From Clostridia bacterium (GTDB lineage Bacteria; Bacillota; Clostridia; Oscillospirales; CAG-272): a stretch of DNA of 54,427 nt. Below are positions 1 to 54,427 of the stretch, in pieces. Under the pieces are notes generated by a model. That model was given only the letters and a program-made list of their open reading frames with translations, had not been told where the DNA came from and ran no database searches. Position 1 is the first letter of the stretch. Each line of letters opens with the position of its first letter. The stretch is taken from positions 1 through 54,427 of the forward strand of contig JAFUJB010000008.1 in NCBI GenBank assembly GCA_017473865.1. Reading direction: 5' to 3'. The position numbers and the translations under genes were made by a program.

Positions 1-1527
1 AGCCGAAAAGACCACCTTTGGAAACCGTTTGGTTTTTTGGTTCTCACATTACATTGGTTTAATCCATTAATGTGGCTTGGTTATGTATTGCTATGTCGTG
101 ATATTGAACTTGCTTGCGATGAGAAGGTCGTCAAAGAGTTTGATGCTGAACAGAAAGCTGATTATTCGCAGGCGCTTTTGACTTGTAGTGTAAATCGCCG
201 TGTAATTGCAGCTTGCCCGCTTGCTTTCGGTGAGGTGGGTGTAAAGGATAGAGTGAAATCTGTACTAAGCTATAAGAAGCCTGCATTCTGGATTATATTA
301 GTTGCTATTATTGCAAGTGTTGTTGTTGCTGTGTGTTTCCTTACAAATCCTGCCTCATCCGATAACAACGAATTGCCCACGGACACGTCTGATACTATGT
401 CTTCGGACACATCTTCTCAGCCTGACACTCAAAAACAACCCACGGACACGTCTGATACCACGTCTTCGGACACATCCTCTCAACCTGATACTCAAAAACA
501 ACCCACGGACTCTCCTAGTGAAAAAGACGCTAATGGCTTAAAAATAACTGTTGTGTGGAATTCGGCGAGATACACGGCGACGGCTATAGAGGTTACAGAT
601 AAGAGCACAAATAAAATAATCCAGAAGATTACACTTGGCGAAAATGCTATGACATCGAAGGATGATTTTTATATTATCGACGTTAATTTCGATAGGAAAG
701 ATGACATTATTATTCCATATCAAAGACCTGCCCGTGCTGCATATTATTCAGCATATGTATGGGATGCTTCGACAAAACAGTTTGTTCATGCCCAAGCTTT
801 TGAGGAGCTGTCGAATGTTGCTCTTGATCCGGAAAGGAAAGAAATATTATCAAGCCAAGGTGGCGATAAGTCAACTTCGTACTCCGTGAGTACCTTCGAT
901 GAAAAAGCAAAAGATTTTAAGGTTCAAAGATCGCTGTATTATTATGCTGAAGGGCAGAAGATGTATTACTTCGAAGAACATCTTAAAAACGGAAAATTGG
1001 AGATTGTTCGCGAATTTACAAAGCCGTTTGGCGAAAACGATGATTATTATTCAATGGACCCCGAAACTCAAAACTATTATAACAATCATACCGATTGGAA
1101 ACTAAGTTCAGCAAAATGGGAGAATTATCTGCTTAAGACGTATAATGAATCCGATAGAAAAATAATTTCATTCGAATTAGTTAGTGAAAAACAACTTAGT
1201 GACTATCAAAGCGCGACCCAATATTACGACGAAAAAGCGATATCTCAAAGTTGGATAATCGGTGTTAAATCAACAACCGATGTAAAGAATTTTCGTTTTA
1301 TAGAATTGGACGAGACAGAAGCGTTAAAAGTTGGAGACACATTATTTGAATTAAAACCCCTAAAAGCCAACACTTCTGTTTTGTTGCACACGTATATCAA
1401 TGACGTTACATTAAACCGTGGCATATCTTACCAAGATAATAACGGGGTTGTTCGATATTTTGCTTTCGAGTTCGATTTAAGCAACGGCACGCTTTTATTG
1501 TCAGAAATTAATCCGAAAGTTTCTTAA
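1..1527 (+). CDS. M56 (BlaR1/MecR1-type) membrane peptidase, C-terminal part, 5' end outside window
   Basis: The reading frame is open from base 1, so the 5' end lies upstream. Residues near the start (KDHLWKPFGF, HWFNPLMWLGY, then ELACDE) match the end of the M56 metalloprotease domain; the HEXXH zinc motif should lie just outside the window and the Glu of ELACDE is the usual third ligand region. One membrane helix follows (about residues 95-115), then a Ser/Thr/Asp/Gln-rich linker and an extracytoplasmic domain of about 330 residues. That domain has FDRKDDI and AYVWD segments like XAC2610-type proteins rather than the penicillin-binding sensor of BlaR1. In this family the protein senses an external signal and cleaves a BlaI-type repressor; a blaI partner would be expected upstream. 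Stop is followed by a hairpin terminator. The family is clear; the ligand is unknown. Confidence 0.8.
   Translation, partial: SRKDHLWKPFGFLVLTLHWFNPLMWLGYVLLCRDIELACDEKVVKEFDAEQKADYSQALLTCSVNRRVIAACPLAFGEVGVKDRVKSVLSYKKPAFWIILVAIIASVVVAVCFLTNPASSDNNELPTDTSDTMSSDTSSQPDTQKQPTDTSDTTSSDTSSQPDTQKQPTDSPSEKDANGLKITVVWNSARYTATAIEVTDKSTNKIIQKITLGENAMTSKDDFYIIDVNFDRKDDIIIPYQRPARAAYYSAYVWDASTKQFVHAQAFEELSNVALDPERKEILSSQGGDKSTSYSVSTFDEKAKDFKVQRSLYYYAEGQKMYYFEEHLKNGKLEIVREFTKPFGENDDYYSMDPETQNYYNNHTDWKLSSAKWENYLLKTYNESDRKIISFELVSEKQLSDYQSATQYYDEKAISQSWIIGVKSTTDVKNFRFIELDETEALKVGDTLFELKPLKANTSVLLHTYINDVTLNRGISYQDNNGVVRYFAFEFDLSNGTLLLSEINPKVS
376..510 (+). repeat. 63-bp in-frame tandem repeat in the M56 protein linker
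   Basis: Two 63-bp units begin at 376 and 439, and the first 9 bases of a third begin at 502. They encode a 21-residue Pro/Thr/Asp/Ser/Gln-rich unit that separates the membrane helix from the outer domain. The units differ at only a few, mostly synonymous, positions, so the copy number is likely to vary between strains. Confidence 0.85.
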
Positions 1528-1551
1528 TGAACAGAAATATTGTAAAATTAA

Positions 1552-1580
1552 GGCGGAGTGAAATTTCACTCCGCCATTCC
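1552..1580 (+). terminator. Rho-independent terminator after the M56 gene
   Basis: A 12-bp perfect inverted repeat (GGCGGAGTGAAA/TTTCACTCCGCC) starts 25 bases after the stop codon and is followed by a short T-rich stretch. The T tract is interrupted, so it may be an imperfect terminator. Confidence 0.6.
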
Positions 1581-1772
1581 TTTTGGCATTATTACAATTG
1601 TGTAGTTTGTTTCGGTGTAGTCCTCACCAGACAGATATGTAATGTTGATATTTCCTTTTGTGTTAAAATAACCGCCTTTAGGTTATTATATCATGAAGCA
1701 TTCAAAAAGTGAATCGGGGCAGTATAAATCTCCTCAAAATACAAATATTAACATCACGATTTAAAAATTTTG

Positions 1773-1847
1773 TGTAGGGGCGGATTCTATATCCGCCCGC
1801 AAATATCCTCTAATTCAAAACGGGCGGATATGGAATCCGCCCCTACA
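1773..1847. repeat. Long inverted repeat with GGGCGGAT..ATCCGCCC arms
   Basis: Two 27-base arms (1773-1799 and 1821-1847) are reverse complements with one mismatch around a 21-base loop. A shorter relative (GGGCGGATT..ATCCGCCC) occurs at 50589-50609, so this is a dispersed element and not only a terminator. The rest of the 1581-1885 gap shows one weak hairpin (1667-1687) and no gene I can support. Confidence 0.75.
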
Positions 1848-1885
1848 GGTTAGATGTAATTTACAAAGGAGATTTATATATAGTT

Positions 1886-2002
1886 ATGAAAGCCACTGGG
1901 ATAGTTCGTAGAATAGACGACCTTGGTCGTGTTGTTATTCCGAAAGAGATTAGAAGAACTATGAGAATTCGTGAAGGCGACCCGCCGGACATTTATATTT
2001 AA
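1886..2002 (+). pseudogene. Truncated SpoVT/AbrB-family regulator (38 aa)
   Basis: An AAAGGAG ribosome binding site (about 1865) precedes ATG 1886. The 38 residues (MKATGIVRRIDDLGRVVIPK, then EIRRTMRIREGDP) are the near-complete N-terminal SpoVT_AbrB DNA-binding domain, which normally continues with an LEIF-type strand and, in SpoVT, a C-terminal GAF-like domain. Here the frame ends in PPDIYI-stop immediately after the GDP turn, and the next gene on the other strand begins 70 bases later. Full-length SpoVT is about 180 residues and AbrB about 95. The start and domain look intact, so loss of the 3' end seems recent. It could still make a short swapped-hairpin protein, but a broken gene is the simpler reading. 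Confidence 0.75.
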
Positions 2003-2024
2003 TGCTGTTTATATCAACTTACAT

Positions 2025-2054
2025 AAAAAAACACCCTCGGTTTTCCGAGGGTGT
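2025..2054 (-). terminator. Terminator of the UgpC-like ATPase gene
   Basis: A perfect 10-bp stem (ACACCCTCGG/CCGAGGGTGT) with a four-base loop is followed on the minus strand by a run of seven T. It lies 18 bases after the stop of the minus-strand ATPase gene. Confidence 0.9.
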
Positions 2055-2071
2055 AAATTTTTGTATTCAGA

Positions 2072-3190
2072 TTAATGAACGATGCATCTTTCTGTGTCTT
2101 TGTCGAAGAAGTGCATTCTTTCGATTTCGAGAGCGATCTTAACTTTATCGCCTGCTCTAACCGGTGAACGAGAGGATACACGAGCTGTGAGCTTCTGTTC
2201 AGCAGTTGTGAGGTAGAGATAGATTTCAGCGCCCATAAGCTCTGTAACTTCAACGTCTGTTTCAATAACGGATTCAGAGAACTTAGCAAGGCTTTCTTCA
2301 TCATCGTACAAACATTCAGGACGGATACCTGCAATAATTTCCTTGCCGATATATTCGTCAAGGTTGGAGTCTTCGAACTTGGATGCGGGAACCTTAATTC
2401 TGTTTTCGCCGAATACAAGGTAAACGTCTTGTTCGCTCTTCTTCTTTTCGAGCTTAGCTTCGATGAAGTTCATAGGAGGTGTACCGATAAAGCCTGCAAC
2501 GAAGAGGTTAACAGGAGAATCGTAGAGGTTTTGAGGAGAGTCAACCTGCTGGATGATACCGTCTTTCATAACAACGATTCTGGTAGCCATTGTCATAGCT
2601 TCTACCTGGTCGTGAGTTACGTAGATAAACGTTGTACCGAGCTTCTGGTGAATCTTTGTAATCTCAGTTCTCATTGTTGCACGGAGCTTAGCGTCAAGGT
2701 TTGAAAGAGGTTCGTCAAGAAGGAATACGCGGGGTTCACGAACGATAGCACGGCCGAGTGCAACACGCTGCTTCTGACCACCGGACAAAGCCTTAGGACG
2801 TCTGTCGAGGAGGTGCGCGATATCGAGGATACGAGCAGCTTCTTCAACGCGGCGTTTGATTTCTTCTTTGGGAGTCTTGCGGAGTTTAAGACCGAATGCC
2901 ATATTGTCAAATACGGTCATATGAGGATAAAGAGCGTAGTTCTGGAAAACCATCGCGATATCTCTATCTTTAGGAGCAATATCGTTTACCAGCTTGTCGC
3001 CGATAAAGAGTTCGCCTTCTGTAATTTCTTCAAGGCCTGCGACCATACGGAGAGTTGTTGACTTACCGCAACCGGAAGGACCAACGAAAATAATGAATTC
3101 CTTGTCTTTTACTTCAAGACAGAAATCGGATACGGCTGTAACGCCGCCGGGATACTTTTTGTAAATGTGTCTGAATGATAAGCTTGCCAT
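2072..3190 (-). CDS. ABC transporter ATP-binding protein, UgpC/MalK/MsmK type
   Basis: This is the cytoplasmic ATPase of carbohydrate or glycerol-phosphate import systems. Walker A is GPSGCGKST (residues 37-45), Q-loop Q83, signature LSGGQKQR (135-142), Walker B VFLLDE (155-160), D-loop SNLD and switch His193; residues from about 235 form the OB-fold (TOBE) domain typical of the MalK branch. At 372 residues it has the usual length. AGGAGG precedes ATG at 3190. No permease or binding-protein gene is adjacent and the gene has its own terminator, so it is monocistronic. Orphan ATPases of this branch (MsmK, MsiK) are known to energise several sugar importers encoded elsewhere; that role here is inference. 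The gene symbol is left blank because the substrates cannot be read from sequence. Confidence 0.93.
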   Translation of the reverse strand: MASLSFRHIYKKYPGGVTAVSDFCLEVKDKEFIIFVGPSGCGKSTTLRMVAGLEEITEGELFIGDKLVNDIAPKDRDIAMVFQNYALYPHMTVFDNMAFGLKLRKTPKEEIKRRVEEAARILDIAHLLDRRPKALSGGQKQRVALGRAIVREPRVFLLDEPLSNLDAKLRATMRTEITKIHQKLGTTFIYVTHDQVEAMTMATRIVVMKDGIIQQVDSPQNLYDSPVNLFVAGFIGTPPMNFIEAKLEKKKSEQDVYLVFGENRIKVPASKFEDSNLDEYIGKEIIAGIRPECLYDDEESLAKFSESVIETDVEVTELMGAEIYLYLTTAEQKLTARVSSRSPVRAGDKVKIALEIERMHFFDKDTERCIVH

Positions 3191-3326
3191 TTAAATCCTC
3201 CTAAAATAATTCAAAGCCGGACGTGTATACGTACGCTTGAATAACATGCTTTATTACTTACATTATTTTAACAAATTTTACGTCTTTTTTAAAGATGTTA
3301 TTTCCCCAAAAATGTACTATTTTGTT

Positions 3327-3341
3327 TGTGCAAGTTGCACA
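3327..3341. promoter_or_regulatory. 15-bp palindrome upstream of the orphan ATPase gene
   Basis: TGTGCAA-G-TTGCACA is a perfect 7+7 palindrome about 137 bases upstream of the ATPase start and 70 bases beyond the end of tex. Its form suits an operator for a helix-turn-helix dimer. No regulator gene is adjacent, and I could not settle a clear promoter in 3191-3410. Only the symmetry is observed. Confidence 0.35.
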
Positions 3342-3410
3342 ATTTACAATAATAAACTATGAATGCCAAACTTAATGATTTATTGCCAAATTCTAATAAA
3401 TTAGAATAAA

Positions 3411-5567
3411 TCAGATGGTATCCTTCATGGTAAGAGAGATACGTTTTTTTGCAAGGTCAACACTTTTTACCTTAACGCTTACAACGTCTCCTACGGACAG
3501 CACTTCTGAAGGATGCTTAATAAATCTGTCTGAAATCTCCGAAATATGTACCAGTCCGTCCTGATGTACGCCGATATCGACGAAAGCGCCGAAGTCAATT
3601 ACGTTTCTGACCGTACCCGTAAGCTGCATACCGGGGGTAAGGTCGCTCATATCCATAACGTCGGTGCGCAAAACGGGGAGGGGAAGACTGTCTCTGACGT
3701 CGCGTCCGGGTTTTTCAAGCTCGTTGATAATATCAACCAAAGTGGGCTCGCCCACTTCAAGCTCGTCGCATACTTTCTTTGCGCCTTCAAGGTCAATTTT
3801 TGCGCGCAGAAGCTTGATTTTTTCGTTACCGATGTCGGATTCGTCAAGACCGAATTTTTTGAGAAGGCGTCTTGCAATGCCGTATGACTCGGGGTGAACT
3901 CCCGTGTTGTCGAGTACGTCGTCAGAACCCGAAACACGCAAAAAGCCCGCGCACTGTTCATAGGCTTTTGCGCCGATTTTGGGTACTTTCAAGATTTGCT
4001 TACGGTTTGTAAATTCGCCGTTTTCTTCTCTGTATTTTACAATATTTTTTGCCGATGTCATATTGATTCCCGATATATAAGAAAGAAGGGAATAGCTTGC
4101 CGTATTGACGTCAACGCCGACTGCGTTTACGCAGTCTTCAACAACGCCCGTTAATGCGGCGTCAAGTCTTGCCGGCTTCATATCGTGCTGATACTGTCCG
4201 ACACCGATGGATTTTGGGTCGATCTTTACGAGTTCTGCAAGGGGGTCCTGTAGTCTTCTTGCTATGGATACGGCACTTCTCTGTGTAACGTCAAAGTCGG
4301 GGAATTCTTCTGTTCCGAGCTTTGATGCAGAATACACAGATGCCCCAGCTTCGCTCACCATCGTATATTTTACGTCATCGGGTATTTCTTTAAGTACGTT
4401 TGCGATAAATATTTCGCTTTCTTTCGATGCTGTTCCGTTACCTATGGCGATGGTGTCAACACCGTATTTTTTGATAAGTCTTTTTACTACGACTGCCGAT
4501 TCTTCAATTCTTTCCTGCGGTTTTGTTGGATAGATTACCGCGGTGTCAAGCACCTTGCCCGTTTTGTCTACGACGGCAAGCTTACAGCCCGTGCGGTATC
4601 CGGGGTCGTAACCCATAACCGTCTTGCCCTTGAGAGGAGCCGACATAAGCAGGTTTTTGAGGTTTTCCTCAAACAGTTTTATAGCGCCCTCGCTCGCGTC
4701 GTCAAAGAGTGCGGAGCGTATCTCTCTTTCTATCGAGGGAGCAATAAGTCTGTCATAGCTGTCGACGACTGCCGAAGAAATATACTTTCTTGCGGGGCTG
4801 TTCATATTGGTTACAACCTGCGTAAATAGGTAATTAAGTATAATATCGCTGTCGATGTCGACAGTAGCTTTGATAAACTCTTCTTTTTCTGCTCTGTTTA
4901 TGGCGAGAATTCTGTGTCCGGGCAGGTCTTTCAGGCTGCCTTTGAAATCATAATACTGTGAATATACCGAGTCTTCCTCTTTTGTCTGTTTGGTAGTAAG
5001 TTTGCCGTATCCAAAGGTAAGACTGCGGATGTTTTTTCTGTATTCGGCGTTGTCGGAAACGTCTTCCGCGATAATGTCGGATGCGCCTGCGAGCGCTTCT
5101 TCGACGGTACTGACGCCTTTTTCTTCGTTTATGTAGTCTGAAGCGATTTCTTCAAGAGTCTTTTCGTAAGAATCTTTTTGCTCAAGAATAAGTGCAGACA
5201 AGGGCTCGAGTCCCTTTTCTCTTGCGACCGACGCTCTCGTTTTTCTGTGTGGCTTATAAGGACGGTAAATGTCCTCGACTTCGGTGAGGATTTTTGCGTC
5301 CGTCAGAGCCTTTTCAATTTCGGGGGTCATTTTGCCCTGCTCGGAAATGAGGTTAAATACCTCCTCTTTTCTTTTCTGTAGGTTACGCAGATAGTTAAGT
5401 CTGTCAAACAGGTCTCGTAGCAGCTCGTCGTCAAGCGAACCCGTAAGCTCTTTTCTGTAACGGGCGATAAAGGGGATGGTGTTTCCCTCGTCGATAAGTT
5501 TTACCGTGTTGTCTACCTGTGTTTGTTTTATGCCAAATTCTTCGGCAAGTGTCTTGTTAATGTCCAT
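3411..5567 (-). CDS. tex: Tex-family RNA-binding transcription accessory protein
   Basis: At 718 residues it has the full Tex layout: N-terminal helical domain (FGIKQTQVDNTVKLID, then IPFIARYRKELTG), a YqgF/RNase H-like domain (MGYDPGYRTGCKLAVVD near residue 320), helix-hairpin-helix motifs (about 490-560) and a C-terminal S1 domain (TGTVRNVIDFGAFVDIGV, then DGLVHISE). Tex is a conserved cytoplasmic nucleic-acid-binding factor acting on transcription and RNA; its exact role in Firmicutes is unclear. ATG 5567 is preceded by AAAGGAG and lies 14 bases after the stop of the pseudouridine synthase gene, so the two are probably co-transcribed. It ends about 220 bases before the next gene with no strong terminator that I can see. 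Confidence 0.95.
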   Translation of the reverse strand: MDINKTLAEEFGIKQTQVDNTVKLIDEGNTIPFIARYRKELTGSLDDELLRDLFDRLNYLRNLQKRKEEVFNLISEQGKMTPEIEKALTDAKILTEVEDIYRPYKPHRKTRASVAREKGLEPLSALILEQKDSYEKTLEEIASDYINEEKGVSTVEEALAGASDIIAEDVSDNAEYRKNIRSLTFGYGKLTTKQTKEEDSVYSQYYDFKGSLKDLPGHRILAINRAEKEEFIKATVDIDSDIILNYLFTQVVTNMNSPARKYISSAVVDSYDRLIAPSIEREIRSALFDDASEGAIKLFEENLKNLLMSAPLKGKTVMGYDPGYRTGCKLAVVDKTGKVLDTAVIYPTKPQERIEESAVVVKRLIKKYGVDTIAIGNGTASKESEIFIANVLKEIPDDVKYTMVSEAGASVYSASKLGTEEFPDFDVTQRSAVSIARRLQDPLAELVKIDPKSIGVGQYQHDMKPARLDAALTGVVEDCVNAVGVDVNTASYSLLSYISGINMTSAKNIVKYREENGEFTNRKQILKVPKIGAKAYEQCAGFLRVSGSDDVLDNTGVHPESYGIARRLLKKFGLDESDIGNEKIKLLRAKIDLEGAKKVCDELEVGEPTLVDIINELEKPGRDVRDSLPLPVLRTDVMDMSDLTPGMQLTGTVRNVIDFGAFVDIGVHQDGLVHISEISDRFIKHPSEVLSVGDVVSVKVKSVDLAKKRISLTMKDTI

Positions 5568-5581
5568 CTGTATGTACTCCT

Positions 5582-6289
5582 TTATTTTGTCTGTTCAAGC
5601 AGGATGTTTATTTCATCCTGAGTAAGATAGCGCCATTCGCCCCTTTGTAGAGAAGTGTCAAGCGGTATCTTGCCGAATTCCACTCTTTCGAGGAAAACGA
5701 CTTTGTTATCTACTGCTTCAAGCATTCTTTTTATCTGGTGGTACATTCCTTCAACGATAGTAATATATAATTCTTTTTCGCCAATTTGTTCCACCTTTGC
5801 GGGCAGAGCCACGTCGCCGTGGTCAAGCTCTATGCCTTTTTCGAGTTTACTTATATCGTTTTGCGAGACGGGGCGCTCGGTTTTTACGCGATAAATCTTG
5901 CTTACGTGTCTTTTGGGCGAAAGCAGATAGTGCGATGTGCTTCCGTCGTTTGTAAGCAGAAGAAGCCCTACTGTATCTTTGTCGAGTCTTCCGCAAGGGA
6001 AGAGTCCGCATTTCTGCAGTTCGTCGGGCAAAAGCGATATAACGGTTATGCCGTCTTTTCCGTCGGTGGACGACACTATTCCCGAAGGCTTATTCAGCAT
6101 AATGTATATATTTTTCATATACGATACGTTTTTGCCCATATATTCAATTACGTCTTTTTCGGGGTCGACTTTAAGGTCAGCTTTGGAAACTACAATACCG
6201 TTAACCTTTATAAGACCTTTTTTAGCCGCCTTCGCAGCTTCCGAACGGGTGGCAAGGCCCATCGCTGTAAGCAGTTTGTCAATTCTCAT
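5582..6289 (-). CDS. RsuA/RluB-family rRNA pseudouridine synthase
   Basis: The protein has an N-terminal S4 RNA-binding domain (MRIDKLLTAMG onward, residues 1-50) and a pseudouridine synthase domain with the catalytic Asp in GRLDKDTVGLL (D103). This small RsuA-type family converts a specific uridine of 16S or 23S rRNA to pseudouridine; 235 residues fits RsuA (16S position 516) best, but the target is inferred. The frame stays open for 41 codons upstream, but the S4 domain begins exactly at the ATG at 6289, and the upstream stretch carries a separate small gene in another frame (6304-6399), so 6289 is chosen. Its own ribosome site is weak, which suits coupling to the small upstream gene 14 bases away. 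Confidence 0.88.
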   Translation of the reverse strand: MRIDKLLTAMGLATRSEAAKAAKKGLIKVNGIVVSKADLKVDPEKDVIEYMGKNVSYMKNIYIMLNKPSGIVSSTDGKDGITVISLLPDELQKCGLFPCGRLDKDTVGLLLLTNDGSTSHYLLSPKRHVSKIYRVKTERPVSQNDISKLEKGIELDHGDVALPAKVEQIGEKELYITIVEGMYHQIKRMLEAVDNKVVFLERVEFGKIPLDTSLQRGEWRYLTQDEINILLEQTK

Positions 6290-6303
6290 TTTTTTACTCG
6301 CTT

Positions 6304-6399
6304 TTAACGTAAATATGATAAGATCATAATCGACATAATGCCGAAAAGCATAACACCGAGAATAAATCCGAGTCCGAATTTTTCGAAATTGTTTTTCAT
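6304..6399 (-). CDS. 31-residue single-pass membrane peptide
   Basis: A GCGGAGG ribosome binding site sits about 12 bases before ATG 6399, and the frame codes MKNNFEKFGLGFILGVMLFG and ten more residues, ending SYLR-stop. It is a short basic start, one hydrophobic helix of about 20 residues and a terminal Arg, typical of small clostridial membrane peptides. It ends 14 bases before the pseudouridine synthase start and would be the first gene of a peptide-synthase-tex operon with a promoter at 6475-6503. I recognise no family. Against it: the SD spacing is long and the length is short; in favour: a clean SD-ATG-helix-stop arrangement exactly in the gap. Translation is not proven. Confidence 0.6.
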   Translation of the reverse strand: MKNNFEKFGLGFILGVMLFGIMSIMILSYLR

Positions 6400-6474
6400 C
6401 CTGTTTAAACACCTCCGCTTTTAGTATCTGTTGAATAAGTGATACTTATGCGGAAAATGTATCCATACCATATT

Positions 6475-6503
6475 ATAATAACATAAAAGCGTGTTTTTTT
6501 CAA
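6475..6503 (-). promoter_or_regulatory. Sigma-A promoter of the peptide-rsuA-tex operon
   Basis: On the minus strand TTGAAA (6498-6503), a 17-base spacer and TATTAT (6475-6480) form a good sigma-A promoter about 75 bases before the small-peptide start. Confidence 0.6.
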
Positions 6504-6520
6504 CAGTTTTTTTGATATAA

Positions 6521-6600
6521 GAGAGAGTGTGTGCGGAGCACACACTCTCTCTTGTCGTAAGCAATATGGCTACACACGGGCGAAGTACGTATGTAGCCAT
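6521..6600. repeat. Two adjacent palindromic hairpins in a divergent promoter region
   Basis: Hairpin one (6521-6551) has 14-base arms of GAGAGAGTGTGTGC around GGA. Hairpin two (6566-6600) has ATGGCTACA arms around an imperfect ACGGGCGAAGTACGT centre. Related hairpins lie at 20802, 20848, 23341, 23389, 23437 and 37146. Here they sit between two outward-facing promoters, where no gene ends, so they are better read as dispersed repeats than as terminators. Confidence 0.75.
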
Positions 6601-6616
6601 TATTTAAATATTATAC

Positions 6617-6645
6617 TTGATATTATGTCGAAAAGATGTTATTAT
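6617..6645 (+). promoter_or_regulatory. Sigma-A promoter of the NlpC/P60 gene
   Basis: TTGATA (6617-6622), a 17-base spacer and TATTAT (6640-6645) lie about 30 bases before the start codon. Confidence 0.65.
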
Positions 6646-6674
6646 ATATAAAGAAAAGAAAAACGGAGACATTT

Positions 6675-7595
6675 ATGAAGAAATACGTTATAGTTTGGGC
6701 GGTATTTTTAGCGGTCGTGCTTCTTTTGTACGGAGGCGGTGCGGGGAAAGCACAAAATGATGGAATGATCATCCCCGAAGAATGCTATAAAAATACTCTT
6801 GCCGAAACCGGAATATCGGAGATTGTATCAATCGGCACACTTCCTTTGCCTCCTTACGTAGCGCCTGACGGATGGTACGTTCCGAGATTTACGACGGGGG
6901 CTGTATCGGGCGGTGATTATAACCTTGTGCCCGAGGTTATGGGACTTAAGGTGTATTACGTCCAGAAAAAATTTAAGCTTTCTCCTGAACGGTGGGGATA
7001 CTACCGCGACGAAACCATTTCCAAGGTTGCGTCGTTTCAGAAGAAAAACGGTATAAAACCAACGGGCAACGTTAATCTTGAAACGTGGTTAGCGTTAGGT
7101 TTTGACGAAAAGTCGTGGAACGAGCTGGGGATATATATAACACCCGTAAAAATAAATGAAAAAACTACGCGCGAGGAAATGATAAACGTCTTCATTGACA
7201 CAGCTAAGGAGTATCTCGGAACTCCCTACGTCGTTGGAGCTGCCGGTAAGCCGGGCGAGGGCGTTGATTGCTCGGGGCTTATTCTTCAGTGCCTCTATGC
7301 AATTGGAATTTATCCCGACGGACTTGACCCCGTTCAACATTCGACCCTTGAAGAATACAATTCAAGGCTGATGTGGGCTGACAAAAAATTTAAAAAAGTA
7401 AGCTATAGCGAGTTAGAGGCGGGGGACCTCGTATTTTACCGCAGACCTTGGTCGAACAAGGTGTGCCACGCCGCAATATATTTGGGAGAAAACAAGTGTA
7501 TCGAAGCTCTTAAAGATAAAGTTGAAATTCTCCCGCTCGACAAAGCGTATAACGACTATGCAATAATGGGTTACAAACGGGTTATAGCCGACTGA
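6675..7595 (+). CDS. Secreted NlpC/P60 peptidoglycan hydrolase with peptidoglycan-binding domain
   Basis: ATG 6675 follows CGGAG; an in-frame ATG at 6636 lacks a ribosome site and overlaps the promoter. The 306-residue protein starts with a signal or anchor helix (MKKYVIVWAVFLAVVLLLYG). A peptidoglycan-binding repeat follows (about 85-145: VYYVQKKF, then SFQKKNGIKPTGNVNLETW), then an NlpC/P60 domain (175-306) with catalytic Cys in VDCSGL (C199) and His in CHAAIYLG (H265). The family cleaves stem-peptide bonds in the wall. The leader has no lipobox or convincing signal-peptidase site, so it may remain membrane-anchored. It stands alone behind its own promoter, next to a deacetylase that may act on the same polymer; that link is inference. 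Confidence 0.9.
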   Translation: MKKYVIVWAVFLAVVLLLYGGGAGKAQNDGMIIPEECYKNTLAETGISEIVSIGTLPLPPYVAPDGWYVPRFTTGAVSGGDYNLVPEVMGLKVYYVQKKFKLSPERWGYYRDETISKVASFQKKNGIKPTGNVNLETWLALGFDEKSWNELGIYITPVKINEKTTREEMINVFIDTAKEYLGTPYVVGAAGKPGEGVDCSGLILQCLYAIGIYPDGLDPVQHSTLEEYNSRLMWADKKFKKVSYSELEAGDLVFYRRPWSNKVCHAAIYLGENKCIEALKDKVEILPLDKAYNDYAIMGYKRVIAD

Positions 7596-7680
7596 TTTAG
7601 TATATAACATTAAATAGGTAGGTTTTAGCTTGGTATTTAGTTTGATACAGAATATATAATAATACAAAAGAGGTGTTTTT

Positions 7681-7932
7681 ATGATTAGCTTCGATATATT
7701 CGGAGACGGAAAGAAAAAATGTGTAACGATGAGTTTTGATGACGGACACGTGTACGATAGAAAGCTCGTTGAAGTGTTCAATAAGTATGGAATAAAAGGT
7801 ACTTTTCATCTTAACTCAAAGCAGTTTGGCAATAAGCCGGCGTCTACCGGAAGAGCAAGACTTCCAAAAGATGAGGTTAAAGAGCTTTACAAGGGGCACG
7901 AGATTTTTTTAGAAAGGTGGTATGTTGTTTAA
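7681..7932 (+). pseudogene. Truncated duplicate of the polysaccharide deacetylase gene
   Basis: The first 75 codons match those of the intact deacetylase at 8348 with one amino-acid change (A54 here, V54 there). After GHEI the frame runs into unrelated sequence (FLERWYVV-stop). DNA similarity covers 7681-7906 against 8348-8573, and the 15 bases before the ATG are the same in both, including the AAAGAGGTG ribosome site. Differences are nearly all at third codon positions. The 83-residue product keeps the SFDDG metal motif but loses the His motif and the rest of the barrel, so it cannot be an active deacetylase. It looks like a tandem duplication whose first copy was cut by the segment carrying the zinc-ribbon gene. 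Confidence 0.85.
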
Positions 7933-7968
7933 ATTGATTCAATCATCAATTTAAATCAACTTAATATT

Positions 7969-8244
7969 ATGTATTTACAACTCATTTTTGACAGATTACC
8001 GATTCATCCTGCATATAAATTGTTATTTATGCTTGTTTTTGTTTTTTTTGTTGTTTCTGTGGCAACTATTATTTCTAAAATAATAATATCAAAGCACACT
8101 TACACTTGTACTGAGTGTGGATATAAATTCAAGGTGAAGTGGTATTGGGGTGCTAGTTTAGGACCTCATGGGAACAACGAACGATATCTTAAATGTCCAA
8201 AGTGTAAAAAAGGCACGTGGTGCATTATTGATAAGGAAAATTAA
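7969..8244 (+). CDS. Small membrane protein with C-terminal zinc ribbon
   Basis: The 91-residue frame has one hydrophobic helix (about residues 17-42) and then a zinc ribbon made of CTECGYKF and CPKCKKGTW. I do not recognise a named family; small TM-plus-ribbon proteins are common in Clostridia and usually uncharacterised. ATG 7969 has no clear ribosome site and lies in the same frame as, and 36 bases after, the stop of the truncated deacetylase copy, so the true start is uncertain. The gene sits between two copies of a duplicated sequence, which suggests it arrived with, or was caught in, the rearrangement. Confidence 0.55.
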   Translation: MYLQLIFDRLPIHPAYKLLFMLVFVFFVVSVATIISKIIISKHTYTCTECGYKFKVKWYWGASLGPHGNNERYLKCPKCKKGTWCIIDKEN

Positions 8245-8332
8245 AAAGCAATATTTTGTGTATTTGCAATTATGTAGGTTTTTGCTCGGCGTTGAGCTTG
8301 ATACAGACAATACAAATTGTGCTTGATAATAT

Positions 8333-8573
8333 AAAAGAGGTGTTTTTATGATTAGCTTCGATATATTCGGAGACGGAAAGAAAAAATGTGTAACGATGAG
8401 TTTTGATGACGGACACGTATACGACAGAAAGCTCGTTGAAGTGTTCAATAAGTATGGAATAAAAGGTACTTTCCATCTTAACTCAAAGCAGTTTGGCAAT
8501 AAGCCGGTGTCTACCGGCAGAGCAAGACTTCCCAAAGATGAGGTTAAAGAGCTTTACAAGGGGCACGAGATTT
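8333..8573 (+). repeat. Intact-copy half of the deacetylase direct repeat
   Basis: This segment (ribosome site plus first 226 bases of the gene) is repeated at 7666-7906, 667 bases away. Weaker similarity extends upstream in both copies (TAGGTTTT and TTTGATACAG-like stretches), so the duplicated unit included the promoter region. Confidence 0.85.
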
Positions 8574-9157
8574 CGTGTCACGGAACCGTTCACTATACGT
8601 TGACACACTTGCCTTTACAGAATATGGCTTTTGATACTCTTGAAGACAGACGCAATCTTGAAGAGATATGCGGATATGCCGTAAGAGGTATGTCATACCC
8701 TAACGGCGATTACGACAGTAGAACGATTGAAGTGCTCCGTGCGTGCGGTATTGAATATTGCAGAACTATCAAATCAAACGGAAGTGTATGGTTGCCCGAC
8801 GATTTTCTCGAATGGCATCCTACCTGCCACTATTCAAAGGCTCTTGATATAGCGAAGAACTTCATTGTCCATAAAGGAAGCGGAAGAATGCTCTATATAT
8901 GGGGACACGGATTTGAGATAGAAGAGGGCAAATACGATTGGGACTACGTTGAAGAACTTTGCAAAACGCTTGCAGAGTACAAAGAAGATATCTGGTTTGC
9001 AACGAATATTGAGATAGTTGATTTTGTTAATGCCCAGAGAAACTTGAAAATAACCGTTGACAATAAGACTGTGTACAATCCGTCAGCCATTGACGTATGG
9101 GTGAGGGTTGACGGAGAACCGCTGTGCATTAAAGCGGGAGAAACGGTACACGTATAA
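8348..9157 (+). CDS. Polysaccharide deacetylase-family protein (intact copy)
   Basis: The 269-residue protein carries NodB-type motifs: SFDDG (D20, D21) and an HxxxH motif in CHGTVH (H78, H82), with a C-terminal ILE-type His likely in WGHGFE. The family removes acetyl groups from chitin, peptidoglycan or other N-acetylated glycans. There is no signal peptide: the protein begins with the barrel itself (MISFDIFGDGKKKCVTMSFD), so it is cytoplasmic or leaves by another route, and the substrate is unknown. AAAGAGGTG precedes ATG 8348. A strong terminator follows at 9188. The gene is monocistronic or trails the zinc-ribbon gene. Confidence 0.9.
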   Translation: MISFDIFGDGKKKCVTMSFDDGHVYDRKLVEVFNKYGIKGTFHLNSKQFGNKPVSTGRARLPKDEVKELYKGHEISCHGTVHYTLTHLPLQNMAFDTLEDRRNLEEICGYAVRGMSYPNGDYDSRTIEVLRACGIEYCRTIKSNGSVWLPDDFLEWHPTCHYSKALDIAKNFIVHKGSGRMLYIWGHGFEIEEGKYDWDYVEELCKTLAEYKEDIWFATNIEIVDFVNAQRNLKITVDNKTVYNPSAIDVWVRVDGEPLCIKAGETVHV

Positions 9158-9187
9158 AATATGCGGTAAGTTAATAGTTGTAAAACG

Positions 9188-9215
9188 AAAAGGAGCTTTT
9201 AAAAAAGCTCCTTTT
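9188..9215 (+). terminator. Terminator after the deacetylase gene
   Basis: The stem AAAAGGAGCTTTT/AAAAGCTCCTTTT-type inverted repeat lies 30 bases after the stop and ends in a T-rich tail. From here to the promoter at 9446 I see only AT-rich sequence with no gene. Confidence 0.8.
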
Positions 9216-9445
9216 GTGGTTTTTAGGGGGAGTATATAATATAATAAGGAAAGGTTTTATTAGAAAAAATAAACAATGTAAAAGATAAATAATATTTCTC
9301 TTTAAAAAATAGCTTGTTAAAGAAAATGGCGGGGATAATTGCTCATGTACCTGTGGCTTAAAAATATTAAAATCTATACCCTAAAAACTTTATGAATTTA
9401 ATTAGGAAATAAATGTATGTTTATATAAATAAAATGTGAACGAAG

Positions 9446-9474
9446 TTGGTATTATTCTTGTGCGGAATTATAAA
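9446..9474 (+). promoter_or_regulatory. Candidate promoter of the 580-residue surface protein
   Basis: TTGGTA (9446-9451), a 17-base spacer and TATAAA (9469-9474) lie about 105 bases before the start. The leader between holds an imperfect hairpin (GACAATT..AATTGTC, about 9504-9526). Other AT-rich hexamers nearby could serve instead. Confidence 0.45.
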
Positions 9475-9577
9475 TAAATATGATTGTGCTATTATGAGTT
9501 ATAGACAATTATATGAAAAAAATTGTCGATGGTTTTGTGAAAAAACTTAAAAAAATTTAAATTTTTGGAGGAAAAAG

Positions 9578-11320
9578 ATGATGAAAATCATGTCCAGAAG
9601 CAAAATTGCAATGATGGCAGTTTTGGTAGCGGTAATGATGGTAGTGTCCATGATGGCAGTATCAGCAGCACCGGTAGCAGATGCAGGAGTTGCAAACGAC
9701 AGCTATGCTGTAGAGTACACAGGTACAACAGCACAAGAAGCAGTGGATGCATTGACAAATGCGATGAAAGAAGTAGAAACCAGCGGTAAAGACGTTGAGT
9801 TTATTCTTAAGTCCGACATTACTCTTGCTCCCGAAGAAATCACAACGTTTGTAGTTGGTACAGACGCAACAAGCAAAGGCAAGCTTATCGTTAAGAGCGG
9901 TCTTGACGATGCAGGCGTTCCCAAGTTCGGTATTTATTTGGGTGGCAAGGCGATCCTTCACATCAAGGGTAACGTACAGTTCAAAGACGTTGTTCTCGCT
10001 AAGACTGCAACAGGTACAGCAGTAGGCGACTATAAGACTGCATCTTACGTCTTCGTAACAGAAGGTAAGGGTGTCTTTGGTGATGCTGCAGACACAACAA
10101 AGTACGGTAACGTTACTACTCTTGAACCCGTTGCAAGAGCTACAAGAGTTAACGTTGCAGGTTCTGACATTGAAGTATATTCTGGTTACTACATGGCAGT
10201 TACTTCAAACTGGGGCGGATCCGGTACAGACATTGAAAATCCCTCAATCGTAATTGGCGGTAATGCAGACGCAGAATACCTTGCAGGTAGAGGTTTCTTC
10301 TTGGGTGCAACTCCCAAAGTAACCGGTACATCCAACGTTGTTATTCAGGACGAAGCAAATATTTATAACATTGCAACAGCTGGTTACTTCAGACCTGAAG
10401 TTCCTGCCGGAGAAGAAGTAAACTACAGCGGTAATGCAAACCTCGAAATGAAGGGCGGTACAGTACAGGGCTTGTACGCTGTTGGTGCTGCACTTGAAAA
10501 CAGAGGAACAGCAAACTTTGCTGTTGATGAAAATACACATTCACAGTATAAGATAGACATCAAAGGCGGTACAATCAATGACGCTATAGCAATGTTCTAT
10601 TACAATAAGGTAATGAGCTTTAAGGGCGTTGACGTAACAATGAACTTTGGTAATGCAAATTACTTTGCATCCAGAGTTATCCTTGGTCCGCGTGTTAACC
10701 AGGCTAACGGTAGTATCAGCGTAACCGATTGTAAAGTAGTTGCAAACTTTGACGGAGCAATCGTTGATAGCGCATTCTACAGCGGTGCATTTATAGCCTT
10801 GGGAAAAGATAACGCAGAGACCGACGAAGTTGTTTTTGATATTCAGACAGAAGTTAACATTGGTGCAAATGCAGCTTCAACATTTAACGGAGAAGTTGTA
10901 TTTGGTACACAGTACGGCAGTGATAAAGTGTTCAGCGCAACACACAAGGGCAACACAGTAGTTAATATCACAGCAGTTAACTTTACTCAGGGTTCGTTCT
11001 ACGCAACAAGCTCTAATAAAGTTGTGCAGACAGGCAGAACACAGATTAAGTTTGCTAACGGCGACCTTACCGGCGCTGGAAACACAGAAGTTCCCGGTGG
11101 AACAACTGATACTCCCAGCGGCGACAATGGTACAACAGCACCTCCCGCAGGTACTAACGCACCTGCAAACAATGACGACGATTCTAAAGTTGACGTTGGC
11201 GGCGACAAAGACGGCGGCGACAACATGGGACTCATCATCGGCATCATTGCAGCTGTAGTAGTAGTTGCAGTAGTTGTTGTAGTTATCGTTATTGCTAAGA
11301 AGAAAAAAGCAAACAAATAA
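9578..11320 (+). CDS. Secreted surface protein with beta-helix-like body and C-terminal membrane tail
   Basis: TTGGAGG precedes two consecutive ATGs (9578, 9581); the second has the better spacing. The 580-residue protein has a signal peptide (hydrophobic stretch about residues 9-28, cut near AVSAAP). The long body is rich in Gly, Asn, Thr and Val with repeated short strands such as NLEMKGGTVQGLYAVG and KIDIKGGTINDAIAMFY, which suggests a right-handed parallel beta-helix. A Thr/Pro/Gly/Asp spacer (about 505-550) leads to NMGLIIGIIAA, a run of Val and a KKKKANK tail. No LPXTG is present, so the tail should hold the protein in the membrane. It resembles the protein at 15088 in plan and tail. 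Its role is unknown; adhesion or glycan binding is a guess. Base use fits high expression. Confidence 0.85.
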   Translation: MMKIMSRSKIAMMAVLVAVMMVVSMMAVSAAPVADAGVANDSYAVEYTGTTAQEAVDALTNAMKEVETSGKDVEFILKSDITLAPEEITTFVVGTDATSKGKLIVKSGLDDAGVPKFGIYLGGKAILHIKGNVQFKDVVLAKTATGTAVGDYKTASYVFVTEGKGVFGDAADTTKYGNVTTLEPVARATRVNVAGSDIEVYSGYYMAVTSNWGGSGTDIENPSIVIGGNADAEYLAGRGFFLGATPKVTGTSNVVIQDEANIYNIATAGYFRPEVPAGEEVNYSGNANLEMKGGTVQGLYAVGAALENRGTANFAVDENTHSQYKIDIKGGTINDAIAMFYYNKVMSFKGVDVTMNFGNANYFASRVILGPRVNQANGSISVTDCKVVANFDGAIVDSAFYSGAFIALGKDNAETDEVVFDIQTEVNIGANAASTFNGEVVFGTQYGSDKVFSATHKGNTVVNITAVNFTQGSFYATSSNKVVQTGRTQIKFANGDLTGAGNTEVPGGTTDTPSGDNGTTAPPAGTNAPANNDDDSKVDVGGDKDGGDNMGLIIGIIAAVVVVAVVVVVIVIAKKKKANK

Positions 11321-11340
11321 TTACATAAGTAATACATAGG

Positions 11341-11370
11341 CGCGCTTGCTTAACGCAAGCGCGTTTTTTT
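11341..11370 (+). terminator. Strong terminator of the 580-residue protein gene
   Basis: CGCGCTTGC/GCAAGCGCG is a perfect 9-bp stem with a five-base loop followed by seven T, 20 bases after the stop. Confidence 0.92.
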
Positions 11371-11390
11371 GTTTTCTGACGCTTTTTAAA

Positions 11391-11653
11391 AAACTTGGCA
11401 CCTACTTTCTTTTAAGGAAAGGCGGCAACGCCGCACGACCTATGGGTTTGCGGAGGCAATATTGCCTAATTGGTAGGGGGCGACGTCCTCGACGCCCCGT
11501 TCAAAGCGAAGCGGGGCAAAGAAGCCTTGCAACATGGGTTTGCGTAATCCGCAATGTGATTGCCCTACCGTTTTTTTTCGGGTCGTCGAGGGCGCCGACC
11601 CCTACCAAACTTACAGAACCCGTTATGAAAAGTTTTTGTGGTTTCAAAAGGGG
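11391..11653. repeat. Degenerate dispersed intergenic repeat
   Basis: The segment ACTTTCTTTTAAGGAAAG.GGCGGCAACGC and a following AAAGAAGCCTTGCAAC-like stretch recur at about 40274-40360. It also holds imperfect GC-rich palindromes (GACGTCCTCGACGCC, GTCGTCGAGGGCGCC). Open frames cross it only because stops are scarce in the repeat; none has a ribosome site or recognisable protein. Confidence 0.65.
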
Positions 11654-11890
11654 CTTTTTTCAAAAAGGCCGCCACGCGGCAGGGCGACACGGGAGAGTAA
11701 AGGCAGTGAGGTTTACGAAATTGTTATTGTTTTTACAGACCCAATGTATGAAGTTTTTGCCCCGCTTTTTTCAAAAAGGCCGCCACGCGGCAGGGCGACA
11801 CGGGAGAGTAAATGCAGTGAGGTTTACGAAATTGTTATTGTTTTTACAGACCCAATGTATGAAGTTTTTTGTCCCGCTTTTTTCAAAAAG
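11654..11890. repeat. 111-bp tandem repeat (two copies and a third start)
   Basis: Unit starts are at 11654, 11765 and 11877. Each unit begins CTTTTTTCAAAAAGGCCGCC and runs through CAGACCCAATGTATGAAGTT; the two full units differ at two or three bases. The CTTTTTTCAAAAAG centre is the same hairpin core seen in the dispersed element at 25677, 40421, 50510 and 50630. Confidence 0.9.
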
Positions 11891-11958
11891 CGGTAGGGGT
11901 TCGGTAGCGAAGCCCTCGACTGTCTGTGCCGTGGGCGTAAAACGCGCAAGCGTTTTTT

Positions 11959-12022
11959 TCTCGGCTCCCTCTTGCGTGAACCCCCAAAACTTACTGCGTG
12001 CGTTTCGGGGAACCCCTATACA
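11959..12022. repeat. 64-bp dispersed repeat, copy 1
   Basis: This segment (TTCTCGGCTCCCTCTTGCG to GAACCCCTATAC) matches 27680-27743 over 64 bases with about five substitutions. Both copies lie just after gene ends. Confidence 0.85.
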
Positions 12023-12080
12023 GTCCACCGGACTGTTATTCACTCCCTCGCTGACGCTTCGCTACCCCGTCAGGAGAGGG

Positions 12081-12149
12081 CAAGTGGTTACACTAGTAAA
12101 AAAGGCTCTCCCTACGGGTGAGCTCCCGCGATAGCGGATTAGAGGGCAA
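12081..12149. repeat. 69-bp dispersed repeat, copy 1
   Basis: The segment around AAAAAAGGCTCTCCCTACGG and CTCCCGCGATAGCGG matches 27982-28050 over 69 bases with about eight substitutions. It follows the 64-bp repeat in the same order and at a similar distance at both places, so the two belong to one composite element. Confidence 0.85.
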
Positions 12150-12193
12150 TTTAACATCTCTTAATTGGATTTGCTACACGGCAGGGTTGAAAA

Positions 12194-12226
12194 ACAAAAA
12201 AGGTGTACGGGAATGTCCCGTACACC
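12194..12226 (-). terminator. Terminator of the proS-rodA operon
   Basis: On the minus strand GGTGTACGGGA/TCCCGTACACC with a three-base loop is followed by six T, 13 bases after the rodA stop. Confidence 0.93.
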
Positions 12227-12238
12227 GTCTTGGCTTAT

Positions 12239-13363
12239 TTATGATGGTTCTCTTTCAAAGAAGTATTTGTTTTTATAGCGCGATATACTTAGCACGATGC
12301 CGAGGGATACGAATATGCTGAGCATTGACGAACCGCCATAGCTTACAAACGGAAGTGTAATGCCGATGATGGGTAATACTCCAAGCGTCATACCGATATT
12401 TTCTGCTGCTTGCGCAATAAGCATAGCGACTACTCCTGCACATATTGTAGCGCCGATATCTTTACGAGCGTTAAATGCAATCTTGGTAATTTTTATAATA
12501 AGAAAAAGCAACATTCCAAACAGAAAAATTGCGCCCAAAATTCCAAACTCTTCCGCAACTACAGCAAAAATCATATCCGTATGATTATAGGGGATAGTGG
12601 GAGAAATGTCAGCTTGCATATAACCTTTCCCAAAAAACGAACTGCTCATTATGGCATTTTTCGAAAGTATCTGCTGGTATCCGTACCCAAGCGGATCGAG
12701 CTCGGGATTAAAGCCGACCAATATACGTTGTTGCTGATACGGTTTCAAAAACTGCCAAAGATACGGGGCTGCCAGAACCGTTACTGCGCCTCCGCCAAGC
12801 AAATACCATATGCTAAGCCCTTGTGTATAACACATTATAATTGCGATAAACATAAACACCAGAGCAGAACCAAGGTCGCCTTGAAGCATAACAAGTCCTA
12901 TAATTACCCCTGCGTGAAGCAAAAGCAATAATACGTTCAATGGCTTGTTTACTTTCCCTTTGACTGAGTCGAGGTGTTTTGCAAAGGTTAGTATAAAAAG
13001 GACTTTCACAAATTCCGAGGGTTGAATGTTAAGCGACAGCCCCTCGAGCACTATCCAGTTCTGATTTCCCGAACCCGTACCGATAAGGAGGGTAAGTACA
13101 AGTAGACCAATCGACGTACAAAAGAGTACAATGCTTATTTTAGTGTTCAGAAAAATTTCGTAGTTTACAAAAGAGAGAATAAACATAAAACAAATACCGA
13201 GAAATACGGCGAAGGCTTGCTTTGTGACGTACGATCCGTCAGCGCCCTTTGTGGCGCTTGCCACCATCAAAACACCAAAAACTGACAATACTATTGCGAT
13301 GATCGCAGTAGCATAATCTGTCGATGTTTTGTTTTTGCCGAGCATTTTTCGGTATTTGAACAT
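12239..13363 (-). CDS. rodA: SEDS-family peptidoglycan polymerase, RodA type
   Basis: The 374-residue polytopic protein has about ten membrane segments and SEDS signatures: QPSEFVKVLFIL, MLQGDLGSALVF, FNPELDPLGYGYQ, and ILPIIGITLPFVSYGGSSML-type C-terminal motif (here GVLPIIGITLPFVSYGG). RodA polymerises lipid II into glycan strands along the lateral wall, working with a class B penicillin-binding protein. FtsW and SpoVE share the fold; RodA is preferred on the QPSE and GYG context but the distinction is not certain. It lies 22 bases downstream of proS on the same strand and shares its terminator, so it is read as the second gene of that transcript. Confidence 0.88.
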   Translation of the reverse strand: MFKYRKMLGKNKTSTDYATAIIAIVLSVFGVLMVASATKGADGSYVTKQAFAVFLGICFMFILSFVNYEIFLNTKISIVLFCTSIGLLVLTLLIGTGSGNQNWIVLEGLSLNIQPSEFVKVLFILTFAKHLDSVKGKVNKPLNVLLLLLHAGVIIGLVMLQGDLGSALVFMFIAIIMCYTQGLSIWYLLGGGAVTVLAAPYLWQFLKPYQQQRILVGFNPELDPLGYGYQQILSKNAIMSSSFFGKGYMQADISPTIPYNHTDMIFAVVAEEFGILGAIFLFGMLLFLIIKITKIAFNARKDIGATICAGVVAMLIAQAAENIGMTLGVLPIIGITLPFVSYGGSSMLSIFVSLGIVLSISRYKNKYFFEREPS

Positions 13364-13385
13364 AGTTATTACCTTTTTTTAAAAA

Positions 13386-14825
13386 TTAATATGCTTTGCC
13401 CCAGTATACCATATACTTAGCTTTTTTGCCGCAGCATACGCAGGTATCGTGAAAGTTTTCCTGTTCCATGGGGATACATCTTGAGCCTACGCCCGTCATT
13501 TCTTTGACCTTGTCTTCACATTCTTCGTCGCCGCACCACATAGCTTTTACGAATCCATCGCCGTTTTCTGCAAGTTTTGCATTAATTTCGTCAATTGAAG
13601 TGCAAGTGTAAGTATGCTTTTCGCGGTTTTCGAGTGCTTTATTGTAGATGCCGTCGCGAACTATTTGCAGCTTTTCAGCAACCTCTGCTTCAAGGTTGTC
13701 AAGAGAAACGATATATTTCTGTCTGTCGTGTCTCGTAACGAGTACGCACTGGTTATTTTCAATATCACGGGGTCCGATTTCAAGACGAACGGGAACTCCC
13801 TTCATTTCATATTCGGAGAACTTCCAACCGGCAGAGTTATCGGTATCGTCGAGTTTTACTCTGAACTGTTTTGCAAGTCTGTCGCGAAGCTCTGCCGATT
13901 TTTCGAGTACGCCCTCTTTATGCTGAGCTATCGGAATAATTACTGTCTGAATGGGAGCAACTGCAGGGGGGAGAACAAGTCCGGAGTCGTCGCCGTGGGT
14001 CATAATGATAGCGCCGATAAGTCTTGTGGTAACGCCCCACGAAGTCTGGTGAGGATATACCTTCTTGTTTTCCTTATCAGTGTACATTATATCAAAAGCT
14101 TTTGCAAATCCGTCGCCAAAATAGTGCGAGGTACCTGCCTGCAAAGCCTTGCCGTCGTGCATAAGAGCTTCAATAGCGTACGTTGATTCTGCACCTGCAA
14201 ATTTGTCGCTCTCTGTTTTCTTACCCTTGACAACGGGCATAGCAAGATATTCTTCGCAGAATTTTGCATATACGTTGAGCATCTGTTCGGTTTCGGCAAT
14301 TGCTTCTTCCGCTGTAGCGTGGATGGTATGTCCTTCCTGCCATAAAAATTCTCTTGAACGGAGGAAAGGACGGGTGGTCTTTTCCCATCTTACAACGCTT
14401 ACCCACTGGTTATAGAGCTTAGGAAGGTCTCTGTATGAGTGAATAATGTTTGCATAGTGTTCACAGAAAAGGGTTTCGGACGTAGGACGTACGCAGAGTC
14501 TTTCTTCAAGCTGTTCTTTTCCACCGTGAGTAACCCACGCAACCTCGGGAGCAAAGCCTTCAACGTGGTCTTTTTCCTTGTTAAGCAAACTTTCGGGGAT
14601 GAACATAGGCATACATACGTTTTCGTGTCCGAGCTCTTTGAACATAGTGTCAAGAATTCTTTGCATATGTTCCCATATAGCATAGCCGTAAGGTCGAATT
14701 ACCATACAGCCTTTTACGCTTGTATATTCGATAAGCTCCGCCTTTTTACATATATCGGTGTACCACTGGGCGAAGTCAACGTCCATAGAGGTTATATCCT
14801 CTACCATTTTCTTGTCTTTAGCCAT
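13386..14825 (-). CDS. proS: Prolyl-tRNA synthetase (short archaeal/eukaryotic type)
   Basis: At 479 residues it is the short ProRS form without the bacterial editing insertion. Class II motifs are visible: [43 protein letters not shown] and the anticodon-binding region ([16 protein letters not shown]). The C-terminal zinc-type domain retains CGDEEC and [18 protein letters not shown], ending in the Tyr typical of this form. The enzyme charges tRNA-Pro in the cytoplasm. A sigma-A promoter lies at 14867-14895; I see no T-box in the 40-base leader. It heads a two-gene unit with rodA. Confidence 0.96.
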
Positions 14826-14866
14826 TTTATCAAACCTCTTAATGAAATAATATTTCTATCCTTATT

Positions 14867-14895
14867 ATTATGCACCAACAAAAAGCGATTGTCAA
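14867..14895 (-). promoter_or_regulatory. Sigma-A promoter of proS-rodA
   Basis: On the minus strand TTGACA (14890-14895), a 17-base spacer and CATAAT (14867-14872) lie 42 bases before the proS start. Confidence 0.7.
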
Positions 14896-14986
14896 GTAAA
14901 ATCAAAAAATATAAGAATATGAGAAAATAGGGGACTATGAATATTTAACAAATTTATTTATTAACAATTTGGATAAAATCAGGCTA

Positions 14987-15015
14987 TTGACAAAACCCCT
15001 TTTTTCGTGTAAAAT
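14987..15015 (+). promoter_or_regulatory. Sigma-A promoter of the 487-residue surface protein
   Basis: TTGACA (14987-14992), a 17-base spacer and TAAAAT (15010-15015). The leader of about 65 bases contains a hairpin (CGAGTGTG/CACATTCG) near its 5' end, which could stabilise the message. Confidence 0.82.
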
Positions 15016-15087
15016 GCTCATACTAGCGAGTGTGTGTGCACATTCGTATTTTTATGATATTGCACAACTACATAAAGGAGAAAAACT

Positions 15088-16551
15088 ATGAAAACTTTTG
15101 CAAAAATTTTTGTTGTAGCGCTTGTCGTTGCATTGTTTGCATCCATTTTCTCGATTACATCTTCGGCATCTACTTCTGTTGATCCGATGACGCTTAAACC
15201 CGGCAGTGATCGAGTAGTATTTATTATGGATGCCCCTGAAAACGGAATTCTTCCCGGAAACGGTACGGGAGACGACCCTCAAAACCCCCTCCAAGCTGTC
15301 GATCACGATAAGTTTTTTGAGAACGACGAATTTCCGAGATATTACTATCAGACAGAGTTGTATCAGGCAACTGAAATGCTCCAGGAAACAGGCGGTACAA
15401 TAGTAATTATGGGTCCTGTTTTAATCGGAAGAAATGAAACTTACGGAAACTCCGAAACAACACAGGAATTTTTAACAGCTGAGTTTAAGACGAACACGAT
15501 TAAGTTTACATCCGTATATAACGGCGTTGACTACCGTAAAACAAATGGTGCTAAGCTCATACTTTCTTCCCCTGCAGTTATGGGTATTCAAGGTCAATCG
15601 ATCTGGGAAAATATTGACATTGTAACAGACGGCGAAGATCGTCTTATCGCATTCCACTATTGGTCTACCCTTATCGGTGAAGGCGTAAAGAATTATCCTA
15701 AGGATGATTTGCTCGAAGGCATTAACACCCACCACGTTTCGATTACAGCAGGCCACAGACATAGAGGTGGTGACAACCTTGTTACAAATCTTGTTGTTCA
15801 GTCTGGTAGCTACAATAACATCTCAGCAGGTATGTGGGGTGTTAACACCGCACGTCCTCTTAAGGAAGAGGGTAAGCCTTCATCCGGTTATTTGTACACA
15901 AATAATATGGATGGCAAGTCAGTAACAAACATTACTCTTGAAGGTACAACGACGGTTTACGGCTCAATTGTCGGTACAACATACAAGAATGCAGAATATT
16001 CGGGTAAAGTAAATATTACGATCAACGACGGTACATACAAGTGCGACGTTTACGGCATAGGCGCTTCCGGCATGCTCAACAGAGACGGTGTCTTGATGCT
16101 CCGAATCAACGGCGGTGATTTCACAAAAGCTTGGTCGATCGAATCCGTTAAGCCTGAATATAGTAATAATCTTCCTTACCTGAGAGTTATTGATTTCAGC
16201 GGCTGGAAGGGTGAAAAGGCGGCTCTTGCAAAAGCGTACAGCCTTGCGAAAAAATCAGAAACAGAATTTACGTCTATTAAACTTCCTTCAGGCGTAACTG
16301 AAGCAGAGCTTGAGCAGCTTGCTGCCCAGACAACACCCGCAACCCAGGGAAGCACAAATTCTTCCGGCGGAAATAAAAAACCCATAAAAGACTTCAACGA
16401 CTATCTGAATGATGCTAAAGATAATAACGACGAAAACAAAGGCGGTAACTTAGGACTTATCATCGGCATTGTTGCAGGTGTAGTAGTTTTGGTAGCAGTT
16501 GTTGTGGTTGTAGTTGTCGTACTCGGCAAGAAGAAAAAGACAAACGAATAA
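15088..16551 (+). CDS. Secreted surface protein with C-terminal membrane tail, second of its kind
   Basis: AAAGGAG precedes ATG 15088. The 487-residue protein has a signal peptide (about residues 1-28, ending SSAS). The body carries Gly/Asn-rich strand repeats (NITLEGTTTVYGSIVGTTY, NITINDGTYKCDVYGIG, LRINGGDF) suggesting a beta-helix, then a Thr/Ser/Asn-rich and acidic spacer, then NLGLIIGIVAG, a Val-rich helix and a KKKKTNE tail. The tail is close to that of the protein at 9578, while the bodies share only the repeat style. The two are probably diverged paralogues. Function is unknown; an extracellular binding role is a guess. Confidence 0.85.
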   Translation: MKTFAKIFVVALVVALFASIFSITSSASTSVDPMTLKPGSDRVVFIMDAPENGILPGNGTGDDPQNPLQAVDHDKFFENDEFPRYYYQTELYQATEMLQETGGTIVIMGPVLIGRNETYGNSETTQEFLTAEFKTNTIKFTSVYNGVDYRKTNGAKLILSSPAVMGIQGQSIWENIDIVTDGEDRLIAFHYWSTLIGEGVKNYPKDDLLEGINTHHVSITAGHRHRGGDNLVTNLVVQSGSYNNISAGMWGVNTARPLKEEGKPSSGYLYTNNMDGKSVTNITLEGTTTVYGSIVGTTYKNAEYSGKVNITINDGTYKCDVYGIGASGMLNRDGVLMLRINGGDFTKAWSIESVKPEYSNNLPYLRVIDFSGWKGEKAALAKAYSLAKKSETEFTSIKLPSGVTEAELEQLAAQTTPATQGSTNSSGGNKKPIKDFNDYLNDAKDNNDENKGGNLGLIIGIVAGVVVLVAVVVVVVVVLGKKKKTNE

Positions 16552-16561
16552 TTGATAATAT

Positions 16562-16595
16562 AAAAAGTACACGGATTTTGACCGTGTACTTTTTT
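16562..16595. terminator. Bidirectional terminator between the surface protein gene and queH
   Basis: AAAAAGTACACGG/CCGTGTACTTTTT with a seven-base loop has T tracts on both strands and serves two convergent genes. It overlaps the last codons of queH. Confidence 0.88.
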
Positions 16596-17205
16596 ATCTT
16601 TTTGAATATTTACAGCCGCAGTAATTTTGTCTGTATAGATTATATTTTTCAGAAAGCTCAATTGAGCGGATATATCCGTTATTTTTCTTGAAATCTGAAT
16701 AAAGCCATTTCGTTTTTGTGTTTTCTGTAAGCGAAGCGCCTATTTCATTAAGTCTTTGAGCATCCTTGTGAGGACTGATGGAAAGAGTAGTGGAAAAATA
16801 ATCAAAACCGTTCTTCTCGGCGTAATCAAAGGATTTTTTTAGTCTTATATAGTAGCAGTCAGTGCATCGTCTTCCTCTTTCCGGTTCGCTTTCTTTACCT
16901 TTTGCAATATTTTCAAACTCCTCGGGAGTATAGTCGGGAACTATAATCTTTACACTGTCCGAAAAGCCCATTTCTTTTACAAGTCTTTCGAGTTCCTGTG
17001 CTCTATACGCATACTCGCTTTCAGGCGAAATATTCGGGTTATAAAAATAGAGCGTAATATCAAAAAAACTGTGCAGATATTCAAGAACGTAGCTTGAGCA
17101 GGGAGCGCAACACGAGTGCAGAAGGAGGGTAGGTTTCTTTGCTTGCATTTTAATAGCATTAAGTTGTACGTCAAACAACTGCTTGTAGTTGGTTTTTTGA
17201 TTCAC
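16594..17205 (-). CDS. queH: Epoxyqueuosine reductase QueH
   Basis: The 203-residue protein has the QueH (DUF208) cysteine pattern: HSCCAPCSS (C32, C33, C36), GRRCTDCYYIRL (C114, C117) and NYCGC near the end (C196, C198). QueH performs the last step of queuosine synthesis in tRNA, reducing epoxyqueuosine, and replaces QueG in many anaerobes. The start is GTG 17205 with a GGGGG ribosome site; one base earlier there is an ATG that runs directly into TGA (ATGTGA), so an initiating ribosome at that ATG would stop at once. Queuosine genes are otherwise absent from this window. Confidence 0.93.
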   Translation of the reverse strand: MNQKTNYKQLFDVQLNAIKMQAKKPTLLLHSCCAPCSSYVLEYLHSFFDITLYFYNPNISPESEYAYRAQELERLVKEMGFSDSVKIIVPDYTPEEFENIAKGKESEPERGRRCTDCYYIRLKKSFDYAEKNGFDYFSTTLSISPHKDAQRLNEIGASLTENTKTKWLYSDFKKNNGYIRSIELSEKYNLYRQNYCGCKYSKR

Positions 17206-17332
17206 ATAGAATCCCCCTTTTTGTGTGAAAAGCCTGTATAATAATTATAATATAAACAAAATAAAAATCAATAAGTATATAGCAATAATGGAAGAATAAT
17301 GCAATAATGATGCAAAATTCACGGAATGTTCG

Positions 17333-17361
17333 TTGACAAGAGAAAAAAGGTATGATATTAT
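17333..17361 (+). promoter_or_regulatory. Sigma-A promoter of the YgjV-like gene
   Basis: TTGACA (17333-17338), a 17-base spacer and TATTAT (17356-17361) lie 33 bases before the start codon. Confidence 0.78.
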
Positions 17362-17394
17362 ATATTTGATTTGAGATTTTTTAGAGGTATATCT

Positions 17395-17946
17395 ATGGAC
17401 AGCTTACTACAGGCATTAAAAATAGACAGCATTTACGGACTGATAACACAGATAGTGGGCTTTTTCGGGCTGGTGTGCTGTATGACGGCATATCAGATGA
17501 AAACGCAGAAAAAGATCGTAACGGTTCAAATAATAAGCTGTACGTTTTTTACCTTTCATTTTCTTATGCTCGGCGCATATACGGGCGCGTTAATGAACTT
17601 TATTGCCGCTGTAAGATCGGTAGTCTTTGCAAATAAAGACAAAAAGTGGGCAAAATCTAATTGGTGGATCGTATTTTTCTCTGCCGTATGTGTCGTTGCG
17701 GTAGCATTTACGTGGGAGGGCGCAAAGAGCCTTCTTCCCATGATCGGTATGGTATGTACCACTATATCGTGGGGAATAGAAAAAGCGAGCCTCGTCAGAC
17801 TTATTTCGTTGCCGAGCTCACCCGTGTGGATAGTATATAACTTTATGTCAAAATCTATGGCAGGAGTGTTGACTGAGGTGCTTGTTATGTGTTCGATCAT
17901 AACGGCGATAATCAGACTTGACTTGCCGAAGAAAAAGGAAAAATAG
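17395..17946 (+). CDS. YgjV-family inner membrane protein
   Basis: ATG 17395 follows AGAGG; an in-frame TTG at 17371 has no ribosome site. The 183-residue protein has about six membrane segments and the YgjV-type pattern (GFFGLVCCMTAYQMKTQKK, FHFLMLGAYTGALMNFIA, IVYNFMSKSMAGVLTEVLV). The family is widespread and uncharacterised; no substrate is known to me. A Lys-rich tail (KKKEK) ends just before the tRNA gene on the opposite strand. It appears monocistronic. Confidence 0.8.
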   Translation: MDSLLQALKIDSIYGLITQIVGFFGLVCCMTAYQMKTQKKIVTVQIISCTFFTFHFLMLGAYTGALMNFIAAVRSVVFANKDKKWAKSNWWIVFFSAVCVVAVAFTWEGAKSLLPMIGMVCTTISWGIEKASLVRLISLPSSPVWIVYNFMSKSMAGVLTEVLVMCSIITAIIRLDLPKKKEK

Positions 17947-17955
17947 GCAAAAAAA

Positions 17956-18030
17956 TGGAGCCGATGGTGAGGATTGAACTCACGACCTGCTGATTACGAA
18001 TCAGCTGCACTACCACTGTGCTACATCGGC
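17956..18030 (-). tRNA. tRNA-Thr (anticodon CGU)
   Basis: On the minus strand the acceptor arms GCCGATG/CATCGGC pair perfectly, the anticodon stem is GCTGA/TCAGC around TTCGTAA (anticodon CGT), and the T arm has GTTCAATCC. The discriminator is T and CCA is encoded (17956-17958). It decodes ACG. A consensus promoter ends a few bases upstream, so the leader is almost absent; a T-rich stretch follows the 3' end. Confidence 0.96.
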
Positions 18031-18039
18031 AACGGATGA

Positions 18040-18068
18040 ATTATAACATAACGCGAGTATTTTGTCAA
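18040..18068 (-). promoter_or_regulatory. Consensus promoter of tRNA-Thr
   Basis: On the minus strand TTGACA (18063-18068), exactly 17 bases, TATAAT (18040-18045). Transcription should start about 18033, three bases before the mature tRNA. Its -35 end lies beneath the ribosome binding site of rsmA on the opposite strand. Confidence 0.9.
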
Positions 18069-18083
18069 GAGGATTTCTGCTCT

Positions 18084-18950
18084 ATGAGACTAACAAATAT
18101 CGGAATTGTCAAAGAATTGATGGAAAAGCACGGAATAAAGTTTCAGAAGAAGTTTGGACAGAATTTTCTTGTCAATCCGGAGGTTCCTTACCGTATTGCA
18201 GAGTCATGCGGAGCCGGTGAAAACGACTGTGTGCTTGAGATAGGCCCCGGAATAGGAACTTTAACTCAGGAACTTTGCGAAATTGCAAAAAAGGTTGTGG
18301 CTGTTGAAATTGACAGCGGACTTATCCCTGTTCTTGCCGAAACACTTGTCGAGTATGACAACGTCGAGGTTATCAACTCGGATATAATGAAGACCGATAT
18401 AAAAAAGCTTTTTGAAGAAAAATTCGGCAAAGATGACGTATACGTATGCGCCAATCTGCCCTATTATATAACTACACCTATATTAATGCTTTTGCTCGAA
18501 AGCAGACTGCCATTCAAAAAAATGACCTTTATGGTACAGAAAGAAGTGGCAGACAGACTTTGCGCAACTCCCATGGATAATGATTACGGTGCTGTTACAG
18601 CAGCTGTAAACTATTATGGAGAGGTAAGAAAGCTGTTTAACGTTTCTGCAGGGAATTTTATGCCTTCTCCGAAGGTTGATTCCGCAGTAATACAGATATC
18701 TCTGTACGAGACACCACCCGTCAAGGCCGACGATGAAAAGCAGTTTTTCAGCTTGATAAGAGCAGCGTTTGAACAAAGAAGAAAGACGCTTGTGAACGCC
18801 TTGAACGGCAAAGCGGGTATAAGCAAAGAACAGATAGCTCAGGCTATTACCAATATCGGACTTGACGTAAACATACGTGGTGAAAGACTGGGTATTGAAG
18901 AATTTGCCAGGCTTTCCGATGAGATAACAAGACTCAAAAAAGAGTGTTAA
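18084..18950 (+). CDS. rsmA: 16S rRNA dimethyladenosine transferase (KsgA/RsmA)
   Basis: Motif I EIGPGIGTL (about 52-60), acidic AVEID, and motif IV NLPYYITTP (124-132) identify the S-adenosylmethionine enzyme that dimethylates A1518 and A1519 of 16S rRNA during small-subunit assembly. The C-terminal helical domain (FEQRRKTLVNAL) is present. The frame is open further upstream to 18018, but that would run through the tRNA promoter and lacks family similarity; ATG 18084 with AAGAGGA ten bases before it gives MRLTNIGIVKELMEKHG, the usual N-terminus, and 288 residues. It ends in a hairpin terminator. Confidence 0.95.
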   Translation: MRLTNIGIVKELMEKHGIKFQKKFGQNFLVNPEVPYRIAESCGAGENDCVLEIGPGIGTLTQELCEIAKKVVAVEIDSGLIPVLAETLVEYDNVEVINSDIMKTDIKKLFEEKFGKDDVYVCANLPYYITTPILMLLLESRLPFKKMTFMVQKEVADRLCATPMDNDYGAVTAAVNYYGEVRKLFNVSAGNFMPSPKVDSAVIQISLYETPPVKADDEKQFFSLIRAAFEQRRKTLVNALNGKAGISKEQIAQAITNIGLDVNIRGERLGIEEFARLSDEITRLKKEC

Positions 18951-18960
18951 ACTCTTTTTG
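18935..18960 (+). terminator. Terminator overlapping the end of rsmA
   Basis: AAAAAGAGTGTTAAACTCTTTTT forms a short A/T-rich stem; its left arm includes the last codons and stop of rsmA. Confidence 0.65.
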
Positions 18961-19012
18961 ATATAAATTTTTGAGAGAAAATAAAAAATATAAACTAACT
19001 TGGAGGCAAAAA

Positions 19013-20791
19013 ATGACTACAAACAAGTATGTAAACGAATGGATCAAAGAAATGGCTGAACTTACTTGTCCTGACAAGATCGTATGGATCGACGGTTCGG
19101 ACGAACAGAGAGAGGCTCTTCGCGAAGAAGCTTGCGCTACTTCCGAAATGATCAAACTTAACCAGGATAAGCTCCCCGGCTGCTATTTGCACCGCACTGC
19201 AGTAAACGACGTTGCTCGTGTTGAGAACCGTACGTTTATCTGTACAGAAACAAAAGAAGAAGCAGGCCCCCTCAACAACTGGATGGCTCCTTCTGAAATG
19301 TACGAAAAACTCAGAAAGCTTTACAAAGGCTCATACAAGGGCAGAACAATGTACGTTATCCCTTATTCAATGGGCGTTGTAGGCTCTGACTTTGCAAAGA
19401 TTGGTATTGAGCTTACAGACTCTATCTACGTTGTTCTTAATATGCTTATTATGACAAGAGTAGGAAAGGCTGTAATCGACGCTCTTCCCGATGACTATGC
19501 AGGCTTCATCAAGGGTCTCCACGCAAGAGCTGACCTCGACGAAGAAAACAGATACATTGTACACTTCCCTCAGGACAACACAATCTGGTCTATCAACTCG
19601 GGCTACGGCGGCAACGTTCTTCTCGGTAAGAAGTGCTTTGCTCTCCGTATTGCATCCTACCTCGGCAGAAAAGAAGGCTGGATGGCTGAGCATATGCTTA
19701 TTCTCGGTATTGAATTCCCCAACGGCGAAATCAAGTATATTTCCGCTGCGTTCCCCTCTGCTTGCGGTAAGACAAACCTTGCAATGCTTATTCCCCCCGA
19801 AATTTACGGTAAGAAGGGTTACAAGGTATGGTGCGTAGGCGACGATATCGCTTGGCTCCGTGTAGGCGCTGACGGCAGACTTTGGGCAGTTAACCCCGAA
19901 AACGGCTTCTTTGGCGTTGCTCCCGGTACAAACGACAAGTCTAACCCCAACGCCCTCAAGACAACAATGCGTGAAACGATTTTCACAAACGTTGTTCATA
20001 ACCTCGACGACAACACAGTATGGTGGGAAGGCCTCGACAAGAATCCTCCCGCAAATGCAGTTGACTGGAAGGGTAACAAATGGGATTACAGAAAGTACGA
20101 CAAGAAAGATAAATCTACCTGCGGCGCTCATCCCAACTCCAGATTTACTTCTATGGCAATCAACTGCCCCTGCATTTCTTCTGAATTCAGCAATCCCGCA
20201 GGCGTTCCTATCTCCGCAATCGTATTCGGCGGCAGACGTGCAAAGACTGCTCCTCTGGTATATCAGTCTCGTAACTGGAACAACGGCGTATTCGTTGGTT
20301 CGATCATGGCTTCCGAAACAACCGCAGCTGCAGCAGGCGCTGTCGGCGTAGTTCGCCGCGACCCCATGGCAATGCTTCCTTTCGCAGGCTACAATATGGG
20401 TGATTACTTCAAGCACTGGATTGAAATGGGTACAAAGATTACCAACAAACCCCTTATCTTCAACGTTAACTGGTTCCGTACAGACGATGAAGGCAACTTC
20501 ATCTGGCCCGGTTTCGGCGATAATATGCGTGTTCTTCTCTGGATCCTTGCTCGTTGCGAAGGTAAGGTAGACGCTGTTGAAACTGCAATCGGTTACGTTC
20601 CGAAGGCAGAAGACATTAATATTGAAGGACTCGACATCGACATTGACGTTGTTAAAGAACTTCTTAATGTTGACAAGGCAGTTTGGAGAGAAGAAATCGA
20701 CGGTATCAAAGAATTCTATGCAAAGATCGGCGACACAGTTCCTGCAGAACTTAAGGCTGAGCTTGCAACTCTCGAAGCTAACCTCGCGTAA
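19013..20791 (+). CDS. pckG: Phosphoenolpyruvate carboxykinase, GTP type
   Basis: The 592-residue protein is the GTP-dependent PEPCK, which interconverts oxaloacetate and phosphoenolpyruvate with GTP/GDP; in anaerobic fermenters it often runs toward oxaloacetate. Visible are the P-loop with the hyper-reactive Cys (PSACGKTNLAML, C251), the kinase-2 aspartates (CVGDDIAWL, D277 and D278) and the FGGRRAKTAP substrate loop. ATG 19013 is preceded by TGGAGG at ideal spacing; an in-frame ATG at 18971 has none. Codon choice is strongly biased to C-ending codons (AAC, GAC, TTC, ATC), unlike many neighbours, which indicates very high expression. A terminator hairpin follows at 20802. Confidence 0.97.
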   Translation: MTTNKYVNEWIKEMAELTCPDKIVWIDGSDEQREALREEACATSEMIKLNQDKLPGCYLHRTAVNDVARVENRTFICTETKEEAGPLNNWMAPSEMYEKLRKLYKGSYKGRTMYVIPYSMGVVGSDFAKIGIELTDSIYVVLNMLIMTRVGKAVIDALPDDYAGFIKGLHARADLDEENRYIVHFPQDNTIWSINSGYGGNVLLGKKCFALRIASYLGRKEGWMAEHMLILGIEFPNGEIKYISAAFPSACGKTNLAMLIPPEIYGKKGYKVWCVGDDIAWLRVGADGRLWAVNPENGFFGVAPGTNDKSNPNALKTTMRETIFTNVVHNLDDNTVWWEGLDKNPPANAVDWKGNKWDYRKYDKKDKSTCGAHPNSRFTSMAINCPCISSEFSNPAGVPISAIVFGGRRAKTAPLVYQSRNWNNGVFVGSIMASETTAAAAGAVGVVRRDPMAMLPFAGYNMGDYFKHWIEMGTKITNKPLIFNVNWFRTDDEGNFIWPGFGDNMRVLLWILARCEGKVDAVETAIGYVPKAEDINIEGLDIDIDVVKELLNVDKAVWREEIDGIKEFYAKIGDTVPAELKAELATLEANLA

Positions 20792-20801
20792 AATAAAACT
20801 G

Positions 20802-20843
20802 AATGGTGTATATGGGCGGTGCCTATATACACCATTGTTTTTT
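20802..20843 (+). terminator. Terminator hairpin after pckG (GGGCGG-loop family)
   Basis: AATGGTGTATA/TATACACCATT arms enclose TGGGCGGTGCCTA-type centre and are followed by G and six T. It belongs to the same hairpin family as 6521, 23437 and 37146. Confidence 0.85.
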
Positions 20844-20847
20844 ACAA

Positions 20848-20878
20848 GAGATAGTGTGGGAAAAGCCCTCACTATCTC
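20848..20878. repeat. Palindromic hairpin (GGGAAAAGCCC-type centre)
   Basis: GAGATAGTG/CACTATCTC arms enclose TGGGAAAAGCCCT. The centre matches that of 23341-23373 while the arms are unrelated but still complementary. It lies directly after the pckG terminator. Confidence 0.8.
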
Positions 20879-20940
20879 CTGTAAAAAATACTTGCTATTA
20901 TGAGTTTCTTTTTGTATAATATAAGCAAGGAGTGATTAAA

Positions 20941-21339
20941 ATGACAGTATTCGTATGTGTAGACGATAATTTTGGTATTACGTTCAATAACAGAAGACAA
21001 AGCAGGGATTCTGCCGTTATTGACAAGATAAAAGAAATAAGAGGAGAAAACAAGCTTCATATAAGACCGTTTTCGGAAAAAATGTTAACCGGAGAGGACG
21101 TTGTTACTCTTGAAAATATGCTTGAGCGGTGCAGCAAAGGCGATTTTTGCTTCGTAGAAGATATTGACATTGCTCCCTATGCCGAAAAAATATCAACATT
21201 AGTGCTTTTTAAGTGGAACAGGGACTATCCGTTTGATAAAAAGCTGACTATGGATCTTGCAGGCTGGATTATGGAAGAAACGTTTGACTTTGCGGGTACG
21301 TCTCACGAAAAAATCACCTGCGAGGTGTGGACAAAATGA
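20941..21339 (+). CDS. Conserved clostridial protein of unknown function (132 aa)
   Basis: AAGGAG precedes ATG 20941 at good spacing; a GTG at 20932 would overlap the ribosome site. The protein begins MTVFVCVDDNFGITFNNRRQ and ends with SHEKITCEVWTK; it is soluble, acidic and has no signal peptide. I recall similar short proteins in Clostridia next to nuclease genes, sometimes labelled ribonuclease Z, but it lacks the HxHxDH metal motif of that enzyme, so I do not use the name. Its stop overlaps the start of the nuclease lipoprotein gene (ATGA), so the two are translationally coupled and may work together. Confidence 0.75.
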   Translation: MTVFVCVDDNFGITFNNRRQSRDSAVIDKIKEIRGENKLHIRPFSEKMLTGEDVVTLENMLERCSKGDFCFVEDIDIAPYAEKISTLVLFKWNRDYPFDKKLTMDLAGWIMEETFDFAGTSHEKITCEVWTK

Positions 21340-22256
21340 AGAAAAACTCGCTGTTTACTATTTTTTTATTATGTTTGCTTTTTCTTTTTTCGTGTGGGAA
21401 TAATAATGTTCCTGAAGATAATGATAGCGGGAAAACGCAGGATTTTTCAAATGAAGGATATTTTGACTATGCCGAAATACCTGACTTTGACGGTGAAACA
21501 GCGTACGTTACGGTAAATGGAAACAAGCCATTTTTTAATAAAACCGACCGTATAAAAACGGCGTTTGAAAACTATGGAAAGCTTGACAATCTCGGTCGTT
21601 GTACTACAGCGTCTGCCAATATAAGCAAAAAATTAATGCCGACGAAAAAACGTGAAAATATAGGTACGGTTAAGCCTACGGGTTGGCAGATCGCGCAATA
21701 TGACTGTGTTGAAGGTAGTTTTCTTTATAATCGATGCCATTTAATCGGATATCAGCTTACAGGCGAAAATGCAAACGAAAGAAACCTGATTACCGGCACG
21801 CGTTTTTTAAATACTCAGGGTATGTTACCGTTTGAAAATATGGTTGCTGACTATATAAAAGAAACGGGTAATCACGTACTGTACAGAGTTACGCCCATAT
21901 TTGAAGGCAGAGAGGTCATTGCCCGCGGTGTTCTTATGGAAGGGTTCTCTGTCGAAGACGGGGGAGAGGGAATATGCTTCAACGTTTTCTGTTATAACGC
22001 ACAACCCGATGTGGAAATCGACTATTTGACGGGCAAAAGCAAGTACATCGGAAAAGAAATACCGTCTGATACCGATGAAATTGAAGATAATAAAGATGTA
22101 CGGTTATACGTACTTAACACTAACTCGAAGAGGATACACAAGCCGAATTGTCAGTCGGTTGAAGATATGGATGATATGAACCGACTTGCGTACAGAGGTT
22201 CGATTGAAGAATTACGCGATATGGGGTACAAGTCCTGCGGTTCGTGTAAGCCTTAA
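21336..22256 (+). CDS. DNA/RNA non-specific endonuclease lipoprotein
   Basis: ATG 21336 overlaps the upstream stop by four bases. The 306-residue protein has a lipoprotein signal (MKKNSLFTIFLLCLLFLFSC, lipidated C20). A beta-beta-alpha-metal nuclease domain follows (about 50-220) with YNRCHLIGYQLTG, catalytic His in NRCH, and the metal-binding Asn in NERNLITGTR. A C-terminal Cys module holds HKPNCQSVEDM and KSCGSCKP. This layout is usual for cell-surface nucleases of Firmicutes, related to DNA-entry nucleases, which degrade or process extracellular DNA for nutrition or uptake. It should sit on the outer face of the membrane. No competence genes are nearby. Confidence 0.9.
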   Translation: MKKNSLFTIFLLCLLFLFSCGNNNVPEDNDSGKTQDFSNEGYFDYAEIPDFDGETAYVTVNGNKPFFNKTDRIKTAFENYGKLDNLGRCTTASANISKKLMPTKKRENIGTVKPTGWQIAQYDCVEGSFLYNRCHLIGYQLTGENANERNLITGTRFLNTQGMLPFENMVADYIKETGNHVLYRVTPIFEGREVIARGVLMEGFSVEDGGEGICFNVFCYNAQPDVEIDYLTGKSKYIGKEIPSDTDEIEDNKDVRLYVLNTNSKRIHKPNCQSVEDMDDMNRLAYRGSIEELRDMGYKSCGSCKP

Positions 22257-22312
22257 TTAAAGTGTTTGAAATACGTTGACTCTGTGTAAATATACTGACC
22301 CGCCTGCCAATA

Positions 22313-22341
22313 TTGACAAAGAATGTAATGTAGTGTATAAT
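22313..22341 (+). promoter_or_regulatory. Perfect consensus promoter of the small-peptide/kinase pair
   Basis: TTGACA (22313-22318), exactly 17 bases, TATAAT (22336-22341). This is a full match to the sigma-A consensus, about 70 bases before the 63-residue gene. Confidence 0.92.
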
Positions 22342-22409
22342 ATAAAGTAATATAATTATCTCTATTTTCCCTATGGTTACTATTAAGGAAAAAAGGTAAG
22401 GAGTTTATA

Positions 22410-22601
22410 ATGAAAAACAAACAGAAACTTACACTCACACTTCTCATCGCATGCCTTGTTTTATGTATAACGGCAATCGTTCTTGCATTTGTAATCAAGG
22501 ATAACAACCCGGAAAAAGACGGTGGAGAAACGACGGTTAATCAAGAAGAAATAACAGACGATATAGGTGATATTGATATAGACATTAACGACTTGTTCTA
22601 A
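22410..22601 (+). CDS. 63-residue membrane peptide with acidic tail
   Basis: TAAGGAG precedes ATG 22410. The peptide is a basic start (MKNKQK), one membrane helix (about 8-29) and a 34-residue acidic tail ending DDIGDIDIDINDLF. It lies 14 bases upstream of an HPr-kinase-like gene behind a perfect consensus promoter, so it should be abundant. I recognise no family. The tail has Thr residues (TT, T) but no Ser. It could be a membrane-bound partner or substrate of the kinase-like protein, or a modified-peptide precursor, though there is no GG leader or Cys-rich core. All of that is inference. Confidence 0.75.
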   Translation: MKNKQKLTLTLLIACLVLCITAIVLAFVIKDNNPEKDGGETTVNQEEITDDIGDIDIDINDLF

Positions 22602-22615
22602 GCGGAGGGAAAAAT

Positions 22616-23335
22616 ATGGCGATATACAAGGTGGCGGAGCTTTACCTTGAATTTACTCCTAAATATGAACACCTAAAGGAATATGCCGAAAAGTATCTCT
22701 ATACGGGAGAATACGACCCCGATGATGTCATTAATCTTGATGTTCCCCAAGGCTTTTTTGAAAAAAAGCAGAAGGAAAATCCTTATTTGTCGGTAGCAAT
22801 GTGCGAATATATATGGATGGGTGCGATCTTTGCATTGAAACTGCTCGAAAGAAAAGGGTTTGTGATTCATGCATCGGCGGTAGCCTATGAAGGATATGCA
22901 TATTTGTTCTCTGCTGACAGCGGAACGGGAAAATCGACGCACACAGGATTTTGGCAAGAGGTATTCGGAGCTGATAAGGCGGTAATACTTAACGATGACA
23001 AGCCTGCGGTCAGAGAAATTGACGGCAGATTTTGTGCGTCGGGAACTATGTTTTCGGGTAAAAGTCCGTTAAGCGATGATATAACAGTGCCGGTAAAAGC
23101 GCTGTGTTTTATACACCGTTCGGAACAAAATGAAATAAAGCGGCTAAGCGTAGGAGAAGCGTTGCCGTTGCTTTTTGAGCAGACTTTGAGACCGAGAAGG
23201 TCCGAAAAGATACTTGAACTTACGGAAATACTGGACGGATTTTTGCGAAGCGTTCCCGTATACTCGCTGGGTGTAACGTACTCCCCTGATTCCGCAAGAT
23301 TCGCCTATGAAGCATTACAACGCAGCTATAGTTAA
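22616..23335 (+). CDS. HPr-kinase-like P-loop protein
   Basis: AGCGGAGG precedes ATG 22616. The 239-residue protein has a central fold like the C-terminal domain of HPr kinase and PEPCK: HASAVAYEGYAYLFSADSG, the P-loop SGTGKSTHT (about 102-110) and a Walker B-like ILNDDKPAV (D127, D128). It lacks the N-terminal domain of true HprK and the SHLIGRRC-type signature, so it is one of the stand-alone HprK-like kinases. In other bacteria such proteins accompany PqqD-like or lasso-peptide genes and some phosphorylate peptides. Here the only partner is the 63-residue membrane peptide upstream. Substrate and function are unknown. Confidence 0.75.
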   Translation: MAIYKVAELYLEFTPKYEHLKEYAEKYLYTGEYDPDDVINLDVPQGFFEKKQKENPYLSVAMCEYIWMGAIFALKLLERKGFVIHASAVAYEGYAYLFSADSGTGKSTHTGFWQEVFGADKAVILNDDKPAVREIDGRFCASGTMFSGKSPLSDDITVPVKALCFIHRSEQNEIKRLSVGEALPLLFEQTLRPRRSEKILELTEILDGFLRSVPVYSLGVTYSPDSARFAYEALQRSYS

Positions 23336-23340
23336 AACAA

Positions 23341-23471
23341 AGATGGTGTGTGGGAAAAGCCCACACACCATCTTAATTAATATAACAGAACGTGTGCGGG
23401 CTTTTCCTACACACGTTCTTGTTGTTGAAAAACAATAAGGCTATACACGGGCGGAGCCCGTGTATAGCCTT
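23341..23471. repeat. Cluster of three palindromic hairpins between convergent genes
   Basis: 23341-23373 has AGATGGTGTGTGGG arms around AAAA; 23389-23418 has GAACGTGTG arms around CGGGCTTTTCCTA; 23437-23471 has AAGGCTATACACGGGC arms around GGA. They share a GGGAAAAGCCC or GGGCGGAGCCC centre but have different arms. The last, followed by T-rich sequence on either strand, can terminate both convergent transcripts. Confidence 0.85.
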
Positions 23472-23488
23472 TATTATTTTAGATATCT

Positions 23489-25498
23489 TTACGGAATGGA
23501 TTTCTCAATAAAACTGCTGAGGTTATATTCTGCGCTCCGTCTTAGCTCAATTCTGTCATAGGTTATTTGCAATATCTGAAGAGTTTCAATGTTGTCAATG
23601 GATTGAATGTCGACTAAAAGGCAGTTGGGATTAAGATATGTTGTTTCTTTTGACTTACCGTTCAGCATAATTTTGCTGTTTTCGTTGAATTTATTTCCGT
23701 AGACAAACAACTGCCCGTTGTTGTGTACAATGTCAGTAACGTAGATGTCGTATACGCCCATTTGCATATTAGTGGGGAGATACGGCGAAATTCCGCCATA
23801 TGACACCATCTTGCCGTAGAGCATATCATATTCAATCATTTCCAGATTATGCTGATAATTTTCTAAGTTTTGTTCATTTTGATGTATTTTTGTGATAGTG
23901 CCGACGTTTGAACCGAGTGCGTTAAATACGTGAGATGAGAGCTGATAGCACATCAAATCCTTGTTTTCAGCACTCACACCATAGTTAGACCATATAACGT
24001 AGTCTGTTTGATACTTCGAACCATCAAGCTTGTCTTCCTCAAGGTAGATGGTAGGGAAGTGGTCGCCATAGAAGAGTACTACCGTCGGTTCATCAAATTT
24101 CATAAGCATCTGCGTAAGCTCGCCGATAAATGCGTCTGTTCCGTGGAGTTGTTCAACGTAGTACTTGTATTGAGCTTTGTTTTCCTCATCCGTATTGTTT
24201 TCAAGCTCAAGCTCAAACCCGTCGGGAAGCTCCTCATCGGGATATTTTCCGTGAGCCTGAACGCTGACGGTAAAGATAAAGTCCTGATTGTCGGTTGACT
24301 TAAGACAGTCAAAAATCTGCTCGGTGAGTATGCTGTCCTTCGCCCATCCCAGTTGGGTGTATTCAACGTTATGCATCATTTCGACAGGTATAAAGGTGTC
24401 AAAACCGAGCATAGGATATACCTGATGTCTGTCGTAGAAGGTTGCTGTATGATTGTGTATCGCGTGCGCGCTGTAGCCGTAGGGCTTAAGTGTATACGCG
24501 GGAGTTTCACAGGTCTTGGACTTCAGTACGGTCTTATAAGGGTATTCACCGGGACCGAAATGGTCAAGATTCATACCCGTAAGTATTTCAAACTCGGTGT
24601 TTGCCGTTCCTCCGCCAATCGAGGATACTGTTATATATCCGTGCGGATAGTTTTGTTTAATATTTGTAAAATTGGGAATAGGGTCTTGAGCGGTTATAAC
24701 GTTTTTTGCTCTGTTTATGTCAAAAAATGATTCGAGCTGTACGAAGATTATGTTAGGAAGCTCGGAAGGAGGAATATTGGAGCTGTTATTAATATTTTGG
24801 AGAATGTCTTCGACTGTTTCCTCGCGGTACTCTTTGGGCTGTTGTATGCCTGTGTCAAATACGCTGAGCGAGAAGCAGTAGGCAAAGCCATAGTCCTTGT
24901 ATGCTTGCGCAAGATTGGGAAACTTTCTTTCAAGCAGTCCCGTTTTTCTGCCCAGAACAGCAGAACCCGTAAGTATAAGAGCTATGCAGATAAAAAATGC
25001 AAAGCATTTTACAATATTAACCTTTATTGATGGGGATTTTTTATAAATAAGTACAAGCAGTGTAATAAATGCGATTATGCCGACTATGATAAGCGCAAGC
25101 TGGAATATGTTGAGGTATATGTCGATAATTCCAAGCATATTAATTGCTATTGAAAAGTCGATGGCTGAAAACGGAGTCGTTCTGAAACATAGGACGATAA
25201 AGTTAATAAATGAGAGTATAAGCCAAAAAGCAGACGTTATCGTAATCGAAAACGACTCTTTTGGGAAAAATTCCGCTATAGATACGGTGCATAAGATAAT
25301 CACATAGTTGAAAAAGAATGCGTATGGAGCGTCAATTGCAAATCTGAAAGCGTCAATAACAGAGTGCCTGCACAGCGATTCGCATACAAGCAAAAGTAAG
25401 AGCGAGAGAAGACAACACCTGATAAAAGGGTGTTTTTGGGATTGCTCTTGTAGATTATTCCAAAACTTTTTTAACTTGTCCAAAAACTTTTGTTTCAT
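23489..25498 (-). CDS. LTA synthase-family membrane sulfatase-fold enzyme
   Basis: Start ATG 25498 follows AAAGGA; a longer frame to 25534 lacks a ribosome site. The 669-residue protein has five membrane helices (to about residue 182), then the extracellular alkaline-phosphatase-like domain: NIIFVQLESFFD (metal Glu256), the nucleophile Thr in SSIGGGTANTEFE (T298) and VVLFYGDHFP late in the domain. The family transfers glycerol phosphate or phosphoethanolamine to membrane or wall glycolipids; lipoteichoic acid synthesis is likely but not certain. After the catalytic domain there is an extra 90-residue C-terminal part (GQLFVYGNKFNENSKIMLNG) that resembles an IPT/TIG Ig-like fold. Two TTAACA boxes lie upstream (25593-25609). 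Confidence 0.9.
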   Translation of the reverse strand: MKQKFLDKLKKFWNNLQEQSQKHPFIRCCLLSLLLLLVCESLCRHSVIDAFRFAIDAPYAFFFNYVIILCTVSIAEFFPKESFSITITSAFWLILSFINFIVLCFRTTPFSAIDFSIAINMLGIIDIYLNIFQLALIIVGIIAFITLLVLIYKKSPSIKVNIVKCFAFFICIALILTGSAVLGRKTGLLERKFPNLAQAYKDYGFAYCFSLSVFDTGIQQPKEYREETVEDILQNINNSSNIPPSELPNIIFVQLESFFDINRAKNVITAQDPIPNFTNIKQNYPHGYITVSSIGGGTANTEFEILTGMNLDHFGPGEYPYKTVLKSKTCETPAYTLKPYGYSAHAIHNHTATFYDRHQVYPMLGFDTFIPVEMMHNVEYTQLGWAKDSILTEQIFDCLKSTDNQDFIFTVSVQAHGKYPDEELPDGFELELENNTDEENKAQYKYYVEQLHGTDAFIGELTQMLMKFDEPTVVLFYGDHFPTIYLEEDKLDGSKYQTDYVIWSNYGVSAENKDLMCYQLSSHVFNALGSNVGTITKIHQNEQNLENYQHNLEMIEYDMLYGKMVSYGGISPYLPTNMQMGVYDIYVTDIVHNNGQLFVYGNKFNENSKIMLNGKSKETTYLNPNCLLVDIQSIDNIETLQILQITYDRIELRRSAEYNLSSFIEKSIP

Positions 25499-25577
25499 AG
25501 CTTTTTGTCCTTTGTTTGTAAATATAATCAACATAATCCATAGGATTAATTATCATATTTTATATACCAATACGTCG

Positions 25578-25609
25578 ATTATATCACCTTGTTGTTAACA
25601 TAATGTTAA
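25578..25609 (-). promoter_or_regulatory. -10 box with two TTAACA direct repeats upstream of the LTA synthase gene
   Basis: On the minus strand TTAACA occurs twice with an 11-base period (25604-25609, 25593-25598), followed ten bases later by TATAAT (25578-25583). No good -35 is present at 17 bases, as expected for an activator-dependent promoter. Tandem TT(A/C/T)A(C/T)A boxes at 11-base intervals are the PhoP-box form of Bacillus; whether a PhoP homologue binds here is inference. Confidence 0.45.
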
Positions 25610-25676
25610 CGAGCAAAAAAAACTTGCAAAATTGAGTATGCGAAAGCTGTGAAGTATATCTGAGCCCAATAAGTAA

Positions 25677-25750
25677 AGTTTTTGCGGTTTCCAAAGGAGC
25701 TTTTTTTAAAAAGCTTCTTTGGTGTGGGTTCGGGAGCGAAGCTCCTGATT
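25677..25750. repeat. Dispersed hairpin element copy (AGTTTTTGCGG..GGGAGCGAAGCTCC)
   Basis: The element consists of AAGTTTTTGCGG, an AAAGGAGCTTT/AAAGCTTCTTT hairpin, then GTGGGTTCGGGAGCGAAGCTCCTGA. Relatives lie at 40408-40465 and 50500-50575. The rest of the 25610-25776 gap shows nothing else. Confidence 0.75.
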
Positions 25751-25778
25751 GTTTATACTTTATCCGTGTGTGTGAATT

Positions 25779-25812
25779 ATAAAATCCCCTTGCTCTATGT
25801 AGGGCAAGGGGA
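25779..25812 (-). terminator. Terminator of the four-helix protein gene
   Basis: On the minus strand TCCCCTTGC/GCAAGGGGA arms are followed by TTTTAT; it lies just after the stop of the minus-strand gene at 25819. Confidence 0.82.
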
Positions 25813-25818
25813 ATTCAC

Positions 25819-26253
25819 TTAAAGATACATACGTATATCTATTGCGAGATCAGATTCGGTGGCAATAAGCTTTTTTGCAATATCTTTTGATTCTTCGTCT
25901 GCTGCTTTATATTGGTTCAGATATTTACTGAGAGACTTAACCCCCATATTACATCCGTCGGTCATAAGGTCGGCTACGGTTTTATCGGAATCGTCAATTG
26001 CCATTTTGGCGTTTGTCTTTATCCAGGACATACCCTTTGCCATAGGATTGGGCTCTTTTCCGTCGTCGCCGAAGCGGTTAAGGTTTGTTCTTATCTTACA
26101 TTCAATGTCCTCGTGTTTTTCTTTACAGGCAGACAGCTTTTGTCTGAAATCTTCTGACTTTACGTTGTCAATTACGTCGTCGATAGAGGAGATACCCATT
26201 TTTACCCCCGCATCACATTCTCTGAGAAGTCTTATTGTATCGTGTTCGATCAT
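25819..26253 (-). CDS. Small all-helical protein, DUF2383/ferritin-like type
   Basis: AAAGGAAG precedes ATG 26253. The 144 residues read as four amphipathic helices (MIEHDTIRLLRECDAGVKMG, then ADLMTDGCNMGVKSLSKYLN and SKDIAKKLIATESDLAIDIR) with no signal peptide. Its pattern resembles DUF2383-like four-helix bundles related to ferritins, but full metal-ligand E..ExxH sets are not visible, so no iron function is assigned. It is monocistronic with its own terminator, and divergent from the acyltransferase gene. Function unknown. Confidence 0.7.
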   Translation of the reverse strand: MIEHDTIRLLRECDAGVKMGISSIDDVIDNVKSEDFRQKLSACKEKHEDIECKIRTNLNRFGDDGKEPNPMAKGMSWIKTNAKMAIDDSDKTVADLMTDGCNMGVKSLSKYLNQYKAADEESKDIAKKLIATESDLAIDIRMYL

Positions 26254-26323
26254 TTGTTTTTCTTCCTTTCATTTAATAATGTGTTATAAGTATAACCACT
26301 TTTTTGAAAATTATATTTTCGTC

Positions 26324-26352
26324 TTGTGCTATATTTTATTTTGTGATATAAT
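26324..26352 (+). promoter_or_regulatory. Sigma-A promoter of the acyltransferase gene
   Basis: TTGTGC (26324-26329), a 17-base spacer and TATAAT (26347-26352) lie 33 bases before the start. Confidence 0.7.
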
Positions 26353-26384
26353 GTATATAAAGAAAATATTTTGGAGAAACGTTT

Positions 26385-27671
26385 ATGAAAATAAAACAAA
26401 TAAAAATGCCTTATGAAAAGGTTAAGGAACTAAAAAGACCAAAACATTTTGACCCAGTAAAACCCAATATGTTTTTCCGTTTGCTTATGAGGGGACTGTC
26501 GATTCCCGATATGATTTCTTCAAAATTTACTTACACGAAAACGGATATGGAAAAGGCGGGCGACGGGCCTTGGCTCATATTGATGAACCATTCGAGCTTC
26601 GTTGATTTTGAAATTGCCCAGACTATGCTGTTTCCAAAGCCCGTGTGCGTAGTTGCAACGACCGACGCCTTTGTAAGTAAGGCTCGGCTTATGAAGCAGA
26701 TCGGATGTATACCGACACAGAAGTTTGTTAATGATATAACACTTCTTAAAGATATGAATTACGCTTTAAACGTAAAAAAGACAAGCGTGCTTATGTATCC
26801 TGAGGCAGGATATTCTTTTGACGGAAGGGCAACGGTTCTTCCTCGCGGATTTGCAAGACTGTTGAAAAGGCTTGACGTTCCCGTTGTGAGCATACATACC
26901 GAGGGGGCATTTTTGCGTGATCCTTTGTATAACTGTTTGCAAAAACGCAAGGTTAAGGTGAGCGCCGATATGTCTTGCATTATCTCGAAAGAGGATTTGA
27001 AGACAAAAAGTGTCGAGGAGCTTGAAGACATAATCGAAAAGGCGTTTACTTTTGACAGTTTTGCTTGGCAGTATGAAAATAAAATTGAGATAAACGAGCC
27101 TTTCCGTGCAGACGGATTGAACAGAATTCTTTATAAGTGTGCATCTTGCCATGCAGAAGGCTGTATGGAAGGTAAGGGAACTACCATAAAGTGCCATAAG
27201 TGCGGAAAAGAATACGAGCTTGACAAATACGGCAGGCTGAACGCACTCGACGGTGAAAGCGTATTTACGCATATTCCCGACTGGTATAATTGGGAAAGAG
27301 AATGTGTAAAAAATGAGATATTAAGCGGTGAATATCTGCTTGATATTGACGTTGAGATAGGTGTTTTGGTTGACTACAAGGGACTGTATATGATAGGGTC
27401 GGGGCACCTTACGCACGATCGAAGCGGATTCAGACTTGTCAGCGATGACGGACAGCTTGAATATACGCAGAAGCCTATGGTAGCGCATACATTAAATTCG
27501 GATTATTATTGGTACGAAATAGGCGATATAATAAGCATCGGCAATCGCGACACGTTGTTTTACTGCTTTCCGAAGGGTAACGTTGACGTAGTTGCAAAAA
27601 CAAGGCTTGCGGCAGAGGAAATGTATAGCCTTGTGCGTCCAAAGCGTACAGCGGCTACACCGCAGGGATAA
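26385..27671 (+). CDS. PlsC-type acyltransferase with zinc ribbon and C-terminal extension
   Basis: TTGGAG precedes ATG 26385. The first 200 residues form a lysophospholipid acyltransferase domain: the catalytic NHxxxxD motif is NHSSFVD (H69, D74) and the PEG-type motif III is YPEAGYS (E140). A zinc ribbon follows (CASCH at 252, CHKCG at 270), then about 150 residues of unassigned sequence (HIPDWYNWERECV onward). Such enzymes acylate 1-acyl-glycerol-3-phosphate to phosphatidate at the membrane face; there is no transmembrane helix. Typical PlsC is about 240 residues, so the 428-residue length is due to the ribbon and extension, an arrangement I recall from other gut Clostridia. What the extension binds is unknown. 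Confidence 0.85.
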   Translation: MKIKQIKMPYEKVKELKRPKHFDPVKPNMFFRLLMRGLSIPDMISSKFTYTKTDMEKAGDGPWLILMNHSSFVDFEIAQTMLFPKPVCVVATTDAFVSKARLMKQIGCIPTQKFVNDITLLKDMNYALNVKKTSVLMYPEAGYSFDGRATVLPRGFARLLKRLDVPVVSIHTEGAFLRDPLYNCLQKRKVKVSADMSCIISKEDLKTKSVEELEDIIEKAFTFDSFAWQYENKIEINEPFRADGLNRILYKCASCHAEGCMEGKGTTIKCHKCGKEYELDKYGRLNALDGESVFTHIPDWYNWERECVKNEILSGEYLLDIDVEIGVLVDYKGLYMIGSGHLTHDRSGFRLVSDDGQLEYTQKPMVAHTLNSDYYWYEIGDIISIGNRDTLFYCFPKGNVDVVAKTRLAAEEMYSLVRPKRTAATPQG

Positions 27672-27679
27672 TGGGTTAT

Positions 27680-27743
27680 TTCTCGGCTTCCTCTTGCGAG
27701 AACCCCCAAAACTTACTTTGTGCGTTTTGGGGAACCCCTATAC
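27680..27743. repeat. 64-bp dispersed repeat, copy 2
   Basis: Matches 11959-12022 (TTCTCGGCTTCCTCTTGCG to GAACCCCTATAC). It begins eight bases after the acyltransferase stop. Confidence 0.85.
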
Positions 27744-27766
27744 TTCGGGAGCTGGATTGGCGTTAA

Positions 27767-27819
27767 GAAAACTCGGCGTTTTTTCTTTGATATTATTTCA
27801 AGGAAAACGCCGAGTTTTT
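27767..27819 (+). terminator. Terminator after the acyltransferase gene
   Basis: AAAACTCGGCGTTTT/AAAACGCCGAGTTTT is a 15-base perfect stem with a long AT-rich loop and a trailing T run. A repeat copy lies between the gene and this stem. Confidence 0.75.
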
Positions 27820-27904
27820 AGTCCAAGACTGAAGGAGAGAGAATGTGCGGAGTAACACGTCTTCATTGGTAACCGTTTTTTATATTTGCATATCATCAAT
27901 ATTA

Positions 27905-28230
27905 CAATCAAAAAATGCTTGCGTATCTCTCCTTCCGTCATTTTGCCAAGGCAAAATGCCACCTCCCTCGTCAGATGGAGGCAAGTGATTACACTCGCAA
28001 AAAAGGCTCTCCCTACGGGAGAGCTCCCGCGATAGCGGGTGAGAGAGCAAATGATTACAACTCGTTAGCCCCTCTCCGTCGCCTATCGGCGCCACCTCTC
28101 CCAAAGGGCGAGGCTACAATACTCCCTCGCCAACGTTTTGCTCCCCGTCAGGAGAGGGCAAGTGATTACAACTCGTCAGCCCCTCTCCGTCGCGCTTTGT
28201 GCGCCACCTCTCCCATAGGGCGAGGCTCAA
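27905..28230. repeat. Composite dispersed repeat block
   Basis: 27982-28050 matches 12081-12149. Two further related units, 28050-28112 and 28148-28230, share GATTACAACTCGT.AGCCCC, TCTCCGTCGC, GCGCCACCTCTCCCA and AGGGCGAGGCT. CCTCCCTCGTCAG- and CTCCCGTCAGGAGAGGG-type stretches recur between them. Frames that cross the block are not genes: they lack ribosome sites and protein similarity. Confidence 0.8.
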
Positions 28231-28270
28231 CAAAAATTATATAAAAATAATAAAAAATGCAAAAAAATGC

Positions 28271-28299
28271 TTGACTTTACCAATGGAAAGTGCTAAAAT
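28271..28299 (+). promoter_or_regulatory. Sigma-A promoter of the T-box operon
   Basis: TTGACT (28271-28276), a 17-base spacer and TAAAAT (28294-28299) place the transcript start near 28306, at the 5' edge of the T-box leader. Confidence 0.78.
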
Positions 28300-28305
28300 A
28301 ATTGC

Positions 28306-28558
28306 ATATTTTATAACACTATGACGAAAACAAGTAAGCATATTATACGTTTTCCCAGAGAACTGTCGGTTGGTGCAAGACAGGTAAGACGGAATATGCC
28401 GAATACATTTCCGAGTGGACTGTCCGAAAGTGCAGTAGGGCAGTACGGGAAAGCGCCCGTTACAGCGTGAGGTCCTATTTGGGACTTACTGAGAACCAAC
28501 TGAGGTGGTACCACGGGAAAAACTCGTCCTCTGCAATATTTTGCAGAGGACTTTTTTG
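28306..28558 (+). promoter_or_regulatory. T-box leader, tyrosine specifier (UAC)
   Basis: The conserved T-box is at 28501-28517 (TGAGGTGGTACCACGGG, containing the UGGU that pairs with an uncharged ACCA end). Stem I is visible: AGTA (28333-28336), a 7-bp helix GCATATT (28338-28344)/AATATGC (28393-28399), then the specifier loop GAA-TAC-A, with the codon TAC at 28404-28406. AGAGA and GGTTGGTGCAAGAC give the distal Stem I features. The UGGU bulge calls for discriminator A, as tRNA-Tyr has. The terminator is at 28526-28558. Known mechanism: uncharged tRNA-Tyr stabilises the antiterminator, so downstream genes are expressed when tyrosine is short. Class and codon are read directly; the tRNA pairing is inferred from them. 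Confidence 0.93.
28526..28558 (+). terminator. Regulated terminator of the T-box leader
   Basis: GTCCTCTGCAA/TTGCAGAGGAC is an 11-bp perfect stem with a four-base loop followed by six T. Its 5' arm competes with the antiterminator that contains the T-box sequence. Confidence 0.93.
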
Positions 28559-28623
28559 TTTTAAATATATCCCCTCGGTCGTGATTACATAAATATTTAC
28601 CGTTTACATAAAAGGAGAATACA

Positions 28624-30261
28624 ATGGTAATATCTGATTTTTTGGAAAGAAATGCAAGACTTTACGGGGATGAGACGGCGTTGGTCGAAATTAATCCCTC
28701 TGAAGAAAGGGATAATGCTGTTACTTGGAGAGATTTTAGTCTTATTGAAAATACGCGCCCCGACCTGCCTTACAGACGCGAATTAACGTGGCAGAGATTT
28801 GATGAAAAGGCAAACAGATTTGCCAATCTGCTTCTGAGCAGAGGTATTAAAAAGGGTCAGAAGGTTGCTATTCTGCTTATGAACTGCCTTGAGTGGCTGC
28901 CAATATATTTCGGTATATTGAAATCGGGCGCGATTGCAGTGCCTATGAACTTCAGATATTCGGGTAATGAAATTGAGTATTGCCTTGACCTCGCAGACGT
29001 TGACGTGCTTGTGTTTGGTCCTGAATTTACTGAACGTCTTGAGTCGGTTCCCAATGCAATTGACAGACTGAAAATGAAATTCTTTGTTGGCAGAGACGTC
29101 CCTTGCTTTGCGGAAAGCTATCTTGAGCTTGTAACCTACTGTTCGACAAAAGCTCCCCCTGTATTACTTGACGAAGACGACCATGCTGCAATTTATTTTT
29201 CGTCGGGTACAACGGGCAGACCGAAGGCTATTTTGCATAACCACAGAGCTCTCGTTCATTCTTGTAAGACCGAGCAGAACCACCACAGTCAGACGAGAGA
29301 CGACGTGTTTCTCTGTATCCCCCCTCTTTACCATACGGGTGCGAAAATGCACTGGTTCGGCAGTCTGATGTCGGGAAGCAGAGCGGTACTTCTCAGAGGC
29401 GTAAAGCCCGAGTGGATCCTCAGAGCCGTAACGGAAGAAAAATGTACTATCGTATGGCTTCTTGTACCGTGGGCGCAGGACTTGCTTAACGCGATTGAAT
29501 CGGGTAAAATTAATATTGGTGACTATATGCTTGAACAGTGGCGTTTGATGCATATAGGTGCTCAGCCCGTCCCCCCGAGTCTTATAAACAGGTGGAAAAA
29601 AATATTCCCTGACCACGAATACGATACGAACTACGGTCTTTCCGAATCTATCGGTCCCGGATGCGTACACCTCGGCGTTGAAAATATACATAAGGTGGGA
29701 GCAATCGGCAAGCCCGGTTACAACTGGCAGACGAAAATTGTTGACGAAAACGGCAACGAGCTTGCGCAGGGATGCGTAGGAGAACTTGCGGTCAAGGGCG
29801 ACGGCGTTATGCTTTGTTACTACAAAAACGAAGAGGCGACAAAGGAAGTTCTCAAAGACGGCTGGCTGTTTACGGGCGACGTTGCAAGAATGGACGAAGA
29901 CGGATTTATCTATCTTGTAGACCGTAAGAAAGACGTTATTATTTCGGGCGGAGAAAACCTCTATCCCGTTGAAATTGAAGATTTCCTTAATACAAATACA
30001 AAGATCAAGGACGTTGCGGTAATCGGTCTTCCCGATGAACGACTTGGAGAAATAGCTGCCGCTGTTATTGAACTTAAAGAGGGAAAAGAATGTACGGAAG
30101 AAGAAATCAACGAATTCTGTATGGCACTCCCCAGATACAAGCGTCCGAGAAAGATCATTTTTGCAGACGTACCCCGCAATCCTACGGGCAAGATCGAAAA
30201 GCCCGTATTGCGTGAAAAATATTGTGGCGGACGACTGGTTGAAGCTCAGACAACAAAGTGA
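28624..30261 (+). CDS. AMP-forming acyl-CoA ligase (first gene of the Tyr T-box operon)
   Basis: AAAAGGAG precedes ATG 28624. The 545-residue protein has the adenylate-forming motifs in order: A3 YFSSGTTGRPKA (about 192-203), A5 TNYGLSES, A7 FTGDVARMDEDGF, A8 DRKKDVIISGGENLYP and A10 PTGKIEKP with the catalytic Lys. Members activate a carboxylic acid to the acyl-AMP and then the CoA thioester, in the cytoplasm. It looks like medium/long-chain or aryl-CoA ligases; the exact acid cannot be read. In this operon, with paaK and iorAB, an arylacetate such as 4-hydroxyphenylacetate is the most likely substrate (inference). It starts 66 bases after the T-box terminator, so it is directly under Tyr control. 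Confidence 0.9.
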   Translation: MVISDFLERNARLYGDETALVEINPSEERDNAVTWRDFSLIENTRPDLPYRRELTWQRFDEKANRFANLLLSRGIKKGQKVAILLMNCLEWLPIYFGILKSGAIAVPMNFRYSGNEIEYCLDLADVDVLVFGPEFTERLESVPNAIDRLKMKFFVGRDVPCFAESYLELVTYCSTKAPPVLLDEDDHAAIYFSSGTTGRPKAILHNHRALVHSCKTEQNHHSQTRDDVFLCIPPLYHTGAKMHWFGSLMSGSRAVLLRGVKPEWILRAVTEEKCTIVWLLVPWAQDLLNAIESGKINIGDYMLEQWRLMHIGAQPVPPSLINRWKKIFPDHEYDTNYGLSESIGPGCVHLGVENIHKVGAIGKPGYNWQTKIVDENGNELAQGCVGELAVKGDGVMLCYYKNEEATKEVLKDGWLFTGDVARMDEDGFIYLVDRKKDVIISGGENLYPVEIEDFLNTNTKIKDVAVIGLPDERLGEIAAAVIELKEGKECTEEEINEFCMALPRYKRPRKIIFADVPRNPTGKIEKPVLREKYCGGRLVEAQTTK

Positions 30262-30286
30262 TATAATACTTAGGAAGGTGTAAAAA

Positions 30287-31825
30287 TTGGTTATCCAGAT
30301 AATAATGCTCGTCGCGTTTTTTGGAACGATGATCGGCATTGGCATATACTGCAGAAAAAATTCTACGGATGTAAACGGATTTGTCCTCGGCGGCAGAAAC
30401 GTAGGTCCTTGGCTTACTGCATTTGCCTACGGTACGTCGTATTTCTCGGCGGTAGTTTTTGTAGGGTATGCCGGTCAGTTTGGTTGGAAATACGGCATTG
30501 CGGCAACGTGGGCAGGTATCGGCAACGCATTTCTCGGCTCACTGCTCGCGTGGATGGTTCTCGGCAGACGAACGAGAATTATGACGCAGCATCTTAACAG
30601 CGCGACAATGCCCCAGTTTTTCGGCAGCAGATATAAGTCAGAGGGACTGAAGCTTCTGTCCTCGGCTGTAATATTTATATTTTTGATTCCATATACGGCA
30701 TCACTCTATAACGGACTCAGCCGACTTTTCGGTATGGCTTTCAAGATTGATTATGCTTATTGCGTGCTGGCTATGGCGGCACTTACGGCAGTTTACGTTA
30801 TTGCGGGCGGCTATATGGCGACGGCTATAAACGACTTTATTCAAGGTATTATTATGATTGTCGGTATCATTGCCGTAATCATCGCTGTGCTTAATACAAA
30901 AGGCGGTTTTGAAAACGCCATGACAATGCTTTCGGGTATAGGTTCTGAAATCGAAGGCATAAGAATAGGTGAATTTACCTCTTTCCTCGGTCCTGATCCG
31001 ATAGGTCTTCTCGGCGTTGTACTTCTTACCTCGCTCGGTACTTGGGGACTTCCTCAGATGGTGCAGAAATTCTATGCTATTAAGAGCGAAAAGGCAATTA
31101 CAAAGGGTACAGTAATTTCTACGGTATTTGCCCTTATCGTTGCGGGCGGATGCTATTTCCTCGGCGGATTCGGCAGACTTTTCACTCCCGAAACGGCGGC
31201 AGACGGAAGTATAATCTACGATTCAATCATACCGAATATGCTGTCGGGGCTTTCTCCTGTACTGATAGGAGTAGTAATAATACTTGTTCTCTCGGCATCA
31301 ATGTCGACTCTGTCGTCTCTCGTGCTTGCATCAAGCTCGACGCTGACTCTTGATTTTATTAAAGAAAAAATTGTCAAGAATATGCCCGAGAAAAAACAAG
31401 TGTTTACAATGCGCTTACTTATCGTAGTATTTATTGCCGTTTCTGCAATAATTGCTATCGTACAGCACAACAGCAAGATAACGTTTATCGCTCAGCTGAT
31501 GGGCATATCGTGGGGAGCTTTGGCGGGTGCATTCCTTGCCCCCTTCCTCTACGGATTGTACTCAAAGAGCGTAACAAAAGCGGCGGTCTGGGTTAATATA
31601 ATCTTTTCAACCGTTGTAATGATTGCAAATATACTTTTCGGACAGTATTTCCCGACAATACTCAGGTCCCCAATTAACGCAGGCGCATTTTGTATGCTTG
31701 CAGGACTTATCATCGTTCCTGTGGTAAGCTCATTCACAAAAAAACTTGAAAAGGAACATATTGACGACATATTTTCTTGTTACAATAAAAAAGTAATTGT
31801 TGACATAAAAGAGCATATGGGTTGA
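30287..31825 (+). CDS. Sodium:solute symporter (SSS family)
   Basis: The start is TTG 30287 behind GGAAGGTG; the first ATG is six codons later and lacks a site. The 512-residue protein has about 13 membrane helices and SSS signatures near the start (YCRKNSTDVNGFVLGGRNVG, then FAYGTSYFSAVVFVGYAGQ) and in the middle (GTWGLPQMVQKFYAIKSEK). The family imports sugars, amino acids, short carboxylates and aromatic acids with sodium. It lies 25 bases after the acyl-CoA ligase and 26 before iorA, inside the Tyr T-box operon, so uptake of an arylacetate or related acid is the natural guess. Panthothenate- and acetate-type members look similar, so the substrate needs testing. Confidence 0.88.
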   Translation: MVIQIIMLVAFFGTMIGIGIYCRKNSTDVNGFVLGGRNVGPWLTAFAYGTSYFSAVVFVGYAGQFGWKYGIAATWAGIGNAFLGSLLAWMVLGRRTRIMTQHLNSATMPQFFGSRYKSEGLKLLSSAVIFIFLIPYTASLYNGLSRLFGMAFKIDYAYCVLAMAALTAVYVIAGGYMATAINDFIQGIIMIVGIIAVIIAVLNTKGGFENAMTMLSGIGSEIEGIRIGEFTSFLGPDPIGLLGVVLLTSLGTWGLPQMVQKFYAIKSEKAITKGTVISTVFALIVAGGCYFLGGFGRLFTPETAADGSIIYDSIIPNMLSGLSPVLIGVVIILVLSASMSTLSSLVLASSSTLTLDFIKEKIVKNMPEKKQVFTMRLLIVVFIAVSAIIAIVQHNSKITFIAQLMGISWGALAGAFLAPFLYGLYSKSVTKAAVWVNIIFSTVVMIANILFGQYFPTILRSPINAGAFCMLAGLIIVPVVSSFTKKLEKEHIDDIFSCYNKKVIVDIKEHMG

Positions 31826-31851
31826 TAAAACGAAAGTGAGGAAACAGAACG

Positions 31852-33588
31852 ATGAAACAACTTATGTTAGGTAACGAAGCGGCGGCGAGAGGTCTTTATG
31901 AAGCCGGTTGTTCTTTCGTATCAAGCTATCCCGGCACACCCAGCACGGAAATTACCGAGGCTGTTGCAAAATATTCTGAAATATATGCTGAATGGGCTCC
32001 CAATGAAAAAGTAGCGATGGAGTCGGCGTTCGGTGCATCCTTGGCAGGAAAGAGAAGCTTCTGCGGTATGAAGCACGTTGGTCTCAACGTTGCTGCAGAC
32101 CCGTTATTTACAATAGCGTATACGGGAGTTAACGCAGGTATGGTAATAGGCGTTGCGGACGACCCCGGTATGCACAGCTCACAGAACGAGCAGGATTCAA
32201 GACACTATGCAAAAGCGGCAAAACTGCCTATGCTTGAACCCTCGGATTCGAAAGATTCGCTTGAGTTTGCAAAGGCAGCTTATGAATTGTCCGAAGCATT
32301 TGATACACCCGTACTTCTCAAAATGTGTACGCGCGTTGCTCATTCGCAAAGCATTGTTGAAACCTCGGACAGAGCCGAAACAGCACAGAAAGAATACGTA
32401 AAAAATCCCCAGAAATACATAATGATGCCCGGTTTTGCAAAGAAAAGACACCCAATTGTTGAAGAGCGTCTTTTGAAGATTGCTGAATTTTCAGCCAACT
32501 CCGATCTTAACAGGGTTGAAGAGGGAACCGATAAGTCGGTCGGTATTATTACCGCAGGCACTTGCTATCAGTACGTAAAAGAAGTTGCAAAAGACAAGTA
32601 CAGCGTTCTTAAGCTTGGTATCGTTTGGCCCTTGTCCGAAAAACTTATTAAGGATTTTGCTTCTACCGTTGATAAGGTTATTGTAATTGAAGAGCTTGAC
32701 GGCTTTATCGAAGAATTCTGCAAGAACATCGGTGTTGAATGTGAAGGTAAAAACATCTTTTCAAACATCGACGAGCTTTCACAGAACAAGGTTGCAAAGG
32801 GACTTGGTATTGAATACGAAGCGGGCAACGAGGTTGACGCCGTTATCCCTAACCGTCCTCCCGTTATGTGCGCGGGCTGTCCCCACCGAGGTCTTTACTA
32901 CGTTCTCTCAAAACTTAAACTTAACGTAATCGGCGACATCGGTTGTTATACCTTAGGTGCTGTTGCTCCTTTGAATGCCGTTGACAGCGTTATCTGTATG
33001 GGCGCATCTGTTTCGGGCGTTCACGGATTTAATAAAGCAAATGACGGTAAGAGCGAGGGCAAGACTGTTGCCGTAATCGGCGACTCTACGTTTATGCACT
33101 CGGGATTAACCGGACTTGTAAATATTTCTTATAACAACTCAAACAGTACCGTTATTATTCTCGACAACTCAATTACGGGTATGACCGGACACCAGCATAA
33201 CCCCACGACAGGCTTTAACCTTAAGGGCGATCCCGCTTCTAAGGTTGATTTAGAGGGCGTTTGCAGAGCGATAGGCATTAATTCTGTACGAGTTGTTGAT
33301 CCTTACAACATTGCAGAGTGCGAACAGGTAATTAAAGAGGAGCTTGAAAGAAACGAACCTTCGGTTATAATTTCAAGACGTCCCTGCGCACTTTTGAAAT
33401 ACGTAAAATATAAGACTCCCGTAGTCGTTTCGTCTGATAAGTGCAAGAGCTGTAAAATGTGTATGAAGATAGGCTGTCCGGCGATCAGTATGGTCGACGG
33501 TAAAGCGGTCATCGATTCGACACTTTGTACGGGCTGTAACGTATGTACGCAGCTTTGCAAATTCGGTGCAATGCAGGAGGGTAAATAA
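31852..33588 (+). CDS. iorA: Indolepyruvate:ferredoxin oxidoreductase, alpha subunit
   Basis: The 578-residue protein has the IOR alpha order: pyrimidine-type domain (GNEAAARGLYEAGCSFVSSY), SSYPGTPSTE, a TPP-binding domain (CPHRGLYYVL, then GDIGCYTLG and NSITGMTGHQHNP), and a C-terminal two-cluster ferredoxin domain with C531/C534/C537/C542 and C559/C562/C565/C569. With IorB it interconverts aryl-pyruvates (indole-, phenyl-, hydroxyphenylpyruvate) and aryl-acetyl-CoA plus CO2 using ferredoxin. The reaction is reversible. The Tyr T-box upstream argues for the carboxylating, biosynthetic direction here. iorB begins two bases after its stop, and its ribosome site lies inside the end of iorA. Confidence 0.96.
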   Translation: MKQLMLGNEAAARGLYEAGCSFVSSYPGTPSTEITEAVAKYSEIYAEWAPNEKVAMESAFGASLAGKRSFCGMKHVGLNVAADPLFTIAYTGVNAGMVIGVADDPGMHSSQNEQDSRHYAKAAKLPMLEPSDSKDSLEFAKAAYELSEAFDTPVLLKMCTRVAHSQSIVETSDRAETAQKEYVKNPQKYIMMPGFAKKRHPIVEERLLKIAEFSANSDLNRVEEGTDKSVGIITAGTCYQYVKEVAKDKYSVLKLGIVWPLSEKLIKDFASTVDKVIVIEELDGFIEEFCKNIGVECEGKNIFSNIDELSQNKVAKGLGIEYEAGNEVDAVIPNRPPVMCAGCPHRGLYYVLSKLKLNVIGDIGCYTLGAVAPLNAVDSVICMGASVSGVHGFNKANDGKSEGKTVAVIGDSTFMHSGLTGLVNISYNNSNSTVIILDNSITGMTGHQHNPTTGFNLKGDPASKVDLEGVCRAIGINSVRVVDPYNIAECEQVIKEELERNEPSVIISRRPCALLKYVKYKTPVVVSSDKCKSCKMCMKIGCPAISMVDGKAVIDSTLCTGCNVCTQLCKFGAMQEGK

Positions 33589-33589
33589 T

Positions 33590-34171
33590 ATGAAAACGAA
33601 TGACACGAAAAATATAATGATCGTCGGCGTCGGCGGTCAGGGCTCTCTACTTGCAAGTAAGCTGCTTGGCAGACTGCTTCTCACGAAGGGATATGACGTA
33701 AAGGTATCCGAAGTACACGGTATGAGCCAGAGAGGCGGTTCGGTCGTTACATACGTAAGATTCGGAAACAAAGTATATTCACCCGTTATAGACGAGGGAG
33801 AGGCAGATTTCATAGTATCTTTTGAGCTTCTTGAAGCGGCAAGATGGACGAAATTCCTGAAAAACGGCGGCAAGATAATTACTAACACACAGCAAGTAAA
33901 TCCTATGCCCGTTGTAACCGGGGCGGCTGAATATCCCAAAGAACTTGTAAGCAAGATGGAAGAAAAGGGCTTCAGCGTAGACGCTATTGACGCATTGGAT
34001 CTTGCTGAAAGCGCGGGTTCGTCGAAGGCGGTTAACCTTGTTCTTATGGGCAGACTTTCAAAATATTTTGATTTTACCGAAGACGAGTGGATGACTGCAA
34101 TCGAAAACAGTGTTCCTCCCAAATTTCTTGAAATGAATAAAAAAGCATTCTCGCTTGGATTGAATGCATAA
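33590..34171 (+). CDS. iorB: Indolepyruvate:ferredoxin oxidoreductase, beta subunit
   Basis: ATG 33590 is served by GCAGGAGG at the end of iorA; the frame is open further upstream but only into iorA. The 193-residue protein is the gamma-type domain of 2-oxoacid oxidoreductases: IMIVGVGGQGSLLASKLL, then EVHGMSQRGGSVVTYVRFG. It forms the complex with IorA and contributes to CoA binding. The tight spacing on both sides (2 bases from iorA, 15 to paaK) shows coupled expression. Nothing in it looks degenerate. Confidence 0.95.
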   Translation: MKTNDTKNIMIVGVGGQGSLLASKLLGRLLLTKGYDVKVSEVHGMSQRGGSVVTYVRFGNKVYSPVIDEGEADFIVSFELLEAARWTKFLKNGGKIITNTQQVNPMPVVTGAAEYPKELVSKMEEKGFSVDAIDALDLAESAGSSKAVNLVLMGRLSKYFDFTEDEWMTAIENSVPPKFLEMNKKAFSLGLNA

Positions 34172-34186
34172 AAGGTGGTTAAATAT

Positions 34187-35494
34187 ATGGAAAAATATTA
34201 TCAACCGGAGATTGAAACAGCCGATCGCGAAACGATGAAGGCGCTTCAGAGCGAAAGACTGATCGAAACAGTAAAAAGAGTATACGAAAACGTTGAACAC
34301 TACCGCAAAAAGATGGACGAGATGGGGGTTACTCCCGATGACATAAAGAGTGTAGACGACCTCTATAAACTTCCTTTCAACTATAAGCAGGACCTTCGCG
34401 ACACATATCCCTACGGTATGTTTGCAGTACCTATGAAAGACGTTGTAAGACTTCATGCATCGAGTGGTACGACAGGTAAACAGATCGTTGTCGGATATAC
34501 CGAAAAAGATATGGATCTGTGGGCAGATTGCGTTGCAAGAGCATTAACGGCGGCAGGCTGTACAGATGAAGATATGGTACACGTTTCATACGGCTACGGC
34601 TTGTTTACCGGCGGACTTGGTGCAGACGGCGGAGCATTAAAACTGGGAGCGACAGCAATCCCCGTATCAAGCGGCAACACGCAGAGACAGGTTACAATAC
34701 TTAAAGATTTTGGTTCTACCATTCTTTGCTGCACCCCTTCCTATGCTTTACATATCGCTGAAACAATGCAGTCGCTCGGCGTAACAAAAGACGATATAAA
34801 GCTTAAGGCGGGTGTGTTTGGCGCTGAACCTTGGACAAATGAAATGCGTCAGCAGATCGAAGATATGCTCGGCATAAAAGCCTTTGATATTTACGGCTTA
34901 ACAGAGATTATCGGTCCCGGTGTTGGTTTTGAATGTTTTGAGCAGACGGGTATGCACATAAACGAAGACCACTTTGTTGTTGAAGTTATAGATCCCGATA
35001 CGGGTGAAGTGTTACCCGAGGGAACTCAGGGTGAGCTCGTTTTCTCTTGCATTACAAAAGAAGCATTCCCCATACTCCGTTACCGCACGAGAGATATCGG
35101 TGTTATTACAAGAGAAAAATGCTCATGCGGCAGAACGCTTGTAAAAATGACAAAACCCCGCGGAAGAACCGACGATATGCTTATTATCAGGGGCGTTAAC
35201 GTATTCCCCTCGCAGATTGAAACGGTACTTATCGAAAAGGGATATACAGCAAACTATCAGATCGTTGTCGACAGAGAACATAACTTTGACAGCATAGAAG
35301 TCAGGGTCGAATTGAGCAACGAAACCTTCCACGATACCATCAAGGGACTTGACAAAAAGGCTAAGGAACTGTCCGAAGCTCTGAAGGTCATTCTCGGCAT
35401 TAACGCAAAGGTTATCCTTATGGAACCAAACTCCTTGCCGCGTTCGGAAGGTAAGGCAGTACGCGTTATTGACAAACGTAAGCTTTTGGATTAA
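34187..35494 (+). CDS. paaK: Phenylacetate-CoA ligase
   Basis: ATG 34187 is served by AAAGGTGG; the in-frame GTG at 34175 overlaps that site. The 435-residue protein has the PaaK layout: N-terminal ETADRETMKALQSERL, P-loop LHASSGTTGKQIVVGYT, YGYGLFTGGLG, DIYGLTEIIGPGVGFEC and C-terminal RTDDMLIIRGVNVFPSQIE. It makes aryl-acetyl-CoA from an arylacetate with ATP and CoA. Next to iorAB it supplies, or uses, the CoA ester that IOR interconverts with the arylpyruvate. In archaea and rumen bacteria this pairing allows aromatic amino acids to be built from arylacetates; in degraders the pair runs the other way and yields ATP. Confidence 0.95.
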   Translation: MEKYYQPEIETADRETMKALQSERLIETVKRVYENVEHYRKKMDEMGVTPDDIKSVDDLYKLPFNYKQDLRDTYPYGMFAVPMKDVVRLHASSGTTGKQIVVGYTEKDMDLWADCVARALTAAGCTDEDMVHVSYGYGLFTGGLGADGGALKLGATAIPVSSGNTQRQVTILKDFGSTILCCTPSYALHIAETMQSLGVTKDDIKLKAGVFGAEPWTNEMRQQIEDMLGIKAFDIYGLTEIIGPGVGFECFEQTGMHINEDHFVVEVIDPDTGEVLPEGTQGELVFSCITKEAFPILRYRTRDIGVITREKCSCGRTLVKMTKPRGRTDDMLIIRGVNVFPSQIETVLIEKGYTANYQIVVDREHNFDSIEVRVELSNETFHDTIKGLDKKAKELSEALKVILGINAKVILMEPNSLPRSEGKAVRVIDKRKLLD

Positions 35495-35520
35495 AATAAT
35501 CAGAAGGAGTAGGTAATATT

Positions 35521-35949
35521 ATGGTAAAACAGTTATCGGTTTTTATTCAGAATAAATCGGGCAAGATTGCGTCCGTTACACGCACACTCTATGAAAACGG
35601 AATTGATATCCGCGCGCTCTCGGTTGCAGATACGACCGATTTCGGTATTTTGCGTATGCTGGTCAGCGACGTAAATAAGGCAAAAGAGGCGTTGGCAAAA
35701 GAAAACTGTATTGTCAGCATAAACGACGTTGACGTCGTTGCCGTTCCCGACAAGCCGGGCGGTCTTGCGCAGGTTTTGCAGGCACTTTCGGATGCAAATA
35801 TCGATATTGAATATATGTACTCCCTTATAGACAGAGGAACAGATGATGCTTATATGGTGTTCCGTCTGGCTGATGGAGCCGAATTGCTTGACGTACTTGA
35901 AGCAAATGGCTTGAAGACAGTACCCGCACAAAAGCTGGGACTCAACTGA
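35521..35949 (+). CDS. Tandem ACT-domain protein
   Basis: GAAGGAG precedes ATG 35521. The 142-residue protein is two ACT domains (about 1-68 and 69-142), with PGGLAQVLQAL in the second and KSGKIASVTRTLYENGIDIR in the first. There is no catalytic domain. ACT pairs bind amino acids and control enzymes of their metabolism. Such short double-ACT proteins often sit beside paaK and iorAB genes in anaerobes. A plausible role is sensing an aromatic amino acid and adjusting the ligase or IOR; no ligand can be read from the sequence. It lies 26 bases after paaK and 22 before the aminotransferase. Confidence 0.9.
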   Translation: MVKQLSVFIQNKSGKIASVTRTLYENGIDIRALSVADTTDFGILRMLVSDVNKAKEALAKENCIVSINDVDVVAVPDKPGGLAQVLQALSDANIDIEYMYSLIDRGTDDAYMVFRLADGAELLDVLEANGLKTVPAQKLGLN

Positions 35950-35971
35950 AATTGAATCGAGGTAATTACAA

Positions 35972-37138
35972 ATGCAGGAAATGAGCAGAAAAACAAAGCA
36001 TTTCACTGATTCGGTCATACGCCGTATGACGAGAATCGCGATTGCGAATAATGCAATAAACTTGGCTCAGGGCTTTCCGGATTTCGATCCCCCGAAGGCT
36101 TTGACAGACAGACTTGAAGAGATCAGCCAACTCGGCCCTCATCAGTATCCCATAACAATGGGTGCGCCCAATTTCAGACGCGCATTGGCTGAAAAGTGCG
36201 GACGTTTTATGGGCAGAAAGATCGACCCCGAAACAGAGGTAGTTGTAACCATTGGCTCGACTGAAGCTATGGTAGATACACTTTTTGCAATTACAAATCC
36301 CGGCGACAAGATTATTATGTTCTCGCCCTATTTTGAAAACTATCGCGCACAGACTTTGCTTGTTGACTGCGAGCCTGTATTCGTTCCCCTTATTCCCCCT
36401 GCCTTCAATTACGATGCAAACGTACTTGAAGATGCGTTTAAGCAGGGCGCAAAGGCTATTCTTATCTGTAATCCCTCCAACCCCAGCGGTAAGGTGTTTA
36501 CGGAAGCTGAACTCAAGCAGATAGCAGACCTTGCAATTAAATACGATACGTACGTTATTATGGACGAGGTTTACGAGCACATTATTTATGAACCTCACAA
36601 GCACGTATATATGAACAGCCTTCCGGGGATGTGGGAGAGAACAATTTCTTGCAGCAGCTTGTCAAAGACCTATTCTATTACAGGTTGGAGACTCGGTTAT
36701 GCAATCGCTCCTCAGCATATTATGGACAAGATCAAGCAGTATCACGACTTTAATACAGTCGGAGCGCCTTCTCCCCTTATGGAAGCGGCTGTTGTGGGGC
36801 TTGAAATGCCCGACAGCTACTACGAAGAATTCGGTCAGCATTATGCCCATATGAAAAAGATATTCACCGAAGGTCTTGACAGGCTGGGAATCGAATATTC
36901 CGATCCGCAGGGTACTTATTTCGTACTTGCAAATATCGGTCAGTTTATGAAAAAGGGTCAGACAGACGTTGAGTTCTGCGAACAGATGGCAGCGAAAGTA
37001 GGCGTTGCGGCTGTACCAGGTACGTCGTTCTTTATGGAAGACGTTAGAGACATCGTAAGACTTCACTATGCAAAGAAGGACGAAACTCTCTACGAAGCAC
37101 TCGAAAGACTGGCGACGATTAAACAGAAACTTGGTTGA
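35972..37138 (+). CDS. Class I/II aminotransferase, aromatic or aspartate type
   Basis: GAGGTAATTAC precedes ATG 35972. The 388-residue protein has fold-type I PLP motifs: NPSNPSG (167-173), the D198 pair DEVYE, SSLSKTYSITGWRLGY with PLP-Lys K232 and R240, and the C-terminal VRLHYAK substrate Arg. It is the last gene of the T-box operon. It would convert arylpyruvate to the aromatic amino acid with glutamate or another donor, the final step of the salvage route. Members of this branch often accept several amino acids, so aspartate or kynurenine activity cannot be excluded. A terminator hairpin follows seven bases after the stop. Confidence 0.92.
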   Translation: MQEMSRKTKHFTDSVIRRMTRIAIANNAINLAQGFPDFDPPKALTDRLEEISQLGPHQYPITMGAPNFRRALAEKCGRFMGRKIDPETEVVVTIGSTEAMVDTLFAITNPGDKIIMFSPYFENYRAQTLLVDCEPVFVPLIPPAFNYDANVLEDAFKQGAKAILICNPSNPSGKVFTEAELKQIADLAIKYDTYVIMDEVYEHIIYEPHKHVYMNSLPGMWERTISCSSLSKTYSITGWRLGYAIAPQHIMDKIKQYHDFNTVGAPSPLMEAAVVGLEMPDSYYEEFGQHYAHMKKIFTEGLDRLGIEYSDPQGTYFVLANIGQFMKKGQTDVEFCEQMAAKVGVAAVPGTSFFMEDVRDIVRLHYAKKDETLYEALERLATIKQKLG

Positions 37139-37145
37139 AAACATT

Positions 37146-37189
37146 AAAGGCTATACACGGTTTTTTCCTGTGTATAGCCTTTATTTTAA
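37146..37189 (+). terminator. Terminator of the Tyr T-box operon
   Basis: AAAGGCTATACACGG/CCTGTGTATAGCCTTT arms around a T-rich loop, then ATTTTAAT. It has GGCTATACACGG arms like the hairpin at 23437-23471. Confidence 0.88.
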
Positions 37190-37207
37190 TAAACAGCAGG
37201 CGGTTTG

Positions 37208-37236
37208 TTGCATTAAAAAGGATAATATGTTATACT
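37208..37236 (+). promoter_or_regulatory. Sigma-A promoter of the MFS-GH2 pair
   Basis: TTGCAT (37208-37213), a 17-base spacer and TATACT (37231-37236) lie about 34 bases before the start. Confidence 0.65.
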
Positions 37237-37269
37237 TAAAGCACACCGTATGAAAAGAGGATGTTTTTT

Positions 37270-38583
37270 ATGGAAAAGACAAAACTTTCAAAAAAATTCT
37301 GGATAGCTCTCTGGATATTCAGTTTAACGGGGCAGATTGCCTGGGTAGTTGAAAATATGTATTTCAACGTGTTTATCTATAAGATGTTCAATGCAACGGC
37401 AGGCGATATATCTCTTATGGTAGGTGCGTCGGCCGTATCGGCAACGCTGACTACGGTGATTATAGGAGCACTGTCCGATAAAATAGGAAAAAGAAAAATA
37501 TTTATTTCGGGCGGTTATATAATCTGGGGTATTACGATTGTGAGCTTTGCATTTATCAGAGCAGACTATATCGGTGCTATCTTTCCGATGGCGGCAAGTG
37601 CTTCTGCAGTGGGAATAACGCTTGTAATAATTATGGACTGCATTATGACCTTTTTCGGCTCTATGGCAAACGATGCCTGCTTTAACGCTTGGCTGACTGA
37701 TATGACCGACAGCACTAACAGGGGAGCGGCAGAGGGGATAAACTCAATGATGCCCCTTTTGGCCATGCTTGCCGTGTTCGGCGGATTTATGTCGTTCGAT
37801 CTCAGTAAGGCTGAAAGCTGGACGGTTATTTACCTTATAATCGGTGTTGCTGTAATACTTATCGGTATTCTCGGACTTTTTCTTATAGAGGAAAAGACCG
37901 AAAAGAAAGATGACAATCAGAACTATTTTGCAAACATAATATACGGCTTTCGTCCGTCGGTCGTTAAGCAGAACAAAATGCTTTATATAACGCTTATTTG
38001 TTTCGCCGTCTTTGGCATTTCAATACAGATATTTATGCCATATCTTATACTCTACTATAACGTATCGCTTGGTATGGACAACTACGTGCTTATTATGGCG
38101 CCTGCGGTCTTGCTTGCGGCGGCATTTACGGCTTTCTATGGCAGAGTATACGATAAATTAGGTTATAAAAAAGCTATTATCCCCTCGCTTATCTTGCTGT
38201 GCGCGGGATACGTAATTATGTTTGTTTTCAGATCGGTCGTTCCCGTGTTTGTAGGTTCACTCTTTATCATAAGCGGCTATCTCGCATCGGCGGCTGTATT
38301 CGGAGCTATGATAAGAGACTGTACACCCATAGGTAAAGCGGGTATGTTTCAGGGGCTTCGTATTGTCGGTCAGGTGCTTATACCCGGCATAATCGGTCCT
38401 GCTTTGGGCGCCCGGGTTTTGAAAAATGCCGACAAAATAATTAATGACGACGGAACGAGCAGCTTCGTGCCCAATGAAAATATTTTTGTTGCGGCACTTG
38501 TTGTGGCTTTGGTGCTTTTTGTAGCTTTAACCTTGCAGTTCTTACTTATGAAAAAAACAGAAAACAAAACGGAGAAAAAATAA
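37270..38583 (+). CDS. MFS transporter, probably for a glycoside or sugar
   Basis: The ATG at 37261 directly abuts AGAGG, so ATG 37270 (nine bases away) is preferred. The protein of 437 residues has 12 membrane helices and the MFS loop motif (GALSDKIGKRK) between helices 2 and 3, with a charged loop (EEKTEKKDDNQNY) between the two halves. The next gene, a GH2 glycosidase, overlaps its stop by one base, so the two are coupled: the transporter probably imports the beta-glycoside that the enzyme cuts. The substrate is not readable. A Lys-rich C-terminus (KTENKTEKK) ends the protein. Confidence 0.85.
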   Translation: MEKTKLSKKFWIALWIFSLTGQIAWVVENMYFNVFIYKMFNATAGDISLMVGASAVSATLTTVIIGALSDKIGKRKIFISGGYIIWGITIVSFAFIRADYIGAIFPMAASASAVGITLVIIMDCIMTFFGSMANDACFNAWLTDMTDSTNRGAAEGINSMMPLLAMLAVFGGFMSFDLSKAESWTVIYLIIGVAVILIGILGLFLIEEKTEKKDDNQNYFANIIYGFRPSVVKQNKMLYITLICFAVFGISIQIFMPYLILYYNVSLGMDNYVLIMAPAVLLAAAFTAFYGRVYDKLGYKKAIIPSLILLCAGYVIMFVFRSVVPVFVGSLFIISGYLASAAVFGAMIRDCTPIGKAGMFQGLRIVGQVLIPGIIGPALGARVLKNADKIINDDGTSSFVPNENIFVAALVVALVLFVALTLQFLLMKKTENKTEKK

Positions 38584-40289
38584 TGAGTGAATTTGCACTT
38601 CTTTATACACCGGAAGGGGAGGATTTGTCCGAAAAACCTTGGAATATTTATCCCCGCCCGCTTTTGAAAAGAGATTCTTTCCTATGTCTTAACGGTAAGT
38701 GGTTTTTTTCTGTTGTAAAAGACGGAAAGAATGTTGATGATTTCGGCGAAATAACCGTTCCGTTTTCTCCCGAAACTGTACTTTCGGGAATAAAAAGGGT
38801 ATTCAAAGAAAACGAATACGACAGAATGGTATATAAGAAAAGCTTTGTTATTCCCAGTGGATTTAACAAGGGGAGAGTTATACTTAATTTTGACGCCGTA
38901 GGCAACTACTGCCTTGTGAAACTGAACGGGGAAACCCTTGGTGAGCACTATGGCGGATACGACCACTTTTCGTTTGATATAACCGATATTCTGCAAGAAG
39001 AAAACACCATTGAAGTGTATGCGAAAAACTATCTTGATAACAACGTTATGCCATACGGTAAGCAGTGCAGAAAGCGCGGCGGAATGTGGTATACCGAAAC
39101 GTCGGGGATCTGGCAGAGCGTATGGCTTGAAAGCGTACCTGAGCAATATATTAAAAAATTAATTTGTGAAACTAGCGGAAATACAGTAAATATTAAGGCT
39201 GACGGCATTGATAAAGCAATAGTACGAGTCAATACCGAAGACGGTGTAAAAGAATACAAAATGCAAAACGGTGAATGCGGTTTTACTTTGGAAAATATAA
39301 AAGAATGGTCGCCCGAAACGCCGTATCTATATTATTATTCGGTCGAAAGCGAACTTGACAGGGTAGAGTCCTATTTTGCATTCAGGACATTGGAAATTAA
39401 AAATATAAACGGGTACCCGAGACTTTGTCTTAACGGAAAACCCTACTTTTTTCACGGACTGCTTGACCAGGGGTATTGGTCCGACGGCGGAATGACACCG
39501 CCCTCTCCGGAAAGCTATACGAAAGATATTCAGGCTATGAAATCGCTCGGTTTTAATATGCTTCGTAAACATATCAAAATTGAGTCGCCCTTGTTCTATT
39601 ATGAATGTGACAGGCTTGGTATGGTCGTTTTTCAGGATATGATAAATAATGGCAAGTACAGCTTCATCAGAGATACTGCATTGCCTACGGTTGGAATAAA
39701 GGGGCTGTGCGACAAAAATATGCACAGGGACAAAAAAACAAGAAACGCATTCATTTCATATATGGAAAGAACCGTTGAATTGTTGAAAGGCTATCCCTGT
39801 ATATGCTATTGGACAATATTTAACGAGGGCTGGGGACAGTTCTGCGGAAGTGAAATGTATGAAAGACTGAAAAAACTGGATAGTACGAGGTTTATTGACA
39901 CGGCATCGGGGTGGTTTTCAAAAGTCGAGTCAGACGTTGACAGTAAGCACATTTATTTTAGAAAAGTTAAGCTGAAGGCAAAGAAAAAGCCGCTTATCCT
40001 TTCGGAATTTGGCGGCTATTCATACAGAATAAAAGAGCATTGTTTTAATCTTGACAATGAGTATGGCTACGGTAAATATACTAATCGCGAGGACTTTGCG
40101 AAAGCGTTTTGCGAGTTATACGAAAATGAAATCGTACCGCTGGTAAAAAAGGGACTCAGCGCTTCGGTGTATACGCAGGTATCTGACGTAGAGGATGAAA
40201 CGAACGGGCTTTTCACGTACGACAGACGCGTTTTAAAGATAAAGCCGGAAGAATTTTTGCACATCTCAAAAAAACTTACTTTCTTTTAG
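38583..40289 (+). CDS. Glycoside hydrolase family 2 beta-glycosidase
   Basis: The 568-residue protein has the GH2 order: jelly-roll sugar-binding domain (about 30-190), Ig-like domain (190-275) and a TIM barrel. The acid/base Glu is in FNEGWG (E415) and the nucleophile Glu in LSEFGG (E475). Family activities include beta-galactosidase, beta-glucuronidase and beta-mannosidase; the pattern fits the galactosidase/glucuronidase side, but the conserved NxK glucuronate signature is not visible. There is no signal peptide, so it acts in the cytoplasm on what the MFS partner brings in. Its start overlaps the MFS stop (TAATG). Confidence 0.92.
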   Translation: MSEFALLYTPEGEDLSEKPWNIYPRPLLKRDSFLCLNGKWFFSVVKDGKNVDDFGEITVPFSPETVLSGIKRVFKENEYDRMVYKKSFVIPSGFNKGRVILNFDAVGNYCLVKLNGETLGEHYGGYDHFSFDITDILQEENTIEVYAKNYLDNNVMPYGKQCRKRGGMWYTETSGIWQSVWLESVPEQYIKKLICETSGNTVNIKADGIDKAIVRVNTEDGVKEYKMQNGECGFTLENIKEWSPETPYLYYYSVESELDRVESYFAFRTLEIKNINGYPRLCLNGKPYFFHGLLDQGYWSDGGMTPPSPESYTKDIQAMKSLGFNMLRKHIKIESPLFYYECDRLGMVVFQDMINNGKYSFIRDTALPTVGIKGLCDKNMHRDKKTRNAFISYMERTVELLKGYPCICYWTIFNEGWGQFCGSEMYERLKKLDSTRFIDTASGWFSKVESDVDSKHIYFRKVKLKAKKKPLILSEFGGYSYRIKEHCFNLDNEYGYGKYTNREDFAKAFCELYENEIVPLVKKGLSASVYTQVSDVEDETNGLFTYDRRVLKIKPEEFLHISKKLTFF

Positions 40290-40465
40290 GGAAAGGCGGC
40301 AACGCAGTAGGGCACCTACTTTCTTTTAAGGAAAGAAAGTAGGCAAAGAAACCTTGCAACTTTGGTTTTGTTGAGGCAATAATGTTTAGATAAACCAATG
40401 TTGCAAAGTTTTTGCGGAGTCAAGAGGAACTTTTTTCAAAAAGCTTCTCTTGTGGGTTTCAGGGT
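40290..40465. repeat. Dispersed repeat block between the GH2 and GerA genes
   Basis: ACTTTCTTTTAAGGAAAG occurs twice (first copy with one change) and GGCGGCAACGC matches the block at 11391. It then has AAGTTTTTGCGGAGTCAAGAGG and a CAAGAGGAACTTTT/AAAAAGCTTCTCTTG hairpin (40421-40452), which is the dispersed hairpin element and may also terminate both convergent genes. Confidence 0.75.
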
Positions 40466-40480
40466 GAACCTTTAATTATT

Positions 40481-41872
40481 TTATTGCAGTTTTACGCGGA
40501 ACAAAAGACGTTTGAGAGCTTTTGCGTTAAAGGGAACTACGGGATAGAGGTAAGAGCGTTTCCCGTTTATCGTCTTGTTTGATGCTATAAGAATGAGCGA
40601 AAATACTACGCCTATTGCAAATCCCCATACGTTAAACAATGCCGTTAACAGCAAAAGTATTACTCGCAGGAATTTAAACGCATATCCAAGCTCATTGCTC
40701 GGCTGTGCAAAATTGGCTAGAGAAACAAACGCCATATAGAGAATTACTTCGGGAATAAACCATCCGCTTTGTACGGCATATTCGCCGAGAATCAGACCTC
40801 CGATTATACTAAGAGAATTGTTAAGCGCGTTTGGCGTGTTAAGCGATGCCAGTTTCAGTCCGTCTATCGCAAGTTCTAGTATAAAAAGCTGAATAATTAT
40901 GGGCAGTCCGCCCGTATATGATACTTTTATAAATTCCAGCCAACTCGGCAGCAGGTGCGGATTGCTTATAAGCAGATACCACAGCGGAGTCAATATTACA
41001 GTCAGTCCAAATATAAATATTCGTAACAGCCGCATATAAGTTCCCACAAGCGGAGGGTGATAGTAATCGCCCGTTTCTTGCATAAAATCAAAAATTGACG
41101 TTGGTAAAAGCATAGCTTCGGGCGAGTTATCGCAGAGTATAACGACACTGCCCTCAAGCAGCATAGCGCAAACTGCATCGGGCCGTTCGGTATAACGTAT
41201 TTTGGGGAAGGGATTGTACCATCTTTGCTTTATTAGACATTCTGCGAGGCTTTCGTGTCCCATTGACAGCCCGTAGACCTTTATACTGTTTATTTTATCG
41301 GTAATCTGCTTTACGTATTTTTTGTCCGCCTTATCTGCCATATAGGCTACGCAGACGTCGGTTTTTGTGTATTCGCCAACTGTGAAGCGCGCAAAGGTCA
41401 AGTTTGGGTTACGTATTCTTCGGCGGATTATTGCAGTATTCTTTAACAGCATTTCGACAAAGCCGTCGCGCGAGCCTCGTATAACTCTTTCGTTTTCAGG
41501 CTCGTCGACCTCTCTTGCGGGAAATGAGCGTGCGTTTATGTGTATGCCGTTTTCAAAACCCTCGATAAGCAAGACCGCTTCTCCCATAAAAATACGGTCA
41601 ATAAGCTGGGATTGGTCGCTCGTTTCTTTTACTTCTATATGAGGAATGCAGGAGCTTATAAGTTGGGTAATGTCTTTTTTGTGGGCATCTTTTTGGCTGA
41701 GCATAAATTCAATTATATGCTCAAGCAGGTCGCTTCGCACACATCCGTCAATAAAATAGAAATACGCCTGCTTACCGAATAGTGTGAGTGGGCGTTTGTT
41801 TATGTCGAAGCTCTCGTCAACGCGAAGCGTTTTATCAAACTCTTTGCATCTTTTCTCAAATTCGTTGTCCAT
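40481..41872 (-). CDS. GerA-family spore germination protein (GerAA/SpoVAF type)
   Basis: The 463-residue protein has the GerA A-subunit layout: a cytoplasmic N-terminal half (about 1-265; RSFPAREVDEPENERVIRGS, DGFVEMLLKNTAIIRRRI) and a membrane half of five or six helices, ending in a basic cytoplasmic tail. GerA A-subunits form nutrient-gated germinant receptors in the inner spore membrane. GerAB and GerAC partners are not adjacent, so either the partners are elsewhere or this is a SpoVAF-like accessory subunit; the length (460-490) fits both. Its presence says the organism is a spore former. Confidence 0.9.
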   Translation of the reverse strand: MDNEFEKRCKEFDKTLRVDESFDINKRPLTLFGKQAYFYFIDGCVRSDLLEHIIEFMLSQKDAHKKDITQLISSCIPHIEVKETSDQSQLIDRIFMGEAVLLIEGFENGIHINARSFPAREVDEPENERVIRGSRDGFVEMLLKNTAIIRRRIRNPNLTFARFTVGEYTKTDVCVAYMADKADKKYVKQITDKINSIKVYGLSMGHESLAECLIKQRWYNPFPKIRYTERPDAVCAMLLEGSVVILCDNSPEAMLLPTSIFDFMQETGDYYHPPLVGTYMRLLRIFIFGLTVILTPLWYLLISNPHLLPSWLEFIKVSYTGGLPIIIQLFILELAIDGLKLASLNTPNALNNSLSIIGGLILGEYAVQSGWFIPEVILYMAFVSLANFAQPSNELGYAFKFLRVILLLLTALFNVWGFAIGVVFSLILIASNKTINGKRSYLYPVVPFNAKALKRLLFRVKLQ

Positions 41873-41932
41873 ATTTTTCTCCGTAGGTTACAGTTTTTTA
41901 TAGTGTTTGCAAAATACGGAAAAAAATACAAA

Positions 41933-41960
41933 CAAAAAAAGCGTGGGAACTCCTACACGC
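41933..41960 (-). terminator. Second terminator of the efp operon
   Basis: On the minus strand GCGTG..CACGC with a short imperfect stem is followed by eight T. It backs up the stronger stem at 42019. Confidence 0.6.
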
Positions 41961-42011
41961 CGAAGTTTTCGCCCCGCCGCCCCACATCCTTGGCTCGCGC
42001 CAATTATTTAG

Positions 42012-42052
42012 CAAAAAAATGGCTTTATATGGATTTTACCATATAAAGCCAT
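42012..42052 (-). terminator. Main terminator of the efp operon
   Basis: ATGGCTTTATATGG/CCATATAAAGCCAT is a 14-bp perfect stem followed on the minus strand by seven T, eight bases after the stop of the zinc-ribbon gene. Confidence 0.93.
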
Positions 42053-42059
42053 TACTGAA

Positions 42060-42473
42060 TTATTCAGCGTCTTCGTCTATGATTTTGAATTCTTTGTTGC
42101 AGCTGGGGCAGAAAATCTTGTCGCCTTCATAATCTTCATCAACGCAGATTATTTCGCCGCATTCAGGACATTCAATTTCAAAATAGTCATCGTCGCAATC
42201 GCAGCAATCACATTCGTCATCGTCGCAGTCGCAGTCACATTCGTCTTCGCCGAAAAGATAGTCTTCAACGTCGCCGAGGTCTTCGTCGAGTTCTTCAGCG
42301 TAGTCGTTGAGAGTATCTACTGTTTCTTCCATTTCTTCGATTTCGAGAGCCATATCTTCGAGAATGTCGATGATCTTCTCGATAACTTTTGTTTCAGCCT
42401 TGTTTTCGTCGAGCTGAATACCTTCAAGGTAACCCTTGAGGTTTGCAATTTTTTCTGTAATTGTCATCATCAT
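42060..42473 (-). CDS. CD1247-type protein with acidic linker and zinc ribbon
   Basis: AAGGAG lies 11 bases before three consecutive ATGs (42473, 42470, 42467). The 137-residue protein has an N-terminal coiled-coil-like helix region (IANLKGYLEGIQLDENKAET), an acidic Cys/Asp-rich linker (DECDCDCDDDECDCCDCDDD) and a zinc ribbon (CPECG and CPSCN). This architecture is typical of the conserved clostridial CD1247 family, commonly found just after efp. The function is unknown; the linker might bind metal. It is the last gene of the efp operon. Confidence 0.85.
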   Translation of the reverse strand: MMMTITEKIANLKGYLEGIQLDENKAETKVIEKIIDILEDMALEIEEMEETVDTLNDYAEELDEDLGDVEDYLFGEDECDCDCDDDECDCCDCDDDYFEIECPECGEIICVDEDYEGDKIFCPSCNKEFKIIDEDAE

Positions 42474-42504
42474 AATGTTCAGTACTCCTTATTAAATATA
42501 AAAA

Positions 42505-43068
42505 TTACTGTTTTGCTCTTTCAAGATATTCGCCCGTTCTGGTGTCGATCTTGAGAACGTCGCCGATGTTGATAAAGAGCGGAACCTTGATCTGAGCGCC
42601 TGTTTCAAGTGTTGCGGGCTTGGAAGCGCCTGTTGCTGTGTCGCCCTTAAATCCGGGTTCTGTGTCTGCAACAGCAAGTTCAACGAACATAGGGGGTTCA
42701 ACGCCGAAAACGTTACCCTTGTAAGAGATGATCTTGCAGAGCATTTCTTCTTTTACGAATCTGAAGTTGTCACCGAGCTTGCTCTCTTCAAGAGGAAGCT
42801 GTTCATATGTTTCAAGATCCATGAAGTAGTAAAGTTCGCCGTCGTTGTAGAGATACTGCATATCTTTACGTTCAACGTAAGCATTTTCATATTTATCTGT
42901 AGGGCTGAAGGTTTTTTCGATTACAGCACCTGTGATAACGTTCTTAAGCTTTGTTCTTACGAAAGCTGCTCCTTTACCGGGTTTTACGTGCTGGAATTCA
43001 ACTACCTGAAAAACGTTACCGTCCATTTCAAACGTAACGCCGTTTTTGAAATCGCCTGCTACTACCAT
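42505..43068 (-). CDS. efp: Translation elongation factor P
   Basis: ATG 43068 follows CGGAGG; the longer frame to 43098 overlaps that site. The 187-residue protein has the three EF-P domains with the tip Lys in KPGKGAAF (K32), the site modified in other bacteria, and the C-terminal [23 protein letters not shown] enters the ribosomal E-site and relieves stalling at polyproline stretches. The preceding gene is the M24 aminopeptidase (94-base gap), a conserved clostridial arrangement. No dedicated modification enzyme is visible here. Confidence 0.97.
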
Positions 43069-43162
43069 TGTGTTTGTCCTCCGTTGTTTTAAATACAAAT
43101 ATAAATATCTAACATATTGTACACTATTTTCCGTAACTTTTCAAGGGGTTTTATAATTGTTT

Positions 43163-44233
43163 TTACAATTCAATGAGATTTTTTGGCATTTTTGTTATGT
43201 TAACGGGTCCTTTTTCGCTCATATATATCATATCTTCGATTCGTACGCCGTACTTGTTTTCAAGATATATCCCCGGTTCGACCGTAACGATATGTCCGTT
43301 TTCAAGCAACTTACTCTTTGGCGCACTCGGTGAAAGGCGGGGAGATTCGTGTATCTGCAGTCCCGTGCCGTGCCCGAGTCCGTGCCCGAAGCATCCCTCG
43401 TAGCCGCTACTGTAAATATAATCTCTTGCAATTTTATCAATTTCAAAACAGTTTCTTTCGCCGTTTTCTATTGCTTCGATTGCCAATCTTTGAGCGTTAA
43501 GAACGGTATCATACACCTTCTTCATCTCGTCATCCGCTTTGCCGATTACAAATGTTCTTGTCATATCCGAATGATAGCCTTTGTAAACCGCTCCGAAGTC
43601 TATTGTCAAAAAGCCGTTTTCGAGCTTTGTGTCGCGCGGTACTCCGTGCGGCAGTGAAGAAGCCTTGCCCGACACTGCGATGGTACTGAAGGAAATGCCG
43701 TCAGCCTTGTTTTTCTTCATGAGATATTCAAGATATGCCGCAAGCTCTTTCTCGGTCATATTTCTGTCAAAATTTTCGATAAGCATACTGAGCGATTTTT
43801 CGGCAATGCGCTGAGCCTTAATTGTATATTCGGCTTCGGTATCGGTTTTGAATTCTCTTATTCTGTCAATCAAATCTCCCGCAGGGACAAGCTCTGTTTC
43901 GGCGAAAAGTTTTTTTATTTTCACATAGTCCGAGCAGGTAAGCTCGCGGTCTTCAAACATAAGCCTGTTTACGTTGTTTTCTTTAAGAAGGCTTTGTAAC
44001 GTTCCGTCGTTCAGCCCTTTGAACATTAAGACGGTAAAACCTTGTGCCGCCTGATTCTTTGCAGCCTCGATATAGCGAAAATCGGTTATAAGATATGACT
44101 TTTCTTTAGTAACGAGAACGTAGCCGTCGGAAAAGTCAAAGTCGGTTATATATAACTGATTTATTTGCGAGGTAATAAGTATACCGTCGGCTTTTTCGCC
44201 CATTCCTGCGATAAGTTTTTGCAGTTTTGTCAT
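43163..44233 (-). CDS. Xaa-Pro aminopeptidase (M24B)
   Basis: The 356-residue protein has a creatinase-like N-terminal domain (1-125) and a pita-bread metallopeptidase domain with metal ligands D in IDFGAVYKGYHSDMTRTF, H in GHGLGHGTGLQIHES and E in VEPGIYL and RIEDM. It removes the N-terminal residue ahead of proline. It begins four bases after the RluA-type gene's stop, and is followed by efp after 94 bases. The coupling with EF-P is a common clostridial synteny and both deal with proline-containing proteins. Confidence 0.94.
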   Translation of the reverse strand: MTKLQKLIAGMGEKADGILITSQINQLYITDFDFSDGYVLVTKEKSYLITDFRYIEAAKNQAAQGFTVLMFKGLNDGTLQSLLKENNVNRLMFEDRELTCSDYVKIKKLFAETELVPAGDLIDRIREFKTDTEAEYTIKAQRIAEKSLSMLIENFDRNMTEKELAAYLEYLMKKNKADGISFSTIAVSGKASSLPHGVPRDTKLENGFLTIDFGAVYKGYHSDMTRTFVIGKADDEMKKVYDTVLNAQRLAIEAIENGERNCFEIDKIARDYIYSSGYEGCFGHGLGHGTGLQIHESPRLSPSAPKSKLLENGHIVTVEPGIYLENKYGVRIEDMIYMSEKGPVNITKMPKNLIEL

Positions 44234-44237
44234 ATAA

Positions 44238-44933
44238 TTATCCTTTCAAAACGGTAGTGTTTTCTGCCGTTGAAATATCAAAAAGCTCCCAAGGAAAGCA
44301 GTTATCGGGGATTTCGCAAAAGGAAAGCGGTTTGCGGCTTACGGGGTGAAGAAAGGTGAGCGCATACGACCACAGAGCAGTTCTTTTGTCCGATATTCTG
44401 CTTCCGTATTTTCCGTCTCCGTAGAGTGCTGTCTTTCTTGAGGCAAACTGAACTCTGATCTGGTGTGTCCTGCCTGTGTGAAGCTTTACCCATACAAGAG
44501 ACAATACTCCGAGTTTTTCGTGCTCTTTGGTATCGAGCAGCCTATATTCAAGACTTGCTTCTTTTACACCTTTACGCATTTTATCGACCACGAAAGATTT
44601 GTTTTTGCTTGAATCCTTGAACAAAAGGTCTTTGTAAACACCCTCGTTTTCCGTAGGTCTGCCGCACGTTACGGCGAGATACTCTTTTTGAAAAGTCTTG
44701 TCCTGTATTGCCGCCGAAAGCTTTGAGGCAGCAACGTCGGTTTTTGCATACACCATAACACCGCCGACACCGAAGTCAAGTCGGTGGACGGGCTTATGTT
44801 CAATGCCCGTCTGCTCAAAAAGGACTTTCAGCATATCGGGAGAGCCCTTTGCGTCCTGTTGTGAAAGTAAAAGAGGCGGTTTTACGCATACTGTTATATG
44901 CTTGTCTGTATAAAGAATTTTTAAGTTTTCCAT
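44238..44933 (-). CDS. RluA-family pseudouridine synthase
   Basis: The 231-residue protein has the catalytic Asp in VHRLDFGVGGVMVYAKT (D53) and HTGRTHQIRVQFA. It lacks the N-terminal S4 domain, as RluA/RluE-like short forms do. The usual T/S of HRLDxxTSG is replaced by VGG, which is a little unusual but leaves the Asp intact. It makes a pseudouridine in rRNA or tRNA; the target is not readable. Gap to tadA upstream is 15 bases and to the aminopeptidase downstream four, so all belong to one operon. Confidence 0.9.
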   Translation of the reverse strand: MENLKILYTDKHITVCVKPPLLLSQQDAKGSPDMLKVLFEQTGIEHKPVHRLDFGVGGVMVYAKTDVAASKLSAAIQDKTFQKEYLAVTCGRPTENEGVYKDLLFKDSSKNKSFVVDKMRKGVKEASLEYRLLDTKEHEKLGVLSLVWVKLHTGRTHQIRVQFASRKTALYGDGKYGSRISDKRTALWSYALTFLHPVSRKPLSFCEIPDNCFPWELFDISTAENTTVLKG

Positions 44934-44948
44934 ATATAAGACCTTATA

Positions 44949-45410
44949 CTATTTCTTTTTTCGCAGTTCTGAAAAAAAGTCCGATAAAAGAGAAGAACAT
45001 TCGTTTTCGCAAACACCCGATATTATTTCTGGCTTGTGGTTAAGGGGCAGGTCGTTCATATTGAATACCGAGCCGAAAGCGCCCGCTTTCATATCTTTTG
45101 CACCGAATATTACTCTTTTTATACGGGCGTTTACAATTGCGCCCGCGCACATCGGGCAGGGTTCAAGGGTAACGTAGAGATCGCATTTATGAAGCCGCCA
45201 TCCGCCGAGTTTTTGGCATGCAAGGTCAATGGCTTTACATTCGGCGTGGTGAAGGGCGTTTTTACCTGTCTCGCGGGTATTGAATGCGCTTGAAACTACA
45301 TCACCCTCGCAAACGACTACAGCGCCCACAGGAACTTCGCCTATACTTGCCGCTTTTTTTGCCTCGTCAATGGCAAGCGACATAAAAAATACATCGTTTG
45401 TTTCGTTCAT
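44949..45410 (-). CDS. tadA: tRNA adenosine(34) deaminase
   Basis: ATG 45410 overlaps the CPBP stop as ATGA; an in-frame ATG at 45425 is possible but inside the CPBP gene and has no better site. The 153-residue zinc enzyme has HAE (H55, E57) and PCPMC (C85, C88). TadA deaminates A34 to inosine in tRNA-Arg(ACG), expanding wobble decoding. It is essential in most bacteria. Translation is likely coupled to the protease upstream. Confidence 0.95.
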   Translation of the reverse strand: MNETNDVFFMSLAIDEAKKAASIGEVPVGAVVVCEGDVVSSAFNTRETGKNALHHAECKAIDLACQKLGGWRLHKCDLYVTLEPCPMCAGAIVNARIKRVIFGAKDMKAGAFGSVFNMNDLPLNHKPEIISGVCENECSSLLSDFFSELRKKK

Positions 45411-46366
45411 ATTATATATATCCATTTCATCGTAAGGAATACGGTATACGCCAGATAGAGAACGACCAGTATGCGTATGCCCGACAAAGCAAGGTTAAAT
45501 TCATTTGGATGATCTTGCAGATCAGCATCATTTTTGACGTCAAAGTATTTATCTTTAATAAGCAGAGTAAACAGTACGAGTCCGAGTATCATCAAAACCC
45601 AGACTATCGCTGATGATACGTATAAATATACGTTTGTGGGAGCAAACGCCGATAACGTAAGATAAAATACGGCAAGAGCGTTGTTTAGAAAATGTATGAT
45701 CATTGAGGGCAGAACGGAACCGGTTTTGATTGCGAGCCAGCCGAAGAAAAGTCCCGCAAGAAAAGCGTGAAGAAATTGCGACGGATTGCAGTGCATTAGT
45801 GAGAAAAGAATTGCCGAAGTGAGTATTGCAAACTTTTTGCCGTAGGGGGTAAGACTGTTAAGAATAACTTTTCTGAAAAGTATCTCTTCTACAACCGCGG
45901 GAGTTATTGCCATCGACACAAACGTCAGAACAACGTCTACTGTGTTTTTCGGAGGCACAATCAAGGGTTCTCTGAAGCCTATTCCGTAATTAGAAACGAT
46001 TATCGTAATAATTGAAGTAACGTAGCTTGCAACGGTTATGAGTCCGAGTACTGTTACAGTTATTTCAAAAAACCTTTTGGGAAGACGCGGGCTGTATGTT
46101 ACAATACCGTCATTTTTGGGAACGTACTTGGAAATGAAAAGAGCGGGGAGCAAAAATATTGCCATATATACTATAATATCAGCACACGAGTAGATATATC
46201 TTAGTATGGTGCTGTCAGCAGACAACCCGAAATTGCGGCATAATAGGAAAAGTTTTGCCACAAGAGAGGGCAAAAAGCTGAAAAGTGATAGCTGCAACAA
46301 AAGACCGAGGGCAATGGCATCAACGGTTTTTTTGTATTCGTATTTTTTGGTGTCGATAAATATCAC
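45407..46366 (-). CDS. CPBP-family intramembrane metalloprotease
   Basis: The 319-residue protein has about eight membrane helices and the three CPBP motifs: EEILFRK (E160, E161), FSLMHCNPSQ (H192) and HFLNN (H225, N229). The family includes CAAX-type proteases and bacteriocin-immunity relatives; substrates here are unknown. The start is assigned as GTG 46366 because no ATG occurs until residue 68 and all family similarity begins downstream. The ribosome site is poor (GGGAG overlaps the start), so a rare start codon nearby is possible. Its stop overlaps the tadA start. Confidence 0.87.
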   Translation of the reverse strand: MIFIDTKKYEYKKTVDAIALGLLLQLSLFSFLPSLVAKLFLLCRNFGLSADSTILRYIYSCADIIVYMAIFLLPALFISKYVPKNDGIVTYSPRLPKRFFEITVTVLGLITVASYVTSIITIIVSNYGIGFREPLIVPPKNTVDVVLTFVSMAITPAVVEEILFRKVILNSLTPYGKKFAILTSAILFSLMHCNPSQFLHAFLAGLFFGWLAIKTGSVLPSMIIHFLNNALAVFYLTLSAFAPTNVYLYVSSAIVWVLMILGLVLFTLLIKDKYFDVKNDADLQDHPNEFNLALSGIRILVVLYLAYTVFLTMKWIYII

Positions 46367-46392
46367 TCCCGTCTTTTACGTTAAAATGCGCG

Positions 46393-46695
46393 TTATGCCT
46401 CGTAATCGAGAACTACTCTTGCTTCTGTGGTTGCCGCGACGATTGTTTTTACCTTTGCATGCTCGCCGTCAACAGCGTAGATGTCAAGATCTTCTTTTGT
46501 TTCAAACTCGGTGTAGAGCATCATATCGTAAGACATAGGAGTCTTTCCGAAATCGAAACCGATCTCCATTTTTTTAATCTGCGGAACAACGCCTACAAGC
46601 GCATAAAGTCTGTCCCGTACAAGTTCCATATTTTCAAGTTTTGTTCTGCCTTCTGCAGATTCTTTGAATTTCCACATAACGATATGTTTAATCAT
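46393..46695 (-). CDS. Dabb (stress-responsive A/B barrel) domain protein
   Basis: CGAGGT precedes ATG 46695. The 100-residue protein starts MIKHIVMWKFKE and has the dimeric ferredoxin-like alpha-beta barrel pattern (YDMMLYTEFETKEDLDIYAV). Dabb proteins are small, cytosolic and of mostly unknown function in bacteria. It lies 26 bases upstream of the CPBP gene and would be the first gene of the minus-strand operon that runs to 42060. The candidate promoter lies between NrdR-like boxes at 46880-46909. Confidence 0.9.
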   Translation of the reverse strand: MIKHIVMWKFKESAEGRTKLENMELVRDRLYALVGVVPQIKKMEIGFDFGKTPMSYDMMLYTEFETKEDLDIYAVDGEHAKVKTIVAATTEARVVLDYEA

Positions 46696-46875
46696 AATTT
46701 TTGACCTCGTGTATACAATTGTATTTATTATAGGGATATTATATCACACACTCCTTTCAAAATCAACAAAGCTTCAAAAAATAAATAAAACGCTATGCGG
46801 GCAATTCCCTCATACCGATGATTTACTGGATTGATAGGCGAAAATAAAATAATTAAATTTTTGTGAAAAAATTTC

Positions 46876-46923
46876 AAACTACATATTGTGGAAAGTTTTT
46901 TTTAGTCAATCAAAATATAGTGT
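46876..46923. promoter_or_regulatory. Upstream pair of NrdR-box-like sites, with a minus-strand promoter between
   Basis: Two 16-base sites resemble the NrdR box ACACWATATATWGTGT: 46876-46891 (14 of 16 against the reverse complement of the 47019 site) and 46908-46923 (13 of 16). Their spacing is 32 bases. On the minus strand TTGACT (46904-46909), 18 bases, TATGTA (46880-46885) lies inside, pointing at the Dabb gene. The rest of the 46696-47018 gap shows no gene. Confidence 0.5.
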
Positions 46924-47018
46924 TTTTTGATTTGTCAAAATGCTGTTTTTTCGCATAAATCAATGCATTTTTTCGCTTTTTGTGTAAGAGGAGTGTGGGG
47001 TAGTATATATTGCCATAA

Positions 47019-47065
47019 CCACAATATATAGTGTTGCACAAGGTACTTGACACAATATTTGGGGT
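47019..47065 (+). promoter_or_regulatory. NrdR box pair of the nrdDGR operon
   Basis: Box 1 is CCACAATATATAGTGT (47019-47034); box 2 (47050-47065) matches 13 of 16 positions. The 31-base offset is three helical turns, the spacing NrdR needs. Box 2 overlaps the promoter, so binding would repress. The repressor gene is the third gene of the same operon. Confidence 0.82.
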
Positions 47066-47075
47066 GTGATATAAT
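47047..47075 (+). promoter_or_regulatory. Consensus promoter of nrdDGR
   Basis: TTGACA (47047-47052), exactly 17 bases, TATAAT (47070-47075). A full consensus match; the spacer contains NrdR box 2. Confidence 0.92.
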
Positions 47076-47120
47076 AGCGTCAATAATAAAAAATGACCGT
47101 AAAATTTGGAGGGGAAATAT

Positions 47121-49196
47121 ATGTTCACGCATATAGTAAAAAGAGACGGAAGAGTTGAGCTCTTCGACGAAGTGAAAATTACGAAAGCCATTCGTAATGC
47201 ATTTGAGGCTTGCGAAGAAAAGCAGGAGTACAGCGCGTCGCGTCTGACGCTTGCAGTTCTTGCAAAGGCAGAAGAAAAGTACGGTGAAAACACACCCGAA
47301 GTCGAAGGCGTTCAGGACATCGTTGAGCAGGTGCTCATTGAAAACGGCTATGCGACTGTCGCAAAGGCGTATATCCTTTACCGCCAGAAGAGAAAACAAG
47401 CAAGAGAGATTGATTCTCTTATCGGCGCTACAATTGATATGTTCGGCAACTATCTTGGAGACAAAGACTGGTCGATCAAAGAAAACGCTAATATGCAGAG
47501 ATCGGTAAACGGTCTTAACAACTACGTAAGAGAAGCGTTCACAAAGAAGTACTGGCTCTACGAAGTATACCCCGAAGACGTAAGAAAGGCTCACGAAAAC
47601 GGCGATGCACACATTCACGACCTCGGCTTCTTTGGCCCTTACTGTGCAGGTTGGGACCTCAGACAGCTCCTTATGGACGGATTCGGCGGCGTTGGCGGCA
47701 AGGTTGAAAGTAAGCCTGCAGGCCACCTTCGTTCTTTCCTCGGTCAGATAGTTAACTCCACTTTCACCACACAGGGCGAGACTGCGGGAGCACAGGCTTG
47801 GAGCTCTATTGATACTTATTGTGCACCCTTCATTTATTACGACAATCTTACATACGAGCAGGTAAAACAGTGCTTGCAGGAATTTATATTCAACATCAAC
47901 GTTCCTACCCGTGTTGGCTTCCAGTGCCCCTTCTCTAACCTTACTTTTGACGTTAAGGTTCCCAACACCTTGAAGAACGAGCCTGTTATTATCCACGGCG
48001 AATACAAAGACAAAGTATACGGCGACTTCCAGGAACAGATGGATATATTCAACAAGGCATTCTGCGCGGTAATGCTTGAAGGCGATGCAAAGGGAAGAGT
48101 ATTTACGTTCCCCATTCCCACGATCAACATTACAAAAGACTTCGAGTGGAACAGCCCCGTTGTTGACGAATTTATGAAGATTACCTGCAAATACGGTATC
48201 CCCTATTTTGCAAACTATATCAATTCCGACCTTTCTCCCGAGGACGCTGTATCTATGTGCTGCCGACTCAGACTTGACAAGAGAGAGCTTCGTAAGAGAG
48301 GCGGCGGTCTGTTCGGTTCTAACCCTATGACAGGTTCGATCGGTGTTTACACCATCAATATGCCCAGAATCGGTTATCTCAGCAAGTCCAGAGAAGAGTT
48401 CTTTGAAAGACTTGAAAATATTGCAAGACTCGGTAAGACGTCTCTTGAAATCAAGCGTAAGATTATTGAAGCTCAGTCGGACAAGGGGCTTTATCCCTAT
48501 TCTACGTACTATCTCCGTAACATTAAGGCGCGTACGGGCGAATATTGGACAAACCATTTCAATACGATCGGTCTTGTCGGTATGAACGAATGCTGCCTTA
48601 ACTTCCTCGGAAAAGATATCGGCAGCGACGAGGGCAGAGAGTTCTCAATTGAAGTTATGAACTATCTCCGCGAGCTTATGATGCAGTTCCAGGAAGAAAC
48701 AGGACATTCTTACAACCTTGAAGCAACTCCCGCTGAAGGTACGACGTACCGTCTCGCAAAGCTTGACCGCGAGCAGTACCCCGATATAATTCAGGCAGGC
48801 AGCGAAGTGCCCTTCTACACCAACTCCAGCCAGCTTCCCGTTGAATATACAGACGATATTTTTGAATGTATGGAACTTCAGGACGAGCTCCAGTCGCTCT
48901 ATACAGGCGGTACTGTATATCATCTCTATATCGGCGAACGCATTGAAGATATTGAAATTGCAAAGAACCTCATCAGAAGCGTATTTGAAAAATACAAGAT
49001 GCCCTATATTTCTCTGACACCTACGTTCTCGATCTGTCCCGATCACGGATATATCGCGGGTGAACACTTTAACTGCCCCGAGTGCGGACAGGATGCTGAA
49101 GTATGGTCCCGTGTCGTTGGATATCTCCGTCCCGTACAGAATTACAACAAGGGTAAGAGAGACGAATATATGCGCAGAAAGAAGTTCGTAATCTAA
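47121..49196 (+). CDS. nrdD: Anaerobic ribonucleoside-triphosphate reductase
   Basis: TTGGAGGGG precedes ATG 47121; the open frame from TTG 47106 overlaps that site. The 691-residue class III enzyme has an N-terminal ATP-cone (about 1-95: HIVKRDGRVELFDEVKITKA), a large barrel (CAGWDLRQLLMDGFGG), the C-terminal zinc site (C639, H642, C652, C655) and the glycyl radical loop RVVGYLRP (Gly667). It makes all four dNTP precursors without oxygen, using formate in most relatives. NrdG activates it. Codon use is biased to high expression. NrdR boxes overlap its promoter. Confidence 0.97.
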   Translation: MFTHIVKRDGRVELFDEVKITKAIRNAFEACEEKQEYSASRLTLAVLAKAEEKYGENTPEVEGVQDIVEQVLIENGYATVAKAYILYRQKRKQAREIDSLIGATIDMFGNYLGDKDWSIKENANMQRSVNGLNNYVREAFTKKYWLYEVYPEDVRKAHENGDAHIHDLGFFGPYCAGWDLRQLLMDGFGGVGGKVESKPAGHLRSFLGQIVNSTFTTQGETAGAQAWSSIDTYCAPFIYYDNLTYEQVKQCLQEFIFNINVPTRVGFQCPFSNLTFDVKVPNTLKNEPVIIHGEYKDKVYGDFQEQMDIFNKAFCAVMLEGDAKGRVFTFPIPTINITKDFEWNSPVVDEFMKITCKYGIPYFANYINSDLSPEDAVSMCCRLRLDKRELRKRGGGLFGSNPMTGSIGVYTINMPRIGYLSKSREEFFERLENIARLGKTSLEIKRKIIEAQSDKGLYPYSTYYLRNIKARTGEYWTNHFNTIGLVGMNECCLNFLGKDIGSDEGREFSIEVMNYLRELMMQFQEETGHSYNLEATPAEGTTYRLAKLDREQYPDIIQAGSEVPFYTNSSQLPVEYTDDIFECMELQDELQSLYTGGTVYHLYIGERIEDIEIAKNLIRSVFEKYKMPYISLTPTFSICPDHGYIAGEHFNCPECGQDAEVWSRVVGYLRPVQNYNKGKRDEYMRRKKFVI

Positions 49197-49205
49197 CGAA
49201 AAACA

Positions 49206-49239
49206 AATATCCGGGCGTTTTTGTAAGCGCTCGGATATT
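49206..49239 (+). other. Hairpin between nrdD and nrdG
   Basis: AATATCCGGGCG/GCGCTCGGATATT arms (one G-T pair) enclose TTTTTGTAA. There is no T tract after it, so it is unlikely to terminate; it may protect nrdD mRNA or set the nrdD:nrdG ratio (inference). Confidence 0.55.
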
Positions 49240-49261
49240 GTGATATATGAAAGAGATAATT

Positions 49262-49930
49262 ATGAAAATAGCAGGTTTTCAAAAGACTTCATTTGTCGAT
49301 TTTCCGAAAATGGTGTCGTGCGTTGTGTTTACCCCTGGTTGTAATATGCGGTGCTCTTATTGCCACAACAAGCATATTCTTTCGGGCAATATCCCTAAGG
49401 TCGATCAATTTACCGTACTTGACTACCTGAAAAAGAGGGTAGGGGTTATAGGCGGTGTGGTCGTGTCGGGCGGAGAGCCCACTTTGCAGAGCGGCCTTGA
49501 AAATTTTGTTACAGTTGTGAAGAATATGGGATACAAGATCAAGCTTGATACAAACGGAACGAATCCGAATGTTTTGAAAAGTCTTTGTGAAAAGGGACTT
49601 GTTGACTACGTTGCGATGGATCTGAAAGCCCCTTTTGAAAAATATTCTGAAATATGCTGCGCAGAAATAAACACAGATAAAATCAGAGAAAGTATAGAGT
49701 ATTTACAGAAAAGCGGTATTTCTCACGAATTCAGAACTACGTTTTGTCCCGAATTAACAAAAGAAGACGTTGTATTGATTTCGGAGAATATGGCAAAAAA
49801 CAGTGAATTTTACCTACAGCAATACAGACAGGTAGACGGAGGAAATGAGCCTCATAGCCGCGAATACGTTGAACAGACGGCAGAGTTGGTAAGACAAAAC
49901 GGCGGCAAATGCACCGTCAGAGGTCTGTAA
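49262..49930 (+). CDS. nrdG: Anaerobic ribonucleotide reductase activase
   Basis: ATG 49262 follows AAAGAGATAATT; an in-frame ATG at 49247 lacks a site. The 222-residue radical-SAM protein has CNMRCSYCHN (CX3CX2C) and GGVVVSGGEPTLQSG. It binds a 4Fe-4S cluster and S-adenosylmethionine and makes the glycyl radical on NrdD. It lies 65 bases after nrdD with a hairpin between, and 27 bases before nrdR. Confidence 0.95.
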   Translation: MKIAGFQKTSFVDFPKMVSCVVFTPGCNMRCSYCHNKHILSGNIPKVDQFTVLDYLKKRVGVIGGVVVSGGEPTLQSGLENFVTVVKNMGYKIKLDTNGTNPNVLKSLCEKGLVDYVAMDLKAPFEKYSEICCAEINTDKIRESIEYLQKSGISHEFRTTFCPELTKEDVVLISENMAKNSEFYLQQYRQVDGGNEPHSREYVEQTAELVRQNGGKCTVRGL

Positions 49931-49957
49931 AAATATTATTGAGGGAGAGTAAAGAAT

Positions 49958-50419
49958 ATGAAATGTCCCGTATGCGGAAAGAGCGACAGCAAGGTAATCG
50001 ACAGCCGTCCTACAGATTCTGAAATAAGAAGAAGACGCGAATGTCTTTCTTGCGGAAGACGTTTTACAACCTATGAAATACACGAGACTGTGCCGATAAT
50101 CGTAATCAAGAAAAACGGCACGAGACAGATTTTTGACCGTAACAAGATACTTGCGGGACTTGACAAGGCTTGTTACAAGCGTTCGATGATAAATATCGAC
50201 GATATGAACAGGATTATAACTGAGATCGAGGTCGATTTGCGAAACAGTTTTCAGGCAGAGGTACACACGTCAGAAATCGGACGTCGTGTGCTTGAAAAGT
50301 TACGCGACATAGACGAGGTGTCGTATATCAGATATGCGTCGGTATACCGTAATTTTGACGATGTCGAGTCGTTTATGCAGGAATTAAAGTCAATGAAATC
50401 GCCCGAGAAAAAAGGGTAA
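49958..50419 (+). CDS. nrdR: Transcriptional repressor NrdR
   Basis: GGGAGAG precedes ATG 49958. The 153-residue protein has the NrdR zinc ribbon (C3, C6, C29, C32; CLSCGRRFTTYE) and an ATP-cone (about 45-135; VIKKNGTRQIFDRNKILAGL). NrdR senses the ATP/dATP ratio and, when dATP is high, represses ribonucleotide reductase genes. Here it sits in the operon it should control, giving feedback through the boxes at 47019-47065. Confidence 0.97.
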   Translation: MKCPVCGKSDSKVIDSRPTDSEIRRRRECLSCGRRFTTYEIHETVPIIVIKKNGTRQIFDRNKILAGLDKACYKRSMINIDDMNRIITEIEVDLRNSFQAEVHTSEIGRRVLEKLRDIDEVSYIRYASVYRNFDDVESFMQELKSMKSPEKKG

Positions 50420-50438
50420 TACGGGTTTGCGTAAGCCG

Positions 50439-50690
50439 CCCACTTTTTTGTAAAAAAGTGGGACAAAAAACTTCAAACCTGGGTTCGCAGAAGCCATAAA
50501 GTTTTGAGGGAGTCAAGAGGGCACTTTTTCAAAAGTGTCCTTTTGTGTGGGTTCGGGAGCGAAGCTCCTGACTATCTGTGCTTTTTAAGGGCGGATTACA
50601 TATCCGCCCATTTATATGGCGGGCGGAGTCAAGAGGAGCTTTTTTCAAAAAGCTCCTCTTGTGAGTTTAAGGGGGACGCCACGCGCACAC
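50439..50690. repeat. Dispersed hairpin elements after nrdR
   Basis: CCCACTTTTTT/AAAAAAGTGGG (50439-50462) can act as the nrd terminator. Then come three elements of the dispersed family: 50500-50575 (AGTCAAGAGGGCACTTTTTC.., GGTTCGGGAGCGAAGCTCCTGAC), 50589-50609 (GGGCGGATT..ATCCGCCC, as at 1773) and 50625-50670 (GGAGTCAAGAGGAGC.., a longer hairpin). From 50691 to the promoter I see no gene. Confidence 0.75.
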
Positions 50691-50845
50691 GGAATTATAA
50701 ATATTTGAAAATAATACTGATTAATTAAACCAAGTTGCCCTGTGCCGTGGACGCAAAACGCGGAAGCGTTTTCTTTTTTAGTAAATTTTACCTGAGGTTT
50801 GCCATTTTGCATAATAAATATAAGATTTATTGTATAGTTTTTTGA

Positions 50846-50874
50846 TTGACACCAATTTTTTTATGTTATATAAT
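50846..50874 (+). promoter_or_regulatory. Consensus promoter of the large surface protein
   Basis: TTGACA (50846-50851), exactly 17 bases, TATAAT (50869-50874). The leader is about 65 bases, ending in AAAGGAGG before the GTG start. Confidence 0.9.
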
Positions 50875-50946
50875 TGATATATAGACTTAATATAATTCTA
50901 TCTTACAAAAAATTATTATACAAAACACAAAAAAGGAGGAACTTTT

Positions 50947-53900
50947 GTGAAGAAATTTTTATCGGTTGCCGTATTCGTTATGGCATTTATCCTTGTTCTC
51001 TCAGTAAACGTCTTTGCGGCGGACTATGAAATTGAAAGTCTGACTGTCGAAGACATTTACATAACCGAGGGAATCGACGGATATTATGATGAAAACATGG
51101 AATTTAACTATTACTATCAACCTGACAGGTTTAGCATGGAGATGGCTGACGGAAACACCATTCTTGGCTCTGAAGGTCAGGCTTTTGATGGTGAAAACTA
51201 TTTTAATTTGTGGTGGGACACCGTAGACACGACCACTTGGACTGCCGGGAATACATATACTGTCAACGTTGGCGTTAACGGCAGCGAAGCTGTGACCACT
51301 TATAATGTACACGTTGAAAGTAACGGGATTGAATCTATTCATATAGACGGTATAGAGATAGTCGAAGGATTCAACGGTTACATAAACAACAACGGAGACT
51401 TTATTTACCATATTTCAGATGCAAGATTGACCGTATTCTATACAGACGGAACGAAGAGTGAAGAACGTAACGGTTTTTGGTATCGCCCTGACATTATGGA
51501 AAAGTGGCTTGATTTGACTTTCGGTTCTGATCTGTATTCTATTCAGGAGCAGTCGCCTTGGACTGCGGGGAATTCTTATCCCGTTACCGCATATATTGCA
51601 GGAAAGAGCTGTACTTTCAACGTAAAGATAGTTGAGCTTCCTATTGAGAATATTGAAGTACACGACATTCAATTTATAGTAGGTGTTGACAATCCGTCAG
51701 TAATAGGTGAACCTGCATATACTGTTTATTTCAAAGACGGTTCAAAAGAAGACCTTGATCCCGGTATGAGCTTCGCATGCGGAGATCAGTGGCTTTGGCT
51801 TTCGGTCGAATACTACGATGGCGAGCTTACGGTAGGTCAGACTATCACAAGAACGGCAACTCTTGGAAAATTTCAAAAGACATATACGGTAACAGCTATT
51901 GAAAATCCCGTAGAATCGGTTGAGATACACGATGTTGAGATTGTTGAAGGCAAAGCCGATTATAAAGACGAGTACGGCAATTATCACTACGGTCTTTACA
52001 ATATTGCAGCGACGCTTCATTTTAAGGACGGTTCAACAGAGGACATTACATCGGGATTCAACTTTGGCGGAAGATACTACGGCATTCAGCATAACGGCGA
52101 CGAAATTCAGGCTAACGGAACCTACTGGGTGCTTGGCGGAGAATATACTCTGACCGGTTCGATTTTCGGTTGTACCGACACCTTTAAAGTATCAATTGTG
52201 CCCATTCCGATCAAGAATTTTGAAGTTAAAGACGTTGCTATATATGAAAACACAAACGGTTGGGAAGAAGACGGTGTATTTTATTACGATATTGAAACCA
52301 GATTTACAGTAACTCTCAACGATGATTCAACTGATGAGGGTTGGGGCGGAATCTGGATCGACGGTGAGTGGTATAGTATTGAACTCGTTGATTTTAATCA
52401 GTATGAAACGCCTTTGCTTCCCGGTAACACATATACGGTTACCGCACGACTCGGCACGTTTACAAGCACTTTTGACGTAACAATCAAACCCTCTCCCATT
52501 AAAAAGCTTGACATAAAAGATGTATACGTTTATGAAAACACAAGCGGATATTATAACAGCGAAGGTGATTTCTACTATTATATTGAGCCGGATGATTTCA
52601 CTGTAACGTATCTGGATGGTTCAACAGGTGATTTTGAATACACCTTTGTGATTGATGATGATTATTTCAACATTGATTGTGAAGACACTCAACACGATAC
52701 TCTTTGGACGGTAGGAACACATACAGTAACGGGAACCCTTTTGGGAGTGAGCGACGAATTTAACGTTATCGTTCTTGAATCTCCCATAAGCTCTATAGTT
52801 GTTGATGACATTGATTTCATTTTTGGTCTCGACTATCGCTATGATATCAAAACTTCATATACCGTATATTACAAAGACGGTACGTCTAAACGCGTAGAAA
52901 AAGGCGATCTTGCATACATAGCAGAAGACTATTATGACGAGCTTAAATTTGAACCTCCCTATGAGGAAGTATGGCAGGTTGGCGACTCATTTACAATAAC
53001 GGCACACCTTTCTACTGCTACAACAACTTTCAAACTTAACATTGTAGAAACTCCCGTAAAGAGCATTGAGCTTATACAGAAGCCCACAAAACTTACCTAT
53101 GTTGTGGGTGAAGCGTTTGACCCCACAGGTTCAATACTCAGAATTAATTACAAAGACAATTCTTATGAGGACTTCCCGATAGACTATTATCGTACGGATT
53201 CAATTAACGATATTCCTCTTTACAGCAAAAAACTTGAAAAAGAGTTTTCCGTATTCTTCTGGGGTATTACTGAAGGCGTAGGTAAGGCTGACATATCGGT
53301 TGATGTGTTTGGTGAAGCGGATTATACTTTCGAAGTTGACGTTGTTGAAAACAAGATGGAAAGCATCAGTTTGAGCGTTGGCGAGGACAAGAGAATCGTT
53401 ATTACGGTAACTTATACCGACGGCTCGACTGAAGATATGTATTTCCTCGGTGTTGAAGCAAGAGGCGGCGGACAAAATGATCTTGCAGGAAACATAATTA
53501 CTGACAAGGGCGTTTTCTCGGGCGGTTTGTCTTACGGAGATTCATTGAGTTTGTATATTCGTAACGGTATGGGCGAAGATGATATTATGCAGAGTAATAC
53601 CATTGCAAACTGCGAGTGGTGGAACGCTTTTATAAGAGCGTACAGGTTTGATGTATATCCCAAAGGCTTTGCAAGCTTTTCCGGAAGCGTAACTAAAGAT
53701 AATATCAACAATATTATTGCTATGTCAGTTTTATTCGCAACCTATGAGGATGATTTTGATTATCCCGATGTGATTAGCGGAAAGTATATTACTGATCTAG
53801 TAAATAAGTATTTTGCTGTCGATAATTTTGATATTACCATGTCGTCTTATTACGACGCTGAAAAAGACATATTTGATGAAGCTGAAGAGTTTAATTTTGC

Positions 53901-54427
53901 ATTTAATAACGATTGGAGCTTGGAGCCCTTTGATATCAAGTACGTCAACGGCGAATGGATAACTGTTATTACACGTTACAATGTTGAAACGGGTGAAAAA
54001 TACACGTTGACAGTCAAGTGTGATGACAATTTGAAAATAAAAGAATTTATCAATGCAGATCCCGTTCTCAAGAAGAATGGCTGGAAGTTTGAAAACAACA
54101 CATGGTACTACTATGAAAACGGCGTAAAGGTAACAAACGACTGGAGAAAAGACAGTACAGGCTGGTGCTTCTTGGATGAAGAAGGCAAATGGGTAATTGA
54201 CGCATTCGTAAAAGACAGCGTTGGATTGGCATACATTACAAAAGACGGCTACTTTTACTACAACACAAACGGCTGGGTAGATTACCACGGAACGTGGTAC
54301 TACGTTGAAAACGGCTATGCAGTAGTAAGCGCTTGGAGAAAAGACAGTACCGGTTGGTGCTTCTTAGATGAAAACGGTAAATGGGTGCGTAACGCATTTG
54401 TAAAAGACAGCGTAGGCTGGGCATATA
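50947..54427 (+). CDS. Large secreted protein with Ig-like modules and cell-wall-binding repeats (3' end outside window)
   Basis: GTG 50947 is preceded by AAAGGAGG; the frame stays open to the window edge (1160 residues), so the gene is cut. A signal peptide is present (MKKFLSVAVFVMAFILVLSV, cleaved near FAAD). About nine modules of 90-100 residues follow, beginning near residues 28, 129, 231, 320, 419, 516, 612, 702 and 801; each opens with a pattern like IESIHIDGIEIVEG and contains a (F/Y)KDGS or TDGS turn, resembling bacterial Ig-like (Big_3-type) domains. Then a distinct domain (about 850-1040), and from about 1045 choline/glucan-binding-type repeats (GWKFENNTWYYYENG; WRKDSTGWCFLDENGKWV), at least four units in view. 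It should be exported and held non-covalently on the wall. Ligand unknown. Confidence 0.88.
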   Translation, partial: MKKFLSVAVFVMAFILVLSVNVFAADYEIESLTVEDIYITEGIDGYYDENMEFNYYYQPDRFSMEMADGNTILGSEGQAFDGENYFNLWWDTVDTTTWTAGNTYTVNVGVNGSEAVTTYNVHVESNGIESIHIDGIEIVEGFNGYINNNGDFIYHISDARLTVFYTDGTKSEERNGFWYRPDIMEKWLDLTFGSDLYSIQEQSPWTAGNSYPVTAYIAGKSCTFNVKIVELPIENIEVHDIQFIVGVDNPSVIGEPAYTVYFKDGSKEDLDPGMSFACGDQWLWLSVEYYDGELTVGQTITRTATLGKFQKTYTVTAIENPVESVEIHDVEIVEGKADYKDEYGNYHYGLYNIAATLHFKDGSTEDITSGFNFGGRYYGIQHNGDEIQANGTYWVLGGEYTLTGSIFGCTDTFKVSIVPIPIKNFEVKDVAIYENTNGWEEDGVFYYDIETRFTVTLNDDSTDEGWGGIWIDGEWYSIELVDFNQYETPLLPGNTYTVTARLGTFTSTFDVTIKPSPIKKLDIKDVYVYENTSGYYNSEGDFYYYIEPDDFTVTYLDGSTGDFEYTFVIDDDYFNIDCEDTQHDTLWTVGTHTVTGTLLGVSDEFNVIVLESPISSIVVDDIDFIFGLDYRYDIKTSYTVYYKDGTSKRVEKGDLAYIAEDYYDELKFEPPYEEVWQVGDSFTITAHLSTATTTFKLNIVETPVKSIELIQKPTKLTYVVGEAFDPTGSILRINYKDNSYEDFPIDYYRTDSINDIPLYSKKLEKEFSVFFWGITEGVGKADISVDVFGEADYTFEVDVVENKMESISLSVGEDKRIVITVTYTDGSTEDMYFLGVEARGGGQNDLAGNIITDKGVFSGGLSYGDSLSLYIRNGMGEDDIMQSNTIANCEWWNAFIRAYRFDVYPKGFASFSGSVTKDNINNIIAMSVLFATYEDDFDYPDVISGKYITDLVNKYFAVDNFDITMSSYYDAEKDIFDEAEEFNFAFNNDWSLEPFDIKYVNGEWITVITRYNVETGEKYTLTVKCDDNLKIKEFINADPVLKKNGWKFENNTWYYYENGVKVTNDWRKDSTGWCFLDEEGKWVIDAFVKDSVGLAYITKDGYFYYNTNGWVDYHGTWYYVENGYAVVSAWRKDSTGWCFLDENGKWVRNAFVKDSVGWAY

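Follow-up and report, generated by a model that had tools for sequence, protein, structure and literature searches.

A predicted tyrosine T-box operon that probably salvages arylacetic acids into aromatic amino acids in an uncultured Clostridia bacterium

Seven co-directional genes, encoding an acyl-CoA ligase (LIG), an SSS symporter, IorA, IorB, a PaaK-like ligase, a double-ACT protein and an aminotransferase, lie behind a T-box leader in the window, by which is meant the whole 54,427-nucleotide stretch of DNA that was analysed (Table 1). A promoter candidate is situated directly upstream of the leader; sites of this quality number 24 in the region and 15.2 in shuffled sequence, and are no proof of function alone. 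On the basis of the short intergenic gaps, and of the 16-pair terminator right behind the aminotransferase gene, the transcription unit is placed at about 28271-37183, which is slightly larger than the 28306..37138 proposed in a preliminary description of the locus, although the gene set given there is retained. The host is an uncultured anaerobe, relatives of which live in ruminant guts.

Table 1. Positions of the leader, genes and flanking signals of the operon in the window.
Feature	Position	Strand	Evidence
Sigma-70-like promoter candidate, TTGACT-17-TAAAAT, TG before -10	28271..28299	+	consensus match 10/12
Predicted T-box leader, tyrosine specifier	28312..28534	+	RF00230 120.4 bits, E 3.5e-26
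Specifier triplet UAC (Tyr)	28404..28406	+	sequence, covariance-model alignment
T-box core GGTGGTACCACGG	28504..28516	+	sequence
T-box terminator hairpin, then T6	28526..28551	+	fold, terminator scan
LIG, AMP-forming acyl-CoA ligase, candidate 4-hydroxyphenylacetate-CoA ligase	28624..30261	+	PF00501, PF13193
SSF/SSS sodium:solute symporter, candidate aryl-acid importer	30287..31825	+	PF00474 (scanned from 30332)
iorA, indolepyruvate/arylpyruvate:ferredoxin oxidoreductase alpha	31852..33588	+	TIGR03336 717.3 bits, cut-off 650.9
iorB, beta subunit	33566..34171	+	NF005325 276 bits, cut-off 230
PaaK-like AMP-forming ligase, candidate phenylacetate-CoA ligase	34175..35494	+	TIGR02155 565.7 bits
Double-ACT protein (ACT_8), candidate aromatic amino acid sensor	35521..35949	+	PF19571 85.7 bits
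Class I/II aminotransferase, candidate arylpyruvate aminotransferase	35972..37138	+	PF00155 203.8 bits
Intrinsic terminator ending operon	37145..37183	+	16-pair stem, then T-rich tail

The leader is a predicted tRNA-Tyr-sensing T-box. Its match to the Rfam covariance model extends over the full model (1-219) and its score exceeds the gathering score of 93. The core, the AGTA (28333-28336), the Stem I helix GCATATT/AATATGC (28338-28344 and 28393-28399) and the GAA-TAC-A loop that had been claimed are all present in the sequence, together with an AGAGA at 28357-28361. The specifier loop reads CGAA-UAC-A with a closing strand UUUC, the offset of the UAC having been calibrated on the genome's remaining T-boxes and the genes downstream of each. 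Downstream, the UGGN antiterminator competes with the terminator, GUCCUC being common to the terminator 5' arm and the antiterminator 3' arm, and the UGGU at 28506-28509 suits a tRNA with discriminator base A. On folding, the terminator hairpin gave -20 kcal/mol (z -7.6 against shuffles). Stem I by itself did not stand out from shuffled sequences, 38 of 200 of which folded as well (z -0.92), so that the case for Stem I is made by its conserved motifs and the match to the covariance model. Counterparts of the leader were found in the same-genus genomes G098 (77% identical, query 17-259) and G141 (76%, 51-256). No tRNA-Tyr was detected in the assembly of this genome, which is 70% complete. T-box genes are on when the cognate amino acid is short and its tRNA uncharged, and the fit of the UAC codon to the pathway under control is what we infer and argue here.

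With respect to the encoded proteins, Pfam and NCBIfam agree with the gene content described previously, save that the PaaK-like protein falls below the PaaK equivalog cut-off (TIGR02155, 565.7 bits versus 646.3). Since its nearest solved chains are nonetheless phenylacetate-CoA ligases (2y27, 2y4o and 4r1l), the name PaaK-like is used. IorA and IorB both passed equivalog models; a second IorB model, TIGR03334, scored 199 bits, slightly under its cut-off of 205.8, and the true start of iorB is likely the ATG at 33590. LIG, which has the tyrosine T-box immediately 5' of it in the window and in relatives, is under the cut-off for every NCBIfam model among the matches listed (25 of 108) and belongs to a broad fatty-acyl/4-coumarate ligase group in which family models cannot tell the substrate. 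The many solved relatives of the aminotransferase include 1dju, titled aromatic aminotransferase, and a sensor role for the double-ACT protein is a guess.

The association of T-boxes with ior genes was surveyed in 146 family genomes. At least 105 IorA loci, the one in the window and 104 others, exceeded the cut-off; no more than 8 or 9 initial candidates were scored per genome, and one of the 105, G079, contains an internal stop. Of these 105 loci, 16 have an upstream T-box. The specifier is aromatic in all 16, being UAC (Tyr) in nine, UUC (Phe) in three and UGG (Trp) in four. The Rfam model also detects each of the 15 T-boxes outside the window, ten above the gathering score and the others with E values of 1.3e-14 or less. 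Conversely, a pattern and nhmmer search upstream of the remaining 89 loci revealed no T-box; fewer than 4 kb of contig were available upstream in only 24 of these, indicating that contig ends are not the cause for most, and that T-box control is not general. The first pattern missed three leaders, which nhmmer recovered, while pattern matches at L037, L047, L048, L081, L083 and L097 were dropped, showing no evident T-box and being absent from the nhmmer output. Application of the Rfam model to ten genomes without a T-box at the LIG locus gave two matches that possibly fit L172 and L175 by coordinates alone, the contigs not being matchable to names, and no core was seen in either.

Extension to named relatives gave 38 distinct T-boxes before LIG, SSS, PaaK or IorA genes, and every one carries an aromatic specifier (22 Tyr, 12 Phe and 4 Trp); a survey of iorAB operons for such specifiers had been called for in the preliminary description. 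The specifiers sort the genes. Leaders that precede LIG are tyrosine in 19 cases and phenylalanine in four (n=23), the three that precede SSS are tyrosine, the single one before an IorA outside the divergent clade is phenylalanine, and all seven that precede PaaK are phenylalanine; the difference between LIG and PaaK gives a Fisher p of 1.6e-4, uncorrected for kinship. Among named loci encoding LIG (best 80 of 104), a T-box precedes LIG in 20 (16 UAC, 4 UUC) and PaaK in five, all UUC. The cultured relative Eubacterium ruminantium ATCC 17233 has LIG adjacent to IorAB, and no T-box was detected there. The four tryptophan leaders precede divergent IorA genes that fall within a single 11-row clade with a support of 100, and carry UGGC (4/4) where the Tyr and Phe leaders carry UGGU (34/34), in line with position 73 of the genome's tRNAs, which is G in tRNA-Trp and A in tRNA-Phe. 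This discriminator rule was checked on tRNAs encoded in the same genome, for Trp and Ser (both G), Phe (A), and Cys and Thr (both U); the exception is L108, a UGG leader with UGGU before a TrpB-like gene, outside the count of 38. Specifiers were read by eye, counting backwards from the closing helix, and GAAU-UAC-C (L161, L170, L173) and GAAU-UUC-C (L165) were so read, the former being otherwise open to a reading as UUA; the L161 leader is cut by a contig end and the closing helix of G062 is ambiguous. Duplicates were left out (L150 and L151, which equal G098 and G141, and L160, identical to L159 in IorA and leader), as were T-boxes not before the surveyed genes (L108, the second T-box of L191, and L208).

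How narrowly the operon is directed to tyrosine is a separate matter. UAC and UUC replace one another between close relatives whose gene order is the same (L156 and L158 versus L157), which makes strict tyrosine specificity doubtful, and the phenylalanine control of PaaK in all seven PaaK-first cases suggests that PaaK, with the shared IorAB, should make phenylalanine too. These observations could be taken to indicate a salvage of aromatic amino acids in general, in which phenylalanine and tyrosine are supplied together and UAC is one of two interchangeable specifiers, not the mark of a tyrosine route. However, LIG-first and SSS-first leaders together are tyrosine in 22 of 26, and at L220 and L224 a tyrosine T-box precedes LIG with no IorA behind it, so LIG does look tyrosine-linked. 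The general version, which differs from the favoured explanation in degree and not in kind, is therefore held to be possible but somewhat doubtful in its full form, while the operon itself probably serves both tyrosine and phenylalanine; the supply of tyrosine previously proposed would hold for LIG, and not to the exclusion of phenylalanine. It is very unlikely, on the other hand, that the acyl-CoAs feed a lipid or secondary metabolite and that the symporter imports tyrosine itself. The breadth of the LIG group and the unpredictable cargo of SSS proteins would allow it, but iorAB, the aminotransferase and the ACT protein would then have no evident place in one unit, and 10 of the 20 named loci with a T-box before LIG lack SSS despite the presence of IorA.

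The relationship with de novo aromatic synthesis was also considered. G002 has, on one strand, a Phe T-box, iorA, iorB, paaK, ACT, DAHP synthase, two other genes and chorismate mutase/prephenate dehydratase, and in G090 genes for DAHP synthase, prephenate dehydrogenase and an EPSP synthase-like protein lie 2.7-5.2 kb upstream of LIG-iorAB, on its strand; such same-strand linkage was found at 2 of 101 family loci and at none of the 80 named loci searched. The de novo genes compared were prephenate dehydrogenase, chorismate synthase and prephenate dehydratase (the last among matches listed). Neither of the first two was matched in the window's own genome (70% complete), which gave a marginal prephenate dehydratase match (E 5.6e-4), whereas all three are present in the same-genus G040, G098 and G141, and obligate salvage as a general claim was rejected on these grounds. 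Indeed, a match to prephenate dehydrogenase was obtained in 14 of the 15 T-box relatives, indicating that salvage supplements de novo synthesis. Together with the 89 T-box-less IorA loci, this makes the earlier wording, that starvation control "only makes sense" for tyrosine supply, too strong. In the 15 T-box relatives, a comparison of positions by eye showed no T-box in the roughly 10 kb preceding these de novo genes, except in G002, whose prephenate dehydratase gene lies behind the Phe T-box ior genes. A weak T-box match (38 bits) lies 11 kb before the cluster of G098.

The iorAB and paaK genes are commonly annotated for aromatic amino acid breakdown, and this annotation, with the 89 of 105 IorA loci that have no T-box, would suit a catabolic role in which arylpyruvates derived from aromatic amino acids are oxidised by IorAB, the T-box being a misleading or secondary control. 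The available portion of PMC13285125 cites IOR in amino acid fermentation by Pyrococcus, and a Bacteroides thetaiotaomicron IOR reported to take part in the conversion of phenylalanine to phenylacetate. It also treats an ADP-forming ligase or phosphotransacylase/kinase near IOR as a feature of oxidative fermentation, and neither these nor an acyl kinase were found among Pfam matches in the operon, which has two AMP-binding ligases instead and so does not resemble a Stickland-type oxidative fermentation of arylpyruvates. Furthermore, a T-box that is on under amino acid shortage is the opposite of a catabolic need, the specifiers are uniformly aromatic, and in two genomes the genes are linked to those of de novo synthesis, rendering the catabolic role improbable.

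A Val/Ile counterpart in the window's own genome points the same way. Ile and Val T-boxes precede HTH-cupin-AMP ligases (acid-CoA ligases), and the Val/Ile set also includes a three-subunit VOR-type 2-oxoacid oxidoreductase; further T-boxes precede thrS-, serS-, cysS- and pheST-like genes, named by eye. The proposed direction of synthesis is thus supported by the aromatic specifiers, the AMP-forming ligases, the de novo linkage in two genomes and the Val/Ile parallel. On balance, we lean slightly towards a broader wiring, in which each of the T-boxes for Tyr, Phe, Trp, Val and Ile drives an acid-CoA ligase, a 2-oxoacid:ferredoxin oxidoreductase or both, or else trpB alone (for indole), such that tRNA charging picks the cross-fed acid to be carboxylated. 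If so, the specifier would reveal the substrates of otherwise unassignable ligases and of IOR/VOR paralogues.

Taken together, it appears quite probable that the operon is a tRNA-Tyr-sensing T-box unit that salvages arylacetic acids into aromatic amino acids. Uncharged tRNA-Tyr would favour the antiterminator in the leader, permitting transcription, and the symporter would import arylacetate. LIG and the PaaK-like ligase would convert 4-hydroxyphenylacetate and phenylacetate, respectively, to CoA thioesters with ATP going to AMP. Carboxylation by IorAB, drawing on CO2 and reduced ferredoxin, would then yield 4-hydroxyphenylpyruvate or phenylpyruvate, and the aminotransferase tyrosine or phenylalanine, with the ACT protein possibly providing feedback. 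The direction of the enzymes, the substrate of each ligase, the symporter cargo and the ACT role are those that we infer from gene families and regulation. The T-box serves here as an internal witness, telling which amino acid the cell lacks when the enzyme is made, and in this instance speaks for synthesis; it also separates two ligases, and likewise two clades of IOR, according to amino acid, giving named enzymes and substrates for testing.

The chemistry is already known, whereas the open-access literature searched yielded no paper that links a T-box to IOR or to phenylacetate metabolism. The work of Vitreschak et al. 2008 on T-boxes may already mention an ior T-box. The leader resembles RF00230 leaders of aminoacyl-tRNA synthetase and amino acid biosynthesis genes in its anatomy over the full model, and differs from them in that its genes form a likely salvage route from fermentation acids. 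Methanococcus maripaludis uses aryl acids for aromatic amino acid synthesis through IOR, as a second pathway (Porat et al. 2004, as cited in the available part of PMC4162585). That route is comparable in its use of IOR for synthesis, but is archaeal with MMP0713/0714 as the IOR, whereas anaerobic bacteria with tRNA-specific leaders, a symporter and two separate ligases are involved here. The direction of IOR in gut bacteria is debated, in that PMC13285125, in the portion available, cites a report of breakdown and itself suggests synthesis in Bacteroides, where an AMP-forming arylacetate ligase adjoins IOR, as an AMP-forming ligase does here; direction was argued there from the ligase type, and the regulatory RNA now adds separate evidence. 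Finally, rumen bacteria form phenylalanine from phenylacetate (Allison 1965, as cited in the available part of PMC7356843), with shared chemistry and, judging by the relatives, a similar habitat; if the salvage reading is true, the window suggests the genes, and a switch, for this old finding of the conversion of arylacetates to amino acids.

The leader preceding the aryl-acid operon is a genuine T-box, with the T-box motifs reported in the preliminary description present in the sequence and, in the Rfam scan proposed there, a match to the T-box model (RF00230). It is followed on the same strand by seven genes, encoding an AMP-forming acyl-CoA ligase (LIG), an SSS symporter, IorA, IorB, a PaaK-like ligase, a double-ACT protein and an aminotransferase, and by a second terminator. 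The MFS and GH2 genes beyond this terminator most likely constitute a separate unit, although an MFS gene likewise follows the operon in G141, a genome of the same genus.

Coordinates of features in the window and in other loci (L) of the same genome, G000
Sequence	Feature	Coordinates	Details
Window	Repeat pairs, intergenic, just 5' of the promoter	27966-28227	42-nt (93%) and 27-nt (96%), ~111 bases apart
Window	T-box leader, RF00230 match	28312-28534	120.4 bits
Window	T-box terminator	28526-28551	z -7.6
Window	Last of the seven genes, end	37138	
Window	Terminator ending the operon	37145-37183	16-pair stem
L017 (contig C17)	Trp T-box (UGG), lone trpB-like gene	1881-3104	Opposite-strand gene adjoining
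L013 (contig C20)	Leu T-box (CUC), LeuA-like protein, 832-aa fusion, 271-aa protein	1810-6543	Same stretch on contig C18 (L014)
L016 (contig C10, 43-52 kb)	Ile/Val T-box locus	1841-10874	

The specifier was taken to be the triplet ahead of the closing helix, with a single base between the two, and this rule was calibrated on the other T-boxes of G000, an assembly of 1.31 Mb that is 70% complete and in which the window is the whole of contig C2. Eleven T-box matches were found, one leader being counted twice (contigs C18 and C20). By this rule, the leader of a thrS-like gene reads ACC, that of aspS- and gatB-like genes AAC, of a LeuA-like gene CUC, of pheST-like genes UUC, of a lone trpB-like gene UGG, of serS UCC and of cysS UGC, and the leaders of two ligases read GUA and AUC. 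Pfam confirmed the LeuA-like gene, both ligases and the PALP fold of TrpB; the remaining genes were named from protein starts only. The same rule gives UAC for the window leader, which bears out the tyrosine specifier originally proposed. The lone trpB-like gene suggests formation of tryptophan from indole, and the LeuA-like protein is followed by a protein of 832 aa in which a sugar-isomerase-like barrel is fused to an AMP ligase, and then by a 271-aa protein.

A survey of the family recovered IorA (TIGR03336) above cut-off in 94 of 146 genomes, with at least 105 matches including that of the window, a count that is possibly a lower bound. The 104 loci outside the window were examined with up to 9 kb of upstream sequence, by pattern and then with a profile built from confirmed leaders. 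A T-box was found upstream of the ior unit in 16 genomes, once in each and with the window included, and all 16 carry one of the three specifiers for which a survey of iorAB operons had been suggested: UAC (G000, G098, G141, G015, G010, G130, G005, G120 and G073), UUC (G111, G059 and G002) or UGG (G017, G080, G145 and G062); no other specifier was found among them. The Rfam model recovers all 15 non-window leaders, 10 above the gathering score and the others with E values of 1.3e-14 or better. The pattern and profile search detected no T-box at the other 89 IorA loci, at which the contig extends less than 4 kb upstream of iorA in 24 cases and less than 1 kb in eight. Since G040, a 97% complete genome of the same genus, has only a weak best IorA match (5.9e-23, below cut-off) yet has tyrA, pheA and aroC matches, the salvage operon does not seem to be fixed in the genus. 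Four genomes with IorA above cut-off (G038, G064, G087 and G131) gave no prephenate dehydrogenase or dehydratase match and may be cases of a need for arylacetates; the search detected no T-box ahead of their IorA genes, the G038 contig starting just 426 bases upstream.

A second survey used LIG and covered 80 named loci, the best of 104 found in public genomes; 37 of the 80 have record titles that name a gut sample from a ruminant (goat, sheep, deer, cattle, yak or buffalo). Among these 80, a T-box precedes LIG at 20 loci (16 UAC, 4 UUC) and PaaK at five (all UUC), and the other 55 gave no T-box before these genes, some lacking IorA and some being cut by a contig end. In three of the five (L217, L225 and L228) LIG-IorA-IorB comes first and PaaK-ACT follows under its own Phe T-box, and in two (L220 and L224) a Tyr T-box precedes LIG with no IorA behind. 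In Eubacterium ruminantium ATCC 17233 (L203), a named culture-collection strain and a possible test organism, IorAB adjoins LIG and no T-box was detected.

When both surveys were pooled and duplicates removed, 38 T-boxes remained (22 Tyr, 12 Phe and 4 Trp). The first gene is LIG behind 19 Tyr and 4 Phe leaders, SSS behind 3 Tyr, PaaK behind 7 Phe, main-clade IorA behind 1 Phe and divergent IorA behind 4 Trp; the LIG-first and PaaK-first specifiers differ with a Fisher p of 1.6e-4, kinship being ignored. On the simplest reading of this sorting, LIG is predicted to activate 4-hydroxyphenylacetate, PaaK phenylacetate and divergent-clade PaaK indoleacetate, with main-clade IorAB common to both phenyl compounds; the window operon would then have two ligases because each takes its own phenyl compound. 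The T-box UGGN should pair with the discriminator base of the tRNA. UGGC occurs in the four Trp leaders that precede IorA and UGGU in the 34 leaders for Tyr or Phe, and in G000 the discriminator base is G in tRNA-Trp and A in tRNA-Phe; tRNA-Tyr was not found in this 70% complete assembly. An exception is the Trp leader of L108, before a TrpB-like gene, which carries UGGU. In a FastTree phylogeny of IorA (148 rows including a few duplicates, PaaK-first leaders being unlabelled), the rows with the four Trp leaders group in a single 11-row clade, supported at 100. The specifier changes at least six times over labelled rows, or 18 times if leaderless rows are treated as a state, and closely related rows switch between UAC and UUC, which is what an operon supplying Tyr as well as Phe would be expected to show.

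Linkage to de novo aromatic synthesis was found on the same strand at two of 101 family loci (the window and the first 100 of the others), and at none of the best 80 of 104 named LIG loci. In G002, a Phe T-box, iorA, iorB, paaK and ACT are followed 0.24 kb on by DAHP synthase and, past two genes of other kinds, by chorismate mutase/prephenate dehydratase. The stretch 2.7-5.2 kb ahead of LIG-iorAB in G090 holds an EPSP synthase-like gene (recognised by eye) and the genes for prephenate dehydrogenase and DAHP synthase, two unrelated genes intervening. Opposite-strand cases comprise DAHP synthase in G006 and weak prephenate dehydrogenase matches in L199 and L201. The T-box, its specifier and the gene families of the operon are shown by these analyses. 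T-box logic is established, and from it, together with the AMP-forming ligase families and the neighbouring de novo genes, a biosynthetic direction is predicted to follow. Counting against this simple story are the 89 of 105 IorA loci at which no T-box was detected, the retention of prephenate dehydrogenase in 14 of 15 T-box relatives, the score of the window's PaaK-like protein, which is below the PaaK equivalog cut-off, and the fact that the predicted substrate of LIG is taken solely from its leader.

Published work describes the use of arylacetates for aromatic amino acids in methanogens and rumen bacteria (PMC4162585, PMC6737245, PMC7356843), and in PMC13285125 biosynthesis is suggested for the Bacteroides IOR from its AMP-forming ligase, an opposite report being cited within the same paper. 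The open-access literature yielded no paper pairing T-box with indolepyruvate and tyrosine or with ferredoxin oxidoreductase and specifier and, by titles and abstract starts, no relevant one pairing it with phenylacetate and riboswitch or with reductive carboxylation; since subscription papers lie outside this set, priority for the T-box wiring of ior operons cannot be claimed.

A parallel system with two HTH-cupin-AMP-ligase proteins is present on contig C10 of G000, at about 42-52 kb. One of the proteins, of 755 aa, is preceded by an Ile T-box (AUC). The other, of 767 aa, has a Val T-box (GUA) ahead of it and, behind it, genes for a nitrilase-family protein, a small NTPase and three 2-oxoacid oxidoreductase subunits. 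The HTH-cupin-AMP-ligase occurs in 100 of 146 family genomes (E 1e-100 or better), and a T-box is present at 27 of the 30 loci nearest to the Val-type query, its own locus included; 26 read GUA and one (L146) CUG. The C10 locus looks like one for salvage of branched-chain acids, which are described in PMC7356843 as known rumen precursors of Val, Ile and Leu, and the tyrosine operon therefore seems to belong to a set.
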